Positions 1-64,000 of a DNA stretch of 64,000 bases are shown one piece after another. The DNA comes from Segetibacter sp. 3557_3. Its GTDB lineage: Bacteria > Bacteroidota > Bacteroidia > Chitinophagales > Chitinophagaceae. How positions within the stretch are numbered: position 1 is the first letter of the stretch; each line of letters opens with the position of its first letter. The notes beneath the pieces are model-generated. The model was given only the letters and a program-made list of their open reading frames with translations, was not told the origin of the DNA and did no database searches. A program made the position numbers and the translations under genes. Location: positions 248,001 through 312,000 of the forward strand of contig NZ_SMSK01000005.1 of assembly GCF_004354985.1 (NCBI RefSeq). Direction: 5' to 3'.

Positions 1-1716
1 AATTTCAAAGCGGAAAGCCCGGCAAAGATTAGCAAACAAGAAACAGCTGAAACATTCCTGGACAGTTGCAAAGGTGCTGATTATACTGTTGCAGATGTAA
101 TTGTAAAACCTGCAAAACGTTCACCTGCAGCTCCGTTCACTACGTCTACTTTACAGCAGGAAGCAAGTCGGAAGCTGGGTTATGGTGTAAGCAAAACCAT
201 GTTGCTGGCCCAACGTCTTTACGAGAGTGGAAAGATCACTTATATGAGGACCGATAGCACCAACCTGAGCGAAACAGCCCTGGCAGACATTCAAAAAGAG
301 ATCACGGGTAGCTACGGCGACAAATATCACCAGGCAAGGAAATACAAAAGCAAGAGCGCCAGTGCTCAGGAAGCGCACGAGGCCATTCGCCCCACTTATA
401 TGGACAGCCGGACTGTTGATGATGAAGACGGTCGTAGGCTTTATGAACTCATTTGGAAAAGAACCATAGCATCACAAATGAGCGATGCAGAATTTGAGAA
501 AACCACTGCCCGCATCAACATTTCCACGAACAAGGAAACCTTGAATGCCAATGGCGAGGTCATGAAATTTGATGGGTTTCTTAAGGTTTACCTCGAAGGA
601 AAAGACGACGAAGACGAGGAAGATACTGAAGGTATACTTCCGCCACTCGCAAAGGGTCAGCAGCTCGAATTCAAAGAGATGACGGCGACAGAAAAATTCA
701 CCAGGCCCGCACCGAGGTATACCGAAGCGTCGCTGGTTAAAAAGCTGGAAGAGTTGGGTATCGGCCGGCCATCGACCTATGCGCCAACGATCTCAACCAT
801 TATCAAAAGAAATTACGTTGAGAAAAGGGATAAAGAAGGGGTAAAGCGAAATGTAAACCAACTGCGACTTAGGAAAGATAACGAGATCGAAAAACAGGTG
901 CTGGTGGAAAATACCGGTGCAGAGAAGTCGAAATTATTTCCTACCGATCTGGGGATGGTTGTTACCGATTTTCTGAAGCTCCATTTTAAGCAGGTGATGG
1001 ACTATGGCTTCACTGCCGGTATAGAAGAAGAGTTCGACGAGATTGCCGAGGGTAAGATGAAGTGGAGCAAGATGATCGATGACTTTTACAAACCTTTTCA
1101 TGGCAACATTGAAGAGACACTTGAAAAAGCAGAGCGTGCAAAAGGCGAGCGGGAGTTAGGAATAGACCCGGTGTCGGGCAAGAAGGTGATAGCGAGAATG
1201 GGCCGCTATGGTCCGATGGTTCAGATTGGCGACACCAGTAACGAAGAAGATAAAGCCCGATTTGCGAAGTTGAAGGCTACACAAAGTATTGAAACCATCA
1301 ACCTCGAAGAAGCAATGGAGCTTTTTAAGTTACCCCGGGCGCTTGGTAATTTTGAGGGGTCGGAAGTAGCTGTTAATATCGGCCGGTTTGGCCCATATGC
1401 GGCGCATGATAAAAAGTTTTATTCGCTGAACAAAGAGATGGATCCCTATAATGTTACCCTGGAAGAGATCGCTCCTATGATTACGGAAAAGCGCCAGGCA
1501 AAAGACGACCGTACGATAAAGGTGTTCGAAAAGGAAAAGATCCAATTGCTAAAGGGACCATATGGTCCATATATCAAACAGGGATTGCGCAATTATAAAC
1601 TCAGCAAGGAACAACAGGAACGGGCTGCAGACCTTACGATAGAAGAAGTAAAAGCAATTATTGAAGAACTGAAGGCGAACCCTCCAAAAAAGGTTGCGCG
1701 CAAAAAGAAGGCATAA
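1..1716 (+). CDS. topA: DNA topoisomerase I, 3' part (5' end outside window)
   Basis: The frame is open from base 1, so about 572 C-terminal codons are present and the N-terminal Toprim domain lies upstream of the window. Type IA topoisomerases relax negative supercoils by single-strand cleavage. The active-site Tyr is in the ITYMRTDS motif (about residue 82 of the fragment), followed by the EAHEAIRPT motif and the GRPSTYAPTISTI motif of the family. The C-terminus carries three degenerate GRYGP/GRFGP/GPYGPY-type repeats and ends in a Lys/Arg-rich tail, instead of the Cys4 zinc ribbons seen in E. coli TopA; this is common in Bacteroidota. A strong hairpin follows the stop codon. Confidence 0.96.
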   Translation, partial: NFKAESPAKISKQETAETFLDSCKGADYTVADVIVKPAKRSPAAPFTTSTLQQEASRKLGYGVSKTMLLAQRLYESGKITYMRTDSTNLSETALADIQKEITGSYGDKYHQARKYKSKSASAQEAHEAIRPTYMDSRTVDDEDGRRLYELIWKRTIASQMSDAEFEKTTARINISTNKETLNANGEVMKFDGFLKVYLEGKDDEDEEDTEGILPPLAKGQQLEFKEMTATEKFTRPAPRYTEASLVKKLEELGIGRPSTYAPTISTIIKRNYVEKRDKEGVKRNVNQLRLRKDNEIEKQVLVENTGAEKSKLFPTDLGMVVTDFLKLHFKQVMDYGFTAGIEEEFDEIAEGKMKWSKMIDDFYKPFHGNIEETLEKAERAKGERELGIDPVSGKKVIARMGRYGPMVQIGDTSNEEDKARFAKLKATQSIETINLEEAMELFKLPRALGNFEGSEVAVNIGRFGPYAAHDKKFYSLNKEMDPYNVTLEEIAPMITEKRQAKDDRTIKVFEKEKIQLLKGPYGPYIKQGLRNYKLSKEQQERAADLTIEEVKAIIEELKANPPKKVARKKKA

Positions 1717-1727
1717 CGGACAGCAGA

Positions 1728-1768
1728 TAAAAAAAGCCGGCTAACGAATAACGTTGGCTGGCTTTTTT
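1728..1768. terminator. Bidirectional terminator between topA and sppA
   Basis: An A-run and GCCGGCTAACG pair through a 4-nt loop with CGTTGGCTGGC and a T-run. Two G-T wobbles occur on the + strand. Both convergent genes end next to it. Confidence 0.85.
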
Positions 1769-1837
1769 GTTTTAGCGTCTACTGATCACGATTGCGCTTC
1801 CATTCTCCCTTTTAGAAGTGATAAGGTAGATTTAGCG

Positions 1838-3592
1838 TTATTGAATATTAAGGTCGTATGGCAACCTGGTTTGCGGGATAGCAACCATTCTTTTAACCCT
1901 TTGCAGGTGTTTCAGGAGCTCGTATTGCTCATCACCGATGTCCTCCCTTATCATCTGCGCTTTCATTTCATTCTTCTTTTCACCGAGTATACTTTCAAGA
2001 AAACCCTTCTTTTCAGGGTAAGCTTTCAGGCTATAGTCTTTCAGCTTTGCCATACGTGCAGCACAGTTTACGGCATCCTGTATCGATCCCAGCTTGTCTA
2101 CAAGACCGATCTGCAATCCGCGGGTTCCTGTCCATACCCGACCTTGTGCAATGCTGTCTACATATTCAATTGGTTTCTTACGGCCTTCGGAAACCCGCTG
2201 CTTGAAACTCAGGTAAATTGTATCGATCGAGTTTTGTACAAAACGCTTTTCGGGTTCGGTTAACGGGCGACTTATGGTCAGCATATCGGCAAATGGTCCA
2301 GTCTTCACTCCATCGAAGGTCATCCCCAATTTGTTTTTAAAGAATGCCTGCATATTCGGGATAATACCAAAAACGCCTATCGAACCCGTAATGGTAGTGG
2401 GGTTTGCAAATATACTGTCAGCCTGGGCCGCGATATAGTAACCACCGGAGGCAGCCACGTCGCCAAAACTCACCACCACAGGTTTCAACTTGCGTGTTTC
2501 AGAAATCTCGCGTAGGATAACTTCGCTTGCAAGTGCACTTCCACCGGGAGAGTTTACGCGGAAGACCACGGCTTTTACATTTTTATCGAGTCTAACTTTG
2601 CGAATAATGGCCCGGAACTCATCGGAAGCAATGCTGCCGCTTTGACCGCGCCCATCAATGATTTCACCTTCGGCATATACAACGGCGATACGTTCAGCCT
2701 TGCCAGCCGGCAGATTAACCGTTTTTGCATATTTGCCGGGAGATATAAAGTTGATTTTGGAATCTTTATCAATTCTGAGCCTGCTGATGATTTCAGATTT
2801 AACCTGGTCGTCGTACCTGACCCCATCAATCAATCGATAACGCAGGGCATCATATGCAGTCTGTATACTTCCGGAGTTGGCGAGTTGATGAAGGCTTGCA
2901 GTGTCGGAGCCGGAATGTGCGGCGGCGGCTAATAAAACGCTTGCATAAAGATCATTCAGGTAAACCGTAGTCTGGATCTTGTTTGCTTCAGTCATCTGGT
3001 ATTCGCGCAAAGGTTCCGTTGCACTTTTAAACTTACCGGCGTAAAAGATCTGCGGTTGTATCTCCAGTTTCTCAAGTGTTCCTTTCAGGAAAACCAGGGT
3101 TGACTCAAGACCACGCCAATCAAGCGTGCCCTTTGGATTGCAATAAACTTTATCCGCAGCTGAAGCAATATAATAAGCTTTCTGGCTGAGCACTTCTCCA
3201 TAAGCGATTACAAATTTGCCGGATTTTCTAAAGTCAAGGATGGCGTTCCGCAGCTCGTCGCTTGTAGCAAAGCCGTTTGGATTAATGCTGCCTTTTATAT
3301 AGATACCCTTTATGTTTTCATCTGCTTTCGCCGCGTTCAGCATTCTAACTAATTCGTATAAACCTGGTACATTATCATCATTGTCACCAGTAAACTCTGC
3401 AAGGGGGTTCTCCACTTCCTGCTCATGGATTTCCCGATCCAGGTCTAAAACCAATACGGCATTGGAACCTACCTCAGGCTTATCCGCCGACATAGCCATC
3501 CCGATGAATCCAAAAAGAATCATCACGGCGAGTATGGCAAATACCACCAACGACAGAAAGGATGCAAAAAATACTTTGAAAAAGCTTCTCAT
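1838..3592 (-). CDS. sppA: Signal peptide peptidase SppA, 67K type
   Basis: The 584-aa product has the length of the tandem-domain (67K) SppA that degrades cleaved signal peptides in the inner membrane. The first 35 residues form a hydrophobic anchor. Two S49 peptidase domains follow. The C-terminal one shows VNSPGGSA and ASGGYYIAAQAD, where the Ser corresponds to the nucleophile of E. coli SppA; the N-terminal domain has KAYYIASAADKVY, which should supply the general-base Lys. The gene converges on topA and diverges from folK. Confidence 0.95.
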   Translation of the reverse strand: MRSFFKVFFASFLSLVVFAILAVMILFGFIGMAMSADKPEVGSNAVLVLDLDREIHEQEVENPLAEFTGDNDDNVPGLYELVRMLNAAKADENIKGIYIKGSINPNGFATSDELRNAILDFRKSGKFVIAYGEVLSQKAYYIASAADKVYCNPKGTLDWRGLESTLVFLKGTLEKLEIQPQIFYAGKFKSATEPLREYQMTEANKIQTTVYLNDLYASVLLAAAAHSGSDTASLHQLANSGSIQTAYDALRYRLIDGVRYDDQVKSEIISRLRIDKDSKINFISPGKYAKTVNLPAGKAERIAVVYAEGEIIDGRGQSGSIASDEFRAIIRKVRLDKNVKAVVFRVNSPGGSALASEVILREISETRKLKPVVVSFGDVAASGGYYIAAQADSIFANPTTITGSIGVFGIIPNMQAFFKNKLGMTFDGVKTGPFADMLTISRPLTEPEKRFVQNSIDTIYLSFKQRVSEGRKKPIEYVDSIAQGRVWTGTRGLQIGLVDKLGSIQDAVNCAARMAKLKDYSLKAYPEKKGFLESILGEKKNEMKAQMIREDIGDEQYELLKHLQRVKRMVAIPQTRLPYDLNIQ

Positions 3593-3656
3593 GTGTGTTT
3601 TGAAATTAAGTAGGCGAATTTAAACATATTTGAAGGCTTTGTGTGTACGTTTGATT

Positions 3657-4139
3657 ATGGCAAGGGTTTATTTGTTAATTGGTGGTAACATGGGTGAGCG
3701 GGAGCTGAACCTTAAGGCTGCCCGTACGATGATAGCCGGTGCAGTTGGTGAAATCTTAAGTGCATCTGCCGTGTACGAAACAGAAGCCTGGGGGATTACT
3801 GATCAGCCCCTGTTTTTAAATCAGGCCATCCTGGTCGAAAGCCAATATGATCCTCAGCATATTCTCGAAAACATTCTCTCAATAGAAACCCGGATCGGTC
3901 GAAAACGGGTTCAAAAATTTGGTCCGCGTACCATTGATATCGACATCCTCTTCTATGATAACCTCGTGTTAAATAGCTCAAGCCTCACCATTCCACATCC
4001 TGAAATGCAGAACAGGCGCTTTGCCCTGGCGCCGCTGTACGAAATTGCGGCCAGCCTGCAACATCCTGTGCTAAACAAAACAATTGCGCAGTTATTTGAT
4101 GAATGCCCAGATAAGCTCGTGGTAAAGCGCATCAACTAA
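3657..4139 (+). CDS. folK: 2-amino-4-hydroxy-6-hydroxymethyldihydropteridine diphosphokinase (HPPK)
   Basis: HPPK transfers pyrophosphate from ATP to 6-hydroxymethyl-dihydropterin in folate synthesis. The 160-aa product starts MARVYLLIGGNMGER, the typical HPPK N-terminus. It has PRTIDIDILFYDN with the two Mg-binding Asp residues, and IPHPEMQNRRFALAPL. I chose the ATG at 3657; an upstream in-frame TTG at 3630 would add nine residues without homology. The next gene is a deoxynucleoside kinase, a pairing I recall from other Bacteroidota. Confidence 0.95.
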   Translation: MARVYLLIGGNMGERELNLKAARTMIAGAVGEILSASAVYETEAWGITDQPLFLNQAILVESQYDPQHILENILSIETRIGRKRVQKFGPRTIDIDILFYDNLVLNSSSLTIPHPEMQNRRFALAPLYEIAASLQHPVLNKTIAQLFDECPDKLVVKRIN

Positions 4140-4333
4140 ATTAGCTATGGCAGTGCTTCACCCATTCTTTACCGGGTATCTTTCTTACAACCTACGGCTT
4201 ATTTCCAGGCAATACCAGTGATATGTTAACAGCGGCCGTTTTCATTGATGTACAGCCTGTATACTAAACGACTACATCACCTGGCATAGCATGGCATGCA
4301 AATCATTGCTTCCGGGATATAAGGCCGAGCACC

Positions 4334-4341
4334 TACTTTTG
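4334..4341 (+). promoter_or_regulatory. Bacteroidota -7 box for the deoxynucleoside kinase
   Basis: TACTTTTG matches TAnnTTTG. A TTG lies at 4306-4308, 25 nt upstream, slightly longer spacing than usual. Only 8 nt separate the box from the ATG at 4350, so the transcript would be leaderless or nearly so. Confidence 0.5.
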
Positions 4342-4349
4342 CAACATTA

Positions 4350-4982
4350 ATGAAGCATCATTTTATCACCATAGAGGGCAACATCGGCGCTGGTAAAACA
4401 ACGCTTGCACACCTGCTTTCAAAAAAACTCAATGCCCGGTTGGTTCTTGAAGAGTTTGCTGACAATCCCTTTCTGGCGAAATTTTACCAAAACCCCGAAC
4501 AATACGCATTTCCGTTGGAGCTCTTTTTTATGGCTGAGCGTTATAAGCAATTGAAGGAATTGCTGCACATGAAAGACCTTTTTCAGAATATTACGGTTAG
4601 CGATTACCTGTTTACCAAGTGCCTGCTTTTTGCCAAAGTAAACCTTCCCGTTGAAGAGTTCCTCCTTTACCAAAAGTTGTTTACAATTATTCACAGTCAA
4701 CTCATGCACCCCGATATACTGGTATACCTTCATGCCCCGGTGCAAAAGTTGCAGGAAAACATCCGTAAACGCAACCGCGAATTTGAGCAAACCATTTCAA
4801 ACGAGTACCTGTTTCGCATCCAGGAAACGTATACAAACTATATCAAACAACATAATATCACCACCATCTTTGTGGATGTAAGCAACGCCGATTTCCTGGG
4901 AAATGAAAAACACCTACAGGTAATTACCGACGCCCTCGACAAAAATTACGAATCAGGTCAGCACTACTTTACACTACCCTAA
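4350..4982 (+). CDS. Deoxynucleoside kinase (dAK/dGK family)
   Basis: The 210-aa protein belongs to the deoxyadenosine/deoxyguanosine/thymidine kinase-like family that phosphorylates salvaged deoxynucleosides. The P-loop EGNIGAGKTT is at residues 9-18, LEEFADNPFL follows with the general-base Glu, and the lid-type Arg motif IRKRNREFEQ is near residue 140. The MFS gene starts 3 bp after its stop, so the two are very probably cotranscribed. The exact nucleoside cannot be read from sequence. Confidence 0.9.
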   Translation: MKHHFITIEGNIGAGKTTLAHLLSKKLNARLVLEEFADNPFLAKFYQNPEQYAFPLELFFMAERYKQLKELLHMKDLFQNITVSDYLFTKCLLFAKVNLPVEEFLLYQKLFTIIHSQLMHPDILVYLHAPVQKLQENIRKRNREFEQTISNEYLFRIQETYTNYIKQHNITTIFVDVSNADFLGNEKHLQVITDALDKNYESGQHYFTLP

Positions 4983-4985
4983 CCC

Positions 4986-6233
4986 ATGAACACCAACGTA
5001 AGCAGGCACGACCCGCTCGCCGCCGTCAGAATACCAGAGTACAGGTTTTTAATGATCGGACGATTTTGCTTTATCATGGGGTTGCGTATGCTAAGCACGC
5101 TGGTGGGCTGGTGGTTATACGAATTAACAAGCGCCCCCCTGGCACTCGGGCTGATCGGGCTTGCTGAGGTGGTGCCCGCATTATCGCTGGCCCTTTATGC
5201 CGGTCATGTGATCGATATCAGCGAAAAGAAAAGGCTTTTACTTAGGGGTATTTTTTTCTACCTGCTTGCTGCGGCCACCCTGCTCATCTTGTCTACGCAT
5301 TACATTAGCAATACCGCAGGTAAACCATTTATTATTGGCGCTATTTACTTCGTCATTTTCTGCACCGGCATTCTTCGCGCATTTACCGGTCCAGCGTTTT
5401 CGGCAATCGTCGGACAAACGGTATCCAAAGAACTGCTGCCCAACGCTACTACCTGGAACCAGGGCACATGGCTTTCAGCTTCGGTGATCGGGCATGCCTC
5501 GGCCGGTTTCCTGATTGCCGCCTTTAGCAATACCGGCACGCTGATGCTTGTTGTATCGCTGATGATCCTTGCACTATACGTACTTTCAAAAATGCACAAA
5601 AAGCCCGCGGTGCATACCGCCGGCGAAAAGCGAACCTGGGAAAGTGTGAAAGAAGGACTCACATTTGTTTTTTCAACCAAGGAAATCCTGGGTGCACTTT
5701 CACTCGACCTTTTTGCCGTATTGTTTGGCGGCGCCGTTGCACTTGTTCCGGTTTATGCGAAAGACATTTTAAACGTTGGCGCTATTGGCTTTGGCTGGCT
5801 GAATGCTGCAACCGACATTGGCGCAATTACCGTAGTCATATTGCTAGCACTGTTTCCATTACGCCGAAACCAGGGCAAGCTGCTGTTTTTCGCTGTTGCA
5901 GGGTTTGGCTTGTGCATCATCATCTTTGGTATCTCAAAAATCTTCTGGATATCCTTTCTTGCACTGATGTTTGGCGGAATACTCGATGGTATCAGCGTTG
6001 TAATTCGCGGAACGATTCTTCAGCTTAAAACTCCTGATGAAATGCGTGGCCGGGTTATGAGTGTTAATTCCATGTTCATCAACAGCAGCAACGAACTTGG
6101 GCAATTCGAAAGCGGGGTAATGGCTAAGTTCTTGGGGGTTGTGCCTTCGGTGGTATTTGGGGGTTGTATGACCATCTTAGTGGTAATCGCCACCTGGTTT
6201 AAAGCGCCAAGCCTTAAAAAGATGGAATACTAA
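4986..6233 (+). CDS. MFS transporter (EntS/MFS_3-like exporter)
   Basis: The 415-aa protein has about 12 hydrophobic segments and the DISEKKRLLLRG loop between TM2 and TM3 typical of major facilitator transporters. LKTPDEMRGRVMSVNSMF near residue 350 is the signature of the EntS/MacA-type exporter branch. The substrate is unknown. It follows the kinase by 3 bp. The roughly 230 bp after it hold only a small GCCC/GGGC hairpin (about 6347-6361). Confidence 0.88.
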   Translation: MNTNVSRHDPLAAVRIPEYRFLMIGRFCFIMGLRMLSTLVGWWLYELTSAPLALGLIGLAEVVPALSLALYAGHVIDISEKKRLLLRGIFFYLLAAATLLILSTHYISNTAGKPFIIGAIYFVIFCTGILRAFTGPAFSAIVGQTVSKELLPNATTWNQGTWLSASVIGHASAGFLIAAFSNTGTLMLVVSLMILALYVLSKMHKKPAVHTAGEKRTWESVKEGLTFVFSTKEILGALSLDLFAVLFGGAVALVPVYAKDILNVGAIGFGWLNAATDIGAITVVILLALFPLRRNQGKLLFFAVAGFGLCIIIFGISKIFWISFLALMFGGILDGISVVIRGTILQLKTPDEMRGRVMSVNSMFINSSNELGQFESGVMAKFLGVVPSVVFGGCMTILVVIATWFKAPSLKKMEY

Positions 6234-6461
6234 CCAGCATTACGGTTAGAATAACAAATCTTTTTTGTGACCAGCAGCAACATTTTGGGCATCGGCCGTT
6301 GCCACGTCCGCCCGGCCGTAAAATGATTTTGCAAAAGATGTGAATAGCCCTTCGGACGGGCTCGGTTCAACGGCATTATTTCATAGCATCGGGGGAACAT
6401 CTGCCTGGATGGAGATCGGTTACATTACAACAGCATTTAAGAAAACTTTTGAAACCATTGC

Positions 6462-6947
6462 TCAAGGCTTTACGGGCAACAATGCTTCCAAAACATGCAC
6501 TACGATAGGACAAACGGAGGAATTCTTTAGCGTAAGTTGCGGCCTCTTTAACAACACGTCTTCGTCGGTATAAGGATAACGGGCGCAATCGCTTGGCCTT
6601 TCGTCGTAAATGTCGCAGGTATTGTCTGCACCTAAGAACGGGCAGGGTTTTGTTCTCACAACATAATCCCCGTCTTCATCAAGCACAAGGTAAGTATCTA
6701 TAAAAACACTTTCCTTCATCCCCAGGTACTTGCTAATTCGTTTTATATCGGGTGTTTTAAACCGTGGAGAATAATTCTTACAACAATTTGCACACTTCAA
6801 ACAATCAATGTCCCTGAATGCGTTTTCATTTAGTTGAGGCAACTGCTTCAGCACCTTATTTTTGTCGGCCCGCTGCAACAATTGCTTGTACTGCTTCTGG
6901 TGCTCAGCCGACCTTTGCTTCCACTTGTCTAAACTAAACTCGGGCAT
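6462..6947 (-). CDS. YkgJ-family cysteine cluster protein
   Basis: The 161-aa protein carries the CLKCANCC cluster (about residues 48-55), then CPFLG, NTCDIYDERPSDCARYP. This is the Cys pattern of the YkgJ/UPF0153 family, proposed to bind zinc or an Fe-S cluster. No enzymatic role is proven for this branch. The gene stands alone, with a consensus -7 box about 50 nt upstream. Confidence 0.88.
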   Translation of the reverse strand: MPEFSLDKWKQRSAEHQKQYKQLLQRADKNKVLKQLPQLNENAFRDIDCLKCANCCKNYSPRFKTPDIKRISKYLGMKESVFIDTYLVLDEDGDYVVRTKPCPFLGADNTCDIYDERPSDCARYPYTDEDVLLKRPQLTLKNSSVCPIVVHVLEALLPVKP

Positions 6948-6995
6948 TATAATTTGTTGGCGTTAAGGGCCCGACCAGATTAGCCATCGGGCTGG

Positions 6996-7003
6996 CAAAG
7001 GTA
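6996..7003 (-). promoter_or_regulatory. -7 promoter box upstream of the YkgJ gene
   Basis: On the minus strand the bases read TACCTTTG, an exact TAnnTTTG. No clear TTG is seen at the expected -33 distance. Confidence 0.4.
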
Positions 7004-7212
7004 AGTTGTTTAACGAGCCCGATATTGATGCAGATACCTCTCCTATATACTACAGCGGCTTTTTACCATTTCGTTATCGACCCCTCCTGGCAAAACAAAC
7101 GTTGCCGCTACAGGAACTCCACAATGAGTGGTACCTCGTCCAGTTTGGGAACCGAGCAATCGAAAACTGCCGCTGATAGCTGCAACCGGGATTTGCGAAT
7201 GACGGTTTTATG

Positions 7213-7243
7213 CAAAAAAAAATCCCCCGTGCAAACGGGGGAT
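7213..7243 (-). terminator. Rho-independent terminator of lon
   Basis: On the minus strand ATCCCCCGT, a TTGC loop and ACGGGGGAT are followed by nine T residues. It lies about 70 nt after the lon stop. The 265 bp between here and the YkgJ start hold no supported gene. Confidence 0.92.
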
Positions 7244-7312
7244 CAACTACTAAAACATCTAACAATGAAACGTCAGATAATAACATCCAAACTGGTAAAA
7301 AGGTTGTAACGA

Positions 7313-9715
7313 TTATACAAGCGAAAGCTCCAGTACCTGCTGCATATTTTTTACGTAGTGAAAGTTTACCCCCTTTATAAAGGTGCTGTCAATTTCCTGT
7401 ACGTCTTTTTCGTTTTGCCAGCACATCACGATATCTTTTAAACCTGCACGTTTTGCAGCCAACACCTTTTCTTTAATTCCACCCACAGGCAGTACCTGCC
7501 CACGAAGCGTAATCTCACCGGTCATTGCCAGGTAAGGCTTTACTTTCCTGCCCGTGAAAGCGCTGGTTAAAGAAGTTAGCATGGTGATGCCTGCGCTTGG
7601 ACCGTCTTTGGGAACAGCGCCTTCGGGTACGTGCACGTGAATGTTCTTCTTTACGAAAGCTTCAGGATCAACCCCATACTTGCGTGCATTGGCCTGTAAA
7701 TAACTCAGGGCAGTTGAGGCGCTTTCCTTCATCACATTTCCAAGGTTACCGGTAAGCTTTAGTTCTCCCTTTCCGTCGCTTAAAATTGTTTCTATAAAAA
7801 GAATATCTCCACCTACATAGGTCCAGGCAAGCCCAACGGCTACCCCGGCCATGTTCGCTGTTTTATAAATTTCGTTGCTGTAGCGGGGCGAACCAAGTAT
7901 GCGTTCAACGTCGGCAGTCATCAGTGTTGGTTTGATCTTACCTTTAATCGCCATCTCTTTAGCCTGGTTACGCATAATAGATGCAAGCTGCCTGTCGAGT
8001 TCACGAACCCCACTTTCGCGGGTAAAGTTTTCGATAATTTTTTCGAGCACCTTATCGGCAATCTTCAATTTGCCCGGTTTCAGGCCATGGGCCTCCAGTT
8101 GTTTGGGAACGAGATGACGTTTAGCGATCTCTACTTTTTCTTCGATCGCATAACCACTCAGGTCGATGATCTCCAGGCGGTCGCGTAAAGCTGGCTGAAT
8201 GGAGTTGATGTTATTTGCTGTAGCAATAAACAACACCTTGCTCAAGTCGTATTCCAGCTCAAGATAGTTATCGTAAAAGGTATTGTTCTGTTCGGGGTCG
8301 AGCACTTCAAGCAGCGCGCTGCTAGGATCGCCGCGCATATCGCTACCGATCTTATCAATTTCATCCAGGATCATAACCGGGTTACTGGTTTTGCTTTTCC
8401 GGATGTTTTGCAATATCCGGCCTGGCATTGCCCCGATATAAGTTTTACGGTGCCCGCGTATTTCACTTTCATCGTGTAATCCGCCAAGGCTCACCCGTAC
8501 ATATTTGCGGTCAACAGCATGGGCTATGCTCCTGCCCAAGGAGGTTTTACCAATACCTGGCGGGCCAATAAAACAAAGGATCGGGCTCTTCATATCGCCC
8601 TTCAATTTTAACACAGCGAGGTACTCCAGTATGCGCTCCTTGATCTTGCCCATGCCGTAATGATCGTTGTCGAGTACATCTTTGGCCTTTTGCAAGTCGT
8701 AAGTGGCCTCGCTATATTCATCCCACGGCAGGTCGAGCATCAGGTCGAGGTGATTGTACACTACCGAATAGTCCGGAACACTGGGATGCATTCTTTCGAG
8801 CTTTTCAATGCCGTTTTTAAACATTGTTTTAGCTGCCTGTGGCCACTTCTTTGTTTCGGCGCGCTTCTTCATCTCGGCAACCTCGCGGTCGTTGATGTCG
8901 CCACCAAGTTCTTCTTTAATGCTCTTTAGCTGTTGCTGAAGAAAGTAGTCGCGTTGCTGCTTATCAAGTTCGGTGCGGGTTTTTGCGGTCACCTTATTTT
9001 TTAACTCAGCGAACTGCAGTTCCTTTTGCAGAATCTGCATGAGTTCTTCCGCGCGATTATTTACATCGTCAATTTCAAGCAGGCGTTGTTTCTCAGCAAT
9101 TTCACTGTTAAGGTTACTGCTAACAAAATTGATGAGGAAAGAAGGGTTCTCAATATTTTTGAGGATGATTGAAGCTTCAGTTGGCATGTTTGGCGACAAC
9201 TGCACAATCTGCGATGCAAGGTCTTTTATATTGCTGACGATTGCTGCAAAGTGTTCGTCAGTCGGGATAACATCGTCTTCAACCAAACGAACCTTTGCTT
9301 TAAAGTAAGGTTCATCCGTTACGATAGCCTCCAGTTCAAAGCGCTTTTTACCCTGTATGATAATGGTAGTGCCACCATCGGGCATTTTAATAAGCTTAAC
9401 TATACGGGCAACCGTTCCTATTTTACAAAGGTCGGCTGTCGTGGGATCTTCTATTGTGCTGTCGGTTTGCGCCAGCACGCCAATAAGCTTGTCGGACTTG
9501 TAGGAGTCGGTAACAGCTTTTATGCTTTTATCGCGACCAACGGTAATCGGTAATACAACACCGGGAAATAAAACTGTGTTTCTTAAAGGTAGAACGGGCA
9601 ATTCATCGGGAACCGACGTCAGGCGATCGTTTTCATTATCTGTTTCGTTAAGGGGAATTATTGGTATGAAATCAGTGTCATCCTCGGGTTTGGCAAAATA
9701 ATTTTTTTCGAACAT
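7313..9715 (-). CDS. lon: ATP-dependent endopeptidase La (Lon)
   Basis: The 800-aa length is normal for LonA, the hexameric AAA+ protease that degrades misfolded and regulatory proteins. Residues 38-235 form the N-terminal substrate-binding domain. Walker A GPPGIGKT is at 384-391 and Walker B MILDEID at 448-454. The C-terminal protease domain has [10 protein letters not shown] with nucleophile Ser707 and [14 protein letters not shown] with Lys750; the 43-residue spacing equals that of the E. coli Ser/Lys dyad. I see no CIRCE element or strict TAnnTTTG box upstream. Confidence 0.97.
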
Positions 9716-9841
9716 GGTTTAAGTTTCAATGGACATATTGTCACCATAAGTCGCAAGGAAATTGAGATTTGTTGAGTATATCACTGGTCAATATTGGTGC
9801 CAGTGAAACCATTTCCCGGAGCCCCTACAAAGTTGACATAT

Positions 9842-9868
9842 AAAAAAAGAGCATCCTAACAGATGCTC
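9842..9868 (-). terminator. Terminator of the outer-membrane protein gene
   Basis: GAGCATC, CTAACA loop and GATGCTC are flanked by an A-run on the + strand, which gives a U-tract on the minus strand, directly after the gene that ends at 9891. Confidence 0.88.
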
Positions 9869-9890
9869 AAAAACAATGACAAAGATATGC

Positions 9891-10472
9891 CTAGAGAAGC
9901 TTTAAACCAACGCCAACTTGAAGCTGCTGGTTTTTCCATTTGTTTGAATTACCAATGTCGTTAATGTTATTCAGACCGATATTATAGCGGCCATAAAGGC
10001 GCAACATGCTAAAGTTAAGCTGTACACCGCCGACGGCTGCAAGGTCGCCTTTTTTAAACGCGTCTTTACCATTCTGAAGTGTAGTTTCATGAGGGTTTGT
10101 AAGAATGCTGAATTGGGGACCAAGATGAAGGGTTAAAAACTTACCGCTGTTGATTCTTAGTAAGACTGGAATACTCAGGTAGTTTAGTTTGATGTTATCG
10201 CCAAGATTTAAATCCAGGATATCACTGGTATTAGCCGTATACCTCGACTTGGTTTGACTGAAAAGAACCTCGGGCTGTATACCCCATTTGCCAAAATCAA
10301 TTTCGGCAAAACCGCCTGCCTGGTAGCTTAGATTGTAACCATCGTTAAAAGATACACCATCAATTTTTCCAAGGTTTGCACCAGCTTTTACACCAAGGTT
10401 AAACTTCTGTGCAAAAGACCCAGTGCTGAGGAGCAGAAGGGTTGTGAACATGCATAAAAAAACTCGTTTCAT
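9891..10472 (-). CDS. Small outer-membrane beta-barrel protein (porin-like)
   Basis: From the ATG at 10472 the product is 193 aa and begins with a signal peptide (MKRVFLCMF..., cleavage after SFA). An upstream ATG at 10508 would place 12 polar residues in front of it, so I prefer 10472. The mature part has alternating beta-strand patterns with GVKAGANLGKI at the start, as in OmpW/PorT-like 8-stranded barrels of Bacteroidota (PF13568-like), and ends in VGVGLKLL. Function is unknown. The promoter at 10713 and the micro-ORF at 10594-10704 may belong to the same transcript. Confidence 0.85.
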   Translation of the reverse strand: MKRVFLCMFTTLLLLSTGSFAQKFNLGVKAGANLGKIDGVSFNDGYNLSYQAGGFAEIDFGKWGIQPEVLFSQTKSRYTANTSDILDLNLGDNIKLNYLSIPVLLRINSGKFLTLHLGPQFSILTNPHETTLQNGKDAFKKGDLAAVGGVQLNFSMLRLYGRYNIGLNNINDIGNSNKWKNQQLQVGVGLKLL

Positions 10473-10593
10473 AGTAGTTGATTTTTCGGTGAAGAAGTCA
10501 AGCATCATGCCAAATGAACGCTTGAAAGCTGCTCCGGATGATACATGTTTTGTTAAAAAATTTAAGTAACTGTAAATTGAAAATCAATGCATT

Positions 10594-10704
10594 CTAGTTG
10601 TACGCCGCACGGTCAATTGCCATGTCTTTATTCAATTTTACACCATCATAAAAGCCGGTCGAAATGCGGCCATAGTTAAGTGCAGACGAATGTTTTTGTA
10701 TCAT
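10594..10704 (-). CDS. Candidate 36-codon small ORF with own promoter
   Basis: The ORF reads ATG to TAG, starting MIQKHSSALNYGRIS and ending DRAAYN. The peptide is polar, with no signal or membrane segment. I do not recognise it. The evidence for translation is position: a full consensus promoter (TTG-N20-TAGCTTTG) ends only 8 nt before the ATG, the same spacing as at the deoxynucleoside kinase. The alternative is that this is untranslated 5' leader of the beta-barrel gene, about 120 bp downstream. Confidence 0.4.
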   Translation of the reverse strand: MIQKHSSALNYGRISTGFYDGVKLNKDMAIDRAAYN

Positions 10705-10712
10705 TTTTTTTG

Positions 10713-10743
10713 CAAAGCTAGCGCAGCCTGGCTGGCAAGGCAA
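10713..10743 (-). promoter_or_regulatory. Consensus Bacteroidota promoter (TTG-N20-TAGCTTTG)
   Basis: On the minus strand TTG (10743-10741), exactly 20 nt, then TAGCTTTG (10720-10713). This fits the primary sigma consensus of Bacteroidota in both boxes and spacing. It should drive the 36-codon ORF and/or the barrel protein gene at 10472. Confidence 0.65.
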
Positions 10744-10856
10744 CCACATAAACATGTACATCCTCGGCTGAAAACAACCACATTAGCACCTAATTAATAG
10801 ACGTTTACGACGCGTACTTCTTTCAGCCTTTGGGAAAGTTGCAGCAGGTGGTTAAA

Positions 10857-10940
10857 GCTGTTCTTTGCTGCGTATTGAACAAAAAGTACAAGAGTGCGAG
10901 GCAACGGCAGCCGCTCACCGCTTAAATGCCGGGTCCATAA
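10857..10940 (+). repeat. Dispersed intergenic repeat, copy A
   Basis: Contains TTGCTGCGTATTGAACA, AAGTACAAGAGTGCGAGGCA and AAATGCCGGGTCCATAA, shared in the same order with the copies at 31261, 60723 and, inverted, 35163 and 60521. A short hairpin (TGCTAA...TTAGCA, about 10941-10961) follows next to the phytochrome stop codon. Confidence 0.75.
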
Positions 10941-10967
10941 TGCTAAACGAAATCATTAGCAGGAGTA

Positions 10968-13232
10968 TTATTGTTGGGGAAAGTAAAGCGAGAATGTTGC
11001 TCCCTCGCCAGGCATGCCATTAGCCGTAATCAGGCCATTGTGATTTTTCATAATCTTACGGCAGAGCGCCAGGCCAATGCCGGAACCCGTATATCGATCG
11101 TTGTTGTGTAAGCGTGTAAATACGTTGAAAATGGTTTCATTGTGCTTGTTATCGAAGCCGATGCCGTTATCGCGCACATCTAGTCTATGGTATGCTGTCT
11201 GCAACCCGGTGTTAGCGGAAGGGGTTGACAAGCCGGGGTACCCGATCGTAATCACGGGAGGAACATTTTGCCGGCTGAATTTAATTGCGTTCCGAAGCAG
11301 GTTTACCAGGAGTTGTTTGAGTAAAAATGGGATGCCCTTTACGTGCGGCAATTGTTCAATAAAAATTTCTCCGTTGCTTTCGTGTAGTTCGTGAGAAAGC
11401 TCAGCGATAACCTCGTTTGCAAGGCTGTTCAGGTCGATAGCAACCTGGTTGTCCTTAATATGGCTGATTTTTGAGTAGGACATAATGTCGGCAAGCAGCC
11501 GCTGCATCCGCGATGCAGCGTCGTTCATTCTGCCAACCGTACTCAACATCTTTTCGGTGGAAATCCGGTCCTCGTCTTCAAGTATACGTGAAGCAAACAT
11601 CTGGATTTTCCTGAGTGGTTCTTTCAAGTCGTGCGTGCTGATCCAATTTACGTTTTCGAGCTCCGAGTTGGCTTCTTTTAGTTGCTCACTTAAGTTCCGG
11701 TACTTAAGTTCCTCGCGCGAAATAAATAAGGTGTAAACATGTTTTTGCAACGCATTGGCAAAGTTTGCTGCGGCGTTTATCTCAGGTTTTAGCCACTGGT
11801 TACTTTCTCCCCGTTTGGTTTCGCGCCAAAGTGCAAATGATTTCCGCGGGGACAATCCTTTTTCGTCTTTTACGATAGCCTTTGTGGGGTCACCGGCCCA
11901 GTTTACCTGCTGCAATACCTCGGGGCGAAACCAGATAATACAATTGTTTGCACCACTGCCCAGGGAGTAATAAAGAACGCCTGCTGCTATGCCAATCCAC
12001 TGTTTTGCGCCGTCAAACACATTGGAGATGTTTGCCGTAACGTAAGCTGAATTGGACTCCTGCTTATACAGGAATTCGGCCAGGGCTCTGATTGCATCCT
12101 GATCGGGAACCAGGCCGTTTGTATAAACATCGTGGCCGGCAACAAGGGCGACACCTGTGGCATTAGCAACCCTGAGCAACTCAGGTTGGGCAACAACCTC
12201 GGGCAATGTTATGTTTCCAGCGGTATCGAAACTGGTAAGTAAAGTATCAAGTTCCTTACTGACCTCTTTTGAAACATCATATTCTTCGGCAAGTTGCCGC
12301 ACATTTATCTGGGAGGTTAGAAAGTGTCCCTGCAACTGGGCAGCAATGCGGATATGCCGGCTGATATATTTTGCCGAATAATGATGACAGGTTATAAGGC
12401 CCCAGAGCTTGCCTTCGTGTATTAGTGAGATGGTGAGGGTAGCGCCAACCCCCATATTGTGCAGGTATTGTACGTGGATCGGCGATACACTACGCAGGGT
12501 TGAAATGCTAAGATCGAGATTTTTGCCCGGCTGATCGTCGATCGTAAATATCGGTACAGGGGTGTAGTTGACATCCACAATCAGGCGCAAGAGATTTCGC
12601 ACATACAGTTCACGTGCCTGCACCGGTATGTCGGTATGCGGATAGTGCAGCCCTAAAAATGGCTCAATGGTGTCAATACAACTTTCTGCAAACACTTCGC
12701 CGTTATAAGCTTCGTCGAAGCGGTAAATCATTACCCGGTCGTAACCGGTTAATGCTCTTGTTTCGTCGGCTACTGCCTGGCATAGTGACTGCAACGAATG
12801 CATGCTTTCCATATACGCAACGAAATTTTTTGTTTGCGCATATATATTGTTAATAGAATGCTGGTTGGTTGAGGCAAGCTCGAATTCGAGCACGTGCAGG
12901 TTAGCGCTTTTGTGTATTGCACATGTAAAATCCTTGTTGTTAAACGCCGGCTCCCATGGTGAAGTATAGGAATGATCGCTTGATAGATAACTTTGTAAAT
13001 TGTTGTGAAGGGGGTTGCCGAAGACTGATGCAAAAGTCTTCCCCAGCATTTGCGCTACATCGATGCCGGTAAAGTCGAACACGTTAGCACTGCAAAAATC
13101 GATGGTAAAGTGCTCATCGTGTAAAGCAAGCAGGAAGCCAAAAGGCTGTATGCTACCGGGAATATGAATGGGCTCAAGGTCGCAGTTGGTAAGGTTTACC
13201 AGGTCGCGGTTAACAATATCTTTAATGTTCAT
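10968..13232 (-). CDS. bphP: Bacteriophytochrome sensor histidine kinase
   Basis: A red/far-red photoreceptor kinase of 754 aa from the ATG at 13232, which overlaps the heme oxygenase stop by 11 bp; the frame is open further upstream but that part lies inside the previous gene. Order: PAS with biliverdin-binding Cys17 in LTNCDLEPIHIPGSIQPFG; GAF with YPHTDIPVQAREL (Asp of the PASDIP motif) and SPIHVQYLHNMG; PHY with the tongue motif PRKSFALW; HisKA with the phosphoacceptor His in NWISTHDLKEPLRK; HATPase_c with DNGIGFD and GSGIGLALC. There is no fused receiver; the partner is the response regulator two genes upstream. Confidence 0.95.
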   Translation of the reverse strand: MNIKDIVNRDLVNLTNCDLEPIHIPGSIQPFGFLLALHDEHFTIDFCSANVFDFTGIDVAQMLGKTFASVFGNPLHNNLQSYLSSDHSYTSPWEPAFNNKDFTCAIHKSANLHVLEFELASTNQHSINNIYAQTKNFVAYMESMHSLQSLCQAVADETRALTGYDRVMIYRFDEAYNGEVFAESCIDTIEPFLGLHYPHTDIPVQARELYVRNLLRLIVDVNYTPVPIFTIDDQPGKNLDLSISTLRSVSPIHVQYLHNMGVGATLTISLIHEGKLWGLITCHHYSAKYISRHIRIAAQLQGHFLTSQINVRQLAEEYDVSKEVSKELDTLLTSFDTAGNITLPEVVAQPELLRVANATGVALVAGHDVYTNGLVPDQDAIRALAEFLYKQESNSAYVTANISNVFDGAKQWIGIAAGVLYYSLGSGANNCIIWFRPEVLQQVNWAGDPTKAIVKDEKGLSPRKSFALWRETKRGESNQWLKPEINAAANFANALQKHVYTLFISREELKYRNLSEQLKEANSELENVNWISTHDLKEPLRKIQMFASRILEDEDRISTEKMLSTVGRMNDAASRMQRLLADIMSYSKISHIKDNQVAIDLNSLANEVIAELSHELHESNGEIFIEQLPHVKGIPFLLKQLLVNLLRNAIKFSRQNVPPVITIGYPGLSTPSANTGLQTAYHRLDVRDNGIGFDNKHNETIFNVFTRLHNNDRYTGSGIGLALCRKIMKNHNGLITANGMPGEGATFSLYFPQQ

Positions 13233-13851
13233 TAACCAATTGGTTTTTCTCCAGGAAATTGAATATGGATGAGAATGCAAAGCGGGCACCGGATACAGCA
13301 TCCTCTGCCCCGCGATTTAGAAGGACGTAATGGCTGAAATGCTGGAGGAAATCTTTCCATGACGCACCCGTACTTGAGCCGTTTCCCGCCAGGTAAGCGG
13401 CCCCGGTTTCTTCATCGAAACCAAGATGCCGGTTGATGTGTTTGAGTATCACTTTTCCTCCTAGTTTGGATCCTTCCATGACATAGGCAAAGCCCAGTAA
13501 AAACGACGTAGAGGTTGAGGGAAGATCCAGGTTGAAGGATATTCTTTGCCCTTGTTCCGGACAATCCAACTGTTCGATATCACGTTTGATTACCTGACCT
13601 ACGGGGATAAGCCTGTAGGGAAAGTTGGTAAGGCCCGGCAAGACAACAGCTTCGAACACCCTGTGAACCTCACCCATTATTGAAAGGTAGGTACAATAAT
13701 CTTTGGTAAGGACCCCCGGATCCATTAAAACAGCCATGTAGGGATGCGCCTCGAGAGCAGTATGGAGGTCGGCAGTACCTTGTTTGATGATACCTAAGAA
13801 TAGACGATGCGCCTCCTGCCCTCCGGCAGTATATAACTCCTGGAAATCCAT
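13222..13851 (-). CDS. bphO: Biliverdin-producing heme oxygenase
   Basis: The 209-aa helical protein resembles bacterial BphO heme oxygenases, which open heme to biliverdin IX-alpha, the chromophore of bacteriophytochromes. DLHTALEAHPYMAVL near residue 29 fits the proximal-His helix, and FLLGFAYVMEGSKLGGKVI fits the distal helix with its Gly-rich stretch. The gene lies between the response regulator (9-bp gap) and bphP (11-bp overlap), so chromophore synthesis and receptor are coupled. Confidence 0.93.
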   Translation of the reverse strand: MDFQELYTAGGQEAHRLFLGIIKQGTADLHTALEAHPYMAVLMDPGVLTKDYCTYLSIMGEVHRVFEAVVLPGLTNFPYRLIPVGQVIKRDIEQLDCPEQGQRISFNLDLPSTSTSFLLGFAYVMEGSKLGGKVILKHINRHLGFDEETGAAYLAGNGSSTGASWKDFLQHFSHYVLLNRGAEDAVSGARFAFSSIFNFLEKNQLVNEH

Positions 13852-13860
13852 ATCGATCAG

Positions 13861-14286
13861 TTAAACTCTGTAAACGTAGGTATCTTGTGTGGGCGCAAAG
13901 GTTTGCCAATCGATTGACAGGCTGTGCCGGATTACTTTTTTCAGGGAATTAAAAGAAGAAGGTTTTGGAATGTAAAGATTCGCCCCAAGTTGGCGTGTTG
14001 TATTAATTGCTTTTTCGTCGTCGCTGGTTGAAAATACGACAACAGGGAAATCTTTTAACTGCTCGGTTTCTCTAATCTCCTTTAGAATTTCATAACCGTT
14101 TCTAATCGGCATATTCAGATCCAGAAAAATAAGGTGTGGTTGTGGAGGTGGGTTCTGGAGCAAATCTATGAGCTCGCCACCAGTATTTTGTGTCCACAAT
14201 TCAATAGGTTCTGCCAATTCGTTGATTGCATCCTTGAAAATATCCTGGTCGTCAGGGTCATCATCGGTATAAAAAATCTTCATCAT
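13861..14286 (-). CDS. Single-domain response regulator (Rcp1-like)
   Basis: About 141 aa starting MMKIFYTDDDPDDQD. The frame is open 60 codons upstream, but the receiver fold begins here. Acidic pocket DDD near the N-terminus, phosphoacceptor Asp in LIFLDLNMPIRNG, Thr/Ser in VVVFSTSDD and Lys in LYIPKPSS. It has no output domain, as in Rcp1/BphR partners of phytochromes. It is the first gene of the RR-bphO-bphP operon. Confidence 0.92.
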   Translation of the reverse strand: MMKIFYTDDDPDDQDIFKDAINELAEPIELWTQNTGGELIDLLQNPPPQPHLIFLDLNMPIRNGYEILKEIRETEQLKDFPVVVFSTSDDEKAINTTRQLGANLYIPKPSSFNSLKKVIRHSLSIDWQTFAPTQDTYVYRV

Positions 14287-14472
14287 ACTATTGATGTTTT
14301 TCTTGAGGTAGGCTGTTCTGCAATTCCAAGGTCCAAATTGAAGCCCTGATGATAAGAGCTGCGGCTTTTTGCGGTCGCAGCTCAAAATATTGGTTAACAA
14401 TAAGTGTTGTGGCAAAAGTCCTGCCATCGACGCCTGCGTTATTAAAGCCAGACCGGCTTTAGTCACCAGTTT

Positions 14473-16269
14473 CTACCATAGCTTAACCACCTGCAGGCTT
14501 TCCTGTAAATCACGACAAATAAACTGCAAAACGAATGTTCCGGATTTTAGTTGACCGGGCACCGCCAAAAATACCTGGTTTCTGCCTTTTACCAGCTCTT
14601 TTAACGATGTGGCAACAACACTGCCATCAGCAGCCAGCCACCTGACCGTTACCGGTTGTTGTTGGTTGCTCGTGATTTCTGCCGTTACCTGGCCTGGCCC
14701 TAAAATTACGGTTGGGTAAACCTTGACATGTGATCCCATTTCATTTTGAAGTTTGATAACCAGGACACCCGAATAGCTTACCTGGTTATCCCGATCTATA
14801 GTTTTGAGGCGGTAATAAAGTTTGCTGTTCTTTCCGGGAGTCCTGTCCGTATAGTTGTAGTCACGTGCCGTGGTGGAAGTCCCGTTTACCGCTATTGTAC
14901 CTATCCTGCTAAACCGTTGCCCGTCGGTACTTTTTTCTATTTCGAATACCTTGTCGGTAAGAGAAGCCGTTTTCCAGGAAAGATAAACCTCATTTGTTAA
15001 CAACTGACCGCTAAACCGCAGCAACCCTGATGGCAAAGGCGAGCTGTTCATAAACGGCAGGTAGTTTACAAAGCCAAGCGATGCATTATCAGGAGTATGG
15101 AATATCCGAGCCTCGACGGCATTTGGTTCAGTTGTTCCCCAATAATTGTTTTGTGCGTAGATCGAGTCGACGGTATTATTGTACAGGTCGATAAAAGGCG
15201 TGGTTGCGTTTGTATTGCCGATGAATATGTTCTTCCCGTCATCGGTGGTATCGGTATTGGTTATGTTACCAAGTATAGGCTGTGCCCTTTGCTGTATAGT
15301 AATGCCCCAAAGGTTCCCCCTGAAAAAGTTGCCGGTTACGACACTGTTTTGGTGGCTGGTTGCGGTACCTCCTGTAAATGCGATACCGCTTCCTCCGAGG
15401 TTTGGATCATTCTGGATGTTATTGCTATCGATAACATTGTAGCTGATCAGCGTATTGATGTTTGCCCCGCCATTAAGGGATATTCCATAACGGTTATTTT
15501 TGATGAGGTTGCCGCTGATTACTGCATATACGCTCCCACCAACGGGTAAAAACCCGATTGCGCCTGCCATAAGTGGTCCGCCAACTATCCGGTTATTCAA
15601 TATTTTAACGGTGTCTGTCCCATTGCCTGTTGAACCCAGGTTTATCTGGGGAACATTCAGGTTCATGGTGTTGTTATTGGAAAAAAGGCAGCCGATAATG
15701 GTTGGTGCATTATTGATGTTTGCGCCACCGGTAACTGCTGCGCGGTGATTGTCGATGAACTGGCTGTTGGTAATCACGGGCGACGACCTGAACAGGGAGA
15801 TGGCGCCGTTACCAAAGGTAGTCTGGGCAGTGTTGTTCCTGAACACACAGCTATCTATTCGAATGTTCGAGTCGAAAAGCCAGACAGCGTTGGCGTATTC
15901 CATGGTGAGCTTCCTAAGGACAGTTGAGTGACTTGACTCTACCCTGATACCATTGAAACGCGCGGACACATCCACCGGAGTAAATATTACGCTGGATGGT
16001 GGATTGATGATTAAGGTACCGAATACGTGAAAGTGGGTTGCAGCAGCAAATTTTACCGTTGCATCAGCGAGGATCTGAAGGGTATCGGTTGCACTGATGA
16101 AGATGGTGTCGTTAACGGTATACACACCGGAAGCGAAACTAATGTTGCCGTTGGCATTGGTAACGAGGTCGGCAATGCTCCACCTTACCCCGGTACCCGG
16201 GCTAGTGTAGTTCGCGTGTGCTGCAGTTGTGGCGAAAATGAGCAGGAAAAGAAAGTAGCGTAGTCGCAT
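14473..16269 (-). CDS. Secreted parallel beta-helix protein with T9SS sorting domain
   Basis: 598 aa. A signal peptide (MRLRYFLFLLIFATTAAHA) precedes about 370 residues of right-handed beta-helix repeats rich in N-N-x-I/V motifs (ISGNLIKNNRYGISLNGG). A fibronectin-like segment follows, and the C-terminus (VKVYPTVILGPG..., LKSGTFVLQF..., VVKLW) has the pattern of type A T9SS sorting domains. It should be exported through the T9SS and attached to the surface or released; PorV is encoded at 31417. The ligand is unknown. A strong hairpin lies in its 5' region. Confidence 0.86.
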   Translation of the reverse strand: MRLRYFLFLLIFATTAAHANYTSPGTGVRWSIADLVTNANGNISFASGVYTVNDTIFISATDTLQILADATVKFAAATHFHVFGTLIINPPSSVIFTPVDVSARFNGIRVESSHSTVLRKLTMEYANAVWLFDSNIRIDSCVFRNNTAQTTFGNGAISLFRSSPVITNSQFIDNHRAAVTGGANINNAPTIIGCLFSNNNTMNLNVPQINLGSTGNGTDTVKILNNRIVGGPLMAGAIGFLPVGGSVYAVISGNLIKNNRYGISLNGGANINTLISYNVIDSNNIQNDPNLGGSGIAFTGGTATSHQNSVVTGNFFRGNLWGITIQQRAQPILGNITNTDTTDDGKNIFIGNTNATTPFIDLYNNTVDSIYAQNNYWGTTEPNAVEARIFHTPDNASLGFVNYLPFMNSSPLPSGLLRFSGQLLTNEVYLSWKTASLTDKVFEIEKSTDGQRFSRIGTIAVNGTSTTARDYNYTDRTPGKNSKLYYRLKTIDRDNQVSYSGVLVIKLQNEMGSHVKVYPTVILGPGQVTAEITSNQQQPVTVRWLAADGSVVATSLKELVKGRNQVFLAVPGQLKSGTFVLQFICRDLQESLQVVKLW

Positions 16270-16284
16270 AAACTAAGTTTTGGC

Positions 16285-16312
16285 TGGAGGGTTCAGAAAA
16301 ATGAACCCTCCA
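16285..16312. other. Perfect 11-bp hairpin between divergent genes
   Basis: TGGAGGGTTCA, GAAAAA loop, TGAACCCTCCA, flanked by TTTT and AAAA. It looks like a bidirectional terminator, but both flanking genes point away from it. A TATTTTTG -7-like box (16318-16311, minus strand) overlaps its edge, so it would form at the very 5' end of the beta-helix mRNA. Confidence 0.6.
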
Positions 16313-16415
16313 AAAATAAACTTAAAAATAAATTAAACGCGCATGCAGATCGGTAGAGAACCTGATTTGCAAGGTGGCACACTTCTTTTCGCAGGTTTGC
16401 TATAATTCTTTAATC

Positions 16416-17411
16416 ATGAAAATGTTTCCATATGCAGGTCGCCTGAAAGGCAAAATCGTAGTTATCACTGGTGCTTCAAGCGGGGTTGGCAGGGCTGCTG
16501 CGCTGGCATTTGCCCGTAGCGGGGCATCGCTTGTGCTGGCGGCCAGGCGACAAGAAGCTATTGCGCAGCTGGCTACAGAATGCAGGGAAATGGGTTCGAA
16601 TGCGATTGCTGTACCAACTGATGTAACGGATTACGAAGCCATGAAAAATCTTGCAAAAACCGCATGGAATTTCGGGGGAAAAATAGATGTTTGGGTAAAT
16701 AATGCGGGGGTACTCGCTGCCGGCAGATTTGAGGAAACCCCAATTGAAGTACACAGCAGGGTTATAGACATTAACCTCAAAGGCTATATGAATGGCGCCC
16801 ACGCTGTTATGCCTTACTTCAAAAAGCAGCAGTACGGCATACTGATAAACAATATCTCTGTTGGCGGCTGGATGCCAGTACCATATGGGGTTGGTTACAG
16901 TGCAAGTAAGTTTGGCTTGCGTGGTTATTCAGAAGCACTGCGGGGCGAATTACACAAGTGGTCCGACATACATGTGTGTGACCTTTTTCCTCCATTCCTG
17001 GATACACCTGGTATACAACATGCCGCAAATTATACCGGTGTAATACTTAAACCAGCCCCGCCGGTTTTTGACCCTCTACAGGTGGCTGTTCAAATGGTTA
17101 AACTCGCAATAGATCCAAGAAGCAGCACTGTTAGCCTGACCTCAAATTTCATCCGGCTTGCGCATGCGCTAATGCCAGGATTTACCCGGTTTGTAACTGC
17201 AAAACTGATTGAAGGTTATGTAAAGGTGGCCGATCCGGTGCCGACAACAACCGGCAACTTGTTTCAATCACCGGCATATGGTACCAGCGTACATGGCGGA
17301 TGGGATCTTCCTATGGACTCACGAAAGAAGTCACTTACTACAGCGCTCCTGGTTGGTGGAATTGCAGCTGGTTTATTGCTGCTAAAAAAGCCCGGAGCGG
17401 GTAAACAGTAG
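16416..17411 (+). CDS. SDR family NAD(P)-dependent oxidoreductase
   Basis: 331 aa from the ATG at 16416, just ahead of the conserved start (KMFPYAGRLKGKIVVITGASSGVGRA). Rossmann motif TGASSGVG, NNAG, catalytic Ser in NNISVGGWM and YSASKFG give the classical SDR dinucleotide site and Ser-Tyr-Lys triad. About 80 C-terminal residues end in a hydrophobic helix (TALLVGGIAAGLLLL), suggesting membrane association. The substrate is not predictable. The 200 bp after it show nothing until the next promoter. Confidence 0.9.
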   Translation: MKMFPYAGRLKGKIVVITGASSGVGRAAALAFARSGASLVLAARRQEAIAQLATECREMGSNAIAVPTDVTDYEAMKNLAKTAWNFGGKIDVWVNNAGVLAAGRFEETPIEVHSRVIDINLKGYMNGAHAVMPYFKKQQYGILINNISVGGWMPVPYGVGYSASKFGLRGYSEALRGELHKWSDIHVCDLFPPFLDTPGIQHAANYTGVILKPAPPVFDPLQVAVQMVKLAIDPRSSTVSLTSNFIRLAHALMPGFTRFVTAKLIEGYVKVADPVPTTTGNLFQSPAYGTSVHGGWDLPMDSRKKSLTTALLVGGIAAGLLLLKKPGAGKQ

Positions 17412-17575
17412 CCCGCATTTTACATGCGTGGCAATGCCAGGCAGTTCTAAACAAAGCCATTCAGTCCAATGATATTTTACCCCAGTCGCCATCCTACATG
17501 AGCGCTGGAACAAAATAACCCAACACCAGAGCCGGAAGCCCTGAGGGCTGCTTTTAATTGCTGGTTTTATCTGTT

Positions 17576-17583
17576 TATATTTG
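17576..17583 (+). promoter_or_regulatory. -7 promoter box of the WYL regulator
   Basis: TATATTTG matches TAnnTTTG exactly and lies 29 nt before the ATG. A TTG at 17558-17560 is only 15 nt upstream, shorter than usual. Confidence 0.5.
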
Positions 17584-17612
17584 GCTTTCGCCCTAAATAA
17601 ACAAGTCATTCC

Positions 17613-18302
17613 ATGAACAGGATCGACCGGCTCTTTGGAATAATCACCCTGCTGCAATCAAAAAAATATGTAACGGCTGATAAGATCGCTGAAAAGTTTG
17701 GAATTAGTGTTCGCACAGTGTACCGCGACATTAAGGCGATCTGCGAGCAGGGCATTCCGGTAAGCTTTGAGCAACCGAAAGGGTACTTCATCGTGCAGGG
17801 TTACTTTCTTCCACCGGTATCGTTTAATACGGAAGAGGCAAATGCACTCCTGTTGATCGAATCGATTGCAAGTGGTTTCACCGACAAGTCTATTCACGCG
17901 CATTATTCCTCTGCGCTCAATAAAATCAAAAACGTGTTGGGGACCGCCCAAAAAGAGCGGCTTGAACTGCTCAACAGCAATATCCACTTCCAGCTGCCAT
18001 CCTGCTATCAAAACAATTTTGCGTACCTAACCAAATTACAAAACGCGATTTCAGCAAAAAAGGTATTGCGACTCGAATACAGCAACAACAGCGGCGAAGT
18101 AAGTACACGGGAAGCCGAACCAATCGGGTTGGTATTTTATGCATTTAGCTGGCACCTGATTGCCTGGTGCCACAAGCGTGGTGATTATCGCGACTTCAAA
18201 GTAAGCCGTATCCGGGATATCCTAGAAACGGATGAACCATTCCGTAAAGAAGACCACATCCTGATGGGAGATTATATGAAACACCTTCCTGTTCCTTACT
18301 AG
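17613..18302 (+). CDS. YafY-type HTH/WYL-domain transcriptional regulator
   Basis: 229 aa. The N-terminal winged helix (residues 1-60; KYVTADKIAEKFGISVRTVYRDIKAI) is of the HTH_11/DeoR type. A WYL domain spans about 140-215, with EPIGLVFYAFSWHLIAWCHKRGDYRDFKVSRI. WYL domains sense ligands, often nucleic acids or small metabolites. The next gene, on the same strand after 103 bp, is a DinB-like protein that it may control. Confidence 0.92.
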   Translation: MNRIDRLFGIITLLQSKKYVTADKIAEKFGISVRTVYRDIKAICEQGIPVSFEQPKGYFIVQGYFLPPVSFNTEEANALLLIESIASGFTDKSIHAHYSSALNKIKNVLGTAQKERLELLNSNIHFQLPSCYQNNFAYLTKLQNAISAKKVLRLEYSNNSGEVSTREAEPIGLVFYAFSWHLIAWCHKRGDYRDFKVSRIRDILETDEPFRKEDHILMGDYMKHLPVPY

Positions 18303-18405
18303 CGCGTATAGGATCAATTTCAAAAAATATTTACTCCACCTTGGGCACACTGCCATAGGGCTGTCAGCGGGGGTCATTTACTTTGAAAAATAAAACCTCT
18401 AACAT

Positions 18406-18903
18406 ATGTCAATCGTTGAACTGCTATCAAAGGAACTGCACCAGGAAGCTGAGATAACCCGCAAAATGCTTGCGCGTTTACCCGAAAACAAATGGGACTG
18501 GAAGCCGCACGAAAAAAGTATGACTATGAAGAGTCTTAGCACCCATGTGGCGGAACTACCCGGGTGGATCGCCATGGCGTTGAACACGTCGGAACTTGAC
18601 TTTGCTGCCAGCAATTACGAAGCTCCCCCGATCAACGGTGCTTCGGACGTAATGAATATTTTTGAAAAGTCCCTGGGTGAGGGAACCGGTGCACTGCAAA
18701 GTGCAAAAGAAGAAGACCTGCTACCAACGTGGACGCTCCGAAACGGAGACCAGATTTATAGTGTTATGACCAAATACGAAGTCATCCGGCATTCGCTGGC
18801 ACAAATGATCCATCATCGTGCTCAACTTGGAGTTTACCTGCGCCTGCTCGATATTCCCATTCCCGGTAGCTATGGACCAAGCGCCGACGAAATGAACTTC
18901 TAA
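18406..18903 (+). CDS. DinB family protein
   Basis: 165 aa, four-helix DinB/YfiT-like fold. The putative metal ligands are in STHVAELPGWI (His near residue 47) and IRHSLAQMIHHRAQLGVYL near the C-terminus, giving the three-His pattern of the superfamily. Some members are thiol transferases (bacillithiol or mycothiol dependent); bshA is encoded 8 kb away, but any link is inference. A good terminator follows. Confidence 0.88.
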   Translation: MSIVELLSKELHQEAEITRKMLARLPENKWDWKPHEKSMTMKSLSTHVAELPGWIAMALNTSELDFAASNYEAPPINGASDVMNIFEKSLGEGTGALQSAKEEDLLPTWTLRNGDQIYSVMTKYEVIRHSLAQMIHHRAQLGVYLRLLDIPIPGSYGPSADEMNF

Positions 18904-18925
18904 ATCTTATAGTCGCCCAGTTTAA

Positions 18926-18958
18926 AAGGAAGCCTCTCACGGGGCTTCCTTTTTTTTT
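18926..18958 (+). terminator. Terminator after the DinB gene
   Basis: GGAAGCC, an 8-nt loop, GGCTTCC and nine T residues. The 220 bp from here to the GH127 start hold nothing I can support. Confidence 0.9.
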
Positions 18959-19179
18959 CCGCTACTTCAGCAATATAAGGGACCAAAAACCTGGATTAAC
19001 AATTGCCAAAATCAAATAACTATAAGTCAATAAATGAATAGTGGCTTGTTGCGCGGTTCAGTAGTTTTAGCTTTCAAATGCCACTTTATTTTCGATTGCT
19101 GTATAATTACCCATACCTGCTCTTACGTGGAAATGAAACCTGTTCCATTTTATCTTACAACTAAGTCATATTTAACCAA

Positions 19180-21948
19180 ATGAACACCATCAGATCACTG
19201 TGTGTTAGTGCCCTGACCGTTTTCGCGGGCACATCTACAATACCTGCAATTGCACAATCTGACTCCAGCCGGGGCAACCTGGCTATTGTTGCAACTACTT
19301 CAGCAGCCGGCCGGTTTGGCGGAAACTTAAACGCGCTTAATGACGGGGTTATACCGGCAAACACGGGTAACTTCCGCGGAGGTGGTGGCGGTGGAAACCG
19401 TGTTATGCCCCGGACAATGCACTGGGTGCAGTACGACTGGACCCAACCTGTGAGTACAAAAGAGGTGGCGGTATTTTTTTACAATTACAATAATGCCATA
19501 CGCTTACCTGAAGCTTACCGGCTTCAATACTGGGATGGCAGCAATTTCGTTGACGTAAAGAATGCCAAGGGGCTAGGATTAAATAACCGGCAGTATAACA
19601 CTACGACGTTCGACGAAGTAAAAACAACCAAATTGAGGCTTGCCCTCGATTCGGCTGATCGTGCTTCTGCAACTGTGCTCGAGTGGGCAGTTTATAAATC
19701 GCCAAATTCGCCCGATCACCCGCCGATTATCTCGGCTGGCGGCGACAGAGATGTAATGGTTGGTGGCAAAACTTACCTTGCCGCTACAGCAAAGTCAGTA
19801 ACGCCGATCAACAAGTTAACCTGGAGCAAAGCTTCAGGACCGGGTGAGGTGACCTTTAGCAATGCCAGCGCAAAAGATGCCACTGCTACTTTTACTACCC
19901 CGGGTGAATACACTTTGAAACTTACCGGAACAGAAGGTTCTCAATCTGCATCCTCCACCCTTAAAGTACTGGTGCACGAACCCCCGAAAGAAAAGCGCCT
20001 TGATGTTGTTTACACCAAGCGGTACAAAATCGACAGCAAACTCTGGAATGATCGCGCAAAAGCAATGATCGTTAACTGGATACCGTGGTGTATCGAACAA
20101 AATGAGCGCACCGATCTCACCACAGGCGAAGGTGGCCTCGACAACTTCATTGAAGCAGCAAAAGCAATCCGCGGTGAACCTGCGGCCAAACACAAGGGCT
20201 ATGTATTCTCAAATGCATGGGTTCACCAAACGATAGAGTCAATTTGTATTGCCTTGATGGTTGATCCGATGGGTGATAAAGACATTATTGCATCACAGCA
20301 AAAAATGAAGAAGACGCTTGACAACTGGATCCCGATAATTCTTGCTGCCCAGGAGCCTGATGGCTACCTGCAAACAGCCTACACCCTGCGCGATACAAGC
20401 CGTTGGAAAGAGCGTTGGTCACCGGCAACCCGTGGCAACCACGAAGGTTATGTTGCAGGCTATTTCATTGAGAGTGCGATTAATCACTATACGCTTACCG
20501 AGGGCAAAGACAAACGCTTATACAATGCAGCTAAAAAACTCGCGGACTGCTGGGTTGCCAACATTGGCTCCGGTAAAAAAGCTTGGTACGATGGCCACCA
20601 GGAAATGGAGCAGGCACTTGTACGTTTTGGCCGCTTTGTGAACGATATGGAGGGTAAAACCAGTCATGGCGACAGCTATGTTAAACTTGCCAAATTCCTG
20701 TTGGATAACCGCGATAAAGGCAGCGAATACGACCAGAGCCATGTGCCTGTACAACAGCAATACGAAGCCGTTGGACACGCTGTTCGTGCAACCTACAACT
20801 ATTCAGGGATGGCCGACATCGCTGCTGAAACGGGCGACATCGACTACCAGAGTGCTGTTATGTCGTTGTGGAACAACATGGTAAATAAAAAATACTACCT
20901 CACCGGTGGCATTGGCAGTGGTGAAACTTCGGAAGGTTTTGGTGGCAATTACTCGTTGCGGAACAATGCATATTGCGAGTCGTGCTCCAGCGCGGGATTG
21001 ATCTTCTTTCAATATAAAATGAACCTGGCATATCATGACGCCAAATACGCTGACCTTTACGAGGAGACCATGTACAATGCCTTGCTCGGCTCACTAGACC
21101 TGCCCGGTAAAAATTTCCTGTACACCAATGCACTTAACACATCGCAGGGCCGCTACCAGTGGCACGTATGCCCTTGCTGTGTTGGCAATATTCCACGTAC
21201 CCTGCTGATGGTTCCTACCTGGACATATGTTACCGGTAATGATGGTTTATACGTTAACATGTTTGTCGGCAGCACCATTAAAGTGGAGAAAGTTCCCGGC
21301 ACCGGCACAGAAGTGGAGATGGTACAGAAAACCGACTATCCTTGGAACGGCAATGTTGCCATAACGGTAAATCCTGCGGTTTCAAAGGAATTCACCGTTT
21401 ACGTTCGCGTACCCAACCGTACTACCAGCGAATTATACAAACCCATTCCGGCAGTAAATGGATTGAAATCGATGACCGTTAATGGCAAAGTGGTGACACC
21501 AACCATTAAAAACGGCTATGCAGCCATCAGGCGTACCTGGAAGAAAGGCGACAAGATCGAAGTGGTTTTGCCAATGGAAGTTCAGAAGGTAAAAGCTGAT
21601 GAGCGTATAGAGGCTGACCGCGGACGGGTTGCACTTCGTTATGGCCCGCTGGTGTACAACGTTGAAAAAGCTGATAATGCAAACATCGACCAACCCATCG
21701 GCAAAACCCCACTTACTACAGAATGGAGAGGTGATCTTTTAAATGGGGTTATGGTGATTAAAGGAACATGGGCCGACGGCACCCCATTGCTTGCTATTCC
21801 AAACTATGCAAGGTTAAACCGGGTACCAACAACACCAACTCCCCAGGCTGCTTCGCCGGCACAGGTAATCCAATCAACCATGGCAAATGAACCGCCACAG
21901 GTTAGGGCCGACCGGGTTGCTACATCAATCGTCTGGATAAAGGAATAG
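19180..21948 (+). CDS. Secreted GH127-type beta-L-arabinofuranosidase-like protein
   Basis: 922 aa with a signal peptide (to about residue 25). Residues 30-180 resemble a discoidin/galactose-binding module (LQYWDGSNFVDV), followed by a PKD/Ig-like module (about 185-265). The rest is an (alpha/alpha)6 GH127 domain. NAYCESCSSAGLIFF supplies the Glu and the first Cys, and WHVCPCCVGNIPR the CC pair of the Zn-thiolate site that makes Cys the nucleophile in GH127. Likely a periplasmic or secreted arabinosidase for plant polysaccharides; activity on another furanoside is possible. It is monocistronic and not part of a SusCD locus here. Confidence 0.9.
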   Translation: MNTIRSLCVSALTVFAGTSTIPAIAQSDSSRGNLAIVATTSAAGRFGGNLNALNDGVIPANTGNFRGGGGGGNRVMPRTMHWVQYDWTQPVSTKEVAVFFYNYNNAIRLPEAYRLQYWDGSNFVDVKNAKGLGLNNRQYNTTTFDEVKTTKLRLALDSADRASATVLEWAVYKSPNSPDHPPIISAGGDRDVMVGGKTYLAATAKSVTPINKLTWSKASGPGEVTFSNASAKDATATFTTPGEYTLKLTGTEGSQSASSTLKVLVHEPPKEKRLDVVYTKRYKIDSKLWNDRAKAMIVNWIPWCIEQNERTDLTTGEGGLDNFIEAAKAIRGEPAAKHKGYVFSNAWVHQTIESICIALMVDPMGDKDIIASQQKMKKTLDNWIPIILAAQEPDGYLQTAYTLRDTSRWKERWSPATRGNHEGYVAGYFIESAINHYTLTEGKDKRLYNAAKKLADCWVANIGSGKKAWYDGHQEMEQALVRFGRFVNDMEGKTSHGDSYVKLAKFLLDNRDKGSEYDQSHVPVQQQYEAVGHAVRATYNYSGMADIAAETGDIDYQSAVMSLWNNMVNKKYYLTGGIGSGETSEGFGGNYSLRNNAYCESCSSAGLIFFQYKMNLAYHDAKYADLYEETMYNALLGSLDLPGKNFLYTNALNTSQGRYQWHVCPCCVGNIPRTLLMVPTWTYVTGNDGLYVNMFVGSTIKVEKVPGTGTEVEMVQKTDYPWNGNVAITVNPAVSKEFTVYVRVPNRTTSELYKPIPAVNGLKSMTVNGKVVTPTIKNGYAAIRRTWKKGDKIEVVLPMEVQKVKADERIEADRGRVALRYGPLVYNVEKADNANIDQPIGKTPLTTEWRGDLLNGVMVIKGTWADGTPLLAIPNYARLNRVPTTPTPQAASPAQVIQSTMANEPPQVRADRVATSIVWIKE

Positions 21949-21965
21949 TTCCTTAATAAATGGAT

Positions 21966-21997
21966 AAAAGCCCTTCAACAACCGTTGAGGGGCTTTT
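21966..21997 (+). terminator. Terminator of the GH127 gene
   Basis: AAAAGCCCTTCAAC, short loop, GTTGAGGGGCTTTT. It starts 18 nt after the stop codon. Confidence 0.88.
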
Positions 21998-22079
21998 GAT
22001 TTTCAAAGCTAAGACACAGTTAACGGAACCAATCTGCAAAAGCATTCGCTTTTGTAACAGCCAATGCCTTATTAACCAA

Positions 22080-22721
22080 TTACCCCTTTAATTTCTTACC
22101 ACTAACATATGGATTACCTTTTACCACAAAACGGTAGGGCAGCAAGGCGTCTTCACCTGCATAGTCGACACCAATCCGGGGTGTTGCTATAACAAGGCTC
22201 GCAGCATAACTAAAGCCATCATCCACGATAAACATTTCATCGCCGCGCAGATCCACACCCGTGTGGTGTGTTCGAATACCCAAAGCTTTGGAAACATTAC
22301 CGGGCCCTCGTGTAAGATCAAAACCATGAACGGCTTTGAAACTTCGCAGTAGCATCTGTTCGATGCCCGCAACTGGCTCCAGTGCGCGGATCAACACGGC
22401 ATGTGGTGTATCCTTAACATTTGTAACTACGTTGAATAATTGATGGATTCCATAACACAGGTACACATAGGCTACGCCCCCATTTTCATACATAATTTCC
22501 GTGCGGTTGGTTCGCCTGCCCCCACTTGCATGCGATGCCTTGTCTACAACCCCGTTGTAAGATTCCGTCTCCACGATCCTTCCGGCGGTAAGCTTCCCAT
22601 CAAAACGGGTGGCCAATATTTTTCCAATGAGTTCCCTGGCAATTGTTACCACATCCGTTCGCTCATAAAAAGCTGCTGGTAATTTCTCCCATGTTGCCGG
22701 CAAATCCTGCGTTATCACCAT
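22080..22721 (-). CDS. DNA-3-methyladenine glycosylase (AAG/MPG family)
   Basis: 213 aa from the ATG at 22721; the ORF extends 22 codons upstream, but AAG-like proteins begin near here. It excises alkylated purines in base excision repair. Visible motifs: ARELIGKIL, GRIVETESYNG with the catalytic Glu, DKASHASGGRRTNRTEIMY, and VYLCYGIHQLFNVVT, all typical of the MPG fold. RGPGNVSKALGI matches the late conserved block. It is divergent from the EI24 gene, with about 70 bp between. Confidence 0.95.
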   Translation of the reverse strand: MVITQDLPATWEKLPAAFYERTDVVTIARELIGKILATRFDGKLTAGRIVETESYNGVVDKASHASGGRRTNRTEIMYENGGVAYVYLCYGIHQLFNVVTNVKDTPHAVLIRALEPVAGIEQMLLRSFKAVHGFDLTRGPGNVSKALGIRTHHTGVDLRGDEMFIVDDGFSYAASLVIATPRIGVDYAGEDALLPYRFVVKGNPYVSGKKLKG

Positions 22722-22792
22722 GCTTGTTTTCGTTAATATTATAAGGCGTTTGAAAATACCAGTTAAATTTAGGGCCAGATAAAACAACCTTA

Positions 22793-23554
22793 TTGCTTAA
22801 AGACATTGTACTTGCGATACAAAGCTACGGACAAGCCCACCAATTTGTCCGGCGTCATAATCTGTGGAAATGGATTATTGTACCAGGTATCATCTACATG
22901 TTGCTGTTTTGCGTAAGCATGTACTTCTTTGGTAAAAGTGTCAATCATATTATCGACTTCCTGTTTATTAAATCAGGGCTCCGGGTTTGGGTTACCAGCA
23001 TGAGTAGCCGTTTGCTTGGGTTCATTTTTACCATCGCGGGCATGATACTCTGGCTCATCCTGATGTTGTTTTACTTCTCGCTGTTTAAATATTTGTGGCT
23101 GATTGTGGGCTCTCCGATTTTTGCGTGGCTGAGCGAAAAAACAGCGGCAATTATCGAAGGGAAGGACTACCCGTTTAGTTTCCGCCAATTGCTAAAAGAT
23201 ATACTCAGGGGTATCCGGATCGCCATACGTAATACATTGTGGCAAACGGTGTACACGGTATCGATACTTATCCTTTCTTTTATTCCCGTTGTCGGCTGGG
23301 TTACCCCCGTATTTGCCTTACTTATCGAATGTTATTATTATGGCTTTTCTATGCTCGATTACAGTTGTGAGCGTAATAAAATGACGGTGGTTCAGAGTAT
23401 CGCCTTCATCGGCGGGCGTAAAGGACTTGCGATTGGAAATGGGCTCGTGTTTTACCTCATGCACCTGGTGCCTGTTGCAGGTTGGGTGCTCGCTCCTTCG
23501 TATGCCGTAGTTGCAGCCACGCTAAGTATGCACCCGATGAGGGAAACAAGGTAA
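22793..23554 (+). CDS. EI24/CysZ-like membrane protein
   Basis: 253 aa with about five hydrophobic segments and PFSFRQLLKDILRGIRIAIRN in the cytoplasmic loop, the pattern of the EI24/CysZ family (PF07264). CysZ is a sulfate permease in Proteobacteria; for Bacteroidota members the substrate is unproven. The start used is the TTG at 22793 (LKDIVLAIQSYGQ); no nearby in-frame ATG exists, so the start is uncertain by a few codons. Confidence 0.85.
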   Translation: MLKDIVLAIQSYGQAHQFVRRHNLWKWIIVPGIIYMLLFCVSMYFFGKSVNHIIDFLFIKSGLRVWVTSMSSRLLGFIFTIAGMILWLILMLFYFSLFKYLWLIVGSPIFAWLSEKTAAIIEGKDYPFSFRQLLKDILRGIRIAIRNTLWQTVYTVSILILSFIPVVGWVTPVFALLIECYYYGFSMLDYSCERNKMTVVQSIAFIGGRKGLAIGNGLVFYLMHLVPVAGWVLAPSYAVVAATLSMHPMRETR

Positions 23555-23556
23555 GG

Positions 23557-23690
23557 GTTGAGGTATTGGGTATTGAGGTATTGGGTATTGGGGTAGTGGG
23601 TATTGAGGTAATGGGTATTGAGGTATTGGGTGAAAAGTTGATAGGTTGAGAAGTTGATTAGTTGATAGGTTGATTAGTTGAGAAGTTGGT
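23557..23690 (+). repeat. Degenerate tandem repeats, two unit types
   Basis: Four to five copies of a 15-bp unit close to TTGAGGTATTGGGTA (23557-23631) are followed by 8-9 bp units of the GTTGATTAG/GTTGAGAA type (23636-23690). A TTTTGACTTTTGAC stretch follows at 23802-23826, just before the methyltransferase start. The same three blocks in the same order occur at 55196-55472. Confidence 0.85.
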
Positions 23691-23837
23691 AATTGAGTAT
23701 TTGAAGTTAACCTCCGGAGTCTACAACCCTGCTTTGAGAAAGTCAGCTTGCGTTGTGGCCATAAACTGTTTTCACATTGTGGAGTTGTATTCTACATTTT
23801 TGAATTTTGACTTTTGACTTTTGAATCTTTAATTAAT

Positions 23838-24548
23838 ATGTCCATCGGAACCGTTTACCTTATTCCAACTGTATTGCATGAAGATGCGCCGAATGTTATT
23901 CCCGCATACGTAACAGACGCGGTGAAAGCATGCGGCGTTTTCTTTGTCGAAAATGAACGTACAGCAAGGCGATACCTGAAAAGCATCTGGCGCGAAATGG
24001 TGATTGACGATTATCAATGGTTCACAATACACAAAGCGGAAGAGCAGGTGAAAGACAAGTTCAGGATTTTACTCAAGGAAGGAAAAACAATTGGGATCAT
24101 CAGCGAAGCCGGATGCCCGGGCATAGCTGATCCGGGGCAAGTTCTTGTTGAAACTGCACAACAGGTGCACGCACACGTGGTGCCTATGGTTGGTCCAAGT
24201 TCAATATTGTTGGCCCTGATGGCAAGTGGAATGAATGGCCAACGCTTTCAGTTTACCGGATACCTTCCCATACAACCAAACGAACGAAGGGTAGCTATAA
24301 CAGATCTCGAAGCCGAGTCGCAACAAAAGGGAACTACCCAGGTATTTATAGAAACTCCTTACCGTAATAATCAACTGATCAAAGACATCGTTGCCGTCTG
24401 CAGGCCGCAAACCCGTTTGTGTGTAGCGGTCGACATTACTGCACCCACTGAACGTATCAGTACCCGGACAATAGCAGATTGGAAAAAAGAAAACGTGGAT
24501 ATACACAAGCGGCCGGCAATCTTTCTAATGCTTGCCGGCCGCTCCTGA
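23838..24548 (+). CDS. RsmI-like SAM-dependent methyltransferase (tetrapyrrole methylase fold)
   Basis: 236 aa from the ATG at 23838 (MSIGTVYLIPTVLHEDA). The fold is that of RsmI, which 2'-O-methylates C1402 of 16S rRNA; GIISEAGCPGIADPG and VVPMVGPSSILLALMASG are the SAM-binding and active-site blocks. It is shorter than E. coli RsmI and lacks its C-terminal helical domain, as in the short paralogues common in Bacteroidota, so rRNA methylation is likely but not certain. The last codons contain a long hairpin. Confidence 0.87.
   Translation: MSIGTVYLIPTVLHEDAPNVIPAYVTDAVKACGVFFVENERTARRYLKSIWREMVIDDYQWFTIHKAEEQVKDKFRILLKEGKTIGIISEAGCPGIADPGQVLVETAQQVHAHVVPMVGPSSILLALMASGMNGQRFQFTGYLPIQPNERRVAITDLEAESQQKGTTQVFIETPYRNNQLIKDIVAVCRPQTRLCVAVDITAPTERISTRTIADWKKENVDIHKRPAIFLMLAGRS
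24509..24542. other. 11-bp GC-rich hairpin in the 3' end of a coding sequence
   Basis: GCGGCCGGCAA and TTGCCGGCCGC pair perfectly around a 12-nt loop, inside the last 14 codons of the methyltransferase gene. The next gene converges from 24559. It may act as an in-gene transcription stop for the convergent pair. Confidence 0.55.
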
Positions 24549-24558
24549 TTGGTTATCC

Positions 24559-24957
24559 TTATTGAAAAGGAGCGTTCAGGTTAGTTTTGGCATTGCCGAT
24601 ACGATAAACACTGTCTACAACATAAGACTGCATACCGCGCCATGGCAGAGCGCCCAGGTACCGGTTGTAATGCAGTTCCATTTCTTTGCCGCTGTTTTCC
24701 ATCAGGATTTTTGCAACCCGCTCACTGGAAACACTAAAGTCGAAATAATTACTTTGTATTGCAGCATTGGGGCTATTCGAAAAGCCGGTTTGGATAATCT
24801 TGCCTTCATATGTTTTAAAGATGAAGCCCTTTTTCTGAATGGTGTTTAATACACCTGCCTTTGTGCCTTCTGCATAAACAAAGAAGTACCGCCAGTAGAG
24901 AAAGCCGAATAAGGCAATCAACACTACAACGATAATGATGCTGAATATTTTTCTCAT
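24559..24957 (-). CDS. Conserved membrane-anchored protein of unknown function
   Basis: 132 aa from the ATG at 24957 (an upstream ATG at 24996 adds 13 residues). One N-terminal membrane helix (IFSIIIVVVLIALFGFLYW) is followed by a small soluble domain containing YAEGTKAGVLNTIQKKG and YEGKIIQTGF. I recall the pattern from Bacteroidota proteins, some of them mislabelled as 6-phosphogluconate dehydrogenase; nothing here supports that label. Confidence 0.75.
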   Translation of the reverse strand: MRKIFSIIIVVVLIALFGFLYWRYFFVYAEGTKAGVLNTIQKKGFIFKTYEGKIIQTGFSNSPNAAIQSNYFDFSVSSERVAKILMENSGKEMELHYNRYLGALPWRGMQSYVVDSVYRIGNAKTNLNAPFQ

Positions 24958-25047
24958 ACTGCTTGTTTTTGCCCCTGGTAGTCTGGCTGTGCTCATGAAT
25001 GATTTGTTTTTCTGTTTTCGAATGGTATTTACTACAGATACTGCAAT

Positions 25048-26421
25048 TTATAATCCGTGTTTATCAACAAGGTAAATAAGTGCAGCCATGTTAATGGCAC
25101 CAAGCAAAAGCTCTCTCTTGTTTACGGCCTCAAATACGTCAGTTTTGGCGTGGTGAAGGTCAAAATACCTTTGGCCATCCGGCTGAAAGCCCGCGAGTAC
25201 CGTTCCGAAAGCCGTGTTCAAAGGTGCAATATCAGCTCCACCGCCGCCGGCAGTGAGCTCGTAAACGCCATATGGCTTGAGCAACTCTACCCAGGGTTGC
25301 ATTTTTGTAAGAACATCCGCCGGCGCAGTAAAGCCAAAACCCCGTGGTGTAAAACCGCCAGCATCACTTTCAAGTGCAAAAAGGTGTTTCTCACCCCGCG
25401 CCTTTGCTTCCTCCATATATTTTGCAGAACCACGTGAGCCATTTTCTTCATTGGCAAATAACACAAAACGAATGTTGTGCCTGGGTGTATATCCGAGTGC
25501 CTTAAATACTCGAAGAACCTCCATGGTTTGCACAACACCTGTACCATCGTCGTGAGCGCCTTCATTTACATCCCAGCTATCCAGGTGACCACCGATGGTA
25601 ATATATTCGTTGCTCGCGGTATTGGGCCTGAGTTCGGCTATGACATTGTGCCCTGGGGTATCTGGCAAAAGCTTACCATTCGTTGTGAGTTTAACGCTAA
25701 CAGGGGCACCCTGCCGTGCTACATTCCACAGGTAGTCGGCATCACGATTACCAAGTGCAGCTGCGGGGATTTTTGGAAAACTATCGTTATAGGCCATCAC
25801 ACCCGTATGCGGATGGTTATCCGTTGCTTCTGTTAGTGATCTGATGAGGATTGCAACGGCGCCATACTTTGCGGCACGGCTTGCACCTATGCGACGGTAG
25901 ATACCCGTTTCGCCATAAGATTTCCCCGGACGCAAGTTGGTAGGATTGAAAGCAGCATTATAGTAAACAATTTTTCCTTTAACCTCGCTCCTTCTTTGCT
26001 CAAGTTCATCGAAGTCTGCAACTGCAAGCACCTGCCCGGTAACACCCTTGCTTCCGCTCCCCAACGAATTTCCTAATGCCAGTACATTCAGCGACCGTAG
26101 CTGCTTTTTATTTCCAATAGCCACGACTTCTGCTTTGTCTTCGCCACCTCTAACCCAGTGCGGTAGCATACAGGATTGCAGGAAAACGGTGTCGGGCTTT
26201 AGCGTGCGCATCGATTGCTCGCCCCATTGTACGGCACGTGCAAATTGTGGTGAACCGGAGAGACGTGCACCTATTTTCTTGGTCAATTCACGTAAGAGGT
26301 CATAAGCCCTTCCATTGCGCAAGACATCATCTGAAATCTGTCGAATGAAGGTTGAGTCAGGCACTTCCTGTGCATAGCCGGCTAACGGACTTAGAAAAAG
26401 AATGACCAATAGTTTCTTCAT
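25048..26421 (-). CDS. Secreted M28-family metallopeptidase (carboxypeptidase Q-like)
   Basis: 457 aa from the ATG at 26421, which begins a signal peptide (MKKLLVILFLSPLAGYAQ). A protease-associated insert spans about 130-240. The zinc site reads GGHLDSWD, then AHDDGTG (bridging Asp), FANEENGSRGS (catalytic Glu plus ligand Glu) and ALESDAGG. The overall order is that of carboxypeptidase Q/PGCP-like M28 enzymes, which release amino acids or dipeptides in the periplasm. It is a single gene with no linked partner. Confidence 0.92.
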   Translation of the reverse strand: MKKLLVILFLSPLAGYAQEVPDSTFIRQISDDVLRNGRAYDLLRELTKKIGARLSGSPQFARAVQWGEQSMRTLKPDTVFLQSCMLPHWVRGGEDKAEVVAIGNKKQLRSLNVLALGNSLGSGSKGVTGQVLAVADFDELEQRRSEVKGKIVYYNAAFNPTNLRPGKSYGETGIYRRIGASRAAKYGAVAILIRSLTEATDNHPHTGVMAYNDSFPKIPAAALGNRDADYLWNVARQGAPVSVKLTTNGKLLPDTPGHNVIAELRPNTASNEYITIGGHLDSWDVNEGAHDDGTGVVQTMEVLRVFKALGYTPRHNIRFVLFANEENGSRGSAKYMEEAKARGEKHLFALESDAGGFTPRGFGFTAPADVLTKMQPWVELLKPYGVYELTAGGGGADIAPLNTAFGTVLAGFQPDGQRYFDLHHAKTDVFEAVNKRELLLGAINMAALIYLVDKHGL

Positions 26422-26685
26422 AGTTTCCATTGTTGCGGGCAAATTACGCAAATGTTATTGTTTAACGGTTGAGCCGGGATGGTCAACCTAATCAATATTT
26501 AGTTGTTACTTCGTGCGTTCTGTAAAGCAGGGTTCCGCATCAACCGGGAGCAATGGACTAACCCGTTTAGCATTGCACAAAGTGAAGCTGTAGTTAGCAA
26601 CTCAACAGGCTTGTGGAAACAAGACAGGAGGGAATAACAAACGGGTCGGCTTAGCGGATCAAATACAACATAAATAACCACTAAC

Positions 26686-27819
26686 ATGCGTATCGGGATT
26701 GTTTGCTACCCCACTTTTGGCGGTAGCGGAGTGCTGGCAACTGAACTTGGAAAGGCCCTGGCCGACAAAGGACACTCCGTTCACTTTATCACCTACCAGC
26801 AACCGGTAAGGTTAAATGTGTTTAGTGCTAATATCTACTATCACGAAGTTAGGGTTCCGACCTACCCGCTGTTCGACTACCCGCCTTATGAGGTGGCACT
26901 GGCCAGCACAATGGTGGATGTAATCTTGAACCACGATCTTGATTTATTGCATGTACACTATGCTATTCCACATGCCTCTGCAGCTTACCTCGCGAAACAA
27001 ATACTCGAGAAACAAGGGGTAAAAATTCCTGTGATTACAACGTTACACGGTACCGACATCACACTTGTAGGCAAGGACAAAACTTATGCGCCGGTAGTAA
27101 CGTTTAGTATCAACGAAAGTGATGCAATCACTGCGGTGAGTAGTAACCTCCGCGAAGAGACTTATCGTTCCTTTAAAATCAATAAGGAAATTGAAGTCAT
27201 CTACAACTTTGTTGACGTTGAAAGGTTCAGTAAAAAACCTATTGACGCGTTTCGCCAGGTAATTGCCCCACACGGCGAGAAGATTATTGTGCACGCCTCG
27301 AACTTCAGAAAGGTAAAAAGGGTGAACGACGTAGTGCAGATTTTTGCCGAGATCCGTAAAAACATGCCTGCTAAATTGTTGATGGTCGGCGACGGACCTG
27401 AACGCCCGGTGATGGAAAATCTTGCCCGCGAGTTAAATGTTTTTGACGACGTGCGCTTTCTCGGAAAACAGGACCAGATAGAAGAAATCCTGGTGGTAAG
27501 TGATTTGTTCCTTCTTCCTTCAGATTACGAAAGCTTCGGACTTGCAGCCCTAGAAGCCATGGCGGCAAGAATGCCGGTAATCAGCAGTAATGCAGGCGGC
27601 TTGCCGGAGATCAATATCGATGGGGTAACAGGTTACCTCGCTAATGTTGGTGATGTACAGAAAATGAGCGCTTCTGCAATAGAGCTCCTTAGTGATCCTG
27701 AAAAACATGCCCGGTTTAAACAACAGGCTTTCGATCATGCCGGCACCTTTGCAATTCAAAACATTATCCCGATCTACGAGAAGCTTTACAGCCGCTTTTG
27801 CAGGATGGATTGCCAGTAA
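26686..27819 (+). CDS. bshA: N-acetyl-alpha-D-glucosaminyl L-malate synthase BshA
   Basis: A GT4 glycosyltransferase of 377 aa that joins UDP-GlcNAc and L-malate, the first step of bacillithiol synthesis. The start MRIGIVCYPTFGGSGVLATELG, cut here to its key part GGSGVLATELG, is diagnostic, followed by HVHYAIPHASAAYLAKQ, TTLHGTDITLVG and the GT4 C-terminal block PSDYESFGLAALEAMA. bshB and bshC are not in the window. About 260 bp upstream contain no clear promoter box. Confidence 0.95.
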   Translation: MRIGIVCYPTFGGSGVLATELGKALADKGHSVHFITYQQPVRLNVFSANIYYHEVRVPTYPLFDYPPYEVALASTMVDVILNHDLDLLHVHYAIPHASAAYLAKQILEKQGVKIPVITTLHGTDITLVGKDKTYAPVVTFSINESDAITAVSSNLREETYRSFKINKEIEVIYNFVDVERFSKKPIDAFRQVIAPHGEKIIVHASNFRKVKRVNDVVQIFAEIRKNMPAKLLMVGDGPERPVMENLARELNVFDDVRFLGKQDQIEEILVVSDLFLLPSDYESFGLAALEAMAARMPVISSNAGGLPEINIDGVTGYLANVGDVQKMSASAIELLSDPEKHARFKQQAFDHAGTFAIQNIIPIYEKLYSRFCRMDCQ

Positions 27820-27861
27820 CGCTGACAAGGAAGGCTCCAAAACACAAACCACTTGTAACAT

Positions 27862-27900
27862 AAACAGAAAGGTCGCCTCAATGAGGCGACCTTTCTGTTT
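27862..27900. terminator. Bidirectional terminator, perfect 18-bp stem
   Basis: AAACAGAAAGGTCGCCTC, a 3-nt loop (AAT) and the exact reverse complement. It separates bshA from the convergent M23 gene. Confidence 0.93.
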
Positions 27901-27915
27901 ATGTTGATTTTCTTC

Positions 27916-29283
27916 TTATCTCTTTTTTAACCAGGCCTGCGGATTTAGCGACTGGCCCTTTTCGTTTGTCACCATAAAGAGCACTTCTCCTTCCCCATCG
28001 TCGTTTGCGGCTGCACGACCCACCACCGTTCCTGCACGCACCTGCTGGCCGCGACTAACGTTAACAGAAGAAAGGTGACTATAAGTGGTAAAGTATTTAC
28101 CGTGTCGCACGATAACCGCCTGTTCTCCTCCAAGATCAAAAACCGAAGATACATCGCCATCACTGACCGACTTTACAGAAGAACCTACTGGCAGGGTAAT
28201 GGTATAACCGTCGCTTTGCCCCGTCAACGTTGTTCCGGGTATCTTGTAGTTCCCGAAAGGAATACTTACATAACCGGCGTCAACCGGCCAGGGCAATCGT
28301 CCACGGCCACCTTCAAAACTTAATGACTGGGCCTTTCCTTCTTCTGTTGACTCAAATGCACTATACGTTCGCTCTCCGCCGGTTCGCTTTGCAACACCTT
28401 CTTTCACCGGTTCCGGCTCAGCAGCTTTTGGAGCGGCATTGTTTCCATTGTTTGCTGCGGTGTTATTAGCAGCCGCTGCAGCAGCTGCACGCGCTTCTTT
28501 TTCTTTCTTCAATTTTTCAGCCTCCCTCAGCTTTGCAACCCTTGCTCTTTCCATAGCTTCTTTCTGCTCGCGACGGATGATCGATGCAATCGCTTCACGC
28601 ATCTTCTGGCGTTGCTTCTCACGGGTTTTGATTTCGGAAGCAAGACTGCTCTCCTTGGTTTTCAGTTCCGCAACCGCCTGGTCCTGCTCTTTCTTATCTA
28701 CCTCAAGCACCTTTAACTGCTTGCCCTGGTCCTGCAGGGCAACACTCTTTTGTTTTTTATTATCGTTTAGTTGTGCAATCTTGTCTTCTATCAATTGCTG
28801 GGTCTCAAGAATGTTGTTTACCTGTTGCTCCCGGTATTGCCGGTAACTCTTCAGGTAGGTAATTCGCTTTATCGCATCATTGAAAGTTGCGGCGGAGAAT
28901 ATGAAGTTGAGGTAGTCGTAATTGCTGCGGTTTTTATAAGCGAATACCAGGCTCTTTGCGTACTCAGCCTTTAAGGTATCCAGCTCCTTACGAAGCTTAT
29001 TAATCTGGAGTGAAGAAAGGTATATGTTATCGTCGAGTGACCTGATGTCTTTGTTGATATTCTGGATCAACTCTTCCCGGGCACGTATCTTTTGCTTGTA
29101 CAATTCAAGTTGACCAATCGATTGCTTCTTGCTTTTCCGGATCTCTCTCAGGGTGCGATTGAGTACTTCGATTTCGCTTATCAGGTCTTGTTGCTTACGT
29201 TGAAGGTCTTCTTTTGATTGTTGGGCATCCGAAGAACCTACGATGCAAGACAACAACAGGATAAAGATTATTTTTTTCAGCAT
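27916..29283 (-). CDS. EnvC-like murein hydrolase activator (M23 domain)
   Basis: 455 aa. Signal peptide (to about residue 20), long coiled coil (20-260), an Ala/Asn-rich linker, then a LytM/M23 domain (about 325-450). In the LytM domain the usual HxxxD and HxH zinc motifs are altered (QSDGYTITLP, where active enzymes have H-x-G-x-D, while SHLSSV is kept), as in EnvC-type activators that switch on amidases instead of cutting peptidoglycan. It is the last gene of dut-DUF4292-M23. Confidence 0.9.
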   Translation of the reverse strand: MLKKIIFILLLSCIVGSSDAQQSKEDLQRKQQDLISEIEVLNRTLREIRKSKKQSIGQLELYKQKIRAREELIQNINKDIRSLDDNIYLSSLQINKLRKELDTLKAEYAKSLVFAYKNRSNYDYLNFIFSAATFNDAIKRITYLKSYRQYREQQVNNILETQQLIEDKIAQLNDNKKQKSVALQDQGKQLKVLEVDKKEQDQAVAELKTKESSLASEIKTREKQRQKMREAIASIIRREQKEAMERARVAKLREAEKLKKEKEARAAAAAAANNTAANNGNNAAPKAAEPEPVKEGVAKRTGGERTYSAFESTEEGKAQSLSFEGGRGRLPWPVDAGYVSIPFGNYKIPGTTLTGQSDGYTITLPVGSSVKSVSDGDVSSVFDLGGEQAVIVRHGKYFTTYSHLSSVNVSRGQQVRAGTVVGRAAANDDGEGEVLFMVTNEKGQSLNPQAWLKKR

Positions 29284-29330
29284 GCCTGTGGGTTTAATTA
29301 TATCTGCGTAACGTAGTTGACCAGTAAAAA

Positions 29331-30152
29331 TTATTTGACCTTATAATTTTTAGGAATATTAAATGGAAAAGTTAAAGGTTCGTCAAAAGAATATTGCTTG
29401 AATTCAAGGTCAATATCAAGCTTGGATTTTTCTGCAACTGAAATCTTCCGCCGTGTCGAAAACTGTCTTCCTCCACCCGATGCATAACTGCCAAAAGTAA
29501 TGTCGCAGGTACGATTGCGAACAGCATCCACGTCGTCTAATTTGCTGTGTAGCACTTTAAAATCCTGGTTGTCCAGGGTAAGCAGGTGTTTAAAGAGTTT
29601 ACCCGCCATTAATATCAGCAGTTCATTATTCGCATTGGCTTTATACGAGATGATATTTGAGTCGAGGTAAACGGGATTACCTACAACAAGGTCCTGTAGA
29701 GTAGAAAAATCAAAAGGTAGTTGGGTAATCTCTTTCAGGTAATCGATGCTCCTGAACTGCACCTGCTTTTTTAGCAGGTTCATTACTTTTACGCTGTCTT
29801 TTGTAACAAGGACCCTGAAACCTTCGATGCCAAGGGCACCACGAAGCGATAACCACATGGCTTTATCTTTTTCCAGCCGGATAAACGCTGTTGCTTCATC
29901 ACCACCATCTTTCCCTTCGTAACCAACCCGCACTTTTGCTGAAAAGGTTTTGAATTCTATTCGCTTCGCCAATACTTTCCCATATACTTCCCTAATCCCG
30001 GCAAAAGAGTCTACTGCAGCCTTATCATTTACAACGATAGATGTTGTTGTGTCGATTTTAGATATTGCCGTATCGATCTTCTGCACCTTCCTTGCGGGGC
30101 GGCACGAAAAAACGATTGCTGAAATAAGAATAAGGAGACTGCTGAATTTCAT
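29331..30152 (-). CDS. DUF4292 lipoprotein
   Basis: 273 aa with a lipoprotein signal (lipobox around Cys17 in AIVFSCRPAR). The rest matches the DUF4292 pattern of Bacteroidota: RIEFKTFSAKVRVGYEGKD near the start, then LolA/LolB-like beta strands. A role in envelope lipid or lipoprotein handling has been guessed from fold only. It sits 6 bp after dut and 47 bp before the M23 gene, an order common in the phylum; the TPR gene often found between is missing. Confidence 0.88.
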   Translation of the reverse strand: MKFSSLLILISAIVFSCRPARKVQKIDTAISKIDTTTSIVVNDKAAVDSFAGIREVYGKVLAKRIEFKTFSAKVRVGYEGKDGGDEATAFIRLEKDKAMWLSLRGALGIEGFRVLVTKDSVKVMNLLKKQVQFRSIDYLKEITQLPFDFSTLQDLVVGNPVYLDSNIISYKANANNELLILMAGKLFKHLLTLDNQDFKVLHSKLDDVDAVRNRTCDITFGSYASGGGRQFSTRRKISVAEKSKLDIDLEFKQYSFDEPLTFPFNIPKNYKVK

Positions 30153-30158
30153 ATCCGA

Positions 30159-30611
30159 TTAATTTTTGCCGGTATGGCCAAAGCCACCTTGTCCCCGGGT
30201 TGTTTCTGTGAGTTCGCTTACTTGAATAAGTTCTACCCGCTCAACCTGCTGAATAACCATTTGAGCGATCCGGTCGCCGGCATGAATGGTTTGCGGTTCA
30301 TTCGACAGGTTTACAAGAATTACTTTTAGCTCACCGCGATAGTCGGCGTCTACAGTTCCGGGACTATTCAGGCAAGTGAGACCCTGTTTGGCGGCAAGCC
30401 CGCTTCTTGGCCTTACCTGGGCCTCAAATCCTTCCGGCAGCTCAATGTACAAACCGGTAGGCACCATTACACGTTCAAGGCTGTTGAGTGTAATCACGCC
30501 ATCAATATCGGCACGAAGGTCCATGCCCGAGGAACCTGGGGTTGCGTACCCGGGCAATGGGTTTTTTGAACGGTTAATAATTTTTATGGCCTGACGTTTC
30601 AAGATCGACAA
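30159..30611 (-). CDS. dut: dUTP diphosphatase
   Basis: 150 aa, a trimeric dUTPase that removes dUTP and makes dUMP. Motifs in order: [39 protein letters not shown] (uridine-binding hairpin with the catalytic Asp), [10 protein letters not shown], and the C-terminal [11 protein letters not shown] arm. The start is uncertain: TTG at 30611 or TTG at 30602. A TATTTTTG box at 30616-30609 overlaps the first and would fit a leaderless start at the second. Confidence 0.94.
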
Positions 30612-30616
30612 AAATA
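30609..30616 (-). promoter_or_regulatory. -7-like box overlapping the dut start
   Basis: TATTTTTG on the minus strand matches TAnnTTTG. It lies 6 nt before the TTG at 30602, which argues for that codon as the true dut start. Confidence 0.35.
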
Positions 30617-30659
30617 GCTATTGAATAATGAAGCAGCCTGTTTTGTTAGCAGGTAAATG

Positions 30660-31142
30660 TTAAATTCCTTGCTTTTGCAGTAGTACGGTAGCATATGCAA
30701 CCAGGCCTTCTTCCCTACCCACGAAGCCCATCTTTTCAGTTGTGGTTGCTTTAACAGAAACGTCGTTTATGGTAACGCCTATGATGGCTGATATGGCCTC
30801 CCGCATCTGGTCGACATAGGGTTTGATTTTTGGTTGTTCGAGGCAAAGTGTACTATCCACGTTTACGACCTTGTACCCAGCGTCAGCCACCAGGTCGTAG
30901 GTTTTTCGAAGCAGGATTTTGCTGTCGATGTTTTTATACGCTGCTGAAGTATCGGGAAAGTGGACACCAATATCGCCAAGGCATAAGGCACCCAGCATTG
31001 CATCGCAGATAGCGTGTAGCAATACGTCGGCATCGCTGTGGCCAAGAGCACCTTTGGTATGTGGCACCAGCACTCCGCCGATCCACAGTTCGCGCCCCTC
31101 GGTTAGCTGGTGAAAGTCGACACCCGATCCTATTCGGTACAT
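30660..31142 (-). CDS. ispF: 2-C-methyl-D-erythritol 2,4-cyclodiphosphate synthase
   Basis: 160 aa, the fifth enzyme of the MEP isoprenoid pathway. GSGVDFHQLTEGRELWIGGV gives the Zn ligands (D-x-H), GHSDADVLLHAICDAMLGA is the family signature, then DIGVHFPDTS and KATTTEKMGFVGREEG. It is 48 bp upstream of dut on the same strand and may feed the same transcript. Confidence 0.97.
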   Translation of the reverse strand: MYRIGSGVDFHQLTEGRELWIGGVLVPHTKGALGHSDADVLLHAICDAMLGALCLGDIGVHFPDTSAAYKNIDSKILLRKTYDLVADAGYKVVNVDSTLCLEQPKIKPYVDQMREAISAIIGVTINDVSVKATTTEKMGFVGREEGLVAYATVLLQKQGI

Positions 31143-31260
31143 ATAATTTTTTTATGGTGGTTTTGGCAAGTTCACTCCGGTGATCGACACCTGCCCCCCC
31201 GTTGATTTGTTCGCGGTCCGGCTGTTTGAAAGCAAAACACAAAAACAGCTGCGCTAAGCT

Positions 31261-31360
31261 CAATTGTACAAGAGTGCGACGCAAGATAAGCCACACCAAA
31301 GACAAAATGCCCGGTCCATAAGTATTCTCAACCGGGTCGCGGGCATTTTCGGGTGGGCAC
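31261..31360 (+). repeat. Dispersed intergenic repeat, copy B, with hairpin
   Basis: TGTACAAGAGTGCGACGCAA and AAATGCCCGGTCCATAA match copies A and C. AAAATGCCCGGT pairs imperfectly with ACCGGGTCGCGGGCATTTT (to 31349). It lies between ispF and porV. Confidence 0.72.
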
Positions 31361-31416
31361 AACACATAAAAAAAGCGAAGGTTACCCTTCGCTCCGTTGT
31401 TAATTGCCCTGATCGC

Positions 31417-32595
31417 TTATTGCATACCGCCTTCTTTGTCGAGGTCGAACACGAGGCTGAAGCGAAGGGTATTTGATAAGGGGTTACGGTTTACACCATT
31501 ACCCGAAGGAATTAAGTAAGAGAAGTTTAAACCAAATACATTATAGTAAATACCGGCACCAAGGGTGAAATACTTACGGTTGCCCTTTAATTTATCTTCG
31601 TAAAAATAACCGGCACGAAAGGCGAATTGATCGTTGTAGGTATACTCTGCACCAAGCGAAGCCTGAAATTCTTTTAGCTCATTGCCAAAGCTGCCAGCAT
31701 CACCAAAAGAGCTAAACCAGCTGTTAATCACCGTTTTGTTACGGTAAGCAAGCAGGTTTGCATCGTCGCGGGTAGGATCGTTGGTTAAAGAGGGCGGGGT
31801 GGGAACGAGTAACTTATTTACGTCTGCACCAAATGTAAGTTTGCTGGTTTCATCGAATACCGATGTATAGGCAGCACCCAGTCCAAGGTTTGCAGGAATA
31901 TAATCCTTTTGTTGAGCATCGCTGGTATAGGAAATTTTGGTTCCCAGGTTGCTTAAGGTTGCACCCCAGTTCCAGCCAGCACCAGTTTCATCAACACCGG
32001 AATGAAAGAGGGATAAGTCGCCGGCAACCGCGTTTCCAGCTTTATAGGATACGCCATTTACCGCCTGTCCGCCGGCAAGGTTTGAGTTGATATACCGTAG
32101 AGCAACACCTGCACTTAACTTTTCGCCCAATCTGCGGCTATAACCGAAGTCGATGGAAAATTCACGCGGCCTGAACGACTGAAGATCATTACCTGCAAAA
32201 TCGGTAAACTGAATATTGCCGAGGCTAAAGTACCGGATGGAAGAAGATATTGCCTGGTCGTCGTCTAACTTATAATAACCGGCTAATGAAGCCAGGTATA
32301 CGTCGTTAAGACCAAGGTCTTTTAACCAGGGTGTATAAGTAGCGGTAAGCGATGATCGGCTGGTAGCAAAAGGCGTTTTTGCAAGGTTCCAAAACGACGA
32401 GTTTGCGTCGGGTGAAGTTGCGATACCCACATCCCCCATTCCGCCGGCGCGTGCATCTGGTGATATCCGTAAAAAGGGGACTGCAGAAGTAACGACATTA
32501 ATAGAATTTGGATTCTGAGCTTCCGCAAACCCCACAGATAACGCCAGTAAAAGAGCAGAAGATAGTTTCAGTGTTAATTGTTTCATCAAACGCAT
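31417..32595 (-). CDS. porV: Type IX secretion outer-membrane protein PorV
   Basis: 392 aa (ATG at 32595, or 32586 three codons later) with a signal peptide ending GFAEAQ. The mature start, SINVVTSAVPFLRISPDARAGG shortened here to VPFLRISPDARAGGMGD, is the PorV/LptO (PF19572-like) hallmark. A 14-stranded FadL-like barrel follows, ending SLVFDLDKEG. PorV carries T9SS cargo from the translocon to the PorU sortase. porU is not next to it. The T9SS-sorted protein at 14473 is a likely client. Confidence 0.93.
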   Translation of the reverse strand: MRLMKQLTLKLSSALLLALSVGFAEAQNPNSINVVTSAVPFLRISPDARAGGMGDVGIATSPDANSSFWNLAKTPFATSRSSLTATYTPWLKDLGLNDVYLASLAGYYKLDDDQAISSSIRYFSLGNIQFTDFAGNDLQSFRPREFSIDFGYSRRLGEKLSAGVALRYINSNLAGGQAVNGVSYKAGNAVAGDLSLFHSGVDETGAGWNWGATLSNLGTKISYTSDAQQKDYIPANLGLGAAYTSVFDETSKLTFGADVNKLLVPTPPSLTNDPTRDDANLLAYRNKTVINSWFSSFGDAGSFGNELKEFQASLGAEYTYNDQFAFRAGYFYEDKLKGNRKYFTLGAGIYYNVFGLNFSYLIPSGNGVNRNPLSNTLRFSLVFDLDKEGGMQ

Positions 32596-32663
32596 TGTTT
32601 AAGTTGTAAAAATAGCTGAATATTTCTAACAGGCAACAAATTACTCGGGGTGAAAACGACCTC

Positions 32664-32702
32664 AAAAAGCCCAAAATCACGTGATTTTACCGGGGCTTTT
32701 TT
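32664..32702. terminator. Hairpin terminator upstream of porV
   Basis: AAAAAGCCC and GGGCTTTTTT pair, with an inner AAAATCACGTGATTTT palindrome. It can end transcripts from the YhcH gene on the minus strand. The remaining 260 bp to 32963 show no ORF. Confidence 0.75.
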
Positions 32703-32963
32703 ACCCGCAAACAATGGTTTTAAATGATCCGCTTTCCACTATTTATTTTGCCGGGTTGGCTTTCGCATCACTCTCGTTGTTACCTGATGGACCACAACGT
32801 TTGTCACGTTGTTGTTGCGTAAAATTTCTTGCTATAAGCTATGCGTTTCTATGTTGAAGACGGCTGGGTTGCTGCGAGCCGGCGCAGTAAAAGAAGGACA
32901 CCCTGATGCGTAAAATTGTTGCTTTAGCAAGCCATATTTTTCAAGTTAAGCCTGCCGATCCTA

Positions 32964-33587
32964 TCAAGGAACTGCTTTCACCTTAATAACGACTTTACGT
33001 ACGGGTTTATTACCTCCCGGTGTAATATTTGGCCGATGCGCATCGCCGGGGAAAAATATAAAAAAGGTGCCGGGTTCCCCCGTGTATATTTTACCCGTGG
33101 CGGAATAATTTGCTACGTCACGTTTTTGATCATACGGTTTTGTAACGGTTGCCTCCCGAACGGGAACAACGCCCATTTTCTCCACCCCGGTAATAATACA
33201 TTGTACGTCGATGTAATTTTGATGCGACTCCCAACTGGTTTTTTCAAAGTTTTTGGAGGAGTCGACGGTTACGGATGCATAAACCAGGTCTCCGTCGATA
33301 GGGTGGCGCCCTTTAGCAAGTGTTTGCAGGTTTTGTTGGCTCAAAAAGGCAAAAGCTTTATCCCATACTGCCCGGTTAAGATGGTATTGGCGCGCAAACT
33401 CAGCCTTATTGATCGTTTGATGTGGTTTTAAAGGCGCAGATTGCAGCCAGGCTTTTTTATTGAACCATCTGTTGGACTGCTTACTGGAAAGCCGGGTAGA
33501 GTCAGTCTGCCGGGCACCAGCCTGAAACGAGACTAAAGCGGCTATCAACATAGATACAGATAAGCATTTCCTTTTGGCTGTTTGCAT
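32964..33587 (-). CDS. Exported YhcH/YjgK/YiaL family protein
   Basis: 207 aa. A signal peptide (about 25 residues) precedes a cupin-like DUF386 domain: SHQNYIDVQCIITGVEKMG and FFIFFPGDAHRPNI contain the metal-binding Gln/His residues. E. coli NanQ (YhcH) opens sialic-acid anomers; YiaL is of unknown role. A secreted version suggests periplasmic sugar handling. No sugar genes flank it directly. Confidence 0.88.
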   Translation of the reverse strand: MQTAKRKCLSVSMLIAALVSFQAGARQTDSTRLSSKQSNRWFNKKAWLQSAPLKPHQTINKAEFARQYHLNRAVWDKAFAFLSQQNLQTLAKGRHPIDGDLVYASVTVDSSKNFEKTSWESHQNYIDVQCIITGVEKMGVVPVREATVTKPYDQKRDVANYSATGKIYTGEPGTFFIFFPGDAHRPNITPGGNKPVRKVVIKVKAVP

Positions 33588-33798
33588 ACGAAACCTGAAA
33601 GTACGCCCTGATCAGGCTTTATTCCAAATGATTTCCGGATTACACGATATAAACCCGCAAAACCAGACAGCAAACACTCATACGCAATGGATTAATTCAT
33701 CGTAACTGCAAACACATGGTCCGGTTTTTTGTCTCTATACGGTAGAGTATTCCTGGTTCTTTCAACAATAATTCACTTAATACATCAATTGGTCCGTT

Positions 33799-35025
33799 AT
33801 GAAAAGAAATTGGCTTTTAATGGTAACGCTTCTGGCTGGCAGCACCACGTTTTCACAAAAGCAGACTGGTGCTACAAAAACAGTTGACTTACCAGCACCC
33901 TTTGCCACACCAGCAGCACGAAACAGCCCCCGGGTAATTGGCTGGAAAGATGGCAGAACACCCATTGCTCCCGCAGGTTTTGTGGTAACCAAATTTGCCG
34001 ATAGCCTTGAGAACCCACGCTGGATATATGTAGCACCCAATAACGACATTTTTGTAGCCGAGTCAAGAACGGGAAACCGGAGTCCAAACCGTATCACACT
34101 TTTTCGCGATAATGATCTTGATGGAAAGCCGGAATTCAGGTCGGTATTCCTAACCGGTTTAAAGCAAAACCTGGGAATGCTGGTGCTGAACAACTCGTTT
34201 TACGTAGGCAATACCGATGGGCTTATGCTGTTTCCTTACAAGGCCGGCCAAACCAATATCAGCGACTCGGGTAAAAAGATCCTGGAGTTGCCTGCCGGTG
34301 GCTACAACAATCATTGGACACGCAATGTGATTGCAAATAAGGATGGCTCAAAATTGTATATCTCCGTTGGCTCAGGTAGCAATGTTGCCGAAAACGGGAT
34401 CAACAATGAAGCCCGCCGGGCGAACATCCTCGAGGTAAATCCCGATGGCACCGGCGAAAAAATCTATGCAAGCGGATTGCGAAATCCTGTTGGCATGGCC
34501 TGGGCTCCGGGAACAAGCACCTTGTGGACAGCCGTTAATGAACGCGACAACCTTGGCGACGATCTTGTACCCGACTACCTGACGAGTGTAAAGCCGGGTG
34601 CGTTTTATGGCTGGCCCTATGCTTATTTCGGACCTAATGAAGATCCGCGTCGCAAAGGCGAACGACCCGACATGGTGCAAAAAACCATAGCCCCCGATGT
34701 TTCCATGGGTGCGCATACTGCATCCCTCGGGCTTGCCTTTTACGATAAAGATGCTTTTCCGGCAAAATACCGCAACGGCGCTTTCGTGGGGCAACACGGA
34801 TCCTGGAACCGATCAGTGCTGTCGGGATATAAGGTTGTGTTTGTTCCATTTGCGAACGGTAAACCTTCGGGTAAGATGGAAGATTTCCTCACCGGCTTCA
34901 TCAATGAAAGCAACGGTAACGAGGTTTATGGACGACCGGTTAGTGTAGCTGTATTACGTGATGGTTCAATGCTGGTAAGCGACGACTCAGCTAACACGAT
35001 CTGGCGGGTAAGCGCGAAAAAGTAA
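33799..35025 (+). CDS. Secreted PQQ-dependent sugar dehydrogenase-like protein
   Basis: 408 aa with a signal peptide (MKRNWLLMVTLLAGSTTFSQ). It has a six-bladed propeller like soluble glucose/L-sorbosone dehydrogenases: ENPRWIYVAPNNDIFVAES, then YNNHWTRNVI with the catalytic His, SGLRNPVGMAWAPG, and GQHGSWNRSVLSGYKVVFVPF. Periplasmic oxidation of an aldose is likely if PQQ is available; no pqq genes are in the window. It is convergent with the efflux operon. Confidence 0.9.
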   Translation: MKRNWLLMVTLLAGSTTFSQKQTGATKTVDLPAPFATPAARNSPRVIGWKDGRTPIAPAGFVVTKFADSLENPRWIYVAPNNDIFVAESRTGNRSPNRITLFRDNDLDGKPEFRSVFLTGLKQNLGMLVLNNSFYVGNTDGLMLFPYKAGQTNISDSGKKILELPAGGYNNHWTRNVIANKDGSKLYISVGSGSNVAENGINNEARRANILEVNPDGTGEKIYASGLRNPVGMAWAPGTSTLWTAVNERDNLGDDLVPDYLTSVKPGAFYGWPYAYFGPNEDPRRKGERPDMVQKTIAPDVSMGAHTASLGLAFYDKDAFPAKYRNGAFVGQHGSWNRSVLSGYKVVFVPFANGKPSGKMEDFLTGFINESNGNEVYGRPVSVAVLRDGSMLVSDDSANTIWRVSAKK

Positions 35026-35162
35026 AGAAAACCTTATTATGTTGAATTTTAAATTTTGAATGTTAAATGCTGAAAAATCTCGGACTATAATATTAAATGA
35101 ACCCGGAACATAAAGGGCATTTCAGCAAGGATTACTGGATGTGAGTCAGGAAGAAAAAGATC

Positions 35163-35215
35163 GTTTTTTTGGGACCGGCATTTGAATCTTTTTTCGACAT
35201 CGTTGTGTCACTCAC
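35163..35215 (-). repeat. Dispersed intergenic repeat, copy D (inverted)
   Basis: The minus strand reads GTGAGTGACACAACGATGTC ... CAAATGCCGGTCCC, followed by an A-run; it matches copy C best. The surrounding 35026-35350 hold otherwise only AT-rich low-complexity sequence (TTGAATTTTAAATTTTGAAT at 35042). Confidence 0.68.
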
Positions 35216-35351
35216 TTTTACTGGTGGTAATTCTATTCGGCAAATATCAAACGCAACTATAAAGCATGGACAAATGAAACTCTTGCATTTGACTTTTGCA
35301 TTTCGACTTTTTAGTTTCGGCTTTACACTCTCTACTATTCACTTTTTCCAA

Positions 35352-35389
35352 AAACAAAAGGCTGTCAATTACGACAGCCTTTGTTTTTT
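35352..35389. terminator. Bidirectional terminator between convergent genes
   Basis: AAAACAAAAGGCTGTC, AATTAC loop, GACAGCCTTTGTTTTTT. It lies between the sugar dehydrogenase gene and the end of the emrB-like gene. Confidence 0.88.
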
Positions 35390-35501
35390 GCTCCCCATCC
35401 TGTTTCTATATCCTACCTGTTGGCATTATCAACCGGAGCAATGCTTTGGTTTTCCGGAAATATATTAGTCTCCCATTTTCGGGTTTATCTTAAAATTGAT
35501 C

Positions 35502-37082
35502 TTAGTGCATAGCCTCGGAGAGGTCTACTTTTTTTTGCTTGTTTGCCTTAACAAAAAGAACGAATGGTACGCAAATGAGGAACATCAAACCGAGGTATAA
35601 AAACACATCCATATACGACAATACAACGGCTTGCTTCGCCACCATGTAGTCCAGCGCTTTATACCCCGAATTAAGTGCTGCATCCGGAGTCATGCCTTTA
35701 CTCATAAAATTGTGTTGCATCGCCTGCACCCTTTGTTGAACAGCAGGATCATTTACATCAAGGTGACTAACCAGTGCACTGCGGTGAACCATGTTTTGCC
35801 GGGAAATGTAGGTAGAGATTGCAGCTATCCCAAACGATCCGCCGAGTTGCCGCATCATACCGGTAAATGAAGCGCCCTGGCCAATCTGCTGCCCTTTTAA
35901 GGTCGACAAGGATAATGTAGTAATTGGAATGAACAACAGCCCAAGCCCGACACCGCGAACGATCAGCATCCAAAAGAATGCATCCTTTCCCGTATCCGGG
36001 GTCAGTATCCTGTAACCCCAAAAACTATACACAAAAAAGATGATCATGCCGGTGGCTACCAGGTATTGTTGTGGTATACCCTTCTGAAGTAACCGGCCAA
36101 TAATGGGCATCATAAAGGCGGTTGTGAGCGCAGCGGGAATCATCAAGGCACCGGATTGCTGTGCCGTCCAACCGAGGGTCGACTGTGTGTATAATGGAAT
36201 GATAAACGTAGAGCCATATAATCCGAAACCAAGGATAAAAGACAGTATCGTACCTACGCGAAGGTTGCCGTTTTTCAGTACCCGCAAGTCGACGATCGGA
36301 TTTTTGTAGGAAAGCTCACGCCAGATAAAAAAGAAGATACCAAACACCGCCGTAACTGTTAGCAACGTAATGGTTGAGCTGTTAAACCAATCATCTTCCT
36401 GCCCGCGCTCGAGTACATATTGAAGTGAGCCTACCGATAGGGTAAGTAACCCTATGCCCAACCAGTCAATTTCGCTTGAACTTTTCTTTTCTGCATATTT
36501 AGGACTCCGTACAAATTGCAGCGTTAGCAATGTTGCAATTACGCCAATCGGTATATTGATGTAAAAGATATATGGCCAAGAGAAATTGTCGACGATATAA
36601 CCACCAAGTGGTGGGCCCAGTGTTGGACCGATGATCACGCCTAGTCCGTAAATTGCTTGCGCCATTCCCCTCTTTTCAACCGGGTAAACTTCGGTGATAA
36701 TTGTCTGAGAGGTTACCAGCAAGGCGCCGCCGCCAAGCCCCTGCAGAAAGCGAAAAAATACGAGTTCCCAGATGTTTGAAGCGTTACCGCATAAAAAGGA
36801 GCACAATGTAAATAGCACAATGGAGGCTGCAAAATAATTACGACGTCCAAATTGCTGCGATAACCAGCTGGTCATGGGAACGATGATAACATTACCAATC
36901 GCGTAAGCCGTAATGACCCATGCTACCTCGGTAAGCGTTGCGCCCAGGTTGCCGCGCATTTCGTTTAATGCAACGTTTACAATGGTGGTATCAACGATCT
37001 CCAACAAGGCGCAAAAAATAGCCGTGATCGTGATGATCACCCTGCGGCTACCATATTCAACCAATGACTCGGGATTGTTCAT
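35502..37082 (-). CDS. DHA2 family drug efflux permease (EmrB/QacA type)
   Basis: 526 aa, 14 predicted helices. Motifs: LDTTIVNVAL-type segment (IVDTTIVNVALNEM), WVITAYAIGNVIIVPMTSWL, and antiporter motif C VIIGPTLGPPLGGYIVD, which place it in the DHA2 family. It works with the HlyD-type adaptor and TolC channel encoded upstream in the operon to expel hydrophobic compounds across both membranes. It is the last of four genes. Confidence 0.94.
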   Translation of the reverse strand: MNNPESLVEYGSRRVIITITAIFCALLEIVDTTIVNVALNEMRGNLGATLTEVAWVITAYAIGNVIIVPMTSWLSQQFGRRNYFAASIVLFTLCSFLCGNASNIWELVFFRFLQGLGGGALLVTSQTIITEVYPVEKRGMAQAIYGLGVIIGPTLGPPLGGYIVDNFSWPYIFYINIPIGVIATLLTLQFVRSPKYAEKKSSSEIDWLGIGLLTLSVGSLQYVLERGQEDDWFNSSTITLLTVTAVFGIFFFIWRELSYKNPIVDLRVLKNGNLRVGTILSFILGFGLYGSTFIIPLYTQSTLGWTAQQSGALMIPAALTTAFMMPIIGRLLQKGIPQQYLVATGMIIFFVYSFWGYRILTPDTGKDAFFWMLIVRGVGLGLLFIPITTLSLSTLKGQQIGQGASFTGMMRQLGGSFGIAAISTYISRQNMVHRSALVSHLDVNDPAVQQRVQAMQHNFMSKGMTPDAALNSGYKALDYMVAKQAVVLSYMDVFLYLGLMFLICVPFVLFVKANKQKKVDLSEAMH

Positions 37083-37199
37083 GTAAGTGCAATTCTGGGG
37101 TACAGCGGTTGTAAAAACCGGTTCACCAACTACTCAAATAAGGTGTTATATAAAGTGGCATAAGTCATTGCGGAAAGATGCCGATCAAATCTCAAACGC

Positions 37200-37310
37200 C
37201 CAGATTAACAATAATGGCTGTTATCAATCCGCCCTCCGCTAATTCGCAAATCCGTAATCCGCCAATCCGCAATTCACTAATCCGCCAATCCGTTAATTCG
37301 TCAATCAAGG
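37200..37310 (+). repeat. Degenerate short tandem repeat (AATCCGC-type units)
   Basis: About ten 8-9 bp units such as AATCCGCC, AATCCGTT and AATTCGC run from about 37205 to 37305 in the gap between the adaptor and permease genes, reaching the 3' end of the adaptor gene. Confidence 0.75.
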
Positions 37311-38413
37311 TGTACATCTACATTCACGTTCATCCCTGGACGTAGTTGTTTCAGCAACGGATCCTTCTTAGAAAATTCAATTTTCACCGGTAAACGTTGT
37401 ACAACCTTTACAAAGTTGCCACTGGCATTATCGGGAGGCAACAGCGCAAAACGTGCACCCGTTGCCGGAGAAAAAGAGGTCAGGGTTGCTTCAAAGTCAT
37501 GGTCAGGATAAGCATCTACATGTACAACTACCTTTTGACCAATCTTCATCTTATTAAACTGGGTTTCCTTGAAGTTTGCGACAACCCAAACATCCTGGTT
37601 TAAAACCACGCTAAACAATCCCTGTCCCGCTTGTAAAAACTGGCCGGGCTGAACATTTACTTTGGATACCAGCCCGTCTGCGGGCGCCGTAATAACCGTA
37701 TAAGAAAGGTTCAGCTTTGCATCTTCAACATCAACTTCGCGTTGCCGGATAATAGCGCTTGCTACACCAATTTGCTGCGAGGTGGCGCTGCTTTGTGACG
37801 CCACTGCAGTAGTTTGCTGGGCCGCCTGGTTTCTTTGCTGCTGGAGTACCTGTAACTGGCGTTCTGCAGTTTGTTTTGCAGCAAGCGCCTGGTCGTATTG
37901 TTGTTGTGTAATCGAGTGATCCTTTATCAGGTTAGCATAACGTTCAAAGTCCTGGCTTGCACGGCCGAGGTTGATTTTAGCCACCTCAATCTGCGCTTCT
38001 GCTGTTGACACGTTAGCCCTTGATGTACCAATGTTTGCACTTGCAGCGCTTGTTGTTGCCCGTGCAGCACCAAGGTTGCTTTTTGCCGTTAACAACGCGG
38101 CCTCTGTTTGTTCAACTTTCAGGCGGAGGTCGCGATCATCAAGCACAACCAGGGTATCGCCTTTTTTAACCTGCTGATTGTCTTTAACGCGAATCTCTTT
38201 TACATAGCCGCTTACTCTTGGTATAACCGGGCTGATGCCTGCATCAACCTGGGCATCATCCGTTTCTTCGTGGTGCTGACCGTGAACATATTTTGAGATG
38301 CCAAACCAGCCACCAAGGATGATTAGTAATGCAAGCACGATGATAAATCCTTTGCTCTTTTTCTTTGGAGCCTCAACCGGTTTAACCTGTTTGTTTGTTG
38401 TTGTCGTTTCCAT
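37301..38413 (-). CDS. HlyD family membrane fusion protein (EmrA-like)
   Basis: 370 aa. N-terminal membrane helix (GFIIVLALLIILGGWFGI), barrel-sandwich half (QVDAGISPVIPRVSGYVKEIRVKDNQQVKKGD), an Ala/Gln-rich coiled-coil hairpin (about 105-225), then the second lipoyl half ending in the beta-barrel domain. It is the periplasmic adaptor between the EmrB-type permease and TolC. It begins 21 bp after the TolC gene. Confidence 0.94.
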   Translation of the reverse strand: METTTTNKQVKPVEAPKKKSKGFIIVLALLIILGGWFGISKYVHGQHHEETDDAQVDAGISPVIPRVSGYVKEIRVKDNQQVKKGDTLVVLDDRDLRLKVEQTEAALLTAKSNLGAARATTSAASANIGTSRANVSTAEAQIEVAKINLGRASQDFERYANLIKDHSITQQQYDQALAAKQTAERQLQVLQQQRNQAAQQTTAVASQSSATSQQIGVASAIIRQREVDVEDAKLNLSYTVITAPADGLVSKVNVQPGQFLQAGQGLFSVVLNQDVWVVANFKETQFNKMKIGQKVVVHVDAYPDHDFEATLTSFSPATGARFALLPPDNASGNFVKVVQRLPVKIEFSKKDPLLKQLRPGMNVNVDVHLD

Positions 38414-38433
38414 AAAATGAACGCTTAATGCTT

Positions 38434-39768
38434 TTACTTAGTTGTTGTTGGTGATGTAAGCAAACCTGCAGTTTGCAAGAGCTTGTTGTATGCGAGTGCA
38501 GCATCTGCTTTGGCAAACTGGTAATTTAATTTCGCCTGCAATTGCGCAACGTCGGCATCCAGCAGGTCTGTTGTGGTCAACAGGGCATTGTTATACTTGT
38601 TTTTCGAAATCTTGTAGTTTTCTGTGGCCTGTTCAACAGCTTTTGCATATACCTCAATTTTCTTACGGCTCGATAAGTAATCCTGGTACGCTTTGTTGAT
38701 CTGCAGGTGTATGGCGTCGGTAAGTTGTTCCTGGCTTGCAATCACCTGTTTCTCTCTTGCTTTCGCCTGCTGCACTTTTGCGCTCTTCCACAAGGAAGCT
38801 ATATTGTATTGTACTCCTACACCTACATTTACCGCATTGGTTATGGTAAGAAAATTAGGAACATGTGCTGCAACATAACCGCCGGTGAGTGCAATGGAAG
38901 GAAGCGCCTCTGCTTTGGTGGCCATCACCGCGGTACTTGCCGCCTTTTTACGATAGTCCAGGGCTTCAATGTCTTTGCGATGTTGATTTGCCAACTGCTC
39001 GTATTCTGCAATGGATTTTACGGAAATCGTGTTATCCAGGTTGATGGAATCTGCCGCGATCTCTGTTGTTTCAGGCAGCCCCAGCATAAGGTTCATGTTT
39101 ACCATGGCCATCTTCCAGTTGTTTTCTGCATCAAGCAACGACAGTTCGATGTTCGACGTTTGAAGTTCTGCTTTCAACAATTCGTTTCTCGCCAACAGCC
39201 CATTTTTTTCGAGGTTGGAAAAGTCTTTTACGCGTTGCTTCGACTGCTCAAGGTTATCTTTAACCAGGCTTGTTGCAGCACGCGCCTTGTACAGGTTGGT
39301 GTAGGCATCCATGGTGTTCAGTACTACTTCTTCACGTTGGCTCTCACCGTCGAGAGCAATGGCCTGTTCAAGGTACCTGGCGGATGCGATCCCGTAACGG
39401 ATGCGGTGACCTGCATAGATCGGAAGGGATAAATTTACAATTCCGTAAACCGCTTGTGATACCGAAGGACCTCCGGCGCCTGCTGTACTGCTATCTTTAC
39501 CGGTCAGCAATTTGATATTTGGTTGCGCCAGCCTGAGGTATGAGCCGGAGGCGGTTGCATCAGGGAGACGCCTGTCGATTGCTTCACGCACGGTTGCCGC
39601 CGCCTCTTCCACCTGAGCCCGGTTGATCTTAAGTTGTTTGCTGTTTTTTATGCTCAGGTCAATTGCTTCCTCCAACGAAATGTGTTTTACATTCTGGCAA
39701 ATGGCTGAGTTGATAAAGAACAGCAGGCCGGAAAAGAAGAGCAAGCCCCTGAAAATCTTAACCTTCAT
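38434..39768 (-). CDS. TolC family outer-membrane efflux channel
   Basis: 444 aa with a signal peptide (to about residue 24) and two TolC repeats of long alpha-helical hairpins; KHISLEEAIDLSIKNSKQLKI opens the first and LTDAIHLQINKAYQDYLSSRKKI the second (key part LQINKAYQDYLSS). Its start overlaps the TetR stop by 11 bp, which couples repressor and channel translation. Confidence 0.93.
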   Translation of the reverse strand: MKVKIFRGLLFFSGLLFFINSAICQNVKHISLEEAIDLSIKNSKQLKINRAQVEEAAATVREAIDRRLPDATASGSYLRLAQPNIKLLTGKDSSTAGAGGPSVSQAVYGIVNLSLPIYAGHRIRYGIASARYLEQAIALDGESQREEVVLNTMDAYTNLYKARAATSLVKDNLEQSKQRVKDFSNLEKNGLLARNELLKAELQTSNIELSLLDAENNWKMAMVNMNLMLGLPETTEIAADSINLDNTISVKSIAEYEQLANQHRKDIEALDYRKKAASTAVMATKAEALPSIALTGGYVAAHVPNFLTITNAVNVGVGVQYNIASLWKSAKVQQAKAREKQVIASQEQLTDAIHLQINKAYQDYLSSRKKIEVYAKAVEQATENYKISKNKYNNALLTTTDLLDADVAQLQAKLNYQFAKADAALAYNKLLQTAGLLTSPTTTK

Positions 39769-40387
39769 AACTGAGTATTTCTTTGAAAATTGTTTTGATG
39801 TATGTTCCTAGCTTCTTTTTGATGTGGGTATCAAATTGTTCGTCAGAGAGCGATTGCAGGTTATGGAACTCACGGTAATAATCCTGGCTGATCATTACCT
39901 GTGTTATTGTACCAATCATTGTACTCATCATGAATACCACGTCGATGTTCTTTTTAAAGGCCCCGCGTTTCTGGCCGTCTTTAATGAGCCTGGTAATGCT
40001 TTCAGCGTTTTTGAATTTGAGCTCATTGATGAGTTTGATGATCACCGGGTTTTTGTTGACCACCTGTTCACAAAGCATGATCTTAAAAAATTGTTGCTTT
40101 TCCATTACCCGTGAGATGTACTCGTCTACCAGGAGGTACATCTTGTCCATAGGTTCCAATGCTGAATTTTGCAGGAGGTGATCAACGCGTTCCCGCACAT
40201 TCATGGAGCGTTTTTCGAAGATGGCTTCCATTAGTTTGAGCTTGGAGCCAAAGTAATAGGAGATCATGGCCAGGTTTACCCCTGCTTCTTCTGCGATGTC
40301 GCGAACGGAAGTACCGTCAAACCCCTTCGATGCAAACAGCTTTTCTGCCGTTTCCAATATCTGAAGTTGTTTATCACTTAACACCAT
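39758..40387 (-). CDS. TetR/AcrR family repressor of the efflux operon
   Basis: 209 aa from the ATG at 40387; the open frame extends 67 codons upstream, but these are the promoter region. The HTH is at residues 8-50 (ILETAEKLFASKGFDGTSVRDIAEEAGVNLAMISYYFGSK in pieces: FDGTSVRDIAEEAGV, MISYYFGSK). The C-terminal ligand domain is all-helical. It is the first gene of TetR-TolC-HlyD-EmrB and presumably represses its own operon through the sites at 40412-40444. Confidence 0.93.
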   Translation of the reverse strand: MVLSDKQLQILETAEKLFASKGFDGTSVRDIAEEAGVNLAMISYYFGSKLKLMEAIFEKRSMNVRERVDHLLQNSALEPMDKMYLLVDEYISRVMEKQQFFKIMLCEQVVNKNPVIIKLINELKFKNAESITRLIKDGQKRGAFKKNIDVVFMMSTMIGTITQVMISQDYYREFHNLQSLSDEQFDTHIKKKLGTYIKTIFKEILSYEG

Positions 40388-40404
40388 ATGCTTGTTTGAG
40401 GGAA

Positions 40405-40444
40405 CAAAACTAAACAAACGTTTAATTAAATCAAACAATTGTTT
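40405..40444 (-). promoter_or_regulatory. Efflux operon promoter with overlapping paired operators
   Basis: On the minus strand TTTG (40435-40432), 19 nt, TAGTTTTG (40412-40405): a perfect Bacteroidota promoter. Two AAACnnnnGTTT palindromes, 40412-40423 (AAACAAACGTTT) and 40433-40444 (AAACAATTGTTT), lie 21 bp apart, two helical turns, one touching the -7 box and the other covering the -33 box. This is the layout expected for TetR autorepression. Confidence 0.75.
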
Positions 40445-40593
40445 AAAGATATCTTTTAGGTGTCGATCATCAAATAGGTTTGTGCTGCACGGCAAGTAAC
40501 AAAACAGGAAGTTGGTGCGGAGCTGATAAGAGCTATTAAAGAAGATTAACGGCAATAGATTAGATGAAAGGAATAGGCAGGAAAACAAGATAG

Positions 40594-40734
40594 CTCCGCT
40601 GTCCCAGGCAACAGCGTGAGGCTGTTAAATGGTTGGGAATAGCCAATGCTGCACAGGAGGGCTATAAACAGGAAGCTACGGAGCTCAACATAACCCAGTC
40701 GGCGCTAAGCAATCGGTATGGATTACGGGTTTAA
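40594..40734 (+). pseudogene. Possible remnant of a helix-turn-helix protein
   Basis: A 46-codon frame without a start codon encodes QQREAVKWLGIANAAQEG, then YKQEATELNITQSALSNRYG, ending LRV and stop. The second part looks like an HTH (two helices around a tight turn). It may be the C-terminal stub of a lost regulator or recombinase; a chance frame cannot be excluded. The remainder of 40445-41011 holds only a GCTATTG/CAATAGC hairpin (about 40900-40920). Confidence 0.25.
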
Positions 40735-41011
40735 GCAGGCATAAGTTAGCAGTTTGTTCTTGGTATGGCTGATAAGCTTCGATTAGCCTGAAGCAAATCG
40801 TTTAACGATATCGGGAGTTCACGCCCGGATAGCATTGTTTCATGTTCAGCGGAGTGACGGCCATGTGAATGGGTTCTATAGGCAGGCTCCAAATTGCTAT
40901 TGCCCGCAGGCAACAATAGCCAACCGGGATGGCAGCAGCCATGCACCTGATTGAACGATAGACCTTGCAATGCAGGTAGCCGTGCCGGTCCGATCACCTC
41001 GCCCCTACAGA

Positions 41012-42682
41012 TTACCTGGGCCTTTTCCTGTTTAGGTCGTCGACCAGTCTTGCCGCTATTGTATCACCCTGTATCATTGCTTCCATCAGTAGCCTGGATC
41101 CCCGAACCGGGTTTCTTGCGAGATTACACCGGTCATAATAATTGGACTGGCGGAGGGTCTCCGGGTCGTTTGCATAAGTAAACAGGAACCCCGCTGTCCG
41201 CTTTGCAGGTGCATATCCCTTTGAGGCTGTTTCGAGCAAGAGATCAAACGCCTGCCTGCATGTTAATTCAGGATTGCGGTTTTTTAATGCGAGGGTGCTG
41301 TACATATACATTCCTTCAGGAACTTTCTTTTCTGCAAGCCTTTTATAAATGGTGAGTGCCTGCGACATCTTGTTACTCGCAAGGTATACTCTTGCTTCTG
41401 TAAGTTGAACGCTGGACTCATCATCAACAAGTTCAGGGTCTGGTGCAGGCGTCTGCGGGCTGTTATCAGCAATTGCCGGTTTCTGCTTGTTTACGCCAGC
41501 GTCAGACAAAAGCACATACACCAATCCGCCTATGACAATTACCACAAGCAGGGCCAACAAAACCGCACCGATAGTGATCCCCTTTTTGCGCGAGTCAGGA
41601 GGAGGGGCAACAGCGGCTGCCGATGTCTGTACATTTTGCACAGGGGTTGTTACGGAACCGGCGGTAACTGGTGCTGACTGCAGTTGTTTGCGGTAACGTT
41701 CGTTTTCGCGGAGCAAACGTTCGTTTTCCTGTTGCAGGATCTGAACCCGCTCCAGCCATTCGGATTTATTATCACCCAATATGCTGTTGCGTACCATATG
41801 AGCATGCAACTCCATGCCGTTCGGAAACCTTTTTGCCGGCTGCTTTTCAAGGCAGCGATAAATCATATTTACCAACCATTGCGGAACCTCCATCGCCTCA
41901 CAGCGTTTTTCATCACTCCAGTCTTTCGGCAGTGCGGCTTTTCGCAATTGGAGGAGGTCAGGTGGCGGTGTTTCCATTTGAGCCATCCGAACCACATTGC
42001 GTGATGTTTCGCCATTGTCTTTTAAAGGAAAAGGAACACTGCCCGCCAGCAACTCGAAGAGGATAACACCAAAACTATACACATCGGTTTCAAACAGCAT
42101 GACCCCCTCATTTTGTTCAGGTGCCATAAACTCTATGGCTCCTGCATGACGCATGCTTGTACGGCGCTGTTCGTCGGACATAATTGCAAGCCCGAAATCG
42201 AGGAGCACATAGTTGCCCGTACGCTTGTTGTATTTAACGTTATTGCTTTTGATATCTCCATGCCTTACACCAACCTGGTGGCAATGGGCAAGCGCGTCAG
42301 AAAGTTGCATGGCCACTTTCAAAGTTTCCTTAACGGTAAACACAGGTGGATGTGGAGGTTGAAGCAGGTCCGCAAGATCCGGTCCTTCTATAAACTCCAT
42401 TTCGATATAAGGAAAGTTTCCCGACTCGGTTATGCCGGAGTTGAGGATAGTGGCAACGTGTGGATTATGGTGTTCATTAACTTTCCGGAGTTTCTGCACC
42501 TCGTTTTGAAACTGCAGGTAGTTCTTGTCGGCCGTAGTTTCACTGTGAATTGGGGTAGGTAAAATTTTGATGGCAGTAATGATCTCACCCATTCGCCTTC
42601 CCCTGTATACTGAACCCTGACCGCCAGACCGAAGCGCCCCCATGTTCTCCAGGCCTTCGGCTATTGTAAATATCTTCCCCAT
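41012..42682 (-). CDS. Membrane Ser/Thr protein kinase with Sel1-like extracytoplasmic domain
   Basis: 556 aa. Hanks-type kinase domain at 1-290: glycine loop SGGQGSVYRGRR, ATP Lys in TAIKILP, catalytic loop HGDIKSNN (Gly in place of the Arg of HRD), DFGLA, APEQNEG. A short coiled coil (about 305-335), one membrane helix (GAVLLALLVVIVIGGLVYVLL, about 375-395), then a periplasmic part with two TPR/Sel1-like helices (AEKKVPEGMYMYSTLALKN, ASKGYAPAKRTAGFLFTYA). It is paralogous to the next kinase upstream and probably closes the cell-wall kinase cluster, after a 597-bp gap. Confidence 0.92.
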   Translation of the reverse strand: MGKIFTIAEGLENMGALRSGGQGSVYRGRRMGEIITAIKILPTPIHSETTADKNYLQFQNEVQKLRKVNEHHNPHVATILNSGITESGNFPYIEMEFIEGPDLADLLQPPHPPVFTVKETLKVAMQLSDALAHCHQVGVRHGDIKSNNVKYNKRTGNYVLLDFGLAIMSDEQRRTSMRHAGAIEFMAPEQNEGVMLFETDVYSFGVILFELLAGSVPFPLKDNGETSRNVVRMAQMETPPPDLLQLRKAALPKDWSDEKRCEAMEVPQWLVNMIYRCLEKQPAKRFPNGMELHAHMVRNSILGDNKSEWLERVQILQQENERLLRENERYRKQLQSAPVTAGSVTTPVQNVQTSAAAVAPPPDSRKKGITIGAVLLALLVVIVIGGLVYVLLSDAGVNKQKPAIADNSPQTPAPDPELVDDESSVQLTEARVYLASNKMSQALTIYKRLAEKKVPEGMYMYSTLALKNRNPELTCRQAFDLLLETASKGYAPAKRTAGFLFTYANDPETLRQSNYYDRCNLARNPVRGSRLLMEAMIQGDTIAARLVDDLNRKRPR

Positions 42683-43279
42683 GGATCAAATTAAATTAAA
42701 GATAGCAGATTAAAAATCGTTCCCGCTGTGCAGAGATACGTGTAATGGTTCATGGATGGATGGGCATTGATCATCTCTTGATGCTTGTTCCCTTTTGATT
42801 CGTTCTGATAAGGATAGGAGCACCATTAAATGTGTTCAATAAGTATCCTGTTGAAAGCAGATCTATGATTTGCAGCATTGGTGTAGTGGGTATCCTAAGT
42901 ATTGACTAATGTGTACGCGTATATTTCAACATTAGGTCGGGCTTTACGGAAGAACAAACCAGTGGTATTTTCGGGTTCATGCGCCAGGGATTGAAGCCCC
43001 GCCCGGATGGCCGGTCGGACGGGGCATTGTAGCAGGGGCTTGTGGCGGAGTAGTGGCGAAAAGCCCAACCTCCAGGTGGCGCACTAACGAAAACTATCTC
43101 AGCAGCAGATACAGGAATGCTTTATCGGATCGGCACAACATCACGCAACAACTTTCGTCTGACAAGGCGGGATGCTCAGCTAATTGTACGAAGACAACGT
43201 TTGTACCACTGGAACAATTGCGCAAAGGGGTGACCAGGTGAGCCTGGAAGGTTGCTGCAAAACGGCTTATCCGCAGGTG
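42683..43279. other. 597-bp gap between the two kinase genes, with a structured GC-rich element
   Basis: No ORF is convincing. At 42980-43075 there is a GC-rich block: AGGGATTGAAGC, then GCCCCG (42996-43001) able to pair with CGGGGC (43020-43025), then GTAGCAGGGGCTTGTGGCGG and GCGAAAAGCCC. The order resembles intergenic repeats I recall from Bacteroidota genomes (leader GATTGAAGC, trailer GCGAAAGCCC). I find no second copy in this window. Confidence 0.5.
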
Positions 43280-44959
43280 CTACTCCTCTATTTTATTCAG
43301 GTCTTTTTTTCGCAACCAGCCTTTTGAAGTCTGCCCCAGGTTGTTGGTAAAGACGACGTATACAAAATCGTTTTCTTCGTTTAACCCGTTTAGTGTTGCG
43401 TTGTTCCAATGAACGATATAAGCATTCCTGCGGGTCTCTTCCCGCGGCTGATCGTAGAAGTAAGCCTTTGAGATCACCTTGTAGCGGCCGGTAACTTCTG
43501 TTTCGACATCCGTTGTTACGGGTGGCGGCTCTGTTCGCTCAACCTTTTTTGTGTTTGTATCCGGCAGGGGTTCTGTAATCGTTTCCTGCGGACGGGTGAC
43601 AGGCTTTGGCATTTCAGCTTTGGGGGTATCTGCTGGAACCGTTTCTTTCTTTTCCGGCCTCCCCATCCGATCATCGTCGTTGCGTACAGGTTCACGTCTC
43701 ACCGGTTTCTGATCTTGAATACTTGCCGACCGTGCCGGCCGTTTTGCCTGGTAATAAAACTTGTATGCTGCATAGGCACCAAGACCGAGGATGGCGAGGA
43801 GCAGCAGTACAAGAATGGTTGAACCAGTTTTTTTTCCGGAAGCCGGTGCGTAATCAGGTCCGGAAGACCGCAATTCTTCCAGTTCACGATCTTTGTGATG
43901 CACGAGTGCTTTCAGGTTGTCCAACTCCTTTTCGCGTGTCTCGTATTTCTGGCGAAGTGCCAGCAGTTCCTTTTGTAGTGCTTCTTTCTCGTGGTATACG
44001 TTTTCAGTTTGCTGGTATAAATCGTCGCCGGGAACAGCCGGTTTTCTTCCTGAAAGCGAACTGTTTAAGATAACATAGTCGTGCAGTTCAATGCCATTTG
44101 CAAATCGTTCGCCTGTACCTTTCCTCAGGCAGCGATAAACCATTTGTACAATCCAGTCAGGAACATCCTTTTCATGCTGCTTTTTATCGTCACTCCAGCT
44201 TGCAGGTATCTTCATCCGGCGTAATTGCAGCAGATCCGGGGGAGGCGATTCCATATGTGCAAGTCTTACCTGGTTTCGCGCCGACTCGCCTTTATCGGTC
44301 AAAGGAAAAGGAACTGTGCCCGTAAGTAGTTCAAAGAGGATGACCCCAAAACTATACACGTCGGTCTGAAACATCATGAGCCCTTCATTTTGTTCAGGAG
44401 CCATGAACTCAATCGCCCCCGCATGACGTAGGCTGGTGCGCCTTTGTTCGTCGGACATTGCCGACAAACCAAAGTCGAGCAGGATGTAGTTGCCGGTGCG
44501 GGAATTGAACTTAACGTTGTTGCTTTTGATGTCGCCATGTTTTACACTCAGCTTATGACAATGCGCTAAAGCATTGGACAGCTGTTCGGCAACCTTGATG
44601 GTTTCTTTTATTGTGAAAACAGGATCGTGTGGAGGTTTCAGCAAGTCCTCGAGATCGGGCCCTTCGATATACTCCATTTCGATAAACGGAAAGTTGCCTG
44701 AGTCGGTAATGCCCGAACTGAGTATGCGCACAACATGCGGGTTTGGCACCTCGTTTACCTTACGGAGTTTTTGTACTTCATTCTGGAAGTCGGTGTAATT
44801 TTTATCTTCCGTGCTTTCGCTGTAAATTGGGGTTGGCAAAAGCTTGATAGCAGTAATAATTTCGCCTACTCTTCTTCCTTTATAAACAGAACCCTGCCCC
44901 CCGGTTTTCATTGCGCCCAGGTTCTCGAGTCCTTCTGTGATGGTAAACACCTTTGCCAT
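43280..44959 (-). CDS. Membrane Ser/Thr protein kinase with SH3-like extracytoplasmic domain
   Basis: 559 aa. Kinase domain 1-290: TGGQGSVYKGRR, AIKLLP, catalytic loop HGDIKSNN (again not HRD), DFGLS, APEQNEG. Coiled coil about 325-375, membrane helix STILVLLLLAILGLGAYAAY (about 385-405), a Pro/Lys/Glu-rich linker, and a C-terminal SH3_3-like domain (YKVISKAYFYDQP..., KGWLRKKDL) that could bind peptidoglycan or protein. It starts 2 bp after the FHA gene stop, so FHA and kinase are coupled. The two kinases are closely alike in the catalytic domain but differ outside the membrane. Confidence 0.93.
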   Translation of the reverse strand: MAKVFTITEGLENLGAMKTGGQGSVYKGRRVGEIITAIKLLPTPIYSESTEDKNYTDFQNEVQKLRKVNEVPNPHVVRILSSGITDSGNFPFIEMEYIEGPDLEDLLKPPHDPVFTIKETIKVAEQLSNALAHCHKLSVKHGDIKSNNVKFNSRTGNYILLDFGLSAMSDEQRRTSLRHAGAIEFMAPEQNEGLMMFQTDVYSFGVILFELLTGTVPFPLTDKGESARNQVRLAHMESPPPDLLQLRRMKIPASWSDDKKQHEKDVPDWIVQMVYRCLRKGTGERFANGIELHDYVILNSSLSGRKPAVPGDDLYQQTENVYHEKEALQKELLALRQKYETREKELDNLKALVHHKDRELEELRSSGPDYAPASGKKTGSTILVLLLLAILGLGAYAAYKFYYQAKRPARSASIQDQKPVRREPVRNDDDRMGRPEKKETVPADTPKAEMPKPVTRPQETITEPLPDTNTKKVERTEPPPVTTDVETEVTGRYKVISKAYFYDQPREETRRNAYIVHWNNATLNGLNEENDFVYVVFTNNLGQTSKGWLRKKDLNKIEE

Positions 44960-44961
44960 TA

Positions 44962-45747
44962 TTACTGGTGATTTTCAGGCTGATGTAAGGTAAATTCCAG
45001 CACTGCCGATTCACCCAACATAATCTGGTCACCTTCTTTAAGCTGGTGACCGATCTCAATCGTTTGAATCTTAGTCACATCGCCTTCGGCATCCCTGACC
45101 TTGGTTTTATTTAAAGGGGGAATGCCGCCCTCATCGGCATACAAAACGAAACCTGCCGACTCTGCATCCCACTCAATATGCGCATGTTGCCGGCTAACCG
45201 AACGGTTGCTGGCGTCGGTACTTGAGTTCGTGAAGGCGATATTGTTCTCGCGGTAAAAGCCGTCGGCAGTTTGAACCTTTTTCTCCCTGCCGATATTCAG
45301 TTTGCTTTTAACCGACCTGATGGGGTAAACATCTTTTTCTGCTATGCCATTCAGCACCCTGATGTAGGCCGTAAATTCTTTATGTGTAAGCTGCTTTTTA
45401 TTCGTTGCGATAAATAATGCCGCGTCGATGTTAGGAGCAACAATGGCTTCGGCAGGCGCGGGTTCAAAAATAAACTCCAGTACCCAGGCTGCAGGAAGCG
45501 AAAGGTCGAAGTCGTCAGCAATGCGCTGAACCTCTTCGTCCCTGAAGCGATCCTGTTCAGCCGCAAAAACAGCTGATTCATAGAGGTGACGATCGGCCTC
45601 GCTACAAGTCAGGTAGAGGTAAAGTCCTTTGATATTTGCGCCTTCCCCACCCTCAACCTTTTGCAATTGTTCCTTAATAAACTGGAGCAATGCACTGCGT
45701 ATGCCTTTAACATCCTCCGGCCGTTTGCTTTTGAAAATACTGAGCAT
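44962..45747 (-). CDS. FHA domain protein (C-terminal FHA)
   Basis: 261 aa. The first 150 residues are an acidic helical region of unknown fold. The FHA domain (about 165-255) shows LNIGRE, SNRSVSRQHAHIEW with the phosphothreonine-binding Arg/Ser, GGIPPLNKTKVRD and LKEGDQIMLGE. It should read phosphothreonines made by the neighbouring kinases. It lies 101 bp after the SEDS-PBP gene and 2 bp before a kinase. Confidence 0.92.
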   Translation of the reverse strand: MLSIFKSKRPEDVKGIRSALLQFIKEQLQKVEGGEGANIKGLYLYLTCSEADRHLYESAVFAAEQDRFRDEEVQRIADDFDLSLPAAWVLEFIFEPAPAEAIVAPNIDAALFIATNKKQLTHKEFTAYIRVLNGIAEKDVYPIRSVKSKLNIGREKKVQTADGFYRENNIAFTNSSTDASNRSVSRQHAHIEWDAESAGFVLYADEGGIPPLNKTKVRDAEGDVTKIQTIEIGHQLKEGDQIMLGESAVLEFTLHQPENHQ

Positions 45748-45848
45748 GAAAAAATGAGTTGTGTTCTTTATCTAAAGTGTTGTAAAAATACCATTTAGGC
45801 GTGTCGTTAAAATTGTTTTCCAAATTGCCTCCGGTTTTTAACAAACCC

Positions 45849-48800
45849 CTACCGAACCGTATCCGGACCGGCCCGTTCCAAAACAGCACCGAGTGCTGCA
45901 TCAGTCGGAATTTGCTTCGGGGTTTTGGCCCCGGGGATTGGAAAACCTTTGATATACCCGCGCTTCATCAACTCCGGAATAACATACAATCCAGCATACT
46001 TAACCGCTTCGCTTGATCCTTTTGCATTTTCAATCCTCACACAGGTTACAATATGACCGGGGCCATTTGCCTTTGGGGCGAAAAATACATACCACCCGTC
46101 ATTGATCACCTCGCTTCTTAAAATTCTTTCCGGAGTACCGGTTTTACCTGCTACACTTATGCCCAGGCGATGCACTTTTCCAATGCTTTGCTTGATCATA
46201 TACCCTTTTACGATTTCTGCATAGCGGGGCTGTTTCACAATCGGGATACCCGCAAGGATTGGCGTAGGGGTTCCACTCACATTTTGTACGTACCTGTTAG
46301 GCATCAGGGTTCCGTTGTTTGCAATACCGGCTGCAAGTCTTGCAACGGATGCGGGTGTAGCCACGAGTTCTCCCTGTCCCCACGACATACCAGAGATACC
46401 ACGGCCACGGGTGCGCCGGATATTGTTTGGATTGTAGATACGCTTACTCAATGCAAATTCTGTTTTCCGCCAGGTATTGCGCCAACGTTCCTGTTGGGCC
46501 GTGTTGTTTTGCTCATAATTGTAATAATATCCACCTACCCCATGTAAAAACATTCCTGCCTTCATATAAAGGGTCCCCATCTCTTCTTCGAGGTGTTCGT
46601 CATTTGCAAGCTTGATGAAAAACGAATTATTTGAACGAACCAGTGCCCGTTCGATACCAATATTACCAGCCTCATCGGGTTCAAACCCTTTAACCCTGAT
46701 CAGTTCGCCCCTGCTTATCGGGATAACCTTGTTTGCTGCCGCATCGCCCAGCTTATTAAAGGCTGCAAGTGTAGTCACGAGCTTTGCGGTACTACCAGGT
46801 TGGGTGGCAAGGGTAAACCCGATATCACTATTCACGTTCCAACCCGGCAACTTGTTCAATTGAGATTCGCTTAGTGTAAGCATATCCCAGTTGTTGATTG
46901 GAGGAAGCGGGTAAGCTGCTGAAGCAAGAACATCGCCGGTACGATCTTCCATGATTACGATGGAGGTTCTCTTCAATTTCAAAGAGTCGTCGAGGGATAT
47001 TAACCGCTGAAGGCTGGTCTGGAGGGCGGCATCCATGGTTAGTTGTACGTCGCGGTTTTTTTGTTTAAACGCCATCACTTCGGGGCTGTTTATCCCAGCC
47101 AGCAGTAAAGGCGTAAGCGCCGAATAGTCGCGGCGGACCACAGTCATTTCACGCGTAGTTCTCGGGAGAAAGCGATCGTGCCGGAACCTGCTTGCACTTA
47201 CCTGGAATTTTGTTACCGGTGTGGGAAAACCCCGCAGTTCAGCATCGTGTTCGTATTCGGCAAAGTAGCCGTTTGGTGAACCATTGAAAACTCCCGTATT
47301 TGCGTCACCTGTCCAGAAGAACATCTGGTCACCAAATGGATAATATCGTTCCAGTCGTTTATGTGATAATGCCTCAAGTTCGGGCTTAGAAATGCCGAGT
47401 GCAAGCAGGGAGTCCTGTTGGCTTGCAATCATTTCCGGTTTACTGGTTGCGAGTATCTTCCCTTTTCGGTCGAGCAGGTTTCCTGCCTGAAGCCGGTTGA
47501 TTAAAATCGATATTCTCGGGTTGTAACTGAACATTCTGGAGCCGCTGCGGTCGGCAACCAACGCGGGCTCTACCACCCACCTGTCGTTATTCAGGAGGTA
47601 CCGGCCAATGTTAACGGAGAGCAGGACAATGGCCACCAGGGCAGCCACAAGTGCCGGCATCAGGTTGCGATCCTGTTGCCGCATGATAAACTTCATTTGC
47701 GCGGGTGATCCGTGTATATGAGAGGCCGACAAAAGAATACCTGCGGCCATCATGTTACTTAAAAGCGATGACCCGCCATAGCTGATGAAAGGCAGTGCAA
47801 CCCCGGAAAGCGGTAACGCACCGGTGGAACCGCCTGCTATCAACAGAAATTGTACAAACGTACCTATACCAATACCGGCGCATGCATAAAACAGGAACGG
47901 CCTGCCCGTTTGACGACCGATAATAATTGCCCGGTGTAGAAATATCAGGAACAGGATAAAGATGCACAGGATACCAGCAAGTCCAAACTCTTCACCAATG
48001 GATGGTAAAATCATATCGGTATGGGCCTCGGGGATGGTCTTTGCAAACCCTTCGCCAATACCCTGGCCGGTTGTGCCGCCCGCAGACATGGCCCACATGC
48101 CATTGGCCACCTGGTCGCCCCCAAACACCTCGTTGTTCCACGCGTTTTGCCAGATTGCTTTGCGGTCAACAAGCCGCTGTACCGGTCCGGGAAATAATTG
48201 ATCCAGATAAGGCACCTGGTCGAGCAACATGAAGCCCGCCATAATTACCAGGGCCATCATAGCCGATTCGCTCAGGCGTTTCTTTTTTACCAGCATATAC
48301 AACCAGGTCAGGCCGAGTGTTACACCTGTAGCGAGCCAAACGTTATCGAGAAGCCAGTTACAAGCAATATAAAGCACCACCGCACCTGCCATAGGAAAAA
48401 AGTCACCCCTGGAAAATGAGAACAGAATGATGAAGGTAAAGCAACATACCATTGCCGGTCCAAGGTCGCCGAGGATTAGAAACAACAGGATAGTAGACAC
48501 GATCGCGACAAGTGCAAAGCCAAAAAAAGACCACCGCTTGTGCCAGGATGCATACTCGGAGATGAATTTTTCGTTGGTTGAAAAATAGCCCGCAAGAAAG
48601 ATGATCACAACAAACTTGACGATTTCACTCGGCTGAAAACCCAACAGGTTTACCTTAACCCCGCTTCCCTCTGGACCTGTTCCAAAGAAGATGGTTAGTG
48701 CAAGCAAGCTGACTGCAACAATAGCCCAGGGCCATCCATTAGCGGCCCTTCGATCGCTTTTAAATACAAACAACCGGTAAAGGCCAGAGTCGGTTGTAAA

Positions 48801-50000
48801 TTTCTTTAGGTCAAATAACAGTAAGATCAAAATACCGCCCATGCCTGCGGCAAAATAAGTAAGGGTATTTTTTGCCAAAAAGCGGTCGCGCAACGGATCC
48901 TGTAAACTAAACAACGTAATAAACGAAAAGCCGGTAAGGAGCATAAGTACCGGCAACAGCATTTGATCAGCAGAACGAAAGCGATAGCTGAGCAGGATAT
49001 GCAACAAGAAAAAAGAACCAAAAAAAGTCGCCACGATGATCCAAAACCAACGGGTCACTTCTTCCGGGGTTCGTACGATAAAAGCCTTTTCTTTTTTCAG
49101 GTTAGAGAAGTCACGTCCAGAAAACAACCGTAGGGTTTGTGGAGCCTGCGTAAAGCTCATTACCATCTCCTGCTTTAGTTGTTGAACTCCCTGGGAAGAG
49201 CCATATTGGTATCCGGGCCGAAGCGGTAAAACTTCGAAAGATTTATCTAATGGAAGACCATTAAAGGAAAATTTGCCCTGAGCATCGGTTCGTGCGTAAG
49301 CGGTGAAACTTTCCAGTGTTCGTTTGCCAACTGAGTCAACCAGGTAAAGACGGCGGATGCCGTTGCGAAACTCCACCTTCTTATTTTCAATTTCAGAAGC
49401 CAGGTCAGTATACACGCTATCGGGTGGTACCACCAGTTGCAAACGCACCAAAACCCCAGAAACACCAACACTGGTTGCCTCACCCACAGTACCGGAAATC
49501 CTGCCCTGGCCCAGGCCTATCGATTGCGAAGCCGGCACCTGGATGGGATTACGCTTCTCTTTTTCGAACATTTCTGCATCGCTTTCGGAAAAGCCTAAAA
49601 CCAGGCGCGAAACCGTAACCCTTTTTTTGAATGACTCTCCGCCACTTGCAAAGGCTTGCTCAGCCGGAATGTTGTACCGCGACTTGTTCAACTCTCCAAT
49701 GTTGTCAATGTCTTCTCCCGAAGCTGCGCTACCACGCTCAACTGCAGCACTGATGAGTGCAATATCCTTTTGATCCTGGAAATAAAATCCCCTTGTCAGC
49801 AGGGAACGCATGCGCTCGCCGGGGCGGTCGGCATTCAGGTTCATAATACTGCCATCGCGTAACCTGCGCGGCACGTCTGAAAAGTCTTTCTCCAGCACCT
49901 TAAACAGCTGGAAAAAACTAAAAGCCATTACAACGGTTATCAGAGCCAGGAAAACCCGTTCTATGTTTCGATTGCCTGATTCGTTAGCAGTTAAACCCAT
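45849..50000 (-). CDS. SEDS glycosyltransferase fused to class B penicillin-binding protein
   Basis: A 1383-aa peptidoglycan synthase from the ATG at 50000, preceded by GAGGG at SD distance; an ATG at 50048 lies inside the PP2C gene. Order (numbered from 50000): membrane helix 15-34; large periplasmic region with a carboxypeptidase-regulatory-like fold (about 165-275); FtsW/RodA polymerase 310-770 with GQGIGEGFAKTIPEAHTD (Asp of the SEDS active site, about 662) and PLSGVALPFISYGGSSLLSN; membrane helix (~785-805); class B PBP with LLDRKGKILATS, STAK (Ser about 1070), SNN (1123) and KTGT (1286). Polymerase and transpeptidase normally are two proteins (RodA-PBP2, FtsW-FtsI). Confidence 0.94.
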   Translation of the reverse strand: MGLTANESGNRNIERVFLALITVVMAFSFFQLFKVLEKDFSDVPRRLRDGSIMNLNADRPGERMRSLLTRGFYFQDQKDIALISAAVERGSAASGEDIDNIGELNKSRYNIPAEQAFASGGESFKKRVTVSRLVLGFSESDAEMFEKEKRNPIQVPASQSIGLGQGRISGTVGEATSVGVSGVLVRLQLVVPPDSVYTDLASEIENKKVEFRNGIRRLYLVDSVGKRTLESFTAYARTDAQGKFSFNGLPLDKSFEVLPLRPGYQYGSSQGVQQLKQEMVMSFTQAPQTLRLFSGRDFSNLKKEKAFIVRTPEEVTRWFWIIVATFFGSFFLLHILLSYRFRSADQMLLPVLMLLTGFSFITLFSLQDPLRDRFLAKNTLTYFAAGMGGILILLLFDLKKFTTDSGLYRLFVFKSDRRAANGWPWAIVAVSLLALTIFFGTGPEGSGVKVNLLGFQPSEIVKFVVIIFLAGYFSTNEKFISEYASWHKRWSFFGFALVAIVSTILLFLILGDLGPAMVCCFTFIILFSFSRGDFFPMAGAVVLYIACNWLLDNVWLATGVTLGLTWLYMLVKKKRLSESAMMALVIMAGFMLLDQVPYLDQLFPGPVQRLVDRKAIWQNAWNNEVFGGDQVANGMWAMSAGGTTGQGIGEGFAKTIPEAHTDMILPSIGEEFGLAGILCIFILFLIFLHRAIIIGRQTGRPFLFYACAGIGIGTFVQFLLIAGGSTGALPLSGVALPFISYGGSSLLSNMMAAGILLSASHIHGSPAQMKFIMRQQDRNLMPALVAALVAIVLLSVNIGRYLLNNDRWVVEPALVADRSGSRMFSYNPRISILINRLQAGNLLDRKGKILATSKPEMIASQQDSLLALGISKPELEALSHKRLERYYPFGDQMFFWTGDANTGVFNGSPNGYFAEYEHDAELRGFPTPVTKFQVSASRFRHDRFLPRTTREMTVVRRDYSALTPLLLAGINSPEVMAFKQKNRDVQLTMDAALQTSLQRLISLDDSLKLKRTSIVIMEDRTGDVLASAAYPLPPINNWDMLTLSESQLNKLPGWNVNSDIGFTLATQPGSTAKLVTTLAAFNKLGDAAANKVIPISRGELIRVKGFEPDEAGNIGIERALVRSNNSFFIKLANDEHLEEEMGTLYMKAGMFLHGVGGYYYNYEQNNTAQQERWRNTWRKTEFALSKRIYNPNNIRRTRGRGISGMSWGQGELVATPASVARLAAGIANNGTLMPNRYVQNVSGTPTPILAGIPIVKQPRYAEIVKGYMIKQSIGKVHRLGISVAGKTGTPERILRSEVINDGWYVFFAPKANGPGHIVTCVRIENAKGSSEAVKYAGLYVIPELMKRGYIKGFPIPGAKTPKQIPTDAALGAVLERAGPDTVR

Positions 50001-50014
50001 ACTTGCCCTCGTGA

Positions 50015-51427
50015 TTATTGTGTTAGTGAGTCGGTAACGATCGGCCATTCAGAAAGATTGCCTGATACCGGTAAACCTTGTGGAAACATAAACTGGTATT
50101 GAACAGGAATACGAACGTTTTTAAATTGTACATTCTTCAGGTGAAGGCCCTTATTCTGTACCAAAACACCGACGTCAAAATTCTCCAGTGTAAGACTATC
50201 CAGCAATACATAACGGCAGGATGTGCCCAGTGTAAAAGCGGGACCGGTGTAGCTGCTATCACCAACCAGGGTTGCCCCATTTCCCATTATATGTAAGGAA
50301 TCGTTGTTTATAAGTACTGAGTCGGTTATGGTCAATGGCGGTGCACCTGCAGCCGCAATCACAAAAACTTCTCCATTACTCGCGGCACCAATACTGTCTA
50401 CAAAACGACGTTCCTGTTCGTTTCGGTCTTTTTTTACAATGATGTTTGAAGACTGTTGCTGGTACACCCTCTTATTGTGATAACCCTTATAGAGCAACCA
50501 GAGAAAGGCGCCAAGCAGAACCAGGCAAAGTATCGATAGGATTGGTACGGTGCTGCTTTTTTTGGGTTCGGTGATGATGGTTTCAGTAGCGCTCAGGGGT
50601 TTCAGTGAAACTTCGTCTTCTACAGGATCCTCGGTTTGCTTCAGGCTTACCGCCGGCCTGAGTGCCTCCTGCTTGACCGGCGCCTTATCGTTATGCACCA
50701 ATACAACGGTAATATTATCCTTACCGCCAGCGTCGTTCGCGGCCTTGACAAGCGCTTTTCCTTTCTCTACAAGGGAGCTGTTGCTATTAAGGATGCTAAT
50801 CATTTGGCCATTGCTGATCATATCCGACAGGCCATCGCTGCACAACAGGAGGTAGTCACCTGGCAGAAAGGGCGAGTCAGCTGTTTCCAGGTACTCATCG
50901 GCATTAAACTGTGCATCAAAGCCAAGTGCTTTATTGATTTCATTGCGCTTAGGGTGCCGCATTGCTGCATCCTCGGATAAACGGCCATTGTCCTCCAGGA
51001 AGCCCACGAAGGAGTGATCTTTCGTAATTTTTACCAGGGAATTATCGCGAAGCAGGTAAAGTCGCGTATCTCCCACATGACAGTAATAGAACTTGTTTTC
51101 TTTGATGTCGACCAGTGCCAGGGTAACCACACAAGCCATTTGCGCGTTGTTTGGCTCACTCTTACGTTGCTGCTGAATTTTTTCATTTGCAGCAACAAAC
51201 GAGCGCTTCATAATCGCAAACACATCGTCTCCTCCCTTCTTCAAATGCTCAAGAATCATGTCGCGGGCAATACGTGCCGCCACTTCACCCCCGCTATATC
51301 CGCCGACCCCGTCGATCACGCAGGCTGCAATGAAACGTCCATTTGAAACGGGTTCAACTAGAAAAGCGTCTTCGTTGTTGCCGCGAACCTTCCCGGTATC
51401 GGTAATTCCAAAATAGTTACTCGCCAT
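50015..51427 (-). CDS. Membrane PP2C Ser/Thr phosphatase with extracytoplasmic domain
   Basis: 470 aa. PP2C domain 1-240 with RGNNEDAF, VIDGVGGYSGGE, HVGDTRLYLL, CSDGLSDMI and DNITVVL, carrying the metal-binding Asp residues. Linker, membrane helix (STVPILSILCLVLLGAFLWLL, given here as about 293-315), then about 150 outside residues with beta-helix-like repeats (GNGATLVGDSSYTGPAF, LENFDVGVLVQNKGLHLKN). PstP in Actinobacteria, the counterpart that reverses PknA/B, also has an outside domain, but not of this type. Its start overlaps the micro-ORF by 11 bp and its stop is 14 bp before the synthase ATG. Confidence 0.94.
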   Translation of the reverse strand: MASNYFGITDTGKVRGNNEDAFLVEPVSNGRFIAACVIDGVGGYSGGEVAARIARDMILEHLKKGGDDVFAIMKRSFVAANEKIQQQRKSEPNNAQMACVVTLALVDIKENKFYYCHVGDTRLYLLRDNSLVKITKDHSFVGFLEDNGRLSEDAAMRHPKRNEINKALGFDAQFNADEYLETADSPFLPGDYLLLCSDGLSDMISNGQMISILNSNSSLVEKGKALVKAANDAGGKDNITVVLVHNDKAPVKQEALRPAVSLKQTEDPVEDEVSLKPLSATETIITEPKKSSTVPILSILCLVLLGAFLWLLYKGYHNKRVYQQQSSNIIVKKDRNEQERRFVDSIGAASNGEVFVIAAAGAPPLTITDSVLINNDSLHIMGNGATLVGDSSYTGPAFTLGTSCRYVLLDSLTLENFDVGVLVQNKGLHLKNVQFKNVRIPVQYQFMFPQGLPVSGNLSEWPIVTDSLTQ

Positions 51428-51521
51428 TACGATGGGATTTTTTGATATCTAAAAAGTTTGCCACCAACAGCAAAACGCAGATGATAAAAATGGCAACTGA
51501 TAAGAATACGTGCATCGACAT
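51417..51521 (-). CDS. 34-aa membrane micro-ORF between FHA and PP2C genes
   Basis: The ATG shares one base with the TAA of the FHA gene (TAATG), and the stop TAA lies within the first codons of the PP2C gene (11-bp overlap). The peptide starts MSMHVFLSVAIFIICVLLL, continues VANFLDIKKSHRNGE and is one hydrophobic helix with a basic, polar tail. Coupling at both ends makes real translation plausible. It could be a small subunit or stabiliser of the membrane complex encoded here, or merely a coupling device. I do not recognise the family. Confidence 0.6.
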   Translation of the reverse strand: MSMHVFLSVAIFIICVLLLVANFLDIKKSHRNGE

Positions 51522-52471
51522 TATGCTTTAAATATGTTTATTCCAACGATCCCGTTCAGTACAATTCGCGAGTTGACCGGGAGTTCTACCCAGGTTGGTT
51601 TACCAGGCTCGCAAGCCGCCACTTCCTGCTCGTTTAAGACGGTCTTTTCGCCAAATGAAGCAAGTTGAAATTTGTTGTCCTGCTGATTGTGCCGTATTTG
51701 TAGATGCGGAGAGTTGACCCAATCGGAAGGTATCCTGAAGATATTTGTACCAGTGCGCTGTTCATCCTTACCTGATACCGTAATTTCTTCATCTTTCATC
51801 AGGTATTCAATCTTTTTACCGGCGTACTCCTTATCCGGTACAATCGTTTCCAGGCGCGCCAGCACTGCCGGTTCGGTGTTGGTAATGTTGCCTTCGTCTA
51901 CAACCAGGTCTTCACGGTAAGTAACTTCATAATACCCCTCGCTATAGAACGTAAATCCGTCAAGAATGTCGGGATTGATGTCGAAGGTTTGCGCTATGCC
52001 CGTCTGCCTGGGGATGTACGTCACCCGCAGGTTTTCTTCCTTTTGCTGCGCGTTGCCGGGGAGCAGTTTGCCAATAAAGCTTTTGTCGCCCCTGGGATAG
52101 TCGGGGTGTGAAACAAAACGGAAAACCCACTTATTGCTGGACGGCTGAACCGTTTTCCCCTGTGCCCGATATCCTTTTAGAATGGTGTAAAACTGGTTGA
52201 CGGACTCATGAATAATTAATCCAAAAATGCCCTTTTTATTGGCCATGAAGCCATTGTAATCCTCGGGGTTGAAACAAATGATAAACTCATGAAAAAAAAC
52301 AATCCGGTTTGCAAACGACAGCTGGCCTATCGACTCCTTGAACTTTTCTATTATGTATTTATAAACATCGTCAGGGGTTAAAACAGGCACCTGTTCCCTG
52401 GTAACGGTTGCCTCCTTTTTCAGAAACCAGTCGTGCAATCCAATGCGTTGCCAAAAAGAAGTGTTACTCAT
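51521..52471 (-). CDS. FHA domain protein with FhaA-like arrangement
   Basis: 316 aa. The N-terminal part contains FANRIVFFHEFIICFNPEDY followed by a helix with HESVNQFY; the order 'strand, N-P-x-D-Y, helix' recalls the N-terminal domain of actinobacterial FhaA (DUF3662), but this needs a profile search. The C-terminal FHA domain (about 225-316) is degenerate but visible: FRIPSDWVNSPHLQIRHN, NKFQLASFGEKTVLNE, PVNSRIVLNGIVGI. Stop and next ATG overlap by one base. It is probably the second gene of the cell-wall cluster. Confidence 0.82.
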   Translation of the reverse strand: MSNTSFWQRIGLHDWFLKKEATVTREQVPVLTPDDVYKYIIEKFKESIGQLSFANRIVFFHEFIICFNPEDYNGFMANKKGIFGLIIHESVNQFYTILKGYRAQGKTVQPSSNKWVFRFVSHPDYPRGDKSFIGKLLPGNAQQKEENLRVTYIPRQTGIAQTFDINPDILDGFTFYSEGYYEVTYREDLVVDEGNITNTEPAVLARLETIVPDKEYAGKKIEYLMKDEEITVSGKDEQRTGTNIFRIPSDWVNSPHLQIRHNQQDNKFQLASFGEKTVLNEQEVAACEPGKPTWVELPVNSRIVLNGIVGINIFKA

Positions 52472-52533
52472 TCAGTCGTCTTGTTTTGTGGATTAGGTAA
52501 TATCGCGGGTTACAACAAAACTAGTCGGAACCG

Positions 52534-53007
52534 TCATTCCTTTTTCTTCTTTCCAAAAAGCTTGTCGAAAAATTTCTTTAGGCCACGTTTTTTTTCCTTT
52601 TCTTCCTCAGGCTTAGCTTTTTCGCTGTCTGACTTTTTAGGCAGCTTTCGCTCGGTAATCGTTGACATACCAGCGGAGTCGGTGTTTGAAACAAGATTAT
52701 ATACTATGGCATTGTACGACTGCCGGTGCAATTTGTTTTGGGCATAAAATCGTGTGGGCGGATTGGTGATGACCGTTCGGGAGCCGAGTAATAACGGGTC
52801 CTGGTTGCCGGGCACCCTAAGGCTGTCCCAGGTTCTGCCGGCATTTACCGAATAGTAGTAAAAGCGATTTTCGGGATTGAAATAGACGTTTTTATCAGGG
52901 TAGAAATGAACCTCTGTTTGTTCTTCACCGGGTTGGGTTGAGCAGCCTGCAGCTAATAATAAAACTGGCAAAAGCAGGCTGGCTAAACGAAATTCGGGTG
53001 ACAACAT
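52534..53007 (-). CDS. Lipoprotein of unknown function, first gene of kinase/PBP cluster
   Basis: 157 aa from the ATG at 53007 (open frame to 53064). Signal with lipobox (LLPVLLLAAGC), then a beta-rich stretch (VHFYPDKNVYFNPENRFYYYSVNAGRTWDSL) shown by alternating aromatic residues, key part ENRFYYYSVNAGRTWD, and a highly charged Lys/Glu tail (GLKKFFDKLFGKKKKE). No family recognised. It lies 62 bp upstream of the FHA gene on the same strand and is a candidate periplasmic partner of the synthase. The 267 bp upstream show no ORF. Confidence 0.72.
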   Translation of the reverse strand: MLSPEFRLASLLLPVLLLAAGCSTQPGEEQTEVHFYPDKNVYFNPENRFYYYSVNAGRTWDSLRVPGNQDPLLLGSRTVITNPPTRFYAQNKLHRQSYNAIVYNLVSNTDSAGMSTITERKLPKKSDSEKAKPEEEKEKKRGLKKFFDKLFGKKKKE

Positions 53008-53274
53008 AAGGGGTAAAATTTGGGTTAGAATAGTCAAAGACCATTCCAGCTGAAAAATTACCATTTCAACAGCTAAGTATAAGCAAGCGAAATCTTAAAG
53101 TTGCGGAATTGGTCACCTAGTCAGAAGAAAGCAAGCCTGGGAAGATCGATTGCAATGCGGTCGCAGGTTGACATAACTCTGCGGGAAGGCTTGTATTTGA
53201 TTGGTATACCGGGCAGGTAATGCCTGTGTAAGTTGGGTGGTCCCTGGAGAATGATGAGATGGAAAAAGGGGTTG

Positions 53275-54540
53275 CTAAAACAAGGGTTTGACAAAACCTG
53301 CATTTACGCCGGCACTCATAAGACGCATATTTCCGATGCCAATACCGGTCAACGGGAGTTTCACATATGGCTCAACCCTGAACTGCCAGTCGCCCTGGAA
53401 CTTACCACTATAACCGATACCCAAGTTGGCCATTGCCAAAAAGTTGTTGGTACTGTTCCGGTAAGTTAACCGGCGTTGCATAATCTGCCAGTTATACCGG
53501 TAGGTATAATAATAATCCTCCTTTTTCATGATGTATGAGGAAACTCCTGCGGTAACAAACCAGTTTGCCTGTGGCCGCACGATCGCATTATATCTGCCAT
53601 TGAGCGAGATGTCGATCATGTTACACTTACCCCAAACATTTTCAATTTTGTAATTGGCAGGAATGGAGGTGCGCTGCTTGTCAAAGTATTCGCCGGTGCT
53701 GAAATAGGATTTTTTCTCCAGGAATGCAGACGCTTCCACCGCAAGTCGTTTGTTTATGGCATAACCGGCAACCAGGCCAATGCTAATACCCGGATCTTTT
53801 ACTTTTTGAAATTCGATAAAGCTGATGTCGGTGCCAACCAGCACCCCCGCATAAAACCGTTTTGTTTTGTTTATCTCCGGCATAAGACTGTTGCCTGCGA
53901 TTACAACTTCAGCAGCAGCATTGGAGTCGACCGGTACAGGGGTGTTCCCATTGTTCTGGTTGAGGATCGTGTCTGTTGCTGGTTTTGCTGCACCCGCAAT
54001 TTTGTCGTCCTGCTTGATTTCGATTGGCAGGGTGTTAGCTCCGGATGGCCGGATACTTCCCTTTGCAGCCGGCAGCGCGGGTTGTTTGTTGCTATTGAGC
54101 GCCATCTGAGCCGGCAGTTTGTTGCGGGAAGACAAGGCTTGATGGTGAGGTCCCGGTTTCTGCTGTTTGATGGTGTAGGTTCGAGCGTTGTTTATTGCAG
54201 CCTTAGCGGGGGACCGGTTTGTGTTAGGGTTGACTGGTTGCGACACCGGGGTGTTTTCTGCTGGAACGGGGTTCGATTTAACTTCGGTTGTTTTCGATAC
54301 CAGCTGATCAGCCCCCTTTTCACCAGGCTCCTCATTGCATAACCACGGTAATGGAAGCAAGAGCAGCAACCATAAGAAGTGAAGAAAGTTTTTGTTATTG
54401 CCTCTTTTATGACCGTTGTCGTCCTGATCACCTTCCATTCGGGTCATCACCTTATTAAAATCAGCCCCGTCGGTATTGAGGGGATAATCTTCGGCTGCCC
54501 GCCTGAATAAGTCATCTATATGGTCATCTACATGTAGCAT
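53275..54540 (-). CDS. Inner-membrane segment plus outer-membrane beta-barrel protein, sigma-factor partner
   Basis: 421 aa. Residues 1-48 are acidic and cytoplasm-like (DDHIDDLFRRAAEDYPLNTDG), followed by a hydrophobic segment (FLHFLWLLLLLPLPWL, 54-69), a long Asn/Pro/Lys-rich linker (70-225) and a barrel-like domain (about 228-421: FYAGVLVGTDISF, AGYAINKRLAVEASAF, AGVNAGFVKPLF with terminal Phe). The gene overlaps the sigma factor gene by 13 bp. I infer that the N-terminus holds the sigma factor like an anti-sigma domain, while the C-terminus resembles OM barrels. Confidence 0.8.
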   Translation of the reverse strand: MLHVDDHIDDLFRRAAEDYPLNTDGADFNKVMTRMEGDQDDNGHKRGNNKNFLHFLWLLLLLPLPWLCNEEPGEKGADQLVSKTTEVKSNPVPAENTPVSQPVNPNTNRSPAKAAINNARTYTIKQQKPGPHHQALSSRNKLPAQMALNSNKQPALPAAKGSIRPSGANTLPIEIKQDDKIAGAAKPATDTILNQNNGNTPVPVDSNAAAEVVIAGNSLMPEINKTKRFYAGVLVGTDISFIEFQKVKDPGISIGLVAGYAINKRLAVEASAFLEKKSYFSTGEYFDKQRTSIPANYKIENVWGKCNMIDISLNGRYNAIVRPQANWFVTAGVSSYIMKKEDYYYTYRYNWQIMQRRLTYRNSTNNFLAMANLGIGYSGKFQGDWQFRVEPYVKLPLTGIGIGNMRLMSAGVNAGFVKPLF

Positions 54541-55091
54541 ATTTCCGCTTCACGGTCATTATTCTTTATAAAGTTCTGCAACAAAGTTCTTGCCTTGGAA
54601 AGGTTCGACTTAGACGTTCCGACTGCTATGCCCAGCCGGTTTGCGATCTCCTGGTGGGTAAACCCATCGATAACATACATATTGAATACCACCCGGTATC
54701 CCGGCGGTAGCTTCTTAATTTGCTGTACAAGCTCCTTGTATAATAGCGATTGATCCGCAGACTGGCTCTTGTCCTCTATCCAGATGCCTTCGTTGGTAAT
54801 GCCGATCTCGGGTAGGAAGTTGTCTTTGCGAAGTTGATCAATAGCGGTATTGATCATGATGGTTCGCATCCATCCCATCAGGATTACCTCGAGATTGGCT
54901 GCGTTTTCATAATGAAACGTGTTCAGCTTTTTAAATACCTTAACGAAGCCGTCATTTACCACGTCTACAGCCCTGTCGTAACGGTAGATGTAGCGAAAAA
55001 CGATTTTAAGGCAATAGCCATAGTAACGTTCATAAAGATGCCGCTGATCTTTTTGCACGTTTTGCATGCAGCCTGCTATGGTATGTTGCAA
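54528..55091 (-). CDS. ECF-type RNA polymerase sigma factor
   Basis: 187 aa from the TTG at 55091 (LQHTIAGC...); the first in-frame ATG is eight codons later at 55067, so the start is uncertain. Region 2 has AVDVVNDGFVKVFKKL (the DxxND/GFxKVF pattern of Bacteroidota ECF factors), and region 4 GFTHQEIANRLGIAVGTSKSNLSKAR split as GFTHQEIANRLGI and GTSKSNLSKAR. It probably controls its own operon with the downstream barrel protein. Confidence 0.93.
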   Translation of the reverse strand: MQHTIAGCMQNVQKDQRHLYERYYGYCLKIVFRYIYRYDRAVDVVNDGFVKVFKKLNTFHYENAANLEVILMGWMRTIMINTAIDQLRKDNFLPEIGITNEGIWIEDKSQSADQSLLYKELVQQIKKLPPGYRVVFNMYVIDGFTHQEIANRLGIAVGTSKSNLSKARTLLQNFIKNNDREAEICYM

Positions 55092-55195
55092 ACTCTCCAG
55101 CTTCTAAGGGGGTTTGGGAATGAATACGTGAGGGTATGCTTTGTGGTTGCTTACCCGGGTACAAATTATTGAATTTTGAGTATTGTTGTGAGGTG

Positions 55196-55472
55196 GGTGT
55201 TGAGGGATTGGGTATTTAGATATTAAGGTATTGGGTATTGAGGTATTGGGTATCGGGAGGAAAGTTGATTGGTTGATAAGTGGATTGGTTGATTGATTGG
55301 GGATTGAGGTATTGAGGTATTGGGTATTTAGGTATCGGGAGGAAAGTTGATTGGTTGATAAGTTGATTGGTTGATAAGTTGAGAGGTATTGGAGGTTTTG
55401 ACTTTTGGCTTTTGACTTCTGACTTTTGACTTTGCCTCCCAACTTTTGGCCTTTGACTTTTTACTTTTGATT
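55196..55472 (+). repeat. Three-block degenerate tandem repeat array
   Basis: Block 1: TATTGGGTATTGAGG-type units. Block 2: GTTGATTGGTTGATAA-type units. Blocks 1 and 2 are duplicated as an about 90-bp segment containing TATCGGGAGGAAAGTTGATT twice. Block 3: 7-8 bp TTTTGACT/TTTTGGC units (55396-55472). Same order as at 23557-23826, and again upstream of a + strand gene. The remaining 90 bp to rhaT show no clear promoter. Confidence 0.88.
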
Positions 55473-55563
55473 TAATTGGGCATGATAGTACATGATGCCA
55501 TGGTACTGCATTACTTTTACTTTTAGTGCATTGATTGAATAGCCATATAGAAAAAAACTGCTC

Positions 55564-56655
55564 ATGGGTGTTATTTTAGGGGTGCTTTTCCATTTCATAG
55601 GCGGTTTCGCCTCCGGGAGTTTCTACATACCTTATAAAAAAGTTAGAGGTTGGGCATGGGAAAGCTACTGGATCATTGGTGGCCTCTTTTCATGGCTGAT
55701 CGTTCCACCCCTCGCTGCTTACTTAACCATCCCCAATTTTTCTGAAATCATTTCCAGCCAGGGCTCCAGTGTGCTGGGAACCACTTACCTGTTTGGCCTG
55801 CTTTGGGGTATCGGCGGACTTACCTACGGATTAGGGGTTCGTTACCTGGGTGTTTCACTGGGTAGCAGTATCATCCTCGGCCTGTGTATGGTATTTGGCT
55901 CTATATTACCTTCCATCTATTACGATTTCTTTCCGCAGGATGGAAAAGATACGTTTACCACTTTCATGAGTACGACCTGGGGGCTTACGGTTATGGCGGG
56001 CCTAGCGGTTTGTGTGATAGGAATTATTGTTTGTGGTAAAGCCGGCACTATGAAAGAGCGCGAGATAAATGCCAGCGGAACAGATCCCCATGGTATGACC
56101 GTGGCAACCGAGTACAAATTCGGACTGGGTATCTTCGTCGCTATCGTTTCAGGTGTTTTAAGTGCTTGTTTCAATTTTGGGATTGAAGCAGGAAAACCTA
56201 TGGCGGATACGGCTAACGAATTGTGGAAAGCAGCTAATCCGGCAGAAACCGGCAATTTTCTGTACCAGAACAATGTAACGTATGTTGTAGTTTTATGGGG
56301 CGGCTTAACAACCAACCTGATCTGGTGTATGATCTTAAACGCTCGCAATAAAAGCTTTGGGGATTACACCAATAAAAACACCCCGCTTTTAAGAAATTAC
56401 TTCTTCTCTGCGCTTGCAGGTGCTACCTGGTTTTTACAATTTTTCTTTTACGGTATGGGGGAAAGCAAGATGGGCAATGGTGCAAGTTCATGGATACTTC
56501 ACATGGCCTTTATCATCCTTATTGCCAATTGCTGGGGTCTGGCGCTGAAGGAATGGAAGGGTGTGAGCAAAAAAACGTTTTCAACAGTAGTTGCGGGTAT
56601 CCTCATCATCATACTCTCTGTACTGATTGTAGGATATGGCAACTCGATCAAATAA
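55564..56655 (+). CDS. rhaT: L-rhamnose/H+ symporter RhaT
   Basis: 363 aa, about ten membrane helices, full-length RhaT (DMT superfamily). FIGGFASGSFYIPYKKVRGWAWESYW, key part GGFASGSFYIPYKKVRGW, and GVRYLGVSLGSSIILGLC are characteristic. It imports L-rhamnose for the operon that follows; the next gene starts 25 bp after its stop. Confidence 0.94.
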   Translation: MGVILGVLFHFIGGFASGSFYIPYKKVRGWAWESYWIIGGLFSWLIVPPLAAYLTIPNFSEIISSQGSSVLGTTYLFGLLWGIGGLTYGLGVRYLGVSLGSSIILGLCMVFGSILPSIYYDFFPQDGKDTFTTFMSTTWGLTVMAGLAVCVIGIIVCGKAGTMKEREINASGTDPHGMTVATEYKFGLGIFVAIVSGVLSACFNFGIEAGKPMADTANELWKAANPAETGNFLYQNNVTYVVVLWGGLTTNLIWCMILNARNKSFGDYTNKNTPLLRNYFFSALAGATWFLQFFFYGMGESKMGNGASSWILHMAFIILIANCWGLALKEWKGVSKKTFSTVVAGILIIILSVLIVGYGNSIK

Positions 56656-56680
56656 TTCATAATTTTAAAACATACCTGAT

Positions 56681-58804
56681 ATGGCAGTGAATGCATCAAC
56701 AAAGTTTAAGCATGTAAGCTACTTGTGGGATGACGCCAAGGCTTCCGCGCTTGAAGGTGACGAAGTAGCCTTATTGATTTACCGGTCGAACCTGTTGGGC
56801 GCCGACTTGAGGCTCACCAACTATGGCGGTGGCAATACTTCGTGTAAAGCAATGGCGAAAGATCCATTGACCGGGGAGCAAAAAGAGATCATGTGGGTGA
56901 AGGGCTCGGGTGGCGACCTTGGAACACTAAAAAGAACCGGGCTGGCAGCTTTATACGTTGATCGTCTTCGCAGCCTTGCCAACGTATATCGGGGCATTGA
57001 ACACGAAGATGAAATGGTTGAGCTTTTCAACCATTGCATTTACGACCTTCAGTCAAAAGCACCTTCTATTGATACGCCTCTTCACGGCTTCCTGCCTTTT
57101 AAACATATCGACCACCTTCACCCCGATGCTGCAATTGCAATTGCCGCTGCCAAAGACGGAAAGCGCATAACCGAAGAATTGTTCAACGGAACAATCGGTT
57201 GGGTAGAATGGCAAAAACCAGGCTTTGATCTTGGTTTGAAAATGAAGCAATGCCTTGATGCAAATCCTGGCATTCGCGGAATTATGCTGGGTAGCCATGG
57301 TTTGTTTACCTGGGGCGATACCGCTTATGAAAGCTATATGAACACGCTTGAAGTAATTGAGCGTTGTGCAGAATACCTCGAAGACAATTACGGCAAAAAA
57401 GGACCTGTTTTCGGTGGTCAGAAAATAGAGAGCCTTGCACCTGAACAACGCAGGAAACAGGCTGCTGCGCTTGCACCAATTTTACGTGGTTTCTGCTCCA
57501 GCCAAACCCGGATGATTGGTCACTTTACCGATGATGATCGGGTACTCACTTTTATCAACTCGAACGACCTGGAGCGCCTCGCGCCAATGGGTACAAGTTG
57601 TCCCGACCACTTCCTGCGTACCAAGATCAGCCCATTGGTGCTGGAACTGGAACCCAACCAGGATCTGAGCGATGTAAACAGCATTAAGCAAAGCCTGGCG
57701 CCCCACTTCGAAGCGTACCGCAAGATGTACGGCGAGTATTACAACACCTGCAAACACGATAACAGCCCTGCAATTCGCGATGCCAACCCCGTGGTGATCA
57801 TCTATCCCGGTGTGGGTATGTTTACGTTTGCAAAAGACAAGCAAACTGCACGTGTTGCAAATGAATTTTACCTGAACGCCATAAACGTGATGCGCGGCGC
57901 CGAAGCGATATCCGAGTATACCTCCCTGCCCCGCCAGGAAGCATTTAACATTGAATACTGGTTATTGGAAGAGGCCAAGCTGCAACGTATGCCAAAGCCA
58001 AAAGCGCTTTCCGGCAAGATTGCACTGGTAACCGGCAGCGCCGGCGGTATTGGTAAGGCAATCGCAAAGAAATTTGCAGAAGAAGGTGCTTGTGTAATTA
58101 TCAACGACATCAACACCGAAAGAATGGAAGGCGCTATGAGCGAGTTCCAAAAAACCTTTGGTCGCGACACTGCTGCCTCTACCCTGCTTGACGTTACCAA
58201 CGAGCAAACCATCGAAGCCGCTTTCGAAGCAGCGGCGCTTGCTTTTGGCGGTATCGACATTATTGTGAACAATGCGGGTATCAGTACGTCGAAACCACTG
58301 CAGGATCATACCATCGCAGACTGGGATAAACTTTATGACATATTGGTAAAAGGCCAGTTCCTGGTATCTAAAGCCGGAACCAACATCTTGCGCAAACAGG
58401 CACTTGGTGGCGACATCATCAACATCGTATCAAAGAACTCTGTAGTTGCCGGGCCAAACAATGCCGGTTACGGTTCTGCCAAAGCCGCACAGGCACACCT
58501 TACCAGGTTGCTTGCAGCCGAACTTGGCGCCGATAAGATACGCGTGAACACAGTTAACCCCGATGCCGTGATTGCCGACTCAAACATTTGGGCAGGCGGA
58601 TGGGCCGAGGGTCGTGCAAAAGCTTACGGCATTACCGTTGAAGAACTCCCTGCTTATTATGCCAAGCGCACGCTGATGAATGAAACCATTCTGCCGGACG
58701 ATATCGCAAATGCATGCTTTGTATTCGTAGGCGGATTGCTCAACAAGTCCACCGGTAACATTTTGAATGTTGACGGTGGTGTTGCGGCCGCTTTCGTAAG
58801 ATAA
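56681..58804 (+). CDS. Bifunctional rhamnulose-1-phosphate aldolase / lactaldehyde dehydrogenase
   Basis: 707 aa fusion. Residues 1-430 are a class II aldolase (GGGNTSCKA, VKGSGGDLGTL, IDTPLHGFLPFKHIDHLHPDA with Zn His residues, key part PFKHIDHLHPD, and GSHGLFTWG). Residues 440-707 are an SDR (TGSAGGIGKAIAKKF, NNAGIS, YGSAKAAQ). The family (RhaD-RhaE fusion) splits L-rhamnulose-1-P to dihydroxyacetone-P and L-lactaldehyde and oxidises the latter to lactate. It ends at a large palindrome before rhaM. Confidence 0.95.
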   Translation: MAVNASTKFKHVSYLWDDAKASALEGDEVALLIYRSNLLGADLRLTNYGGGNTSCKAMAKDPLTGEQKEIMWVKGSGGDLGTLKRTGLAALYVDRLRSLANVYRGIEHEDEMVELFNHCIYDLQSKAPSIDTPLHGFLPFKHIDHLHPDAAIAIAAAKDGKRITEELFNGTIGWVEWQKPGFDLGLKMKQCLDANPGIRGIMLGSHGLFTWGDTAYESYMNTLEVIERCAEYLEDNYGKKGPVFGGQKIESLAPEQRRKQAAALAPILRGFCSSQTRMIGHFTDDDRVLTFINSNDLERLAPMGTSCPDHFLRTKISPLVLELEPNQDLSDVNSIKQSLAPHFEAYRKMYGEYYNTCKHDNSPAIRDANPVVIIYPGVGMFTFAKDKQTARVANEFYLNAINVMRGAEAISEYTSLPRQEAFNIEYWLLEEAKLQRMPKPKALSGKIALVTGSAGGIGKAIAKKFAEEGACVIINDINTERMEGAMSEFQKTFGRDTAASTLLDVTNEQTIEAAFEAAALAFGGIDIIVNNAGISTSKPLQDHTIADWDKLYDILVKGQFLVSKAGTNILRKQALGGDIINIVSKNSVVAGPNNAGYGSAKAAQAHLTRLLAAELGADKIRVNTVNPDAVIADSNIWAGGWAEGRAKAYGITVEELPAYYAKRTLMNETILPDDIANACFVFVGGLLNKSTGNILNVDGGVAAAFVR

Positions 58805-58813
58805 TCTACTCCT

Positions 58814-58838
58814 GGTCTCCGGCCCGGGGCCGGAGACC
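58814..58838. other. Near-perfect 25-bp GC-rich palindrome inside the rhamnose operon
   Basis: GGTCTCCGGCCC, one G, GGGCCGGAGACC. It lies 9 nt after the aldolase/dehydrogenase stop and 20 nt before the mutarotase ATG. Only a weak T-tract (TTAATTTT) follows, so partial termination or mRNA 3'-end protection is more likely than full stop. Confidence 0.7.
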
Positions 58839-58858
58839 TTAATTTTATAGCTGTCTCT

Positions 58859-59173
58859 ATGTATCGGATTGCTTTTAAAATGCAGTTGTTTCCCGGGTAC
58901 GAAGAAGAGTACAAACGGCGCCATGATGAACTGTGGCCCGAACTTGCCGACCTATTGAAAAAAACCGGCATTCACGAGTATTCGATTTTTCTTGACGAAA
59001 GCTCGCACAGCCTTTTTGGTTTTATGAAAGCAGAAGATCCTGCTGCGCTCGACGATCTTCCGAACCATGAAGTAATGCAACGTTGGTGGAAGTACATGGG
59101 TGATATCATGGCTTCAAACCCCGACAACTCTCCCGTAAGCACCCCGTTGAAAGAAGTATTTTACTTACCTTAA
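58859..59173 (+). CDS. rhaM: L-rhamnose mutarotase
   Basis: 104 aa, the normal length. It interconverts alpha and beta L-rhamnopyranose. MYRIAFKMQLFPGYEEEYKRRH, key part FKMQLFPGYEEEYKRRHDE (His general acid), YSIFLDESSHSLFGFMK and QRWWKYMGDIM are family blocks. It lies 10 bp upstream of the isomerase gene. Confidence 0.95.
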   Translation: MYRIAFKMQLFPGYEEEYKRRHDELWPELADLLKKTGIHEYSIFLDESSHSLFGFMKAEDPAALDDLPNHEVMQRWWKYMGDIMASNPDNSPVSTPLKEVFYLP

Positions 59174-59183
59174 ACATTTGACT

Positions 59184-60458
59184 ATGCCATTTGAAAAATA
59201 TAAGATCGAGGAACATAATGCCGACCTGCAGAAGGAACATAAACGCAGGTTTGAATTTGCCGCAGAGGGTGTAAAAGATCTTAAAACTGTTTTGAAGAAG
59301 CTGGAAGTATTCCAGGTAGCAATTCCGAGTTGGGCGCTTGGCACCGGCGGAACCAGGTTTGGTCGCTTTGCAGGCGCAGGTGAACCCCGAAGCCTTGAAG
59401 AAAAAATTGAAGACGTAGGTTTACTACATGCATTGAATAAATCGAGTGGTGCCATATCGCTGCATATCCCCTGGGATATTCCGGAAAACGCCAAGTCAAT
59501 AAAGGCGCTTGCTGCCCAACATGGCTTACGCTTCGATGCAGTAAACTCAAATACCTTCCAGGATCAGCAAACCCAGGAGTTGAGTTACAAATACGGCTCA
59601 CTTCAACACGTTGACAAAGGGGTACGAAAACAAGCTATCGAGCACAATATACAGGTGATTAAACACGGTATAGAGTTGGGCTCCGACTCATTAACGGTTT
59701 GGTTGGCGGATGGCTCCTCTTTTCCCGGCCAGCTAAACTTTCGCAAAGCCTACCAAAACACGCTTGACAGTTTAACAGAGATATACAGTGCCCTGCCGGC
59801 CGATTGGAAGTTGTTTTTAGAATATAAGGCATACGAGCCAAACTTCTATTCTACCACGGTGGCCGATTGGGGACAGTCGTATTCGATGGTAACGAAGCTT
59901 GGTAAAAAAGCCTACACCCTGGTTGACCTTGGTCACCACCTTCCTAATGCAAACATTGAGCAGATTGTAGCCCTGCTGCTAAACGAAGGAAAGCTGGGTG
60001 GCTTTCATTTTAACGACTCCAAGTACGGCGACGACGACCTTACGGTGGGCAGCATTAATCCATACCAGCTATTCCTGATCTTTTATGAACTGGTAGCCGG
60101 TATGGATGAAAAAGGCATGAACCATGCTACCGACCTGGGTTGGATGATCGACGCATCGCATAACGTAAAAGACCCGTTGGAAGATTTGTTGCAATCAGTT
60201 GACGCCATAAAAATTGCCTATGCCCAGGCCCTGCTCGTAGACGCTGATGAACTTGAAGCAGCACGCGAAGCAAATGACGTGGTAAGGGCACAGGAGATAC
60301 TGCAAAATGCATATCGTACCGATGTGCGCCCATTGGTTGCGGAGTCGCGCCTGCGTGCAGGTGCAGCGCTGGAGCCATTGAAGTTGTTCCGCAAACTCGG
60401 TGTTCGCGAAGACCTGATCAAAACACGTGGAAGAAAAACAGTTGCCACCGGACTTTAA
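59184..60458 (+). CDS. rhaI: L-rhamnose isomerase (RhaI / P. stutzeri type)
   Basis: 424 aa from the ATG at 59184 (a TTG at 59178 is less likely). This is the xylose-isomerase-like TIM barrel type, not E. coli RhaA: ALGTGGTRFGRF, LFLEYKAYEPNFYSTTVADWG with the metal-binding Glu, key part EYKAYEPNFYS, DLGHHLPNANIEQIVA, GGFHFNDSKYGDDDL. It converts L-rhamnose to L-rhamnulose and often accepts other aldoses. A terminator-like hairpin follows. Confidence 0.94.
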   Translation: MPFEKYKIEEHNADLQKEHKRRFEFAAEGVKDLKTVLKKLEVFQVAIPSWALGTGGTRFGRFAGAGEPRSLEEKIEDVGLLHALNKSSGAISLHIPWDIPENAKSIKALAAQHGLRFDAVNSNTFQDQQTQELSYKYGSLQHVDKGVRKQAIEHNIQVIKHGIELGSDSLTVWLADGSSFPGQLNFRKAYQNTLDSLTEIYSALPADWKLFLEYKAYEPNFYSTTVADWGQSYSMVTKLGKKAYTLVDLGHHLPNANIEQIVALLLNEGKLGGFHFNDSKYGDDDLTVGSINPYQLFLIFYELVAGMDEKGMNHATDLGWMIDASHNVKDPLEDLLQSVDAIKIAYAQALLVDADELEAAREANDVVRAQEILQNAYRTDVRPLVAESRLRAGAALEPLKLFRKLGVREDLIKTRGRKTVATGL

Positions 60459-60502
60459 CGGGCAGATGGTTACTAAACCACTGCAATGACCTGATAAATA
60501 CG

Positions 60503-60544
60503 AATGCCGGTGACCTTTTTTTATGGAACCGGCATTTGTTTTTT
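60503..60544 (+). terminator. Terminator-like hairpin after rhaI
   Basis: AATGCCGGT and ACCGGCATT pair around a 16-nt T-rich loop and are followed by TGTTTTTT. The right arm belongs to the inverted repeat copy E, so the repeat itself supplies the terminator. Confidence 0.6.
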
Positions 60545-60803
60545 GTGGATCATCGTTGCTACGCTCAGTTCAAAGGCAATGCAGTGATTGAGCAAAAACA
60601 TACACCGGAGCACAATAGTGTACTTTGATATTTTCTCCGGCTTCCATTTATTATGTTATAGCGGGAAAAAGGGCAATTCTCACGTAATCGGTAGCTGGAG
60701 CAGTGTAAATGGATTGTTAGCGATTGCTGCGTATTGAACAGGAAGTACAAGGGAGTGACACAACGATGTGGACTGATGTGCAAATGCCGGTGCCATAAAA
60801 AAA
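60516..60803. repeat. 288-bp MITE-like unit: inverted pair of the dispersed repeat (copies E and C)
   Basis: Both ends carry the same 23-bp sequence in inverted orientation (T7 followed by ATGGnACCGGCATTTG, one mismatch). Further inside, both arms keep ATCGTTG and a CTC block. Copy C (60723-60800) has GCTGCGTATTGAACA and AAGTACAAGGGAGTGACAC as in copies A and B. No ORF lies inside. It splits the rhamnose operon between rhaI and the kinase gene. Confidence 0.7.
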
Positions 60804-60894
60804 ACTGCATTTGTGTACCAACCGGGAAGTCGATGCCGAACCTGCTTATTGTGCCTGCACAGCAAAAAAATAACCCTAAAAAACATAGTGCAAT

Positions 60895-62337
60895 ATGGGC
60901 TTGTCGACCAACCAAAAACAAGGGGCCGCTAAATCGCAAACGCCAAACAAAGGCGAACCGGTTATTGCGATTATCGATGTGGGTAAAACAAACAAAAAAC
61001 TCTTTTTGTTTGATCAGCATTATAACATTGTTTACGAAAGGTCGGCCCGCTTTACTGAAACTGTTGATGAAGACGGGGATCCCTGTGAAAACCTCGAAAG
61101 CCTTAGGCTGTCGGTATTCGACTCGATGCACGATGTGTTTACGAAGAAAGAATACGACGTAAAGGCCGTAAATTTTTCGACCTACGGCGCCAGCTTTGTA
61201 TATATTGATGAGGCCGGCAGACCAGTAGCTCCACTTTACAATTACCTGAAGCCGTACCCCGAAGAACTGAAGAAGCAGTTTTATGATACCTATGGCGGGG
61301 AAGATGACTTTTCGTACCAGACGGCTTCGCCGGTGCTGGGCAACCTGAATTCGGGAATGCAACTATACCGCATTAAGTACCAGAAACCGGAGTTGTTCCA
61401 AAAAATAAAGTATGCCCTTCACCTGCCGCAATACATGAGTTACCTGATCAGCGGTAATGTGTGTTCGGATATTACAAGCATCGGCTGCCACACAAACCTT
61501 TGGAATTTTATAAAAAACGATTACCATGAATGGGTGTACAGGGAAGGGATTTCGAATAAACTGGCGCCCATATTGTCCTGCGATCATGTGAACCCTGCTG
61601 CGTTCCCCGGAAGCGATTATTGTGTAGGCGTTGGCTTGCACGATAGTTCGGCGGCCCTCATACCTTACCAGGTAAATTTTCTTGAACCATTTGTACTCAT
61701 ATCTACCGGAACCTGGTGCATTAGCCTGAACCCTTTTAATGATACCCCACTTACATTCGACGAACTAAGGAATGACTGCCTGTGCTATATGCACTATCGC
61801 GGTGGTCCCGTAAAAGCATCCCGGTTTTTCGGCGGCAATGAACATGAAGAACAGGTGAAACGGATCGCCGATCACTTCAACCAAAATATGCTGGCCTACC
61901 GTACGATGGAATTTGAACCGTCGATTATAACACGGCTACAGGACAAAACGGCACCGGGTACCGCTGCAAACAGGGGCAGCCTGCTGATGAAAGAATCCAT
62001 CTTTGCGCAACGAAACCTGGATGATTTCGCCGACGACACGGAAGCCTACCACCAGCTCATACTTGATATTGTACACCAGCAAAAAGCTTCTACCGCGCTG
62101 GTACTTAAAGACACCCCGGTTAAAAGGTTGTTTGTTGACGGGGGCTTTAGTAAAAATGCGATCTACATGAACCTGCTGGCGCGAATGTTTCCGCAAATGG
62201 AAGTATTTGCCGCATCTATGGCGCAGGCCACGGCTGTGGGCACGGCACTATCGATACACCAGGCATGGAACAAAAATCCGTTTCCCAACAACCTGATTGA
62301 ACTTAAATACTACTCTGTTGCCGGAGTAAGCATGTAA
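60895..62337 (+). CDS. FGGY-family carbohydrate kinase, likely L-rhamnulokinase
   Basis: 480 aa. IAIIDVGKTNKKLFLFD is the phosphate-1 loop of the ASKHA fold (Asp near residue 23), FVYIDEAGRPVAPLYNY follows, and LISTGTWCISLNPF is the adenosine/phosphate-2 region. Position after rhaT, aldolase, rhaM and rhaI supports phosphorylation of L-rhamnulose; sequence alone does not separate this from fuculokinase-like members. It lies 436 bp after rhaI, with a repeat unit between. Confidence 0.87.
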   Translation: MGLSTNQKQGAAKSQTPNKGEPVIAIIDVGKTNKKLFLFDQHYNIVYERSARFTETVDEDGDPCENLESLRLSVFDSMHDVFTKKEYDVKAVNFSTYGASFVYIDEAGRPVAPLYNYLKPYPEELKKQFYDTYGGEDDFSYQTASPVLGNLNSGMQLYRIKYQKPELFQKIKYALHLPQYMSYLISGNVCSDITSIGCHTNLWNFIKNDYHEWVYREGISNKLAPILSCDHVNPAAFPGSDYCVGVGLHDSSAALIPYQVNFLEPFVLISTGTWCISLNPFNDTPLTFDELRNDCLCYMHYRGGPVKASRFFGGNEHEEQVKRIADHFNQNMLAYRTMEFEPSIITRLQDKTAPGTAANRGSLLMKESIFAQRNLDDFADDTEAYHQLILDIVHQQKASTALVLKDTPVKRLFVDGGFSKNAIYMNLLARMFPQMEVFAASMAQATAVGTALSIHQAWNKNPFPNNLIELKYYSVAGVSM

Positions 62338-62360
62338 TTACCACCTATACATACCGGTAT

Positions 62361-63158
62361 ATGCAAGACTTTATCTGCACCACCTGCGGTATTCAATATG
62401 AACCTGCAGACAAGGCACCTGAACATTGCCCCATATGTGAAGACGAACGACAGTATTTAAATCCTGGCGGACATAGTTTTACCAGTCTTGAACAGGTAAA
62501 CCGCCAGCACAAAAACGTGATCGAGCAGGTTACGCCAACTATTTACGCGATATACTCAACCCCAACTTTCGCGATCGGCCAAAGGGCACACCTGGTGCTT
62601 ACCCCCGGAGGAAACATCCTCTGGGATTGCATTACCAATATCGACAGCAGCACAATCAGCCTGATCAATGCCCTTGGTGGTATAAAGGCTATTGCTATTT
62701 CACATCCGCACTTTTATTCTACGATGGTTGAATGGAGTAAAGCCTTTAATGCCCCTTTATATATTAATGAAGCAGACCGGGTTTGGCTGGGCCGAACTGG
62801 TGAAAAAATGATTTTTTGGCAGCAAGAAGCAACCTTATGGGATGGAATCAAGCTGGTACAGTGTGGCGGTCATTTTGAAGGTTCGGCTGTAATGCACCTG
62901 CCTGGTAACGGTGGTGCCTTGTTTGCCGGCGATACCCTGCAGGTGGCCCCCGACCTGAAAACCGTATCGTTTATGTACAGCTATCCAAACCTGGTACCCC
63001 TGGCTGCACCTGCAATAAACCGGATTGAAAAATCGCTTGAAAAGCTGGAATACGAACGGGTTTATGGTGCTTTTGGCCGCTATCTCCTGCACAATGCCAA
63101 AGCTTCCGTCGCCTGGTCGATAGAACGATACCGAAAAATCTATAGCAAGGATAACTGA
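62361..63158 (+). CDS. Rubredoxin-like zinc ribbon plus MBL-fold hydrolase
   Basis: 265 aa. Residues 1-35 form a rubredoxin-like knuckle pair (CTTCGIQYEPADKAPEHCPIC). The rest is a metallo-beta-lactamase fold in which the usual HxHxDH reads HPHFYS, with later GGHFEGS and FAGDTLQV kept. This branch, also found in plants and fungi, therefore has an altered metal site, and activity is unknown. It follows the kinase by 23 bp and may be read from the same transcript. Confidence 0.86.
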   Translation: MQDFICTTCGIQYEPADKAPEHCPICEDERQYLNPGGHSFTSLEQVNRQHKNVIEQVTPTIYAIYSTPTFAIGQRAHLVLTPGGNILWDCITNIDSSTISLINALGGIKAIAISHPHFYSTMVEWSKAFNAPLYINEADRVWLGRTGEKMIFWQQEATLWDGIKLVQCGGHFEGSAVMHLPGNGGALFAGDTLQVAPDLKTVSFMYSYPNLVPLAAPAINRIEKSLEKLEYERVYGAFGRYLLHNAKASVAWSIERYRKIYSKDN

Positions 63159-63838
63159 GGCAAGGCAGTGCTAAAAGTGCAGCACCTGGTCTCCGGCACA
63201 GTACATATCGCCACCATTCTAAAAACATTCCAACCTGAGCATCCCACAAGCATGCTGTACTGAACTTATCCACAATTACAGCTTTTTTGCTGTATTGCAC
63301 ACCCTGGTTTCGGGTTTCAACGTTACTACCTGGGGGCCTGCTGCTTCACCGATAACCGTAGTAGTTTTTTGAATTCCGGATTAATCTTCAGAATTAATCA
63401 AAAGCCCTGGCTGTTTCCACGGCGGTATGGGAGCGCCATAAACGCACAAGGGCGAAAGGCAATGATCAATCATGTTTTTACACCAACCCAGTTTATGATC
63501 CATTTTAGCCTGGTACAGGAGGGACGCAGAAAACTCCTGGAGATTTACAGGATGCATCAGGATGGTTTAGCTTGGCAGAGTACTATTTTCGGTAACATCT
63601 TACTACATTCCTGCACTATTTAGCAGAACCGATTGCCTTTAGTTTCAACAACTTGCCATGATTGCAAAAACGTATTTGTCAATTACTATAGCGGAGCCTC
63701 GGACAGGTAGTTCCGTTCTTAACCGCATTCCACCACTTTCTCTATTTTACCCCATACTGCGGCGTTAAAAGCAGCGTAAAGGTTATTTATATTGACCTAT
63801 AATACCCGGACGGAAATTCCGAAATCAAATCTCCTTTA
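63159..63838. other. 680-bp stretch without a supported gene
   Basis: Only short frames are found. There is a small ACAGC-TTTTTT-GCTGT hairpin (about 63277-63292). An 84-codon frame at 63369-63623 starts with TTG, has no recognisable motif and no promoter. No copy of the dispersed repeat is present. Confidence 0.6.
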
Positions 63839-64000
63839 ATGAAGCGAACACTTTTATTCAAGAATCTTCTTATTGTCACCATTGTTGCACTCGCCCTGGG
63901 AAGTTGTCGTAAGAAAGCTTTAGATGATTATTATGGCAGGCCCGAAAACCTGGAGCCACCCATTTACCAGCAACTCGCTGCCAAAGGCAATTTTCAAAAC
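63839..64000 (+). CDS. Lipoprotein, probably with fasciclin domain (3' end outside window)
   Basis: The last 54 codons of the window start at the ATG at 63839. A lipoprotein signal (LLIVTIVALALGSC, Cys23) is followed by DDYYGRPENLEPPIYQQLA and AKGNFQN. The 'YY-x-R-P-x-x-LEPPIYQQL-x-x-KGNF' opening is the one I know from fasciclin (FAS1) lipoproteins of Bacteroidota, often encoded next to SusCD-like genes. Only the N-terminus is visible. Confidence 0.75.
   Translation, partial: MKRTLLFKNLLIVTIVALALGSCRKKALDDYYGRPENLEPPIYQQLAAKGNFQN

Follow-up and report, generated by a model that had tools for sequence, protein, structure and literature searches.

Does a cluster of Ser/Thr kinase, PP2C phosphatase, FHA and SEDS-PBP genes in a soil member of the Bacteroidota encode a peptidoglycan synthase with phosphorylation control of its own, and does it share descent with the actinobacterial fhaA-fhaB-pstP-rodA-pbpA-pknA-pknB locus or merely resemble it? 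What is known of how Ser/Thr kinases control SEDS-PBP synthases comes largely from Gram-positive and mycobacterial cells, in which the components are separate, and the literature matches listed included no account of such a cluster in Bacteroidota. The locus occupies the minus strand at 53007-41012 of the 64-kb stretch of DNA analysed here (the window) and comprises eight genes on the same strand, from a lipoprotein to kinase 2 (Table 1). The first-pass annotation had named these genes and placed them at these coordinates on a single strand, which window annotation bears out. The preferred reading, given a probability of about 0.72, is that they encode a self-contained accessory peptidoglycan synthase with its own Ser/Thr phosphorylation control, probably a Bacteroidota offshoot of a stock from which the actinobacterial locus also came. 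The usual motif names (SxxK/SxN/KTG, HRD, non-RD, lipobox) are used throughout.

Table 1. Genes of the cluster, in order along the minus strand of the window
Feature	Position	Strand	Basis and remarks
Small lipoprotein	52534..53007	-	Lipobox LLAAGC by eye; accessory
FHA1, FhaA-like	51521..52471	-	AF2, Foldseek and hhalign; FhaA_N-like domain ~res. 28-130, degenerate FHA fold ~res. 205-316
Micro-protein, 34 aa, one TM helix	51417..51521	-	Tail motif (H/N)F-x-(D/E/N)-(I/V)
PP2C phosphatase (res. 1-250), TM ~res. 296-316 by eye, beta-helix-like extracytoplasmic domain	50015..51427	-	PF13672
SEDS::class-B-PBP fusion, 1399 aa	45849..50048	-	TM1, then an outside domain of ~290 aa; SEDS core at res. 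333-800 and transpeptidase at res. 1029-1345
FHA2, canonical FHA (IGR ... SRxH) and an N-domain of unknown family	44962..45747	-	Pfam FHA
Ser/Thr kinase 1, non-RD (HGD); coiled coil and TM assigned by eye; C-terminal extracytoplasmic domain whose SH3 likeness is by eye only	43280..44959	-	PF00069
Ser/Thr kinase 2, non-RD (HGD); TM assigned by eye; TPR/Sel1-like extracytoplasmic region	41012..42682	-	PF00069

The neighbourhood was compared across 89 loci, comprising the best 80 of 348 matches to the fusion and nine from a search with FHA1, a sample that leans to close relatives because only the best fusion matches were taken. In 81 of the 89 the genes run FHA1-PP2C-SEDS::PBP-FHA2, with no other cluster gene between when matched genes are counted; two of the remaining eight have kinases between PP2C and SEDS and six end at contig ends. 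At least one kinase is present in 77 of the 81 ordered loci, the other four being cut short by the contig on one side or both, and some relatives carry their kinases upstream or have them placed between PP2C and SEDS. All three gaps are at most 450 bp in 79 of the 82 loci that have all four genes; in L047, 4.2 kb separate SEDS from FHA2. Among eight more distant loci, six read FHA1-PP2C-(K)-SEDS-FHA2 and two FHA1-SEDS-FHA2 without PP2C, and linkage persists down to 22% (FHA1) and 32% (fusion) identity to the window. By these neighbourhood counts the linkage exceeds chance. The gene-neighbourhood check proposed with the first-pass annotation thus found the neighbourhood conserved, which supports a kinase-phosphatase-FHA-SEDS-PBP cluster maintained in Bacteroidota. 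BLAST matched the lipoprotein close to the cluster only in certain loci (L027, L036-L040, L055, L056, L064 and L112). Kinases 1 and 2 are 597 bp apart and, given this gap, kinase 2 may be on its own transcript. One distant copy of the cluster is borne on a Spirosoma plasmid.

The synthase is a single frame holding both FTSW_RODA_SPOVE (157.5 bits) and Transpeptidase (74.5 bits), each over its cut-off, and its start is probably at 50000 rather than 50048, judging from relatives. The catalytic residues of both halves are invariant in nine aligned sequences (SEDS D678; PBP S1086/K1089, S1139/N1141 and K1302-T-G). The same genome has a separate RodA with PBP2 and a separate FtsW with FtsI, and the fusion is its third, accessory SEDS; it scores below the NCBIfam equivalog cut-offs for both ftsW (163.3 against 337.5) and rodA (135.2 against 336.7).

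The phosphatase matches PF13672 (PP2C_2) over cut-off at 54.1 bits and NCBIfam Stp1 at 206.6 bits, under the cut-off of 230; its metal-site residues are invariant among 23 aligned sequences, and it aligns with Nocardia PstP at 127 bits and 36% identity. Like PstP it combines a PP2C domain with a TM segment, the latter assigned by eye. Both kinases exceed the PF00069 cut-off (kinase 1 at 112.1 bits, kinase 2 at 113.8 bits) and are two of the three kinases in the genome that do so. Among 138 kinases of the family the Lys, HxD, DFG and APE-type motifs are retained in 130, and the catalytic loop reads HGD in 131, HRD in five and neither in two. The window kinases show no special closeness to PknB, scoring 88-98 bits with it as against 145-150 bits with KIN_e of L035; they score 137.7 and 131.5 bits with NF033483, for which the cut-off is 450.

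The extracytoplasmic domains suggested at first reading fared unevenly. For the kinases, SH3 and Sel1-like outside domains had been proposed: the Sel1/TPR part finds partial backing within the family (TPR_16 matches 4 of 29 kinases and Sel1 one of 29), but SH3 has no Pfam support, there being no SH3 or Sel1 match in the window kinases and no bacterial SH3 model among the 25 of 28 families listed for the 29 kinases. PASTA is likewise absent by Pfam from the window kinases and from those same 25 of 28 listed families. The beta-helix-like outside domain of the phosphatase is matched by Beta_helix in two and by a pectate-lyase-like model in three of 23 phosphatases.

The two FHA proteins differ in how far they keep the features of a phospho-reader. 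Window FHA1 has no Pfam match, and only 2 of 46 aligned family members (the window included) reach Pfam FHA at E<=0.1, so its description as an FHA protein fails by Pfam and holds by fold: the AF2 model (mean pLDDT 75.5, pTM 0.51) and Foldseek assign its C-terminus an FHA fold, and the matches listed include the FHA domain of FhaA (2lc1/3oun). In place of the canonical S-R-x-H, FHA1 reads (N/S/D)-x-P-H in 80 of 82 sequences, and FHA1 of the window clade has lost its phosphate-binding residues. The basal orthologues L121-L123 also match PF00498, and by hmmscan they score 27.4, 23.7 and 19.9 bits with PF12401 (FhaA_N), one over and two under the cut-off of 25. The FHA1 N-domain in a mixed family alignment of 15 gave 86% probability (E 4.7e-6) against FhaA_N by hhalign; close relatives alone gave 3% and the three basal members alone 41%. 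FHA2, on the other hand, exceeds the Pfam FHA cut-off (22.5 bits against 20.7), is the only FHA in its genome to do so, and keeps its phospho-reader residues in 86 of 86 relatives. Its N-domain had been considered FhaA_N-like, having a similar helix and strand order, a reading dropped because hhalign gave just 0.2-0.3%. PDB sequence searches with FHA1 and FHA2 profiles, and with basal FHA1 of L123, returned no usable match; Foldseek recovered FHA folds with the models of both proteins and nothing convincing for either N-domain among the 50 matches listed for each.

The ATG of the micro-protein overlaps the FHA1 stop and its own stop falls inside the PP2C start. A permissive scan found a hydrophobic small ORF at this position in 83 of 84 loci (L035 has none), and requiring the tail motif leaves it in 80 of those 84 as well as in the window. 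Across 79 distinct sequences (1456 pairs), codons with a single change were synonymous in 8683 cases and nonsynonymous in 3574, where 25% synonymous is expected. On these counts the micro-ORF is a real gene. As speculation, it might be a remnant of FhaB, sharing its position and a TM of ~20 hydrophobic residues.

The first-pass annotation had equated the gene content with fhaA, fhaB, pstP, rodA, pbpA, pknA and pknB. What stands is a parallel in the content and order of FhaA-like protein, PP2C, SEDS, PBP and downstream kinases: both loci have a scaffold that in the window is probably of the FhaA type, a membrane PP2C, a SEDS of the ActRodA kind, a class B PBP and two membrane kinases, and the window order FhaA-PP2C-SEDS-PBP-kinase-kinase matches Actinomyces oris L129 and Nocardia L127, an order also described for the actinobacterial locus in PMC6554272 and PMC11898655. 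The equation fails in that SEDS and PBP are fused, with an extra outside domain of ~290 aa; that FhaB (TM and FHA between fhaA and pstP) is absent from its place, where the 34-aa TM micro-protein lies; and that an additional FHA2 stands between PBP and kinase. The Bacteroidota module also has no PASTA seen, mostly non-RD kinases, and a synthase that is accessory and third in its genome. In the clostridial Monoglobus cluster L135 an FHA gene similarly adjoins SEDS and PBP, and Monoglobus is the reference that BLAST ranks first for the SEDS in 8 of 11 module members and for the PBP in 10 of 11; its SEDS and PBP are, however, separate genes, and the stretch examined carries no annotation of a kinase or PP2C. 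The Rhodococcus plasmid pRWAY03 (L128) encodes SEDS::PBP in one frame, but no kinase or FHA neighbours are annotated there, it falls outside the module in SEDS and PBP trees, and it is an independent fusion. The RodA-PBP2 and FtsW-FtsI pairs of Bacteroidota share enzyme families and catalytic motifs with the module but belong to another SEDS clade, and no kinase or FHA genes are annotated beside PBP2-RodA in Parabacteroides L141.

Whether this resemblance reflects common descent, or convergence in which a look-alike was assembled from the Bacteroidota's own RodA/FtsW, PBP2, FHA and kinase genes, was addressed with SEDS and PBP trees of 11 module members (five close, and the distant L121, L122, L123, L034, L035 and L126). 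L033, in which the stretch ends inside the gene, and later-collected loci were left outside the trees, and L140 (Prevotella) was not used. In the SEDS tree the module, ActRodA and the FHA-linked SEDS of Monoglobus (16 rows) were split with support 100/99 from ten canonical FtsW/RodA/SpoVE and the Rhodococcus fusion (kept as a non-member), and module SEDS was classed as of the actinobacterial RodA kind on the basis of this branch holding ActRodA and Monoglobus together and of the N-terminal columns given below; the module with ActRodA alone received 84/92, an unstarred branch. These placements rely on long branches (module stem 1.58), with rows flagged for length or for unusual composition (Monoglobus SEDS for the latter), a point in favour of convergence. 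The AU test rejected placing module SEDS with Bacteroidota RodA (p 0.008), its own FtsW (0.024), standard RodA (0.030) and FtsW (0.035), the groups being named by function, the sets picked with the tree already in view, and a p of 0.03 being modest. Two N-terminal SEDS columns read by eye, an H and D..(L/I)(L/I)P, are each found in 4 of 4 ActRodA and 10 of 11 module members, whereas Monoglobus SEDS lacks the H and LLP; the best SEDS BLAST match is an FHA-linked or ActRodA protein, not the genome's own RodA or FtsW, in 11 of 11 module members, and Ilyobacter FtsW comes second for several. Together with FhaA_N, rightly positioned in the basal members, these results stand against convergence. The PBP tree does not place the module (63/38 with ActPbpA and Monoglobus; AU p 0.42 for Bacteroidota PBP2 and 0.43 for FtsI), the AU test rejecting only a placement with the genome's own FtsI (p 0.025); this, the kinases and outside domains unlike those of PknA/PknB, and the FHA2 N-domain unrelated to FhaA_N are what convergence would explain. 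As a whole it is distinctly unlikely, and the evidence leans towards shared descent with the actinobacterial locus for the SEDS part and for FHA1/FhaA.

Control of the synthase by its neighbours is a separate matter. The synthase might be autonomous and the kinase, PP2C and FHA genes serve other targets, as could be argued from L121, L122 and L163, where matching around the synthase turned up neither PP2C nor kinase; FHA1 and a gene in the FHA2 position are present there all the same. Since FHA1 stays by the synthase also in loci that lack an adjacent kinase, linkage holds at the lowest identities sampled and FHA2 is the only over-cut-off FHA of its genome, mere co-location is rather unlikely. 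Decay of the signalling, leaving degenerate FHA1 and non-RD kinases as scaffold around a constitutive synthase, would account for the altered FHA1 motif and the prevalence of HGD, but not for the retained kinase motifs, the invariant PP2C metal residues or the intact FHA2 reader, and is very unlikely. Still less probable is a role in defence or secretion, through kinase-kinase-phosphatase defence, a PD-T4-6 kinase or a T6SS threonine-phosphorylation pathway. PADLOC PD-T4-6 models do hit the window kinases, at up to 149.9 bits, and the Spirosoma copy is on a plasmid; among the six cluster proteins scanned at E<=1e-5, however, only the two kinases match, over their kinase domains, with none for FHA1, FHA2, PP2C or synthase. 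The defence reading was rejected with the matches so confined; a wall synthase is the partner that stays constant, and the 17 features annotated for L126 include no T6SS gene.

Under the preferred reading, that of a phosphorylation-controlled accessory synthase, the outside domains of the membrane kinases would sense conditions in the wall or periplasm, and the kinases would phosphorylate a partner; candidates are the two kinases acting on one another, FHA1, and some cytoplasmic site in the synthase complex. The phospho-threonine so formed would be read by FHA2, which would dock; FHA1, as an FhaA-type scaffold with an FHA degenerate in this clade, would hold the complex at the membrane together with the one-helix micro-protein, and PP2C would reset the system. 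The fused SEDS::PBP would polymerise glycan (SEDS Asp) and cross-link it (SxxK/SxN/KTG) at a fixed one-to-one ratio, alongside the genome's usual RodA-PBP2 and FtsW-FtsI pairs.

A wider proposal, put at somewhat short of even odds, is that one stock gave rise to a transferable phospho-controlled peptidoglycan-synthase module shared by Actinobacteria, Bacteroidota and some Firmicutes. The Bacteroidota version would have become a single SEDS::PBP with a new outside domain, a ~30-aa membrane micro-protein replacing FhaB as membrane subunit, the FhaA FHA becoming a pseudo-FHA and the extra FHA2 serving as phospho-reader. According to PMC6554272, cells in which the pstP operon is knocked down cease to grow, and the module offers a distant relative for the study of that actinobacterial locus. 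As its synthase is one polypeptide, FHA2 is the sole over-cut-off FHA and the ordinary RodA/FtsW systems are kept, the module may be dispensable and removable piecewise. Furthermore, the fusion provides a natural one-to-one SEDS::bPBP for structural work.

The kinase-phosphatase-FHA-SEDS-PBP cluster that the first-pass annotation proposed on one strand is real and conserved, and Pfam backs its kinases, PP2C, SEDS, transpeptidase and FHA2, the FHA protein encoded after the synthase.

Cluster genes in the window, with Pfam support
Feature	Position	Strand	Pfam
Small lipoprotein	53007-52534	minus	
FHA1	52471-51521	minus	no match
Micro-ORF	51521-51417	minus	
PP2C	51427-50015	minus	above cut-off
SEDS::PBP fusion	50048-45849 (probable start 50000)	minus	SEDS and transpeptidase above cut-offs
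FHA2	45747-44962	minus	FHA above cut-off
Kinase 1	44959-43280	minus	above cut-off
Kinase 2	42682-41012	minus	above cut-off

The neighbourhood survey suggested alongside that annotation covered 89 Bacteroidota loci (nine from a phylum-wide FHA1 search plus the best 80 of 348 fusion matches), and the order FHA1-PP2C-SEDS::PBP-FHA2, with no further matched cluster gene in between, held in 81, including L037, where SEDS is split over two frames. Two loci carry two kinases between PP2C and SEDS, for one of which (L033) the fetched stretch stops before FHA2, and six of the 89 are cut by contig ends. All three gaps were at most 450 bp in 79 of the 82 loci having all four genes; the exceptions were L034, with its intervening kinases, L037, with its split frame, and L047, in which 4.2 kb of other sequence separates SEDS::PBP from FHA2. 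Kinases were found at both cluster ends in 34 loci, downstream only in 16 with one, eight with two and three plus L037 with three, upstream only in 13, and as two upstream plus one downstream in two; the four ordered loci without a kinase are each cut on at least one side. PP2C was present in six of eight further distant loci and absent in two.

A hydrophobic small ORF lies between FHA1 and PP2C in 83/84 loci by permissive scan (the miss is L035), and in 80/84, plus the window, when the tail motif is demanded. Its substitutions are mostly synonymous (8683 vs 3574 single-change codons, with 25% synonymous expected). In Actinobacteria this place is occupied by fhaB, which starts with a TM helix; the likeness drawn here is one of position.

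FHA1 searches were positive in 10/395 genomes of the phylum, 22/195 of the window's own family and 41/201 of the family of genome G379 (Sphingobacteriaceae by inference; one of the 41 looks spurious), and the distribution is therefore patchy. The module can be plasmid-borne, since an annotated copy, FHA-PP2C-kinase-kinase-SEDS-FHA with the kinases between PP2C and SEDS, is present on a Spirosoma oryzicola plasmid (L126 4009-14565). The window's family also contains a second, distant cluster type with one kinase between PP2C and SEDS (L157-L160) and a third (L035, L161, L162), thus at least three types coexist there.

The flanks were compared with nine relatives, and the only matches were one lipoprotein-like gene (L027) and one weak ECF (L032). 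Just downstream of the cluster, an ordinary tripartite efflux set was named from reading the sequences (TetR regulator, TolC-like, HlyD-like and MFS in a row, 35502-40588, minus); on the upstream side an ECF sigma factor is followed by a gene with a weak, sub-cut-off Pfam match to an OMP beta-barrel (53275-55091, minus). Among the best 80 of 348 fusion matches, the named loci closest to the window's were from Segetibacter and Ferruginibacter, suggesting a host within the Chitinophagaceae.

Lys, HxD, DFG and APE-type motifs were retained in 130/138 kinases, with HGD in 131, HRD in five and neither in two. HRD, as in PknA/PknB, occurs in kinases of L033, L034 and L123 and in one of the two L035 kinases, the second of which matched no motif pattern. 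The window kinases share 28-33% identity with PknB of three Actinobacteria. In keeping with the earlier observation that PASTA is missing, Pfam gave none in the window kinases, nor was any among the matches listed for family kinases (25 of 28 families).

Whether the likeness to the actinobacterial locus reflects descent or convergence had been left open. The actinobacterial references were Nocardia (L127), Actinomyces oris (L129, annotated as DUF3662+FHA, FHA, PP2C, SEDS, PBP2, kinase, PASTA kinase), Tsukamurella (L131/L132) and Streptantibioticus RodA (L130). In a 27-row SEDS tree, which includes long branches and rows of odd letter make-up, all 11 module members fall into one clade (100/100), and a 100/99 branch unites them with four actinobacterial RodA and the clostridial FHA-linked SEDS of Monoglobus, leaving ten canonical FtsW/RodA/SpoVE rows and a Rhodococcus fusion on the opposite side; module and actinobacterial RodA alone group at 84/92. 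AU tests, subject to the same caveats and with test sets picked after the tree was seen, rejected grouping the module with Bacteroidota RodA (p 0.008), its own FtsW (p 0.024), standard RodA (p 0.030) or FtsW (p 0.035). By eye, a His and a D..(L/I)(L/I)P motif at the core start are each present in 4/4 actinobacterial RodA and 10/11 module members, and absent in canonical rows and the Monoglobus protein. In the module an outside domain of ~290 aa precedes this core start, matching CarboxypepD_reg in L123 (44.8 bits, cut-off 32.3) and weakly in the window (16.8). A 25-row PBP tree also recovered the module as a clade and placed the clostridial FHA-linked PBP beside PbpA (99/98), and gave the module no settled position. 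The Rhodococcus fusion, on plasmid pRWAY03 (L128 7077-9902), is independent and has no annotated kinase neighbours; two more Rhodococcus plasmids (H12, H16) gave tblastn matches under FtsW/RodA/SpoVE-labelled genes.

FHA1 appears to be FhaA-like. Searching 99 phylum genomes with FhaA_N gave matches in three, two above cut-off, and each of these genomes has one match falling on the gene that takes the FHA1 place in this cluster (L121, L122, L123). By hmmscan, L121 FHA1 scored 27.4 bits for FhaA_N (cut-off 25) and 47 for FHA, and L122 and L123 fell under the FhaA_N cut-off (23.7 and 19.9). An FHA1-alignment search matched five of 146 genomes of the FhaA_N-positive class. A profile of 15 FHA1 N-domains matched actinobacterial FhaA_N with 86% probability (E 4.7e-6), and a profile built from the window's close relatives alone did so with 3%. 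FHA1 of the window's clade has lost the S-R of the phosphate-binding motif and retained the His; FHA2 retains IGR and SRxH in 86/86. The two other FhaA_N matches are separate proteins: one (L124 9072-10373, beside a 1168-aa gene) carries HEPN_Swt1 and FHA in Pfam, along with a stretch matching FhaA_N below cut-off, and the other is a similar-looking 434-aa gene (L125 3626-4930, beside a 1130-aa gene). L123 FHA2 likewise begins with HEPN_Swt1.

The SEDS tree and FhaA_N thus favour common descent for the SEDS and FhaA-like parts, with the PBP part not placed by its tree. For at least those two parts, the cluster and the actinobacterial locus are most likely related though diverged, rather than alike by chance or convergence.

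FhaA is described as reading pThr and as an interaction partner of MviN and CwlM (PMC11898655), and the cluster as conserved in Actinobacteria, with pknB-fhaA also in a subset of Firmicutes (PMC6554272). The excerpts of these two papers hold no mention of Bacteroidota, the word 'Bacteroidetes' occurs 0 times in a review (PMC6213207), and full-text searches of the open-licence PMC literature gave no report of a Bacteroidota version among the matches listed.

The 6.75 Mb host genome, in which the window spans C31:248001-312000, encodes its ordinary RodA adjoining PBP2, and FtsW near FtsI, on contigs other than the cluster's, which makes the fusion its third SEDS. FHA2 is its sole FHA above the Pfam cut-off, two of its three above-cut-off kinases lie inside the cluster, and one PP2C_2 match lies outside. 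Elsewhere (L014, C10:27523-29375) a kinase (40.7 bits, C10:27523-27870) sits beside a PP2C (103.7 bits, C10:28692-29375). The best reading of the module is that it would provide an accessory SEDS::PBP synthase under phospho-control.
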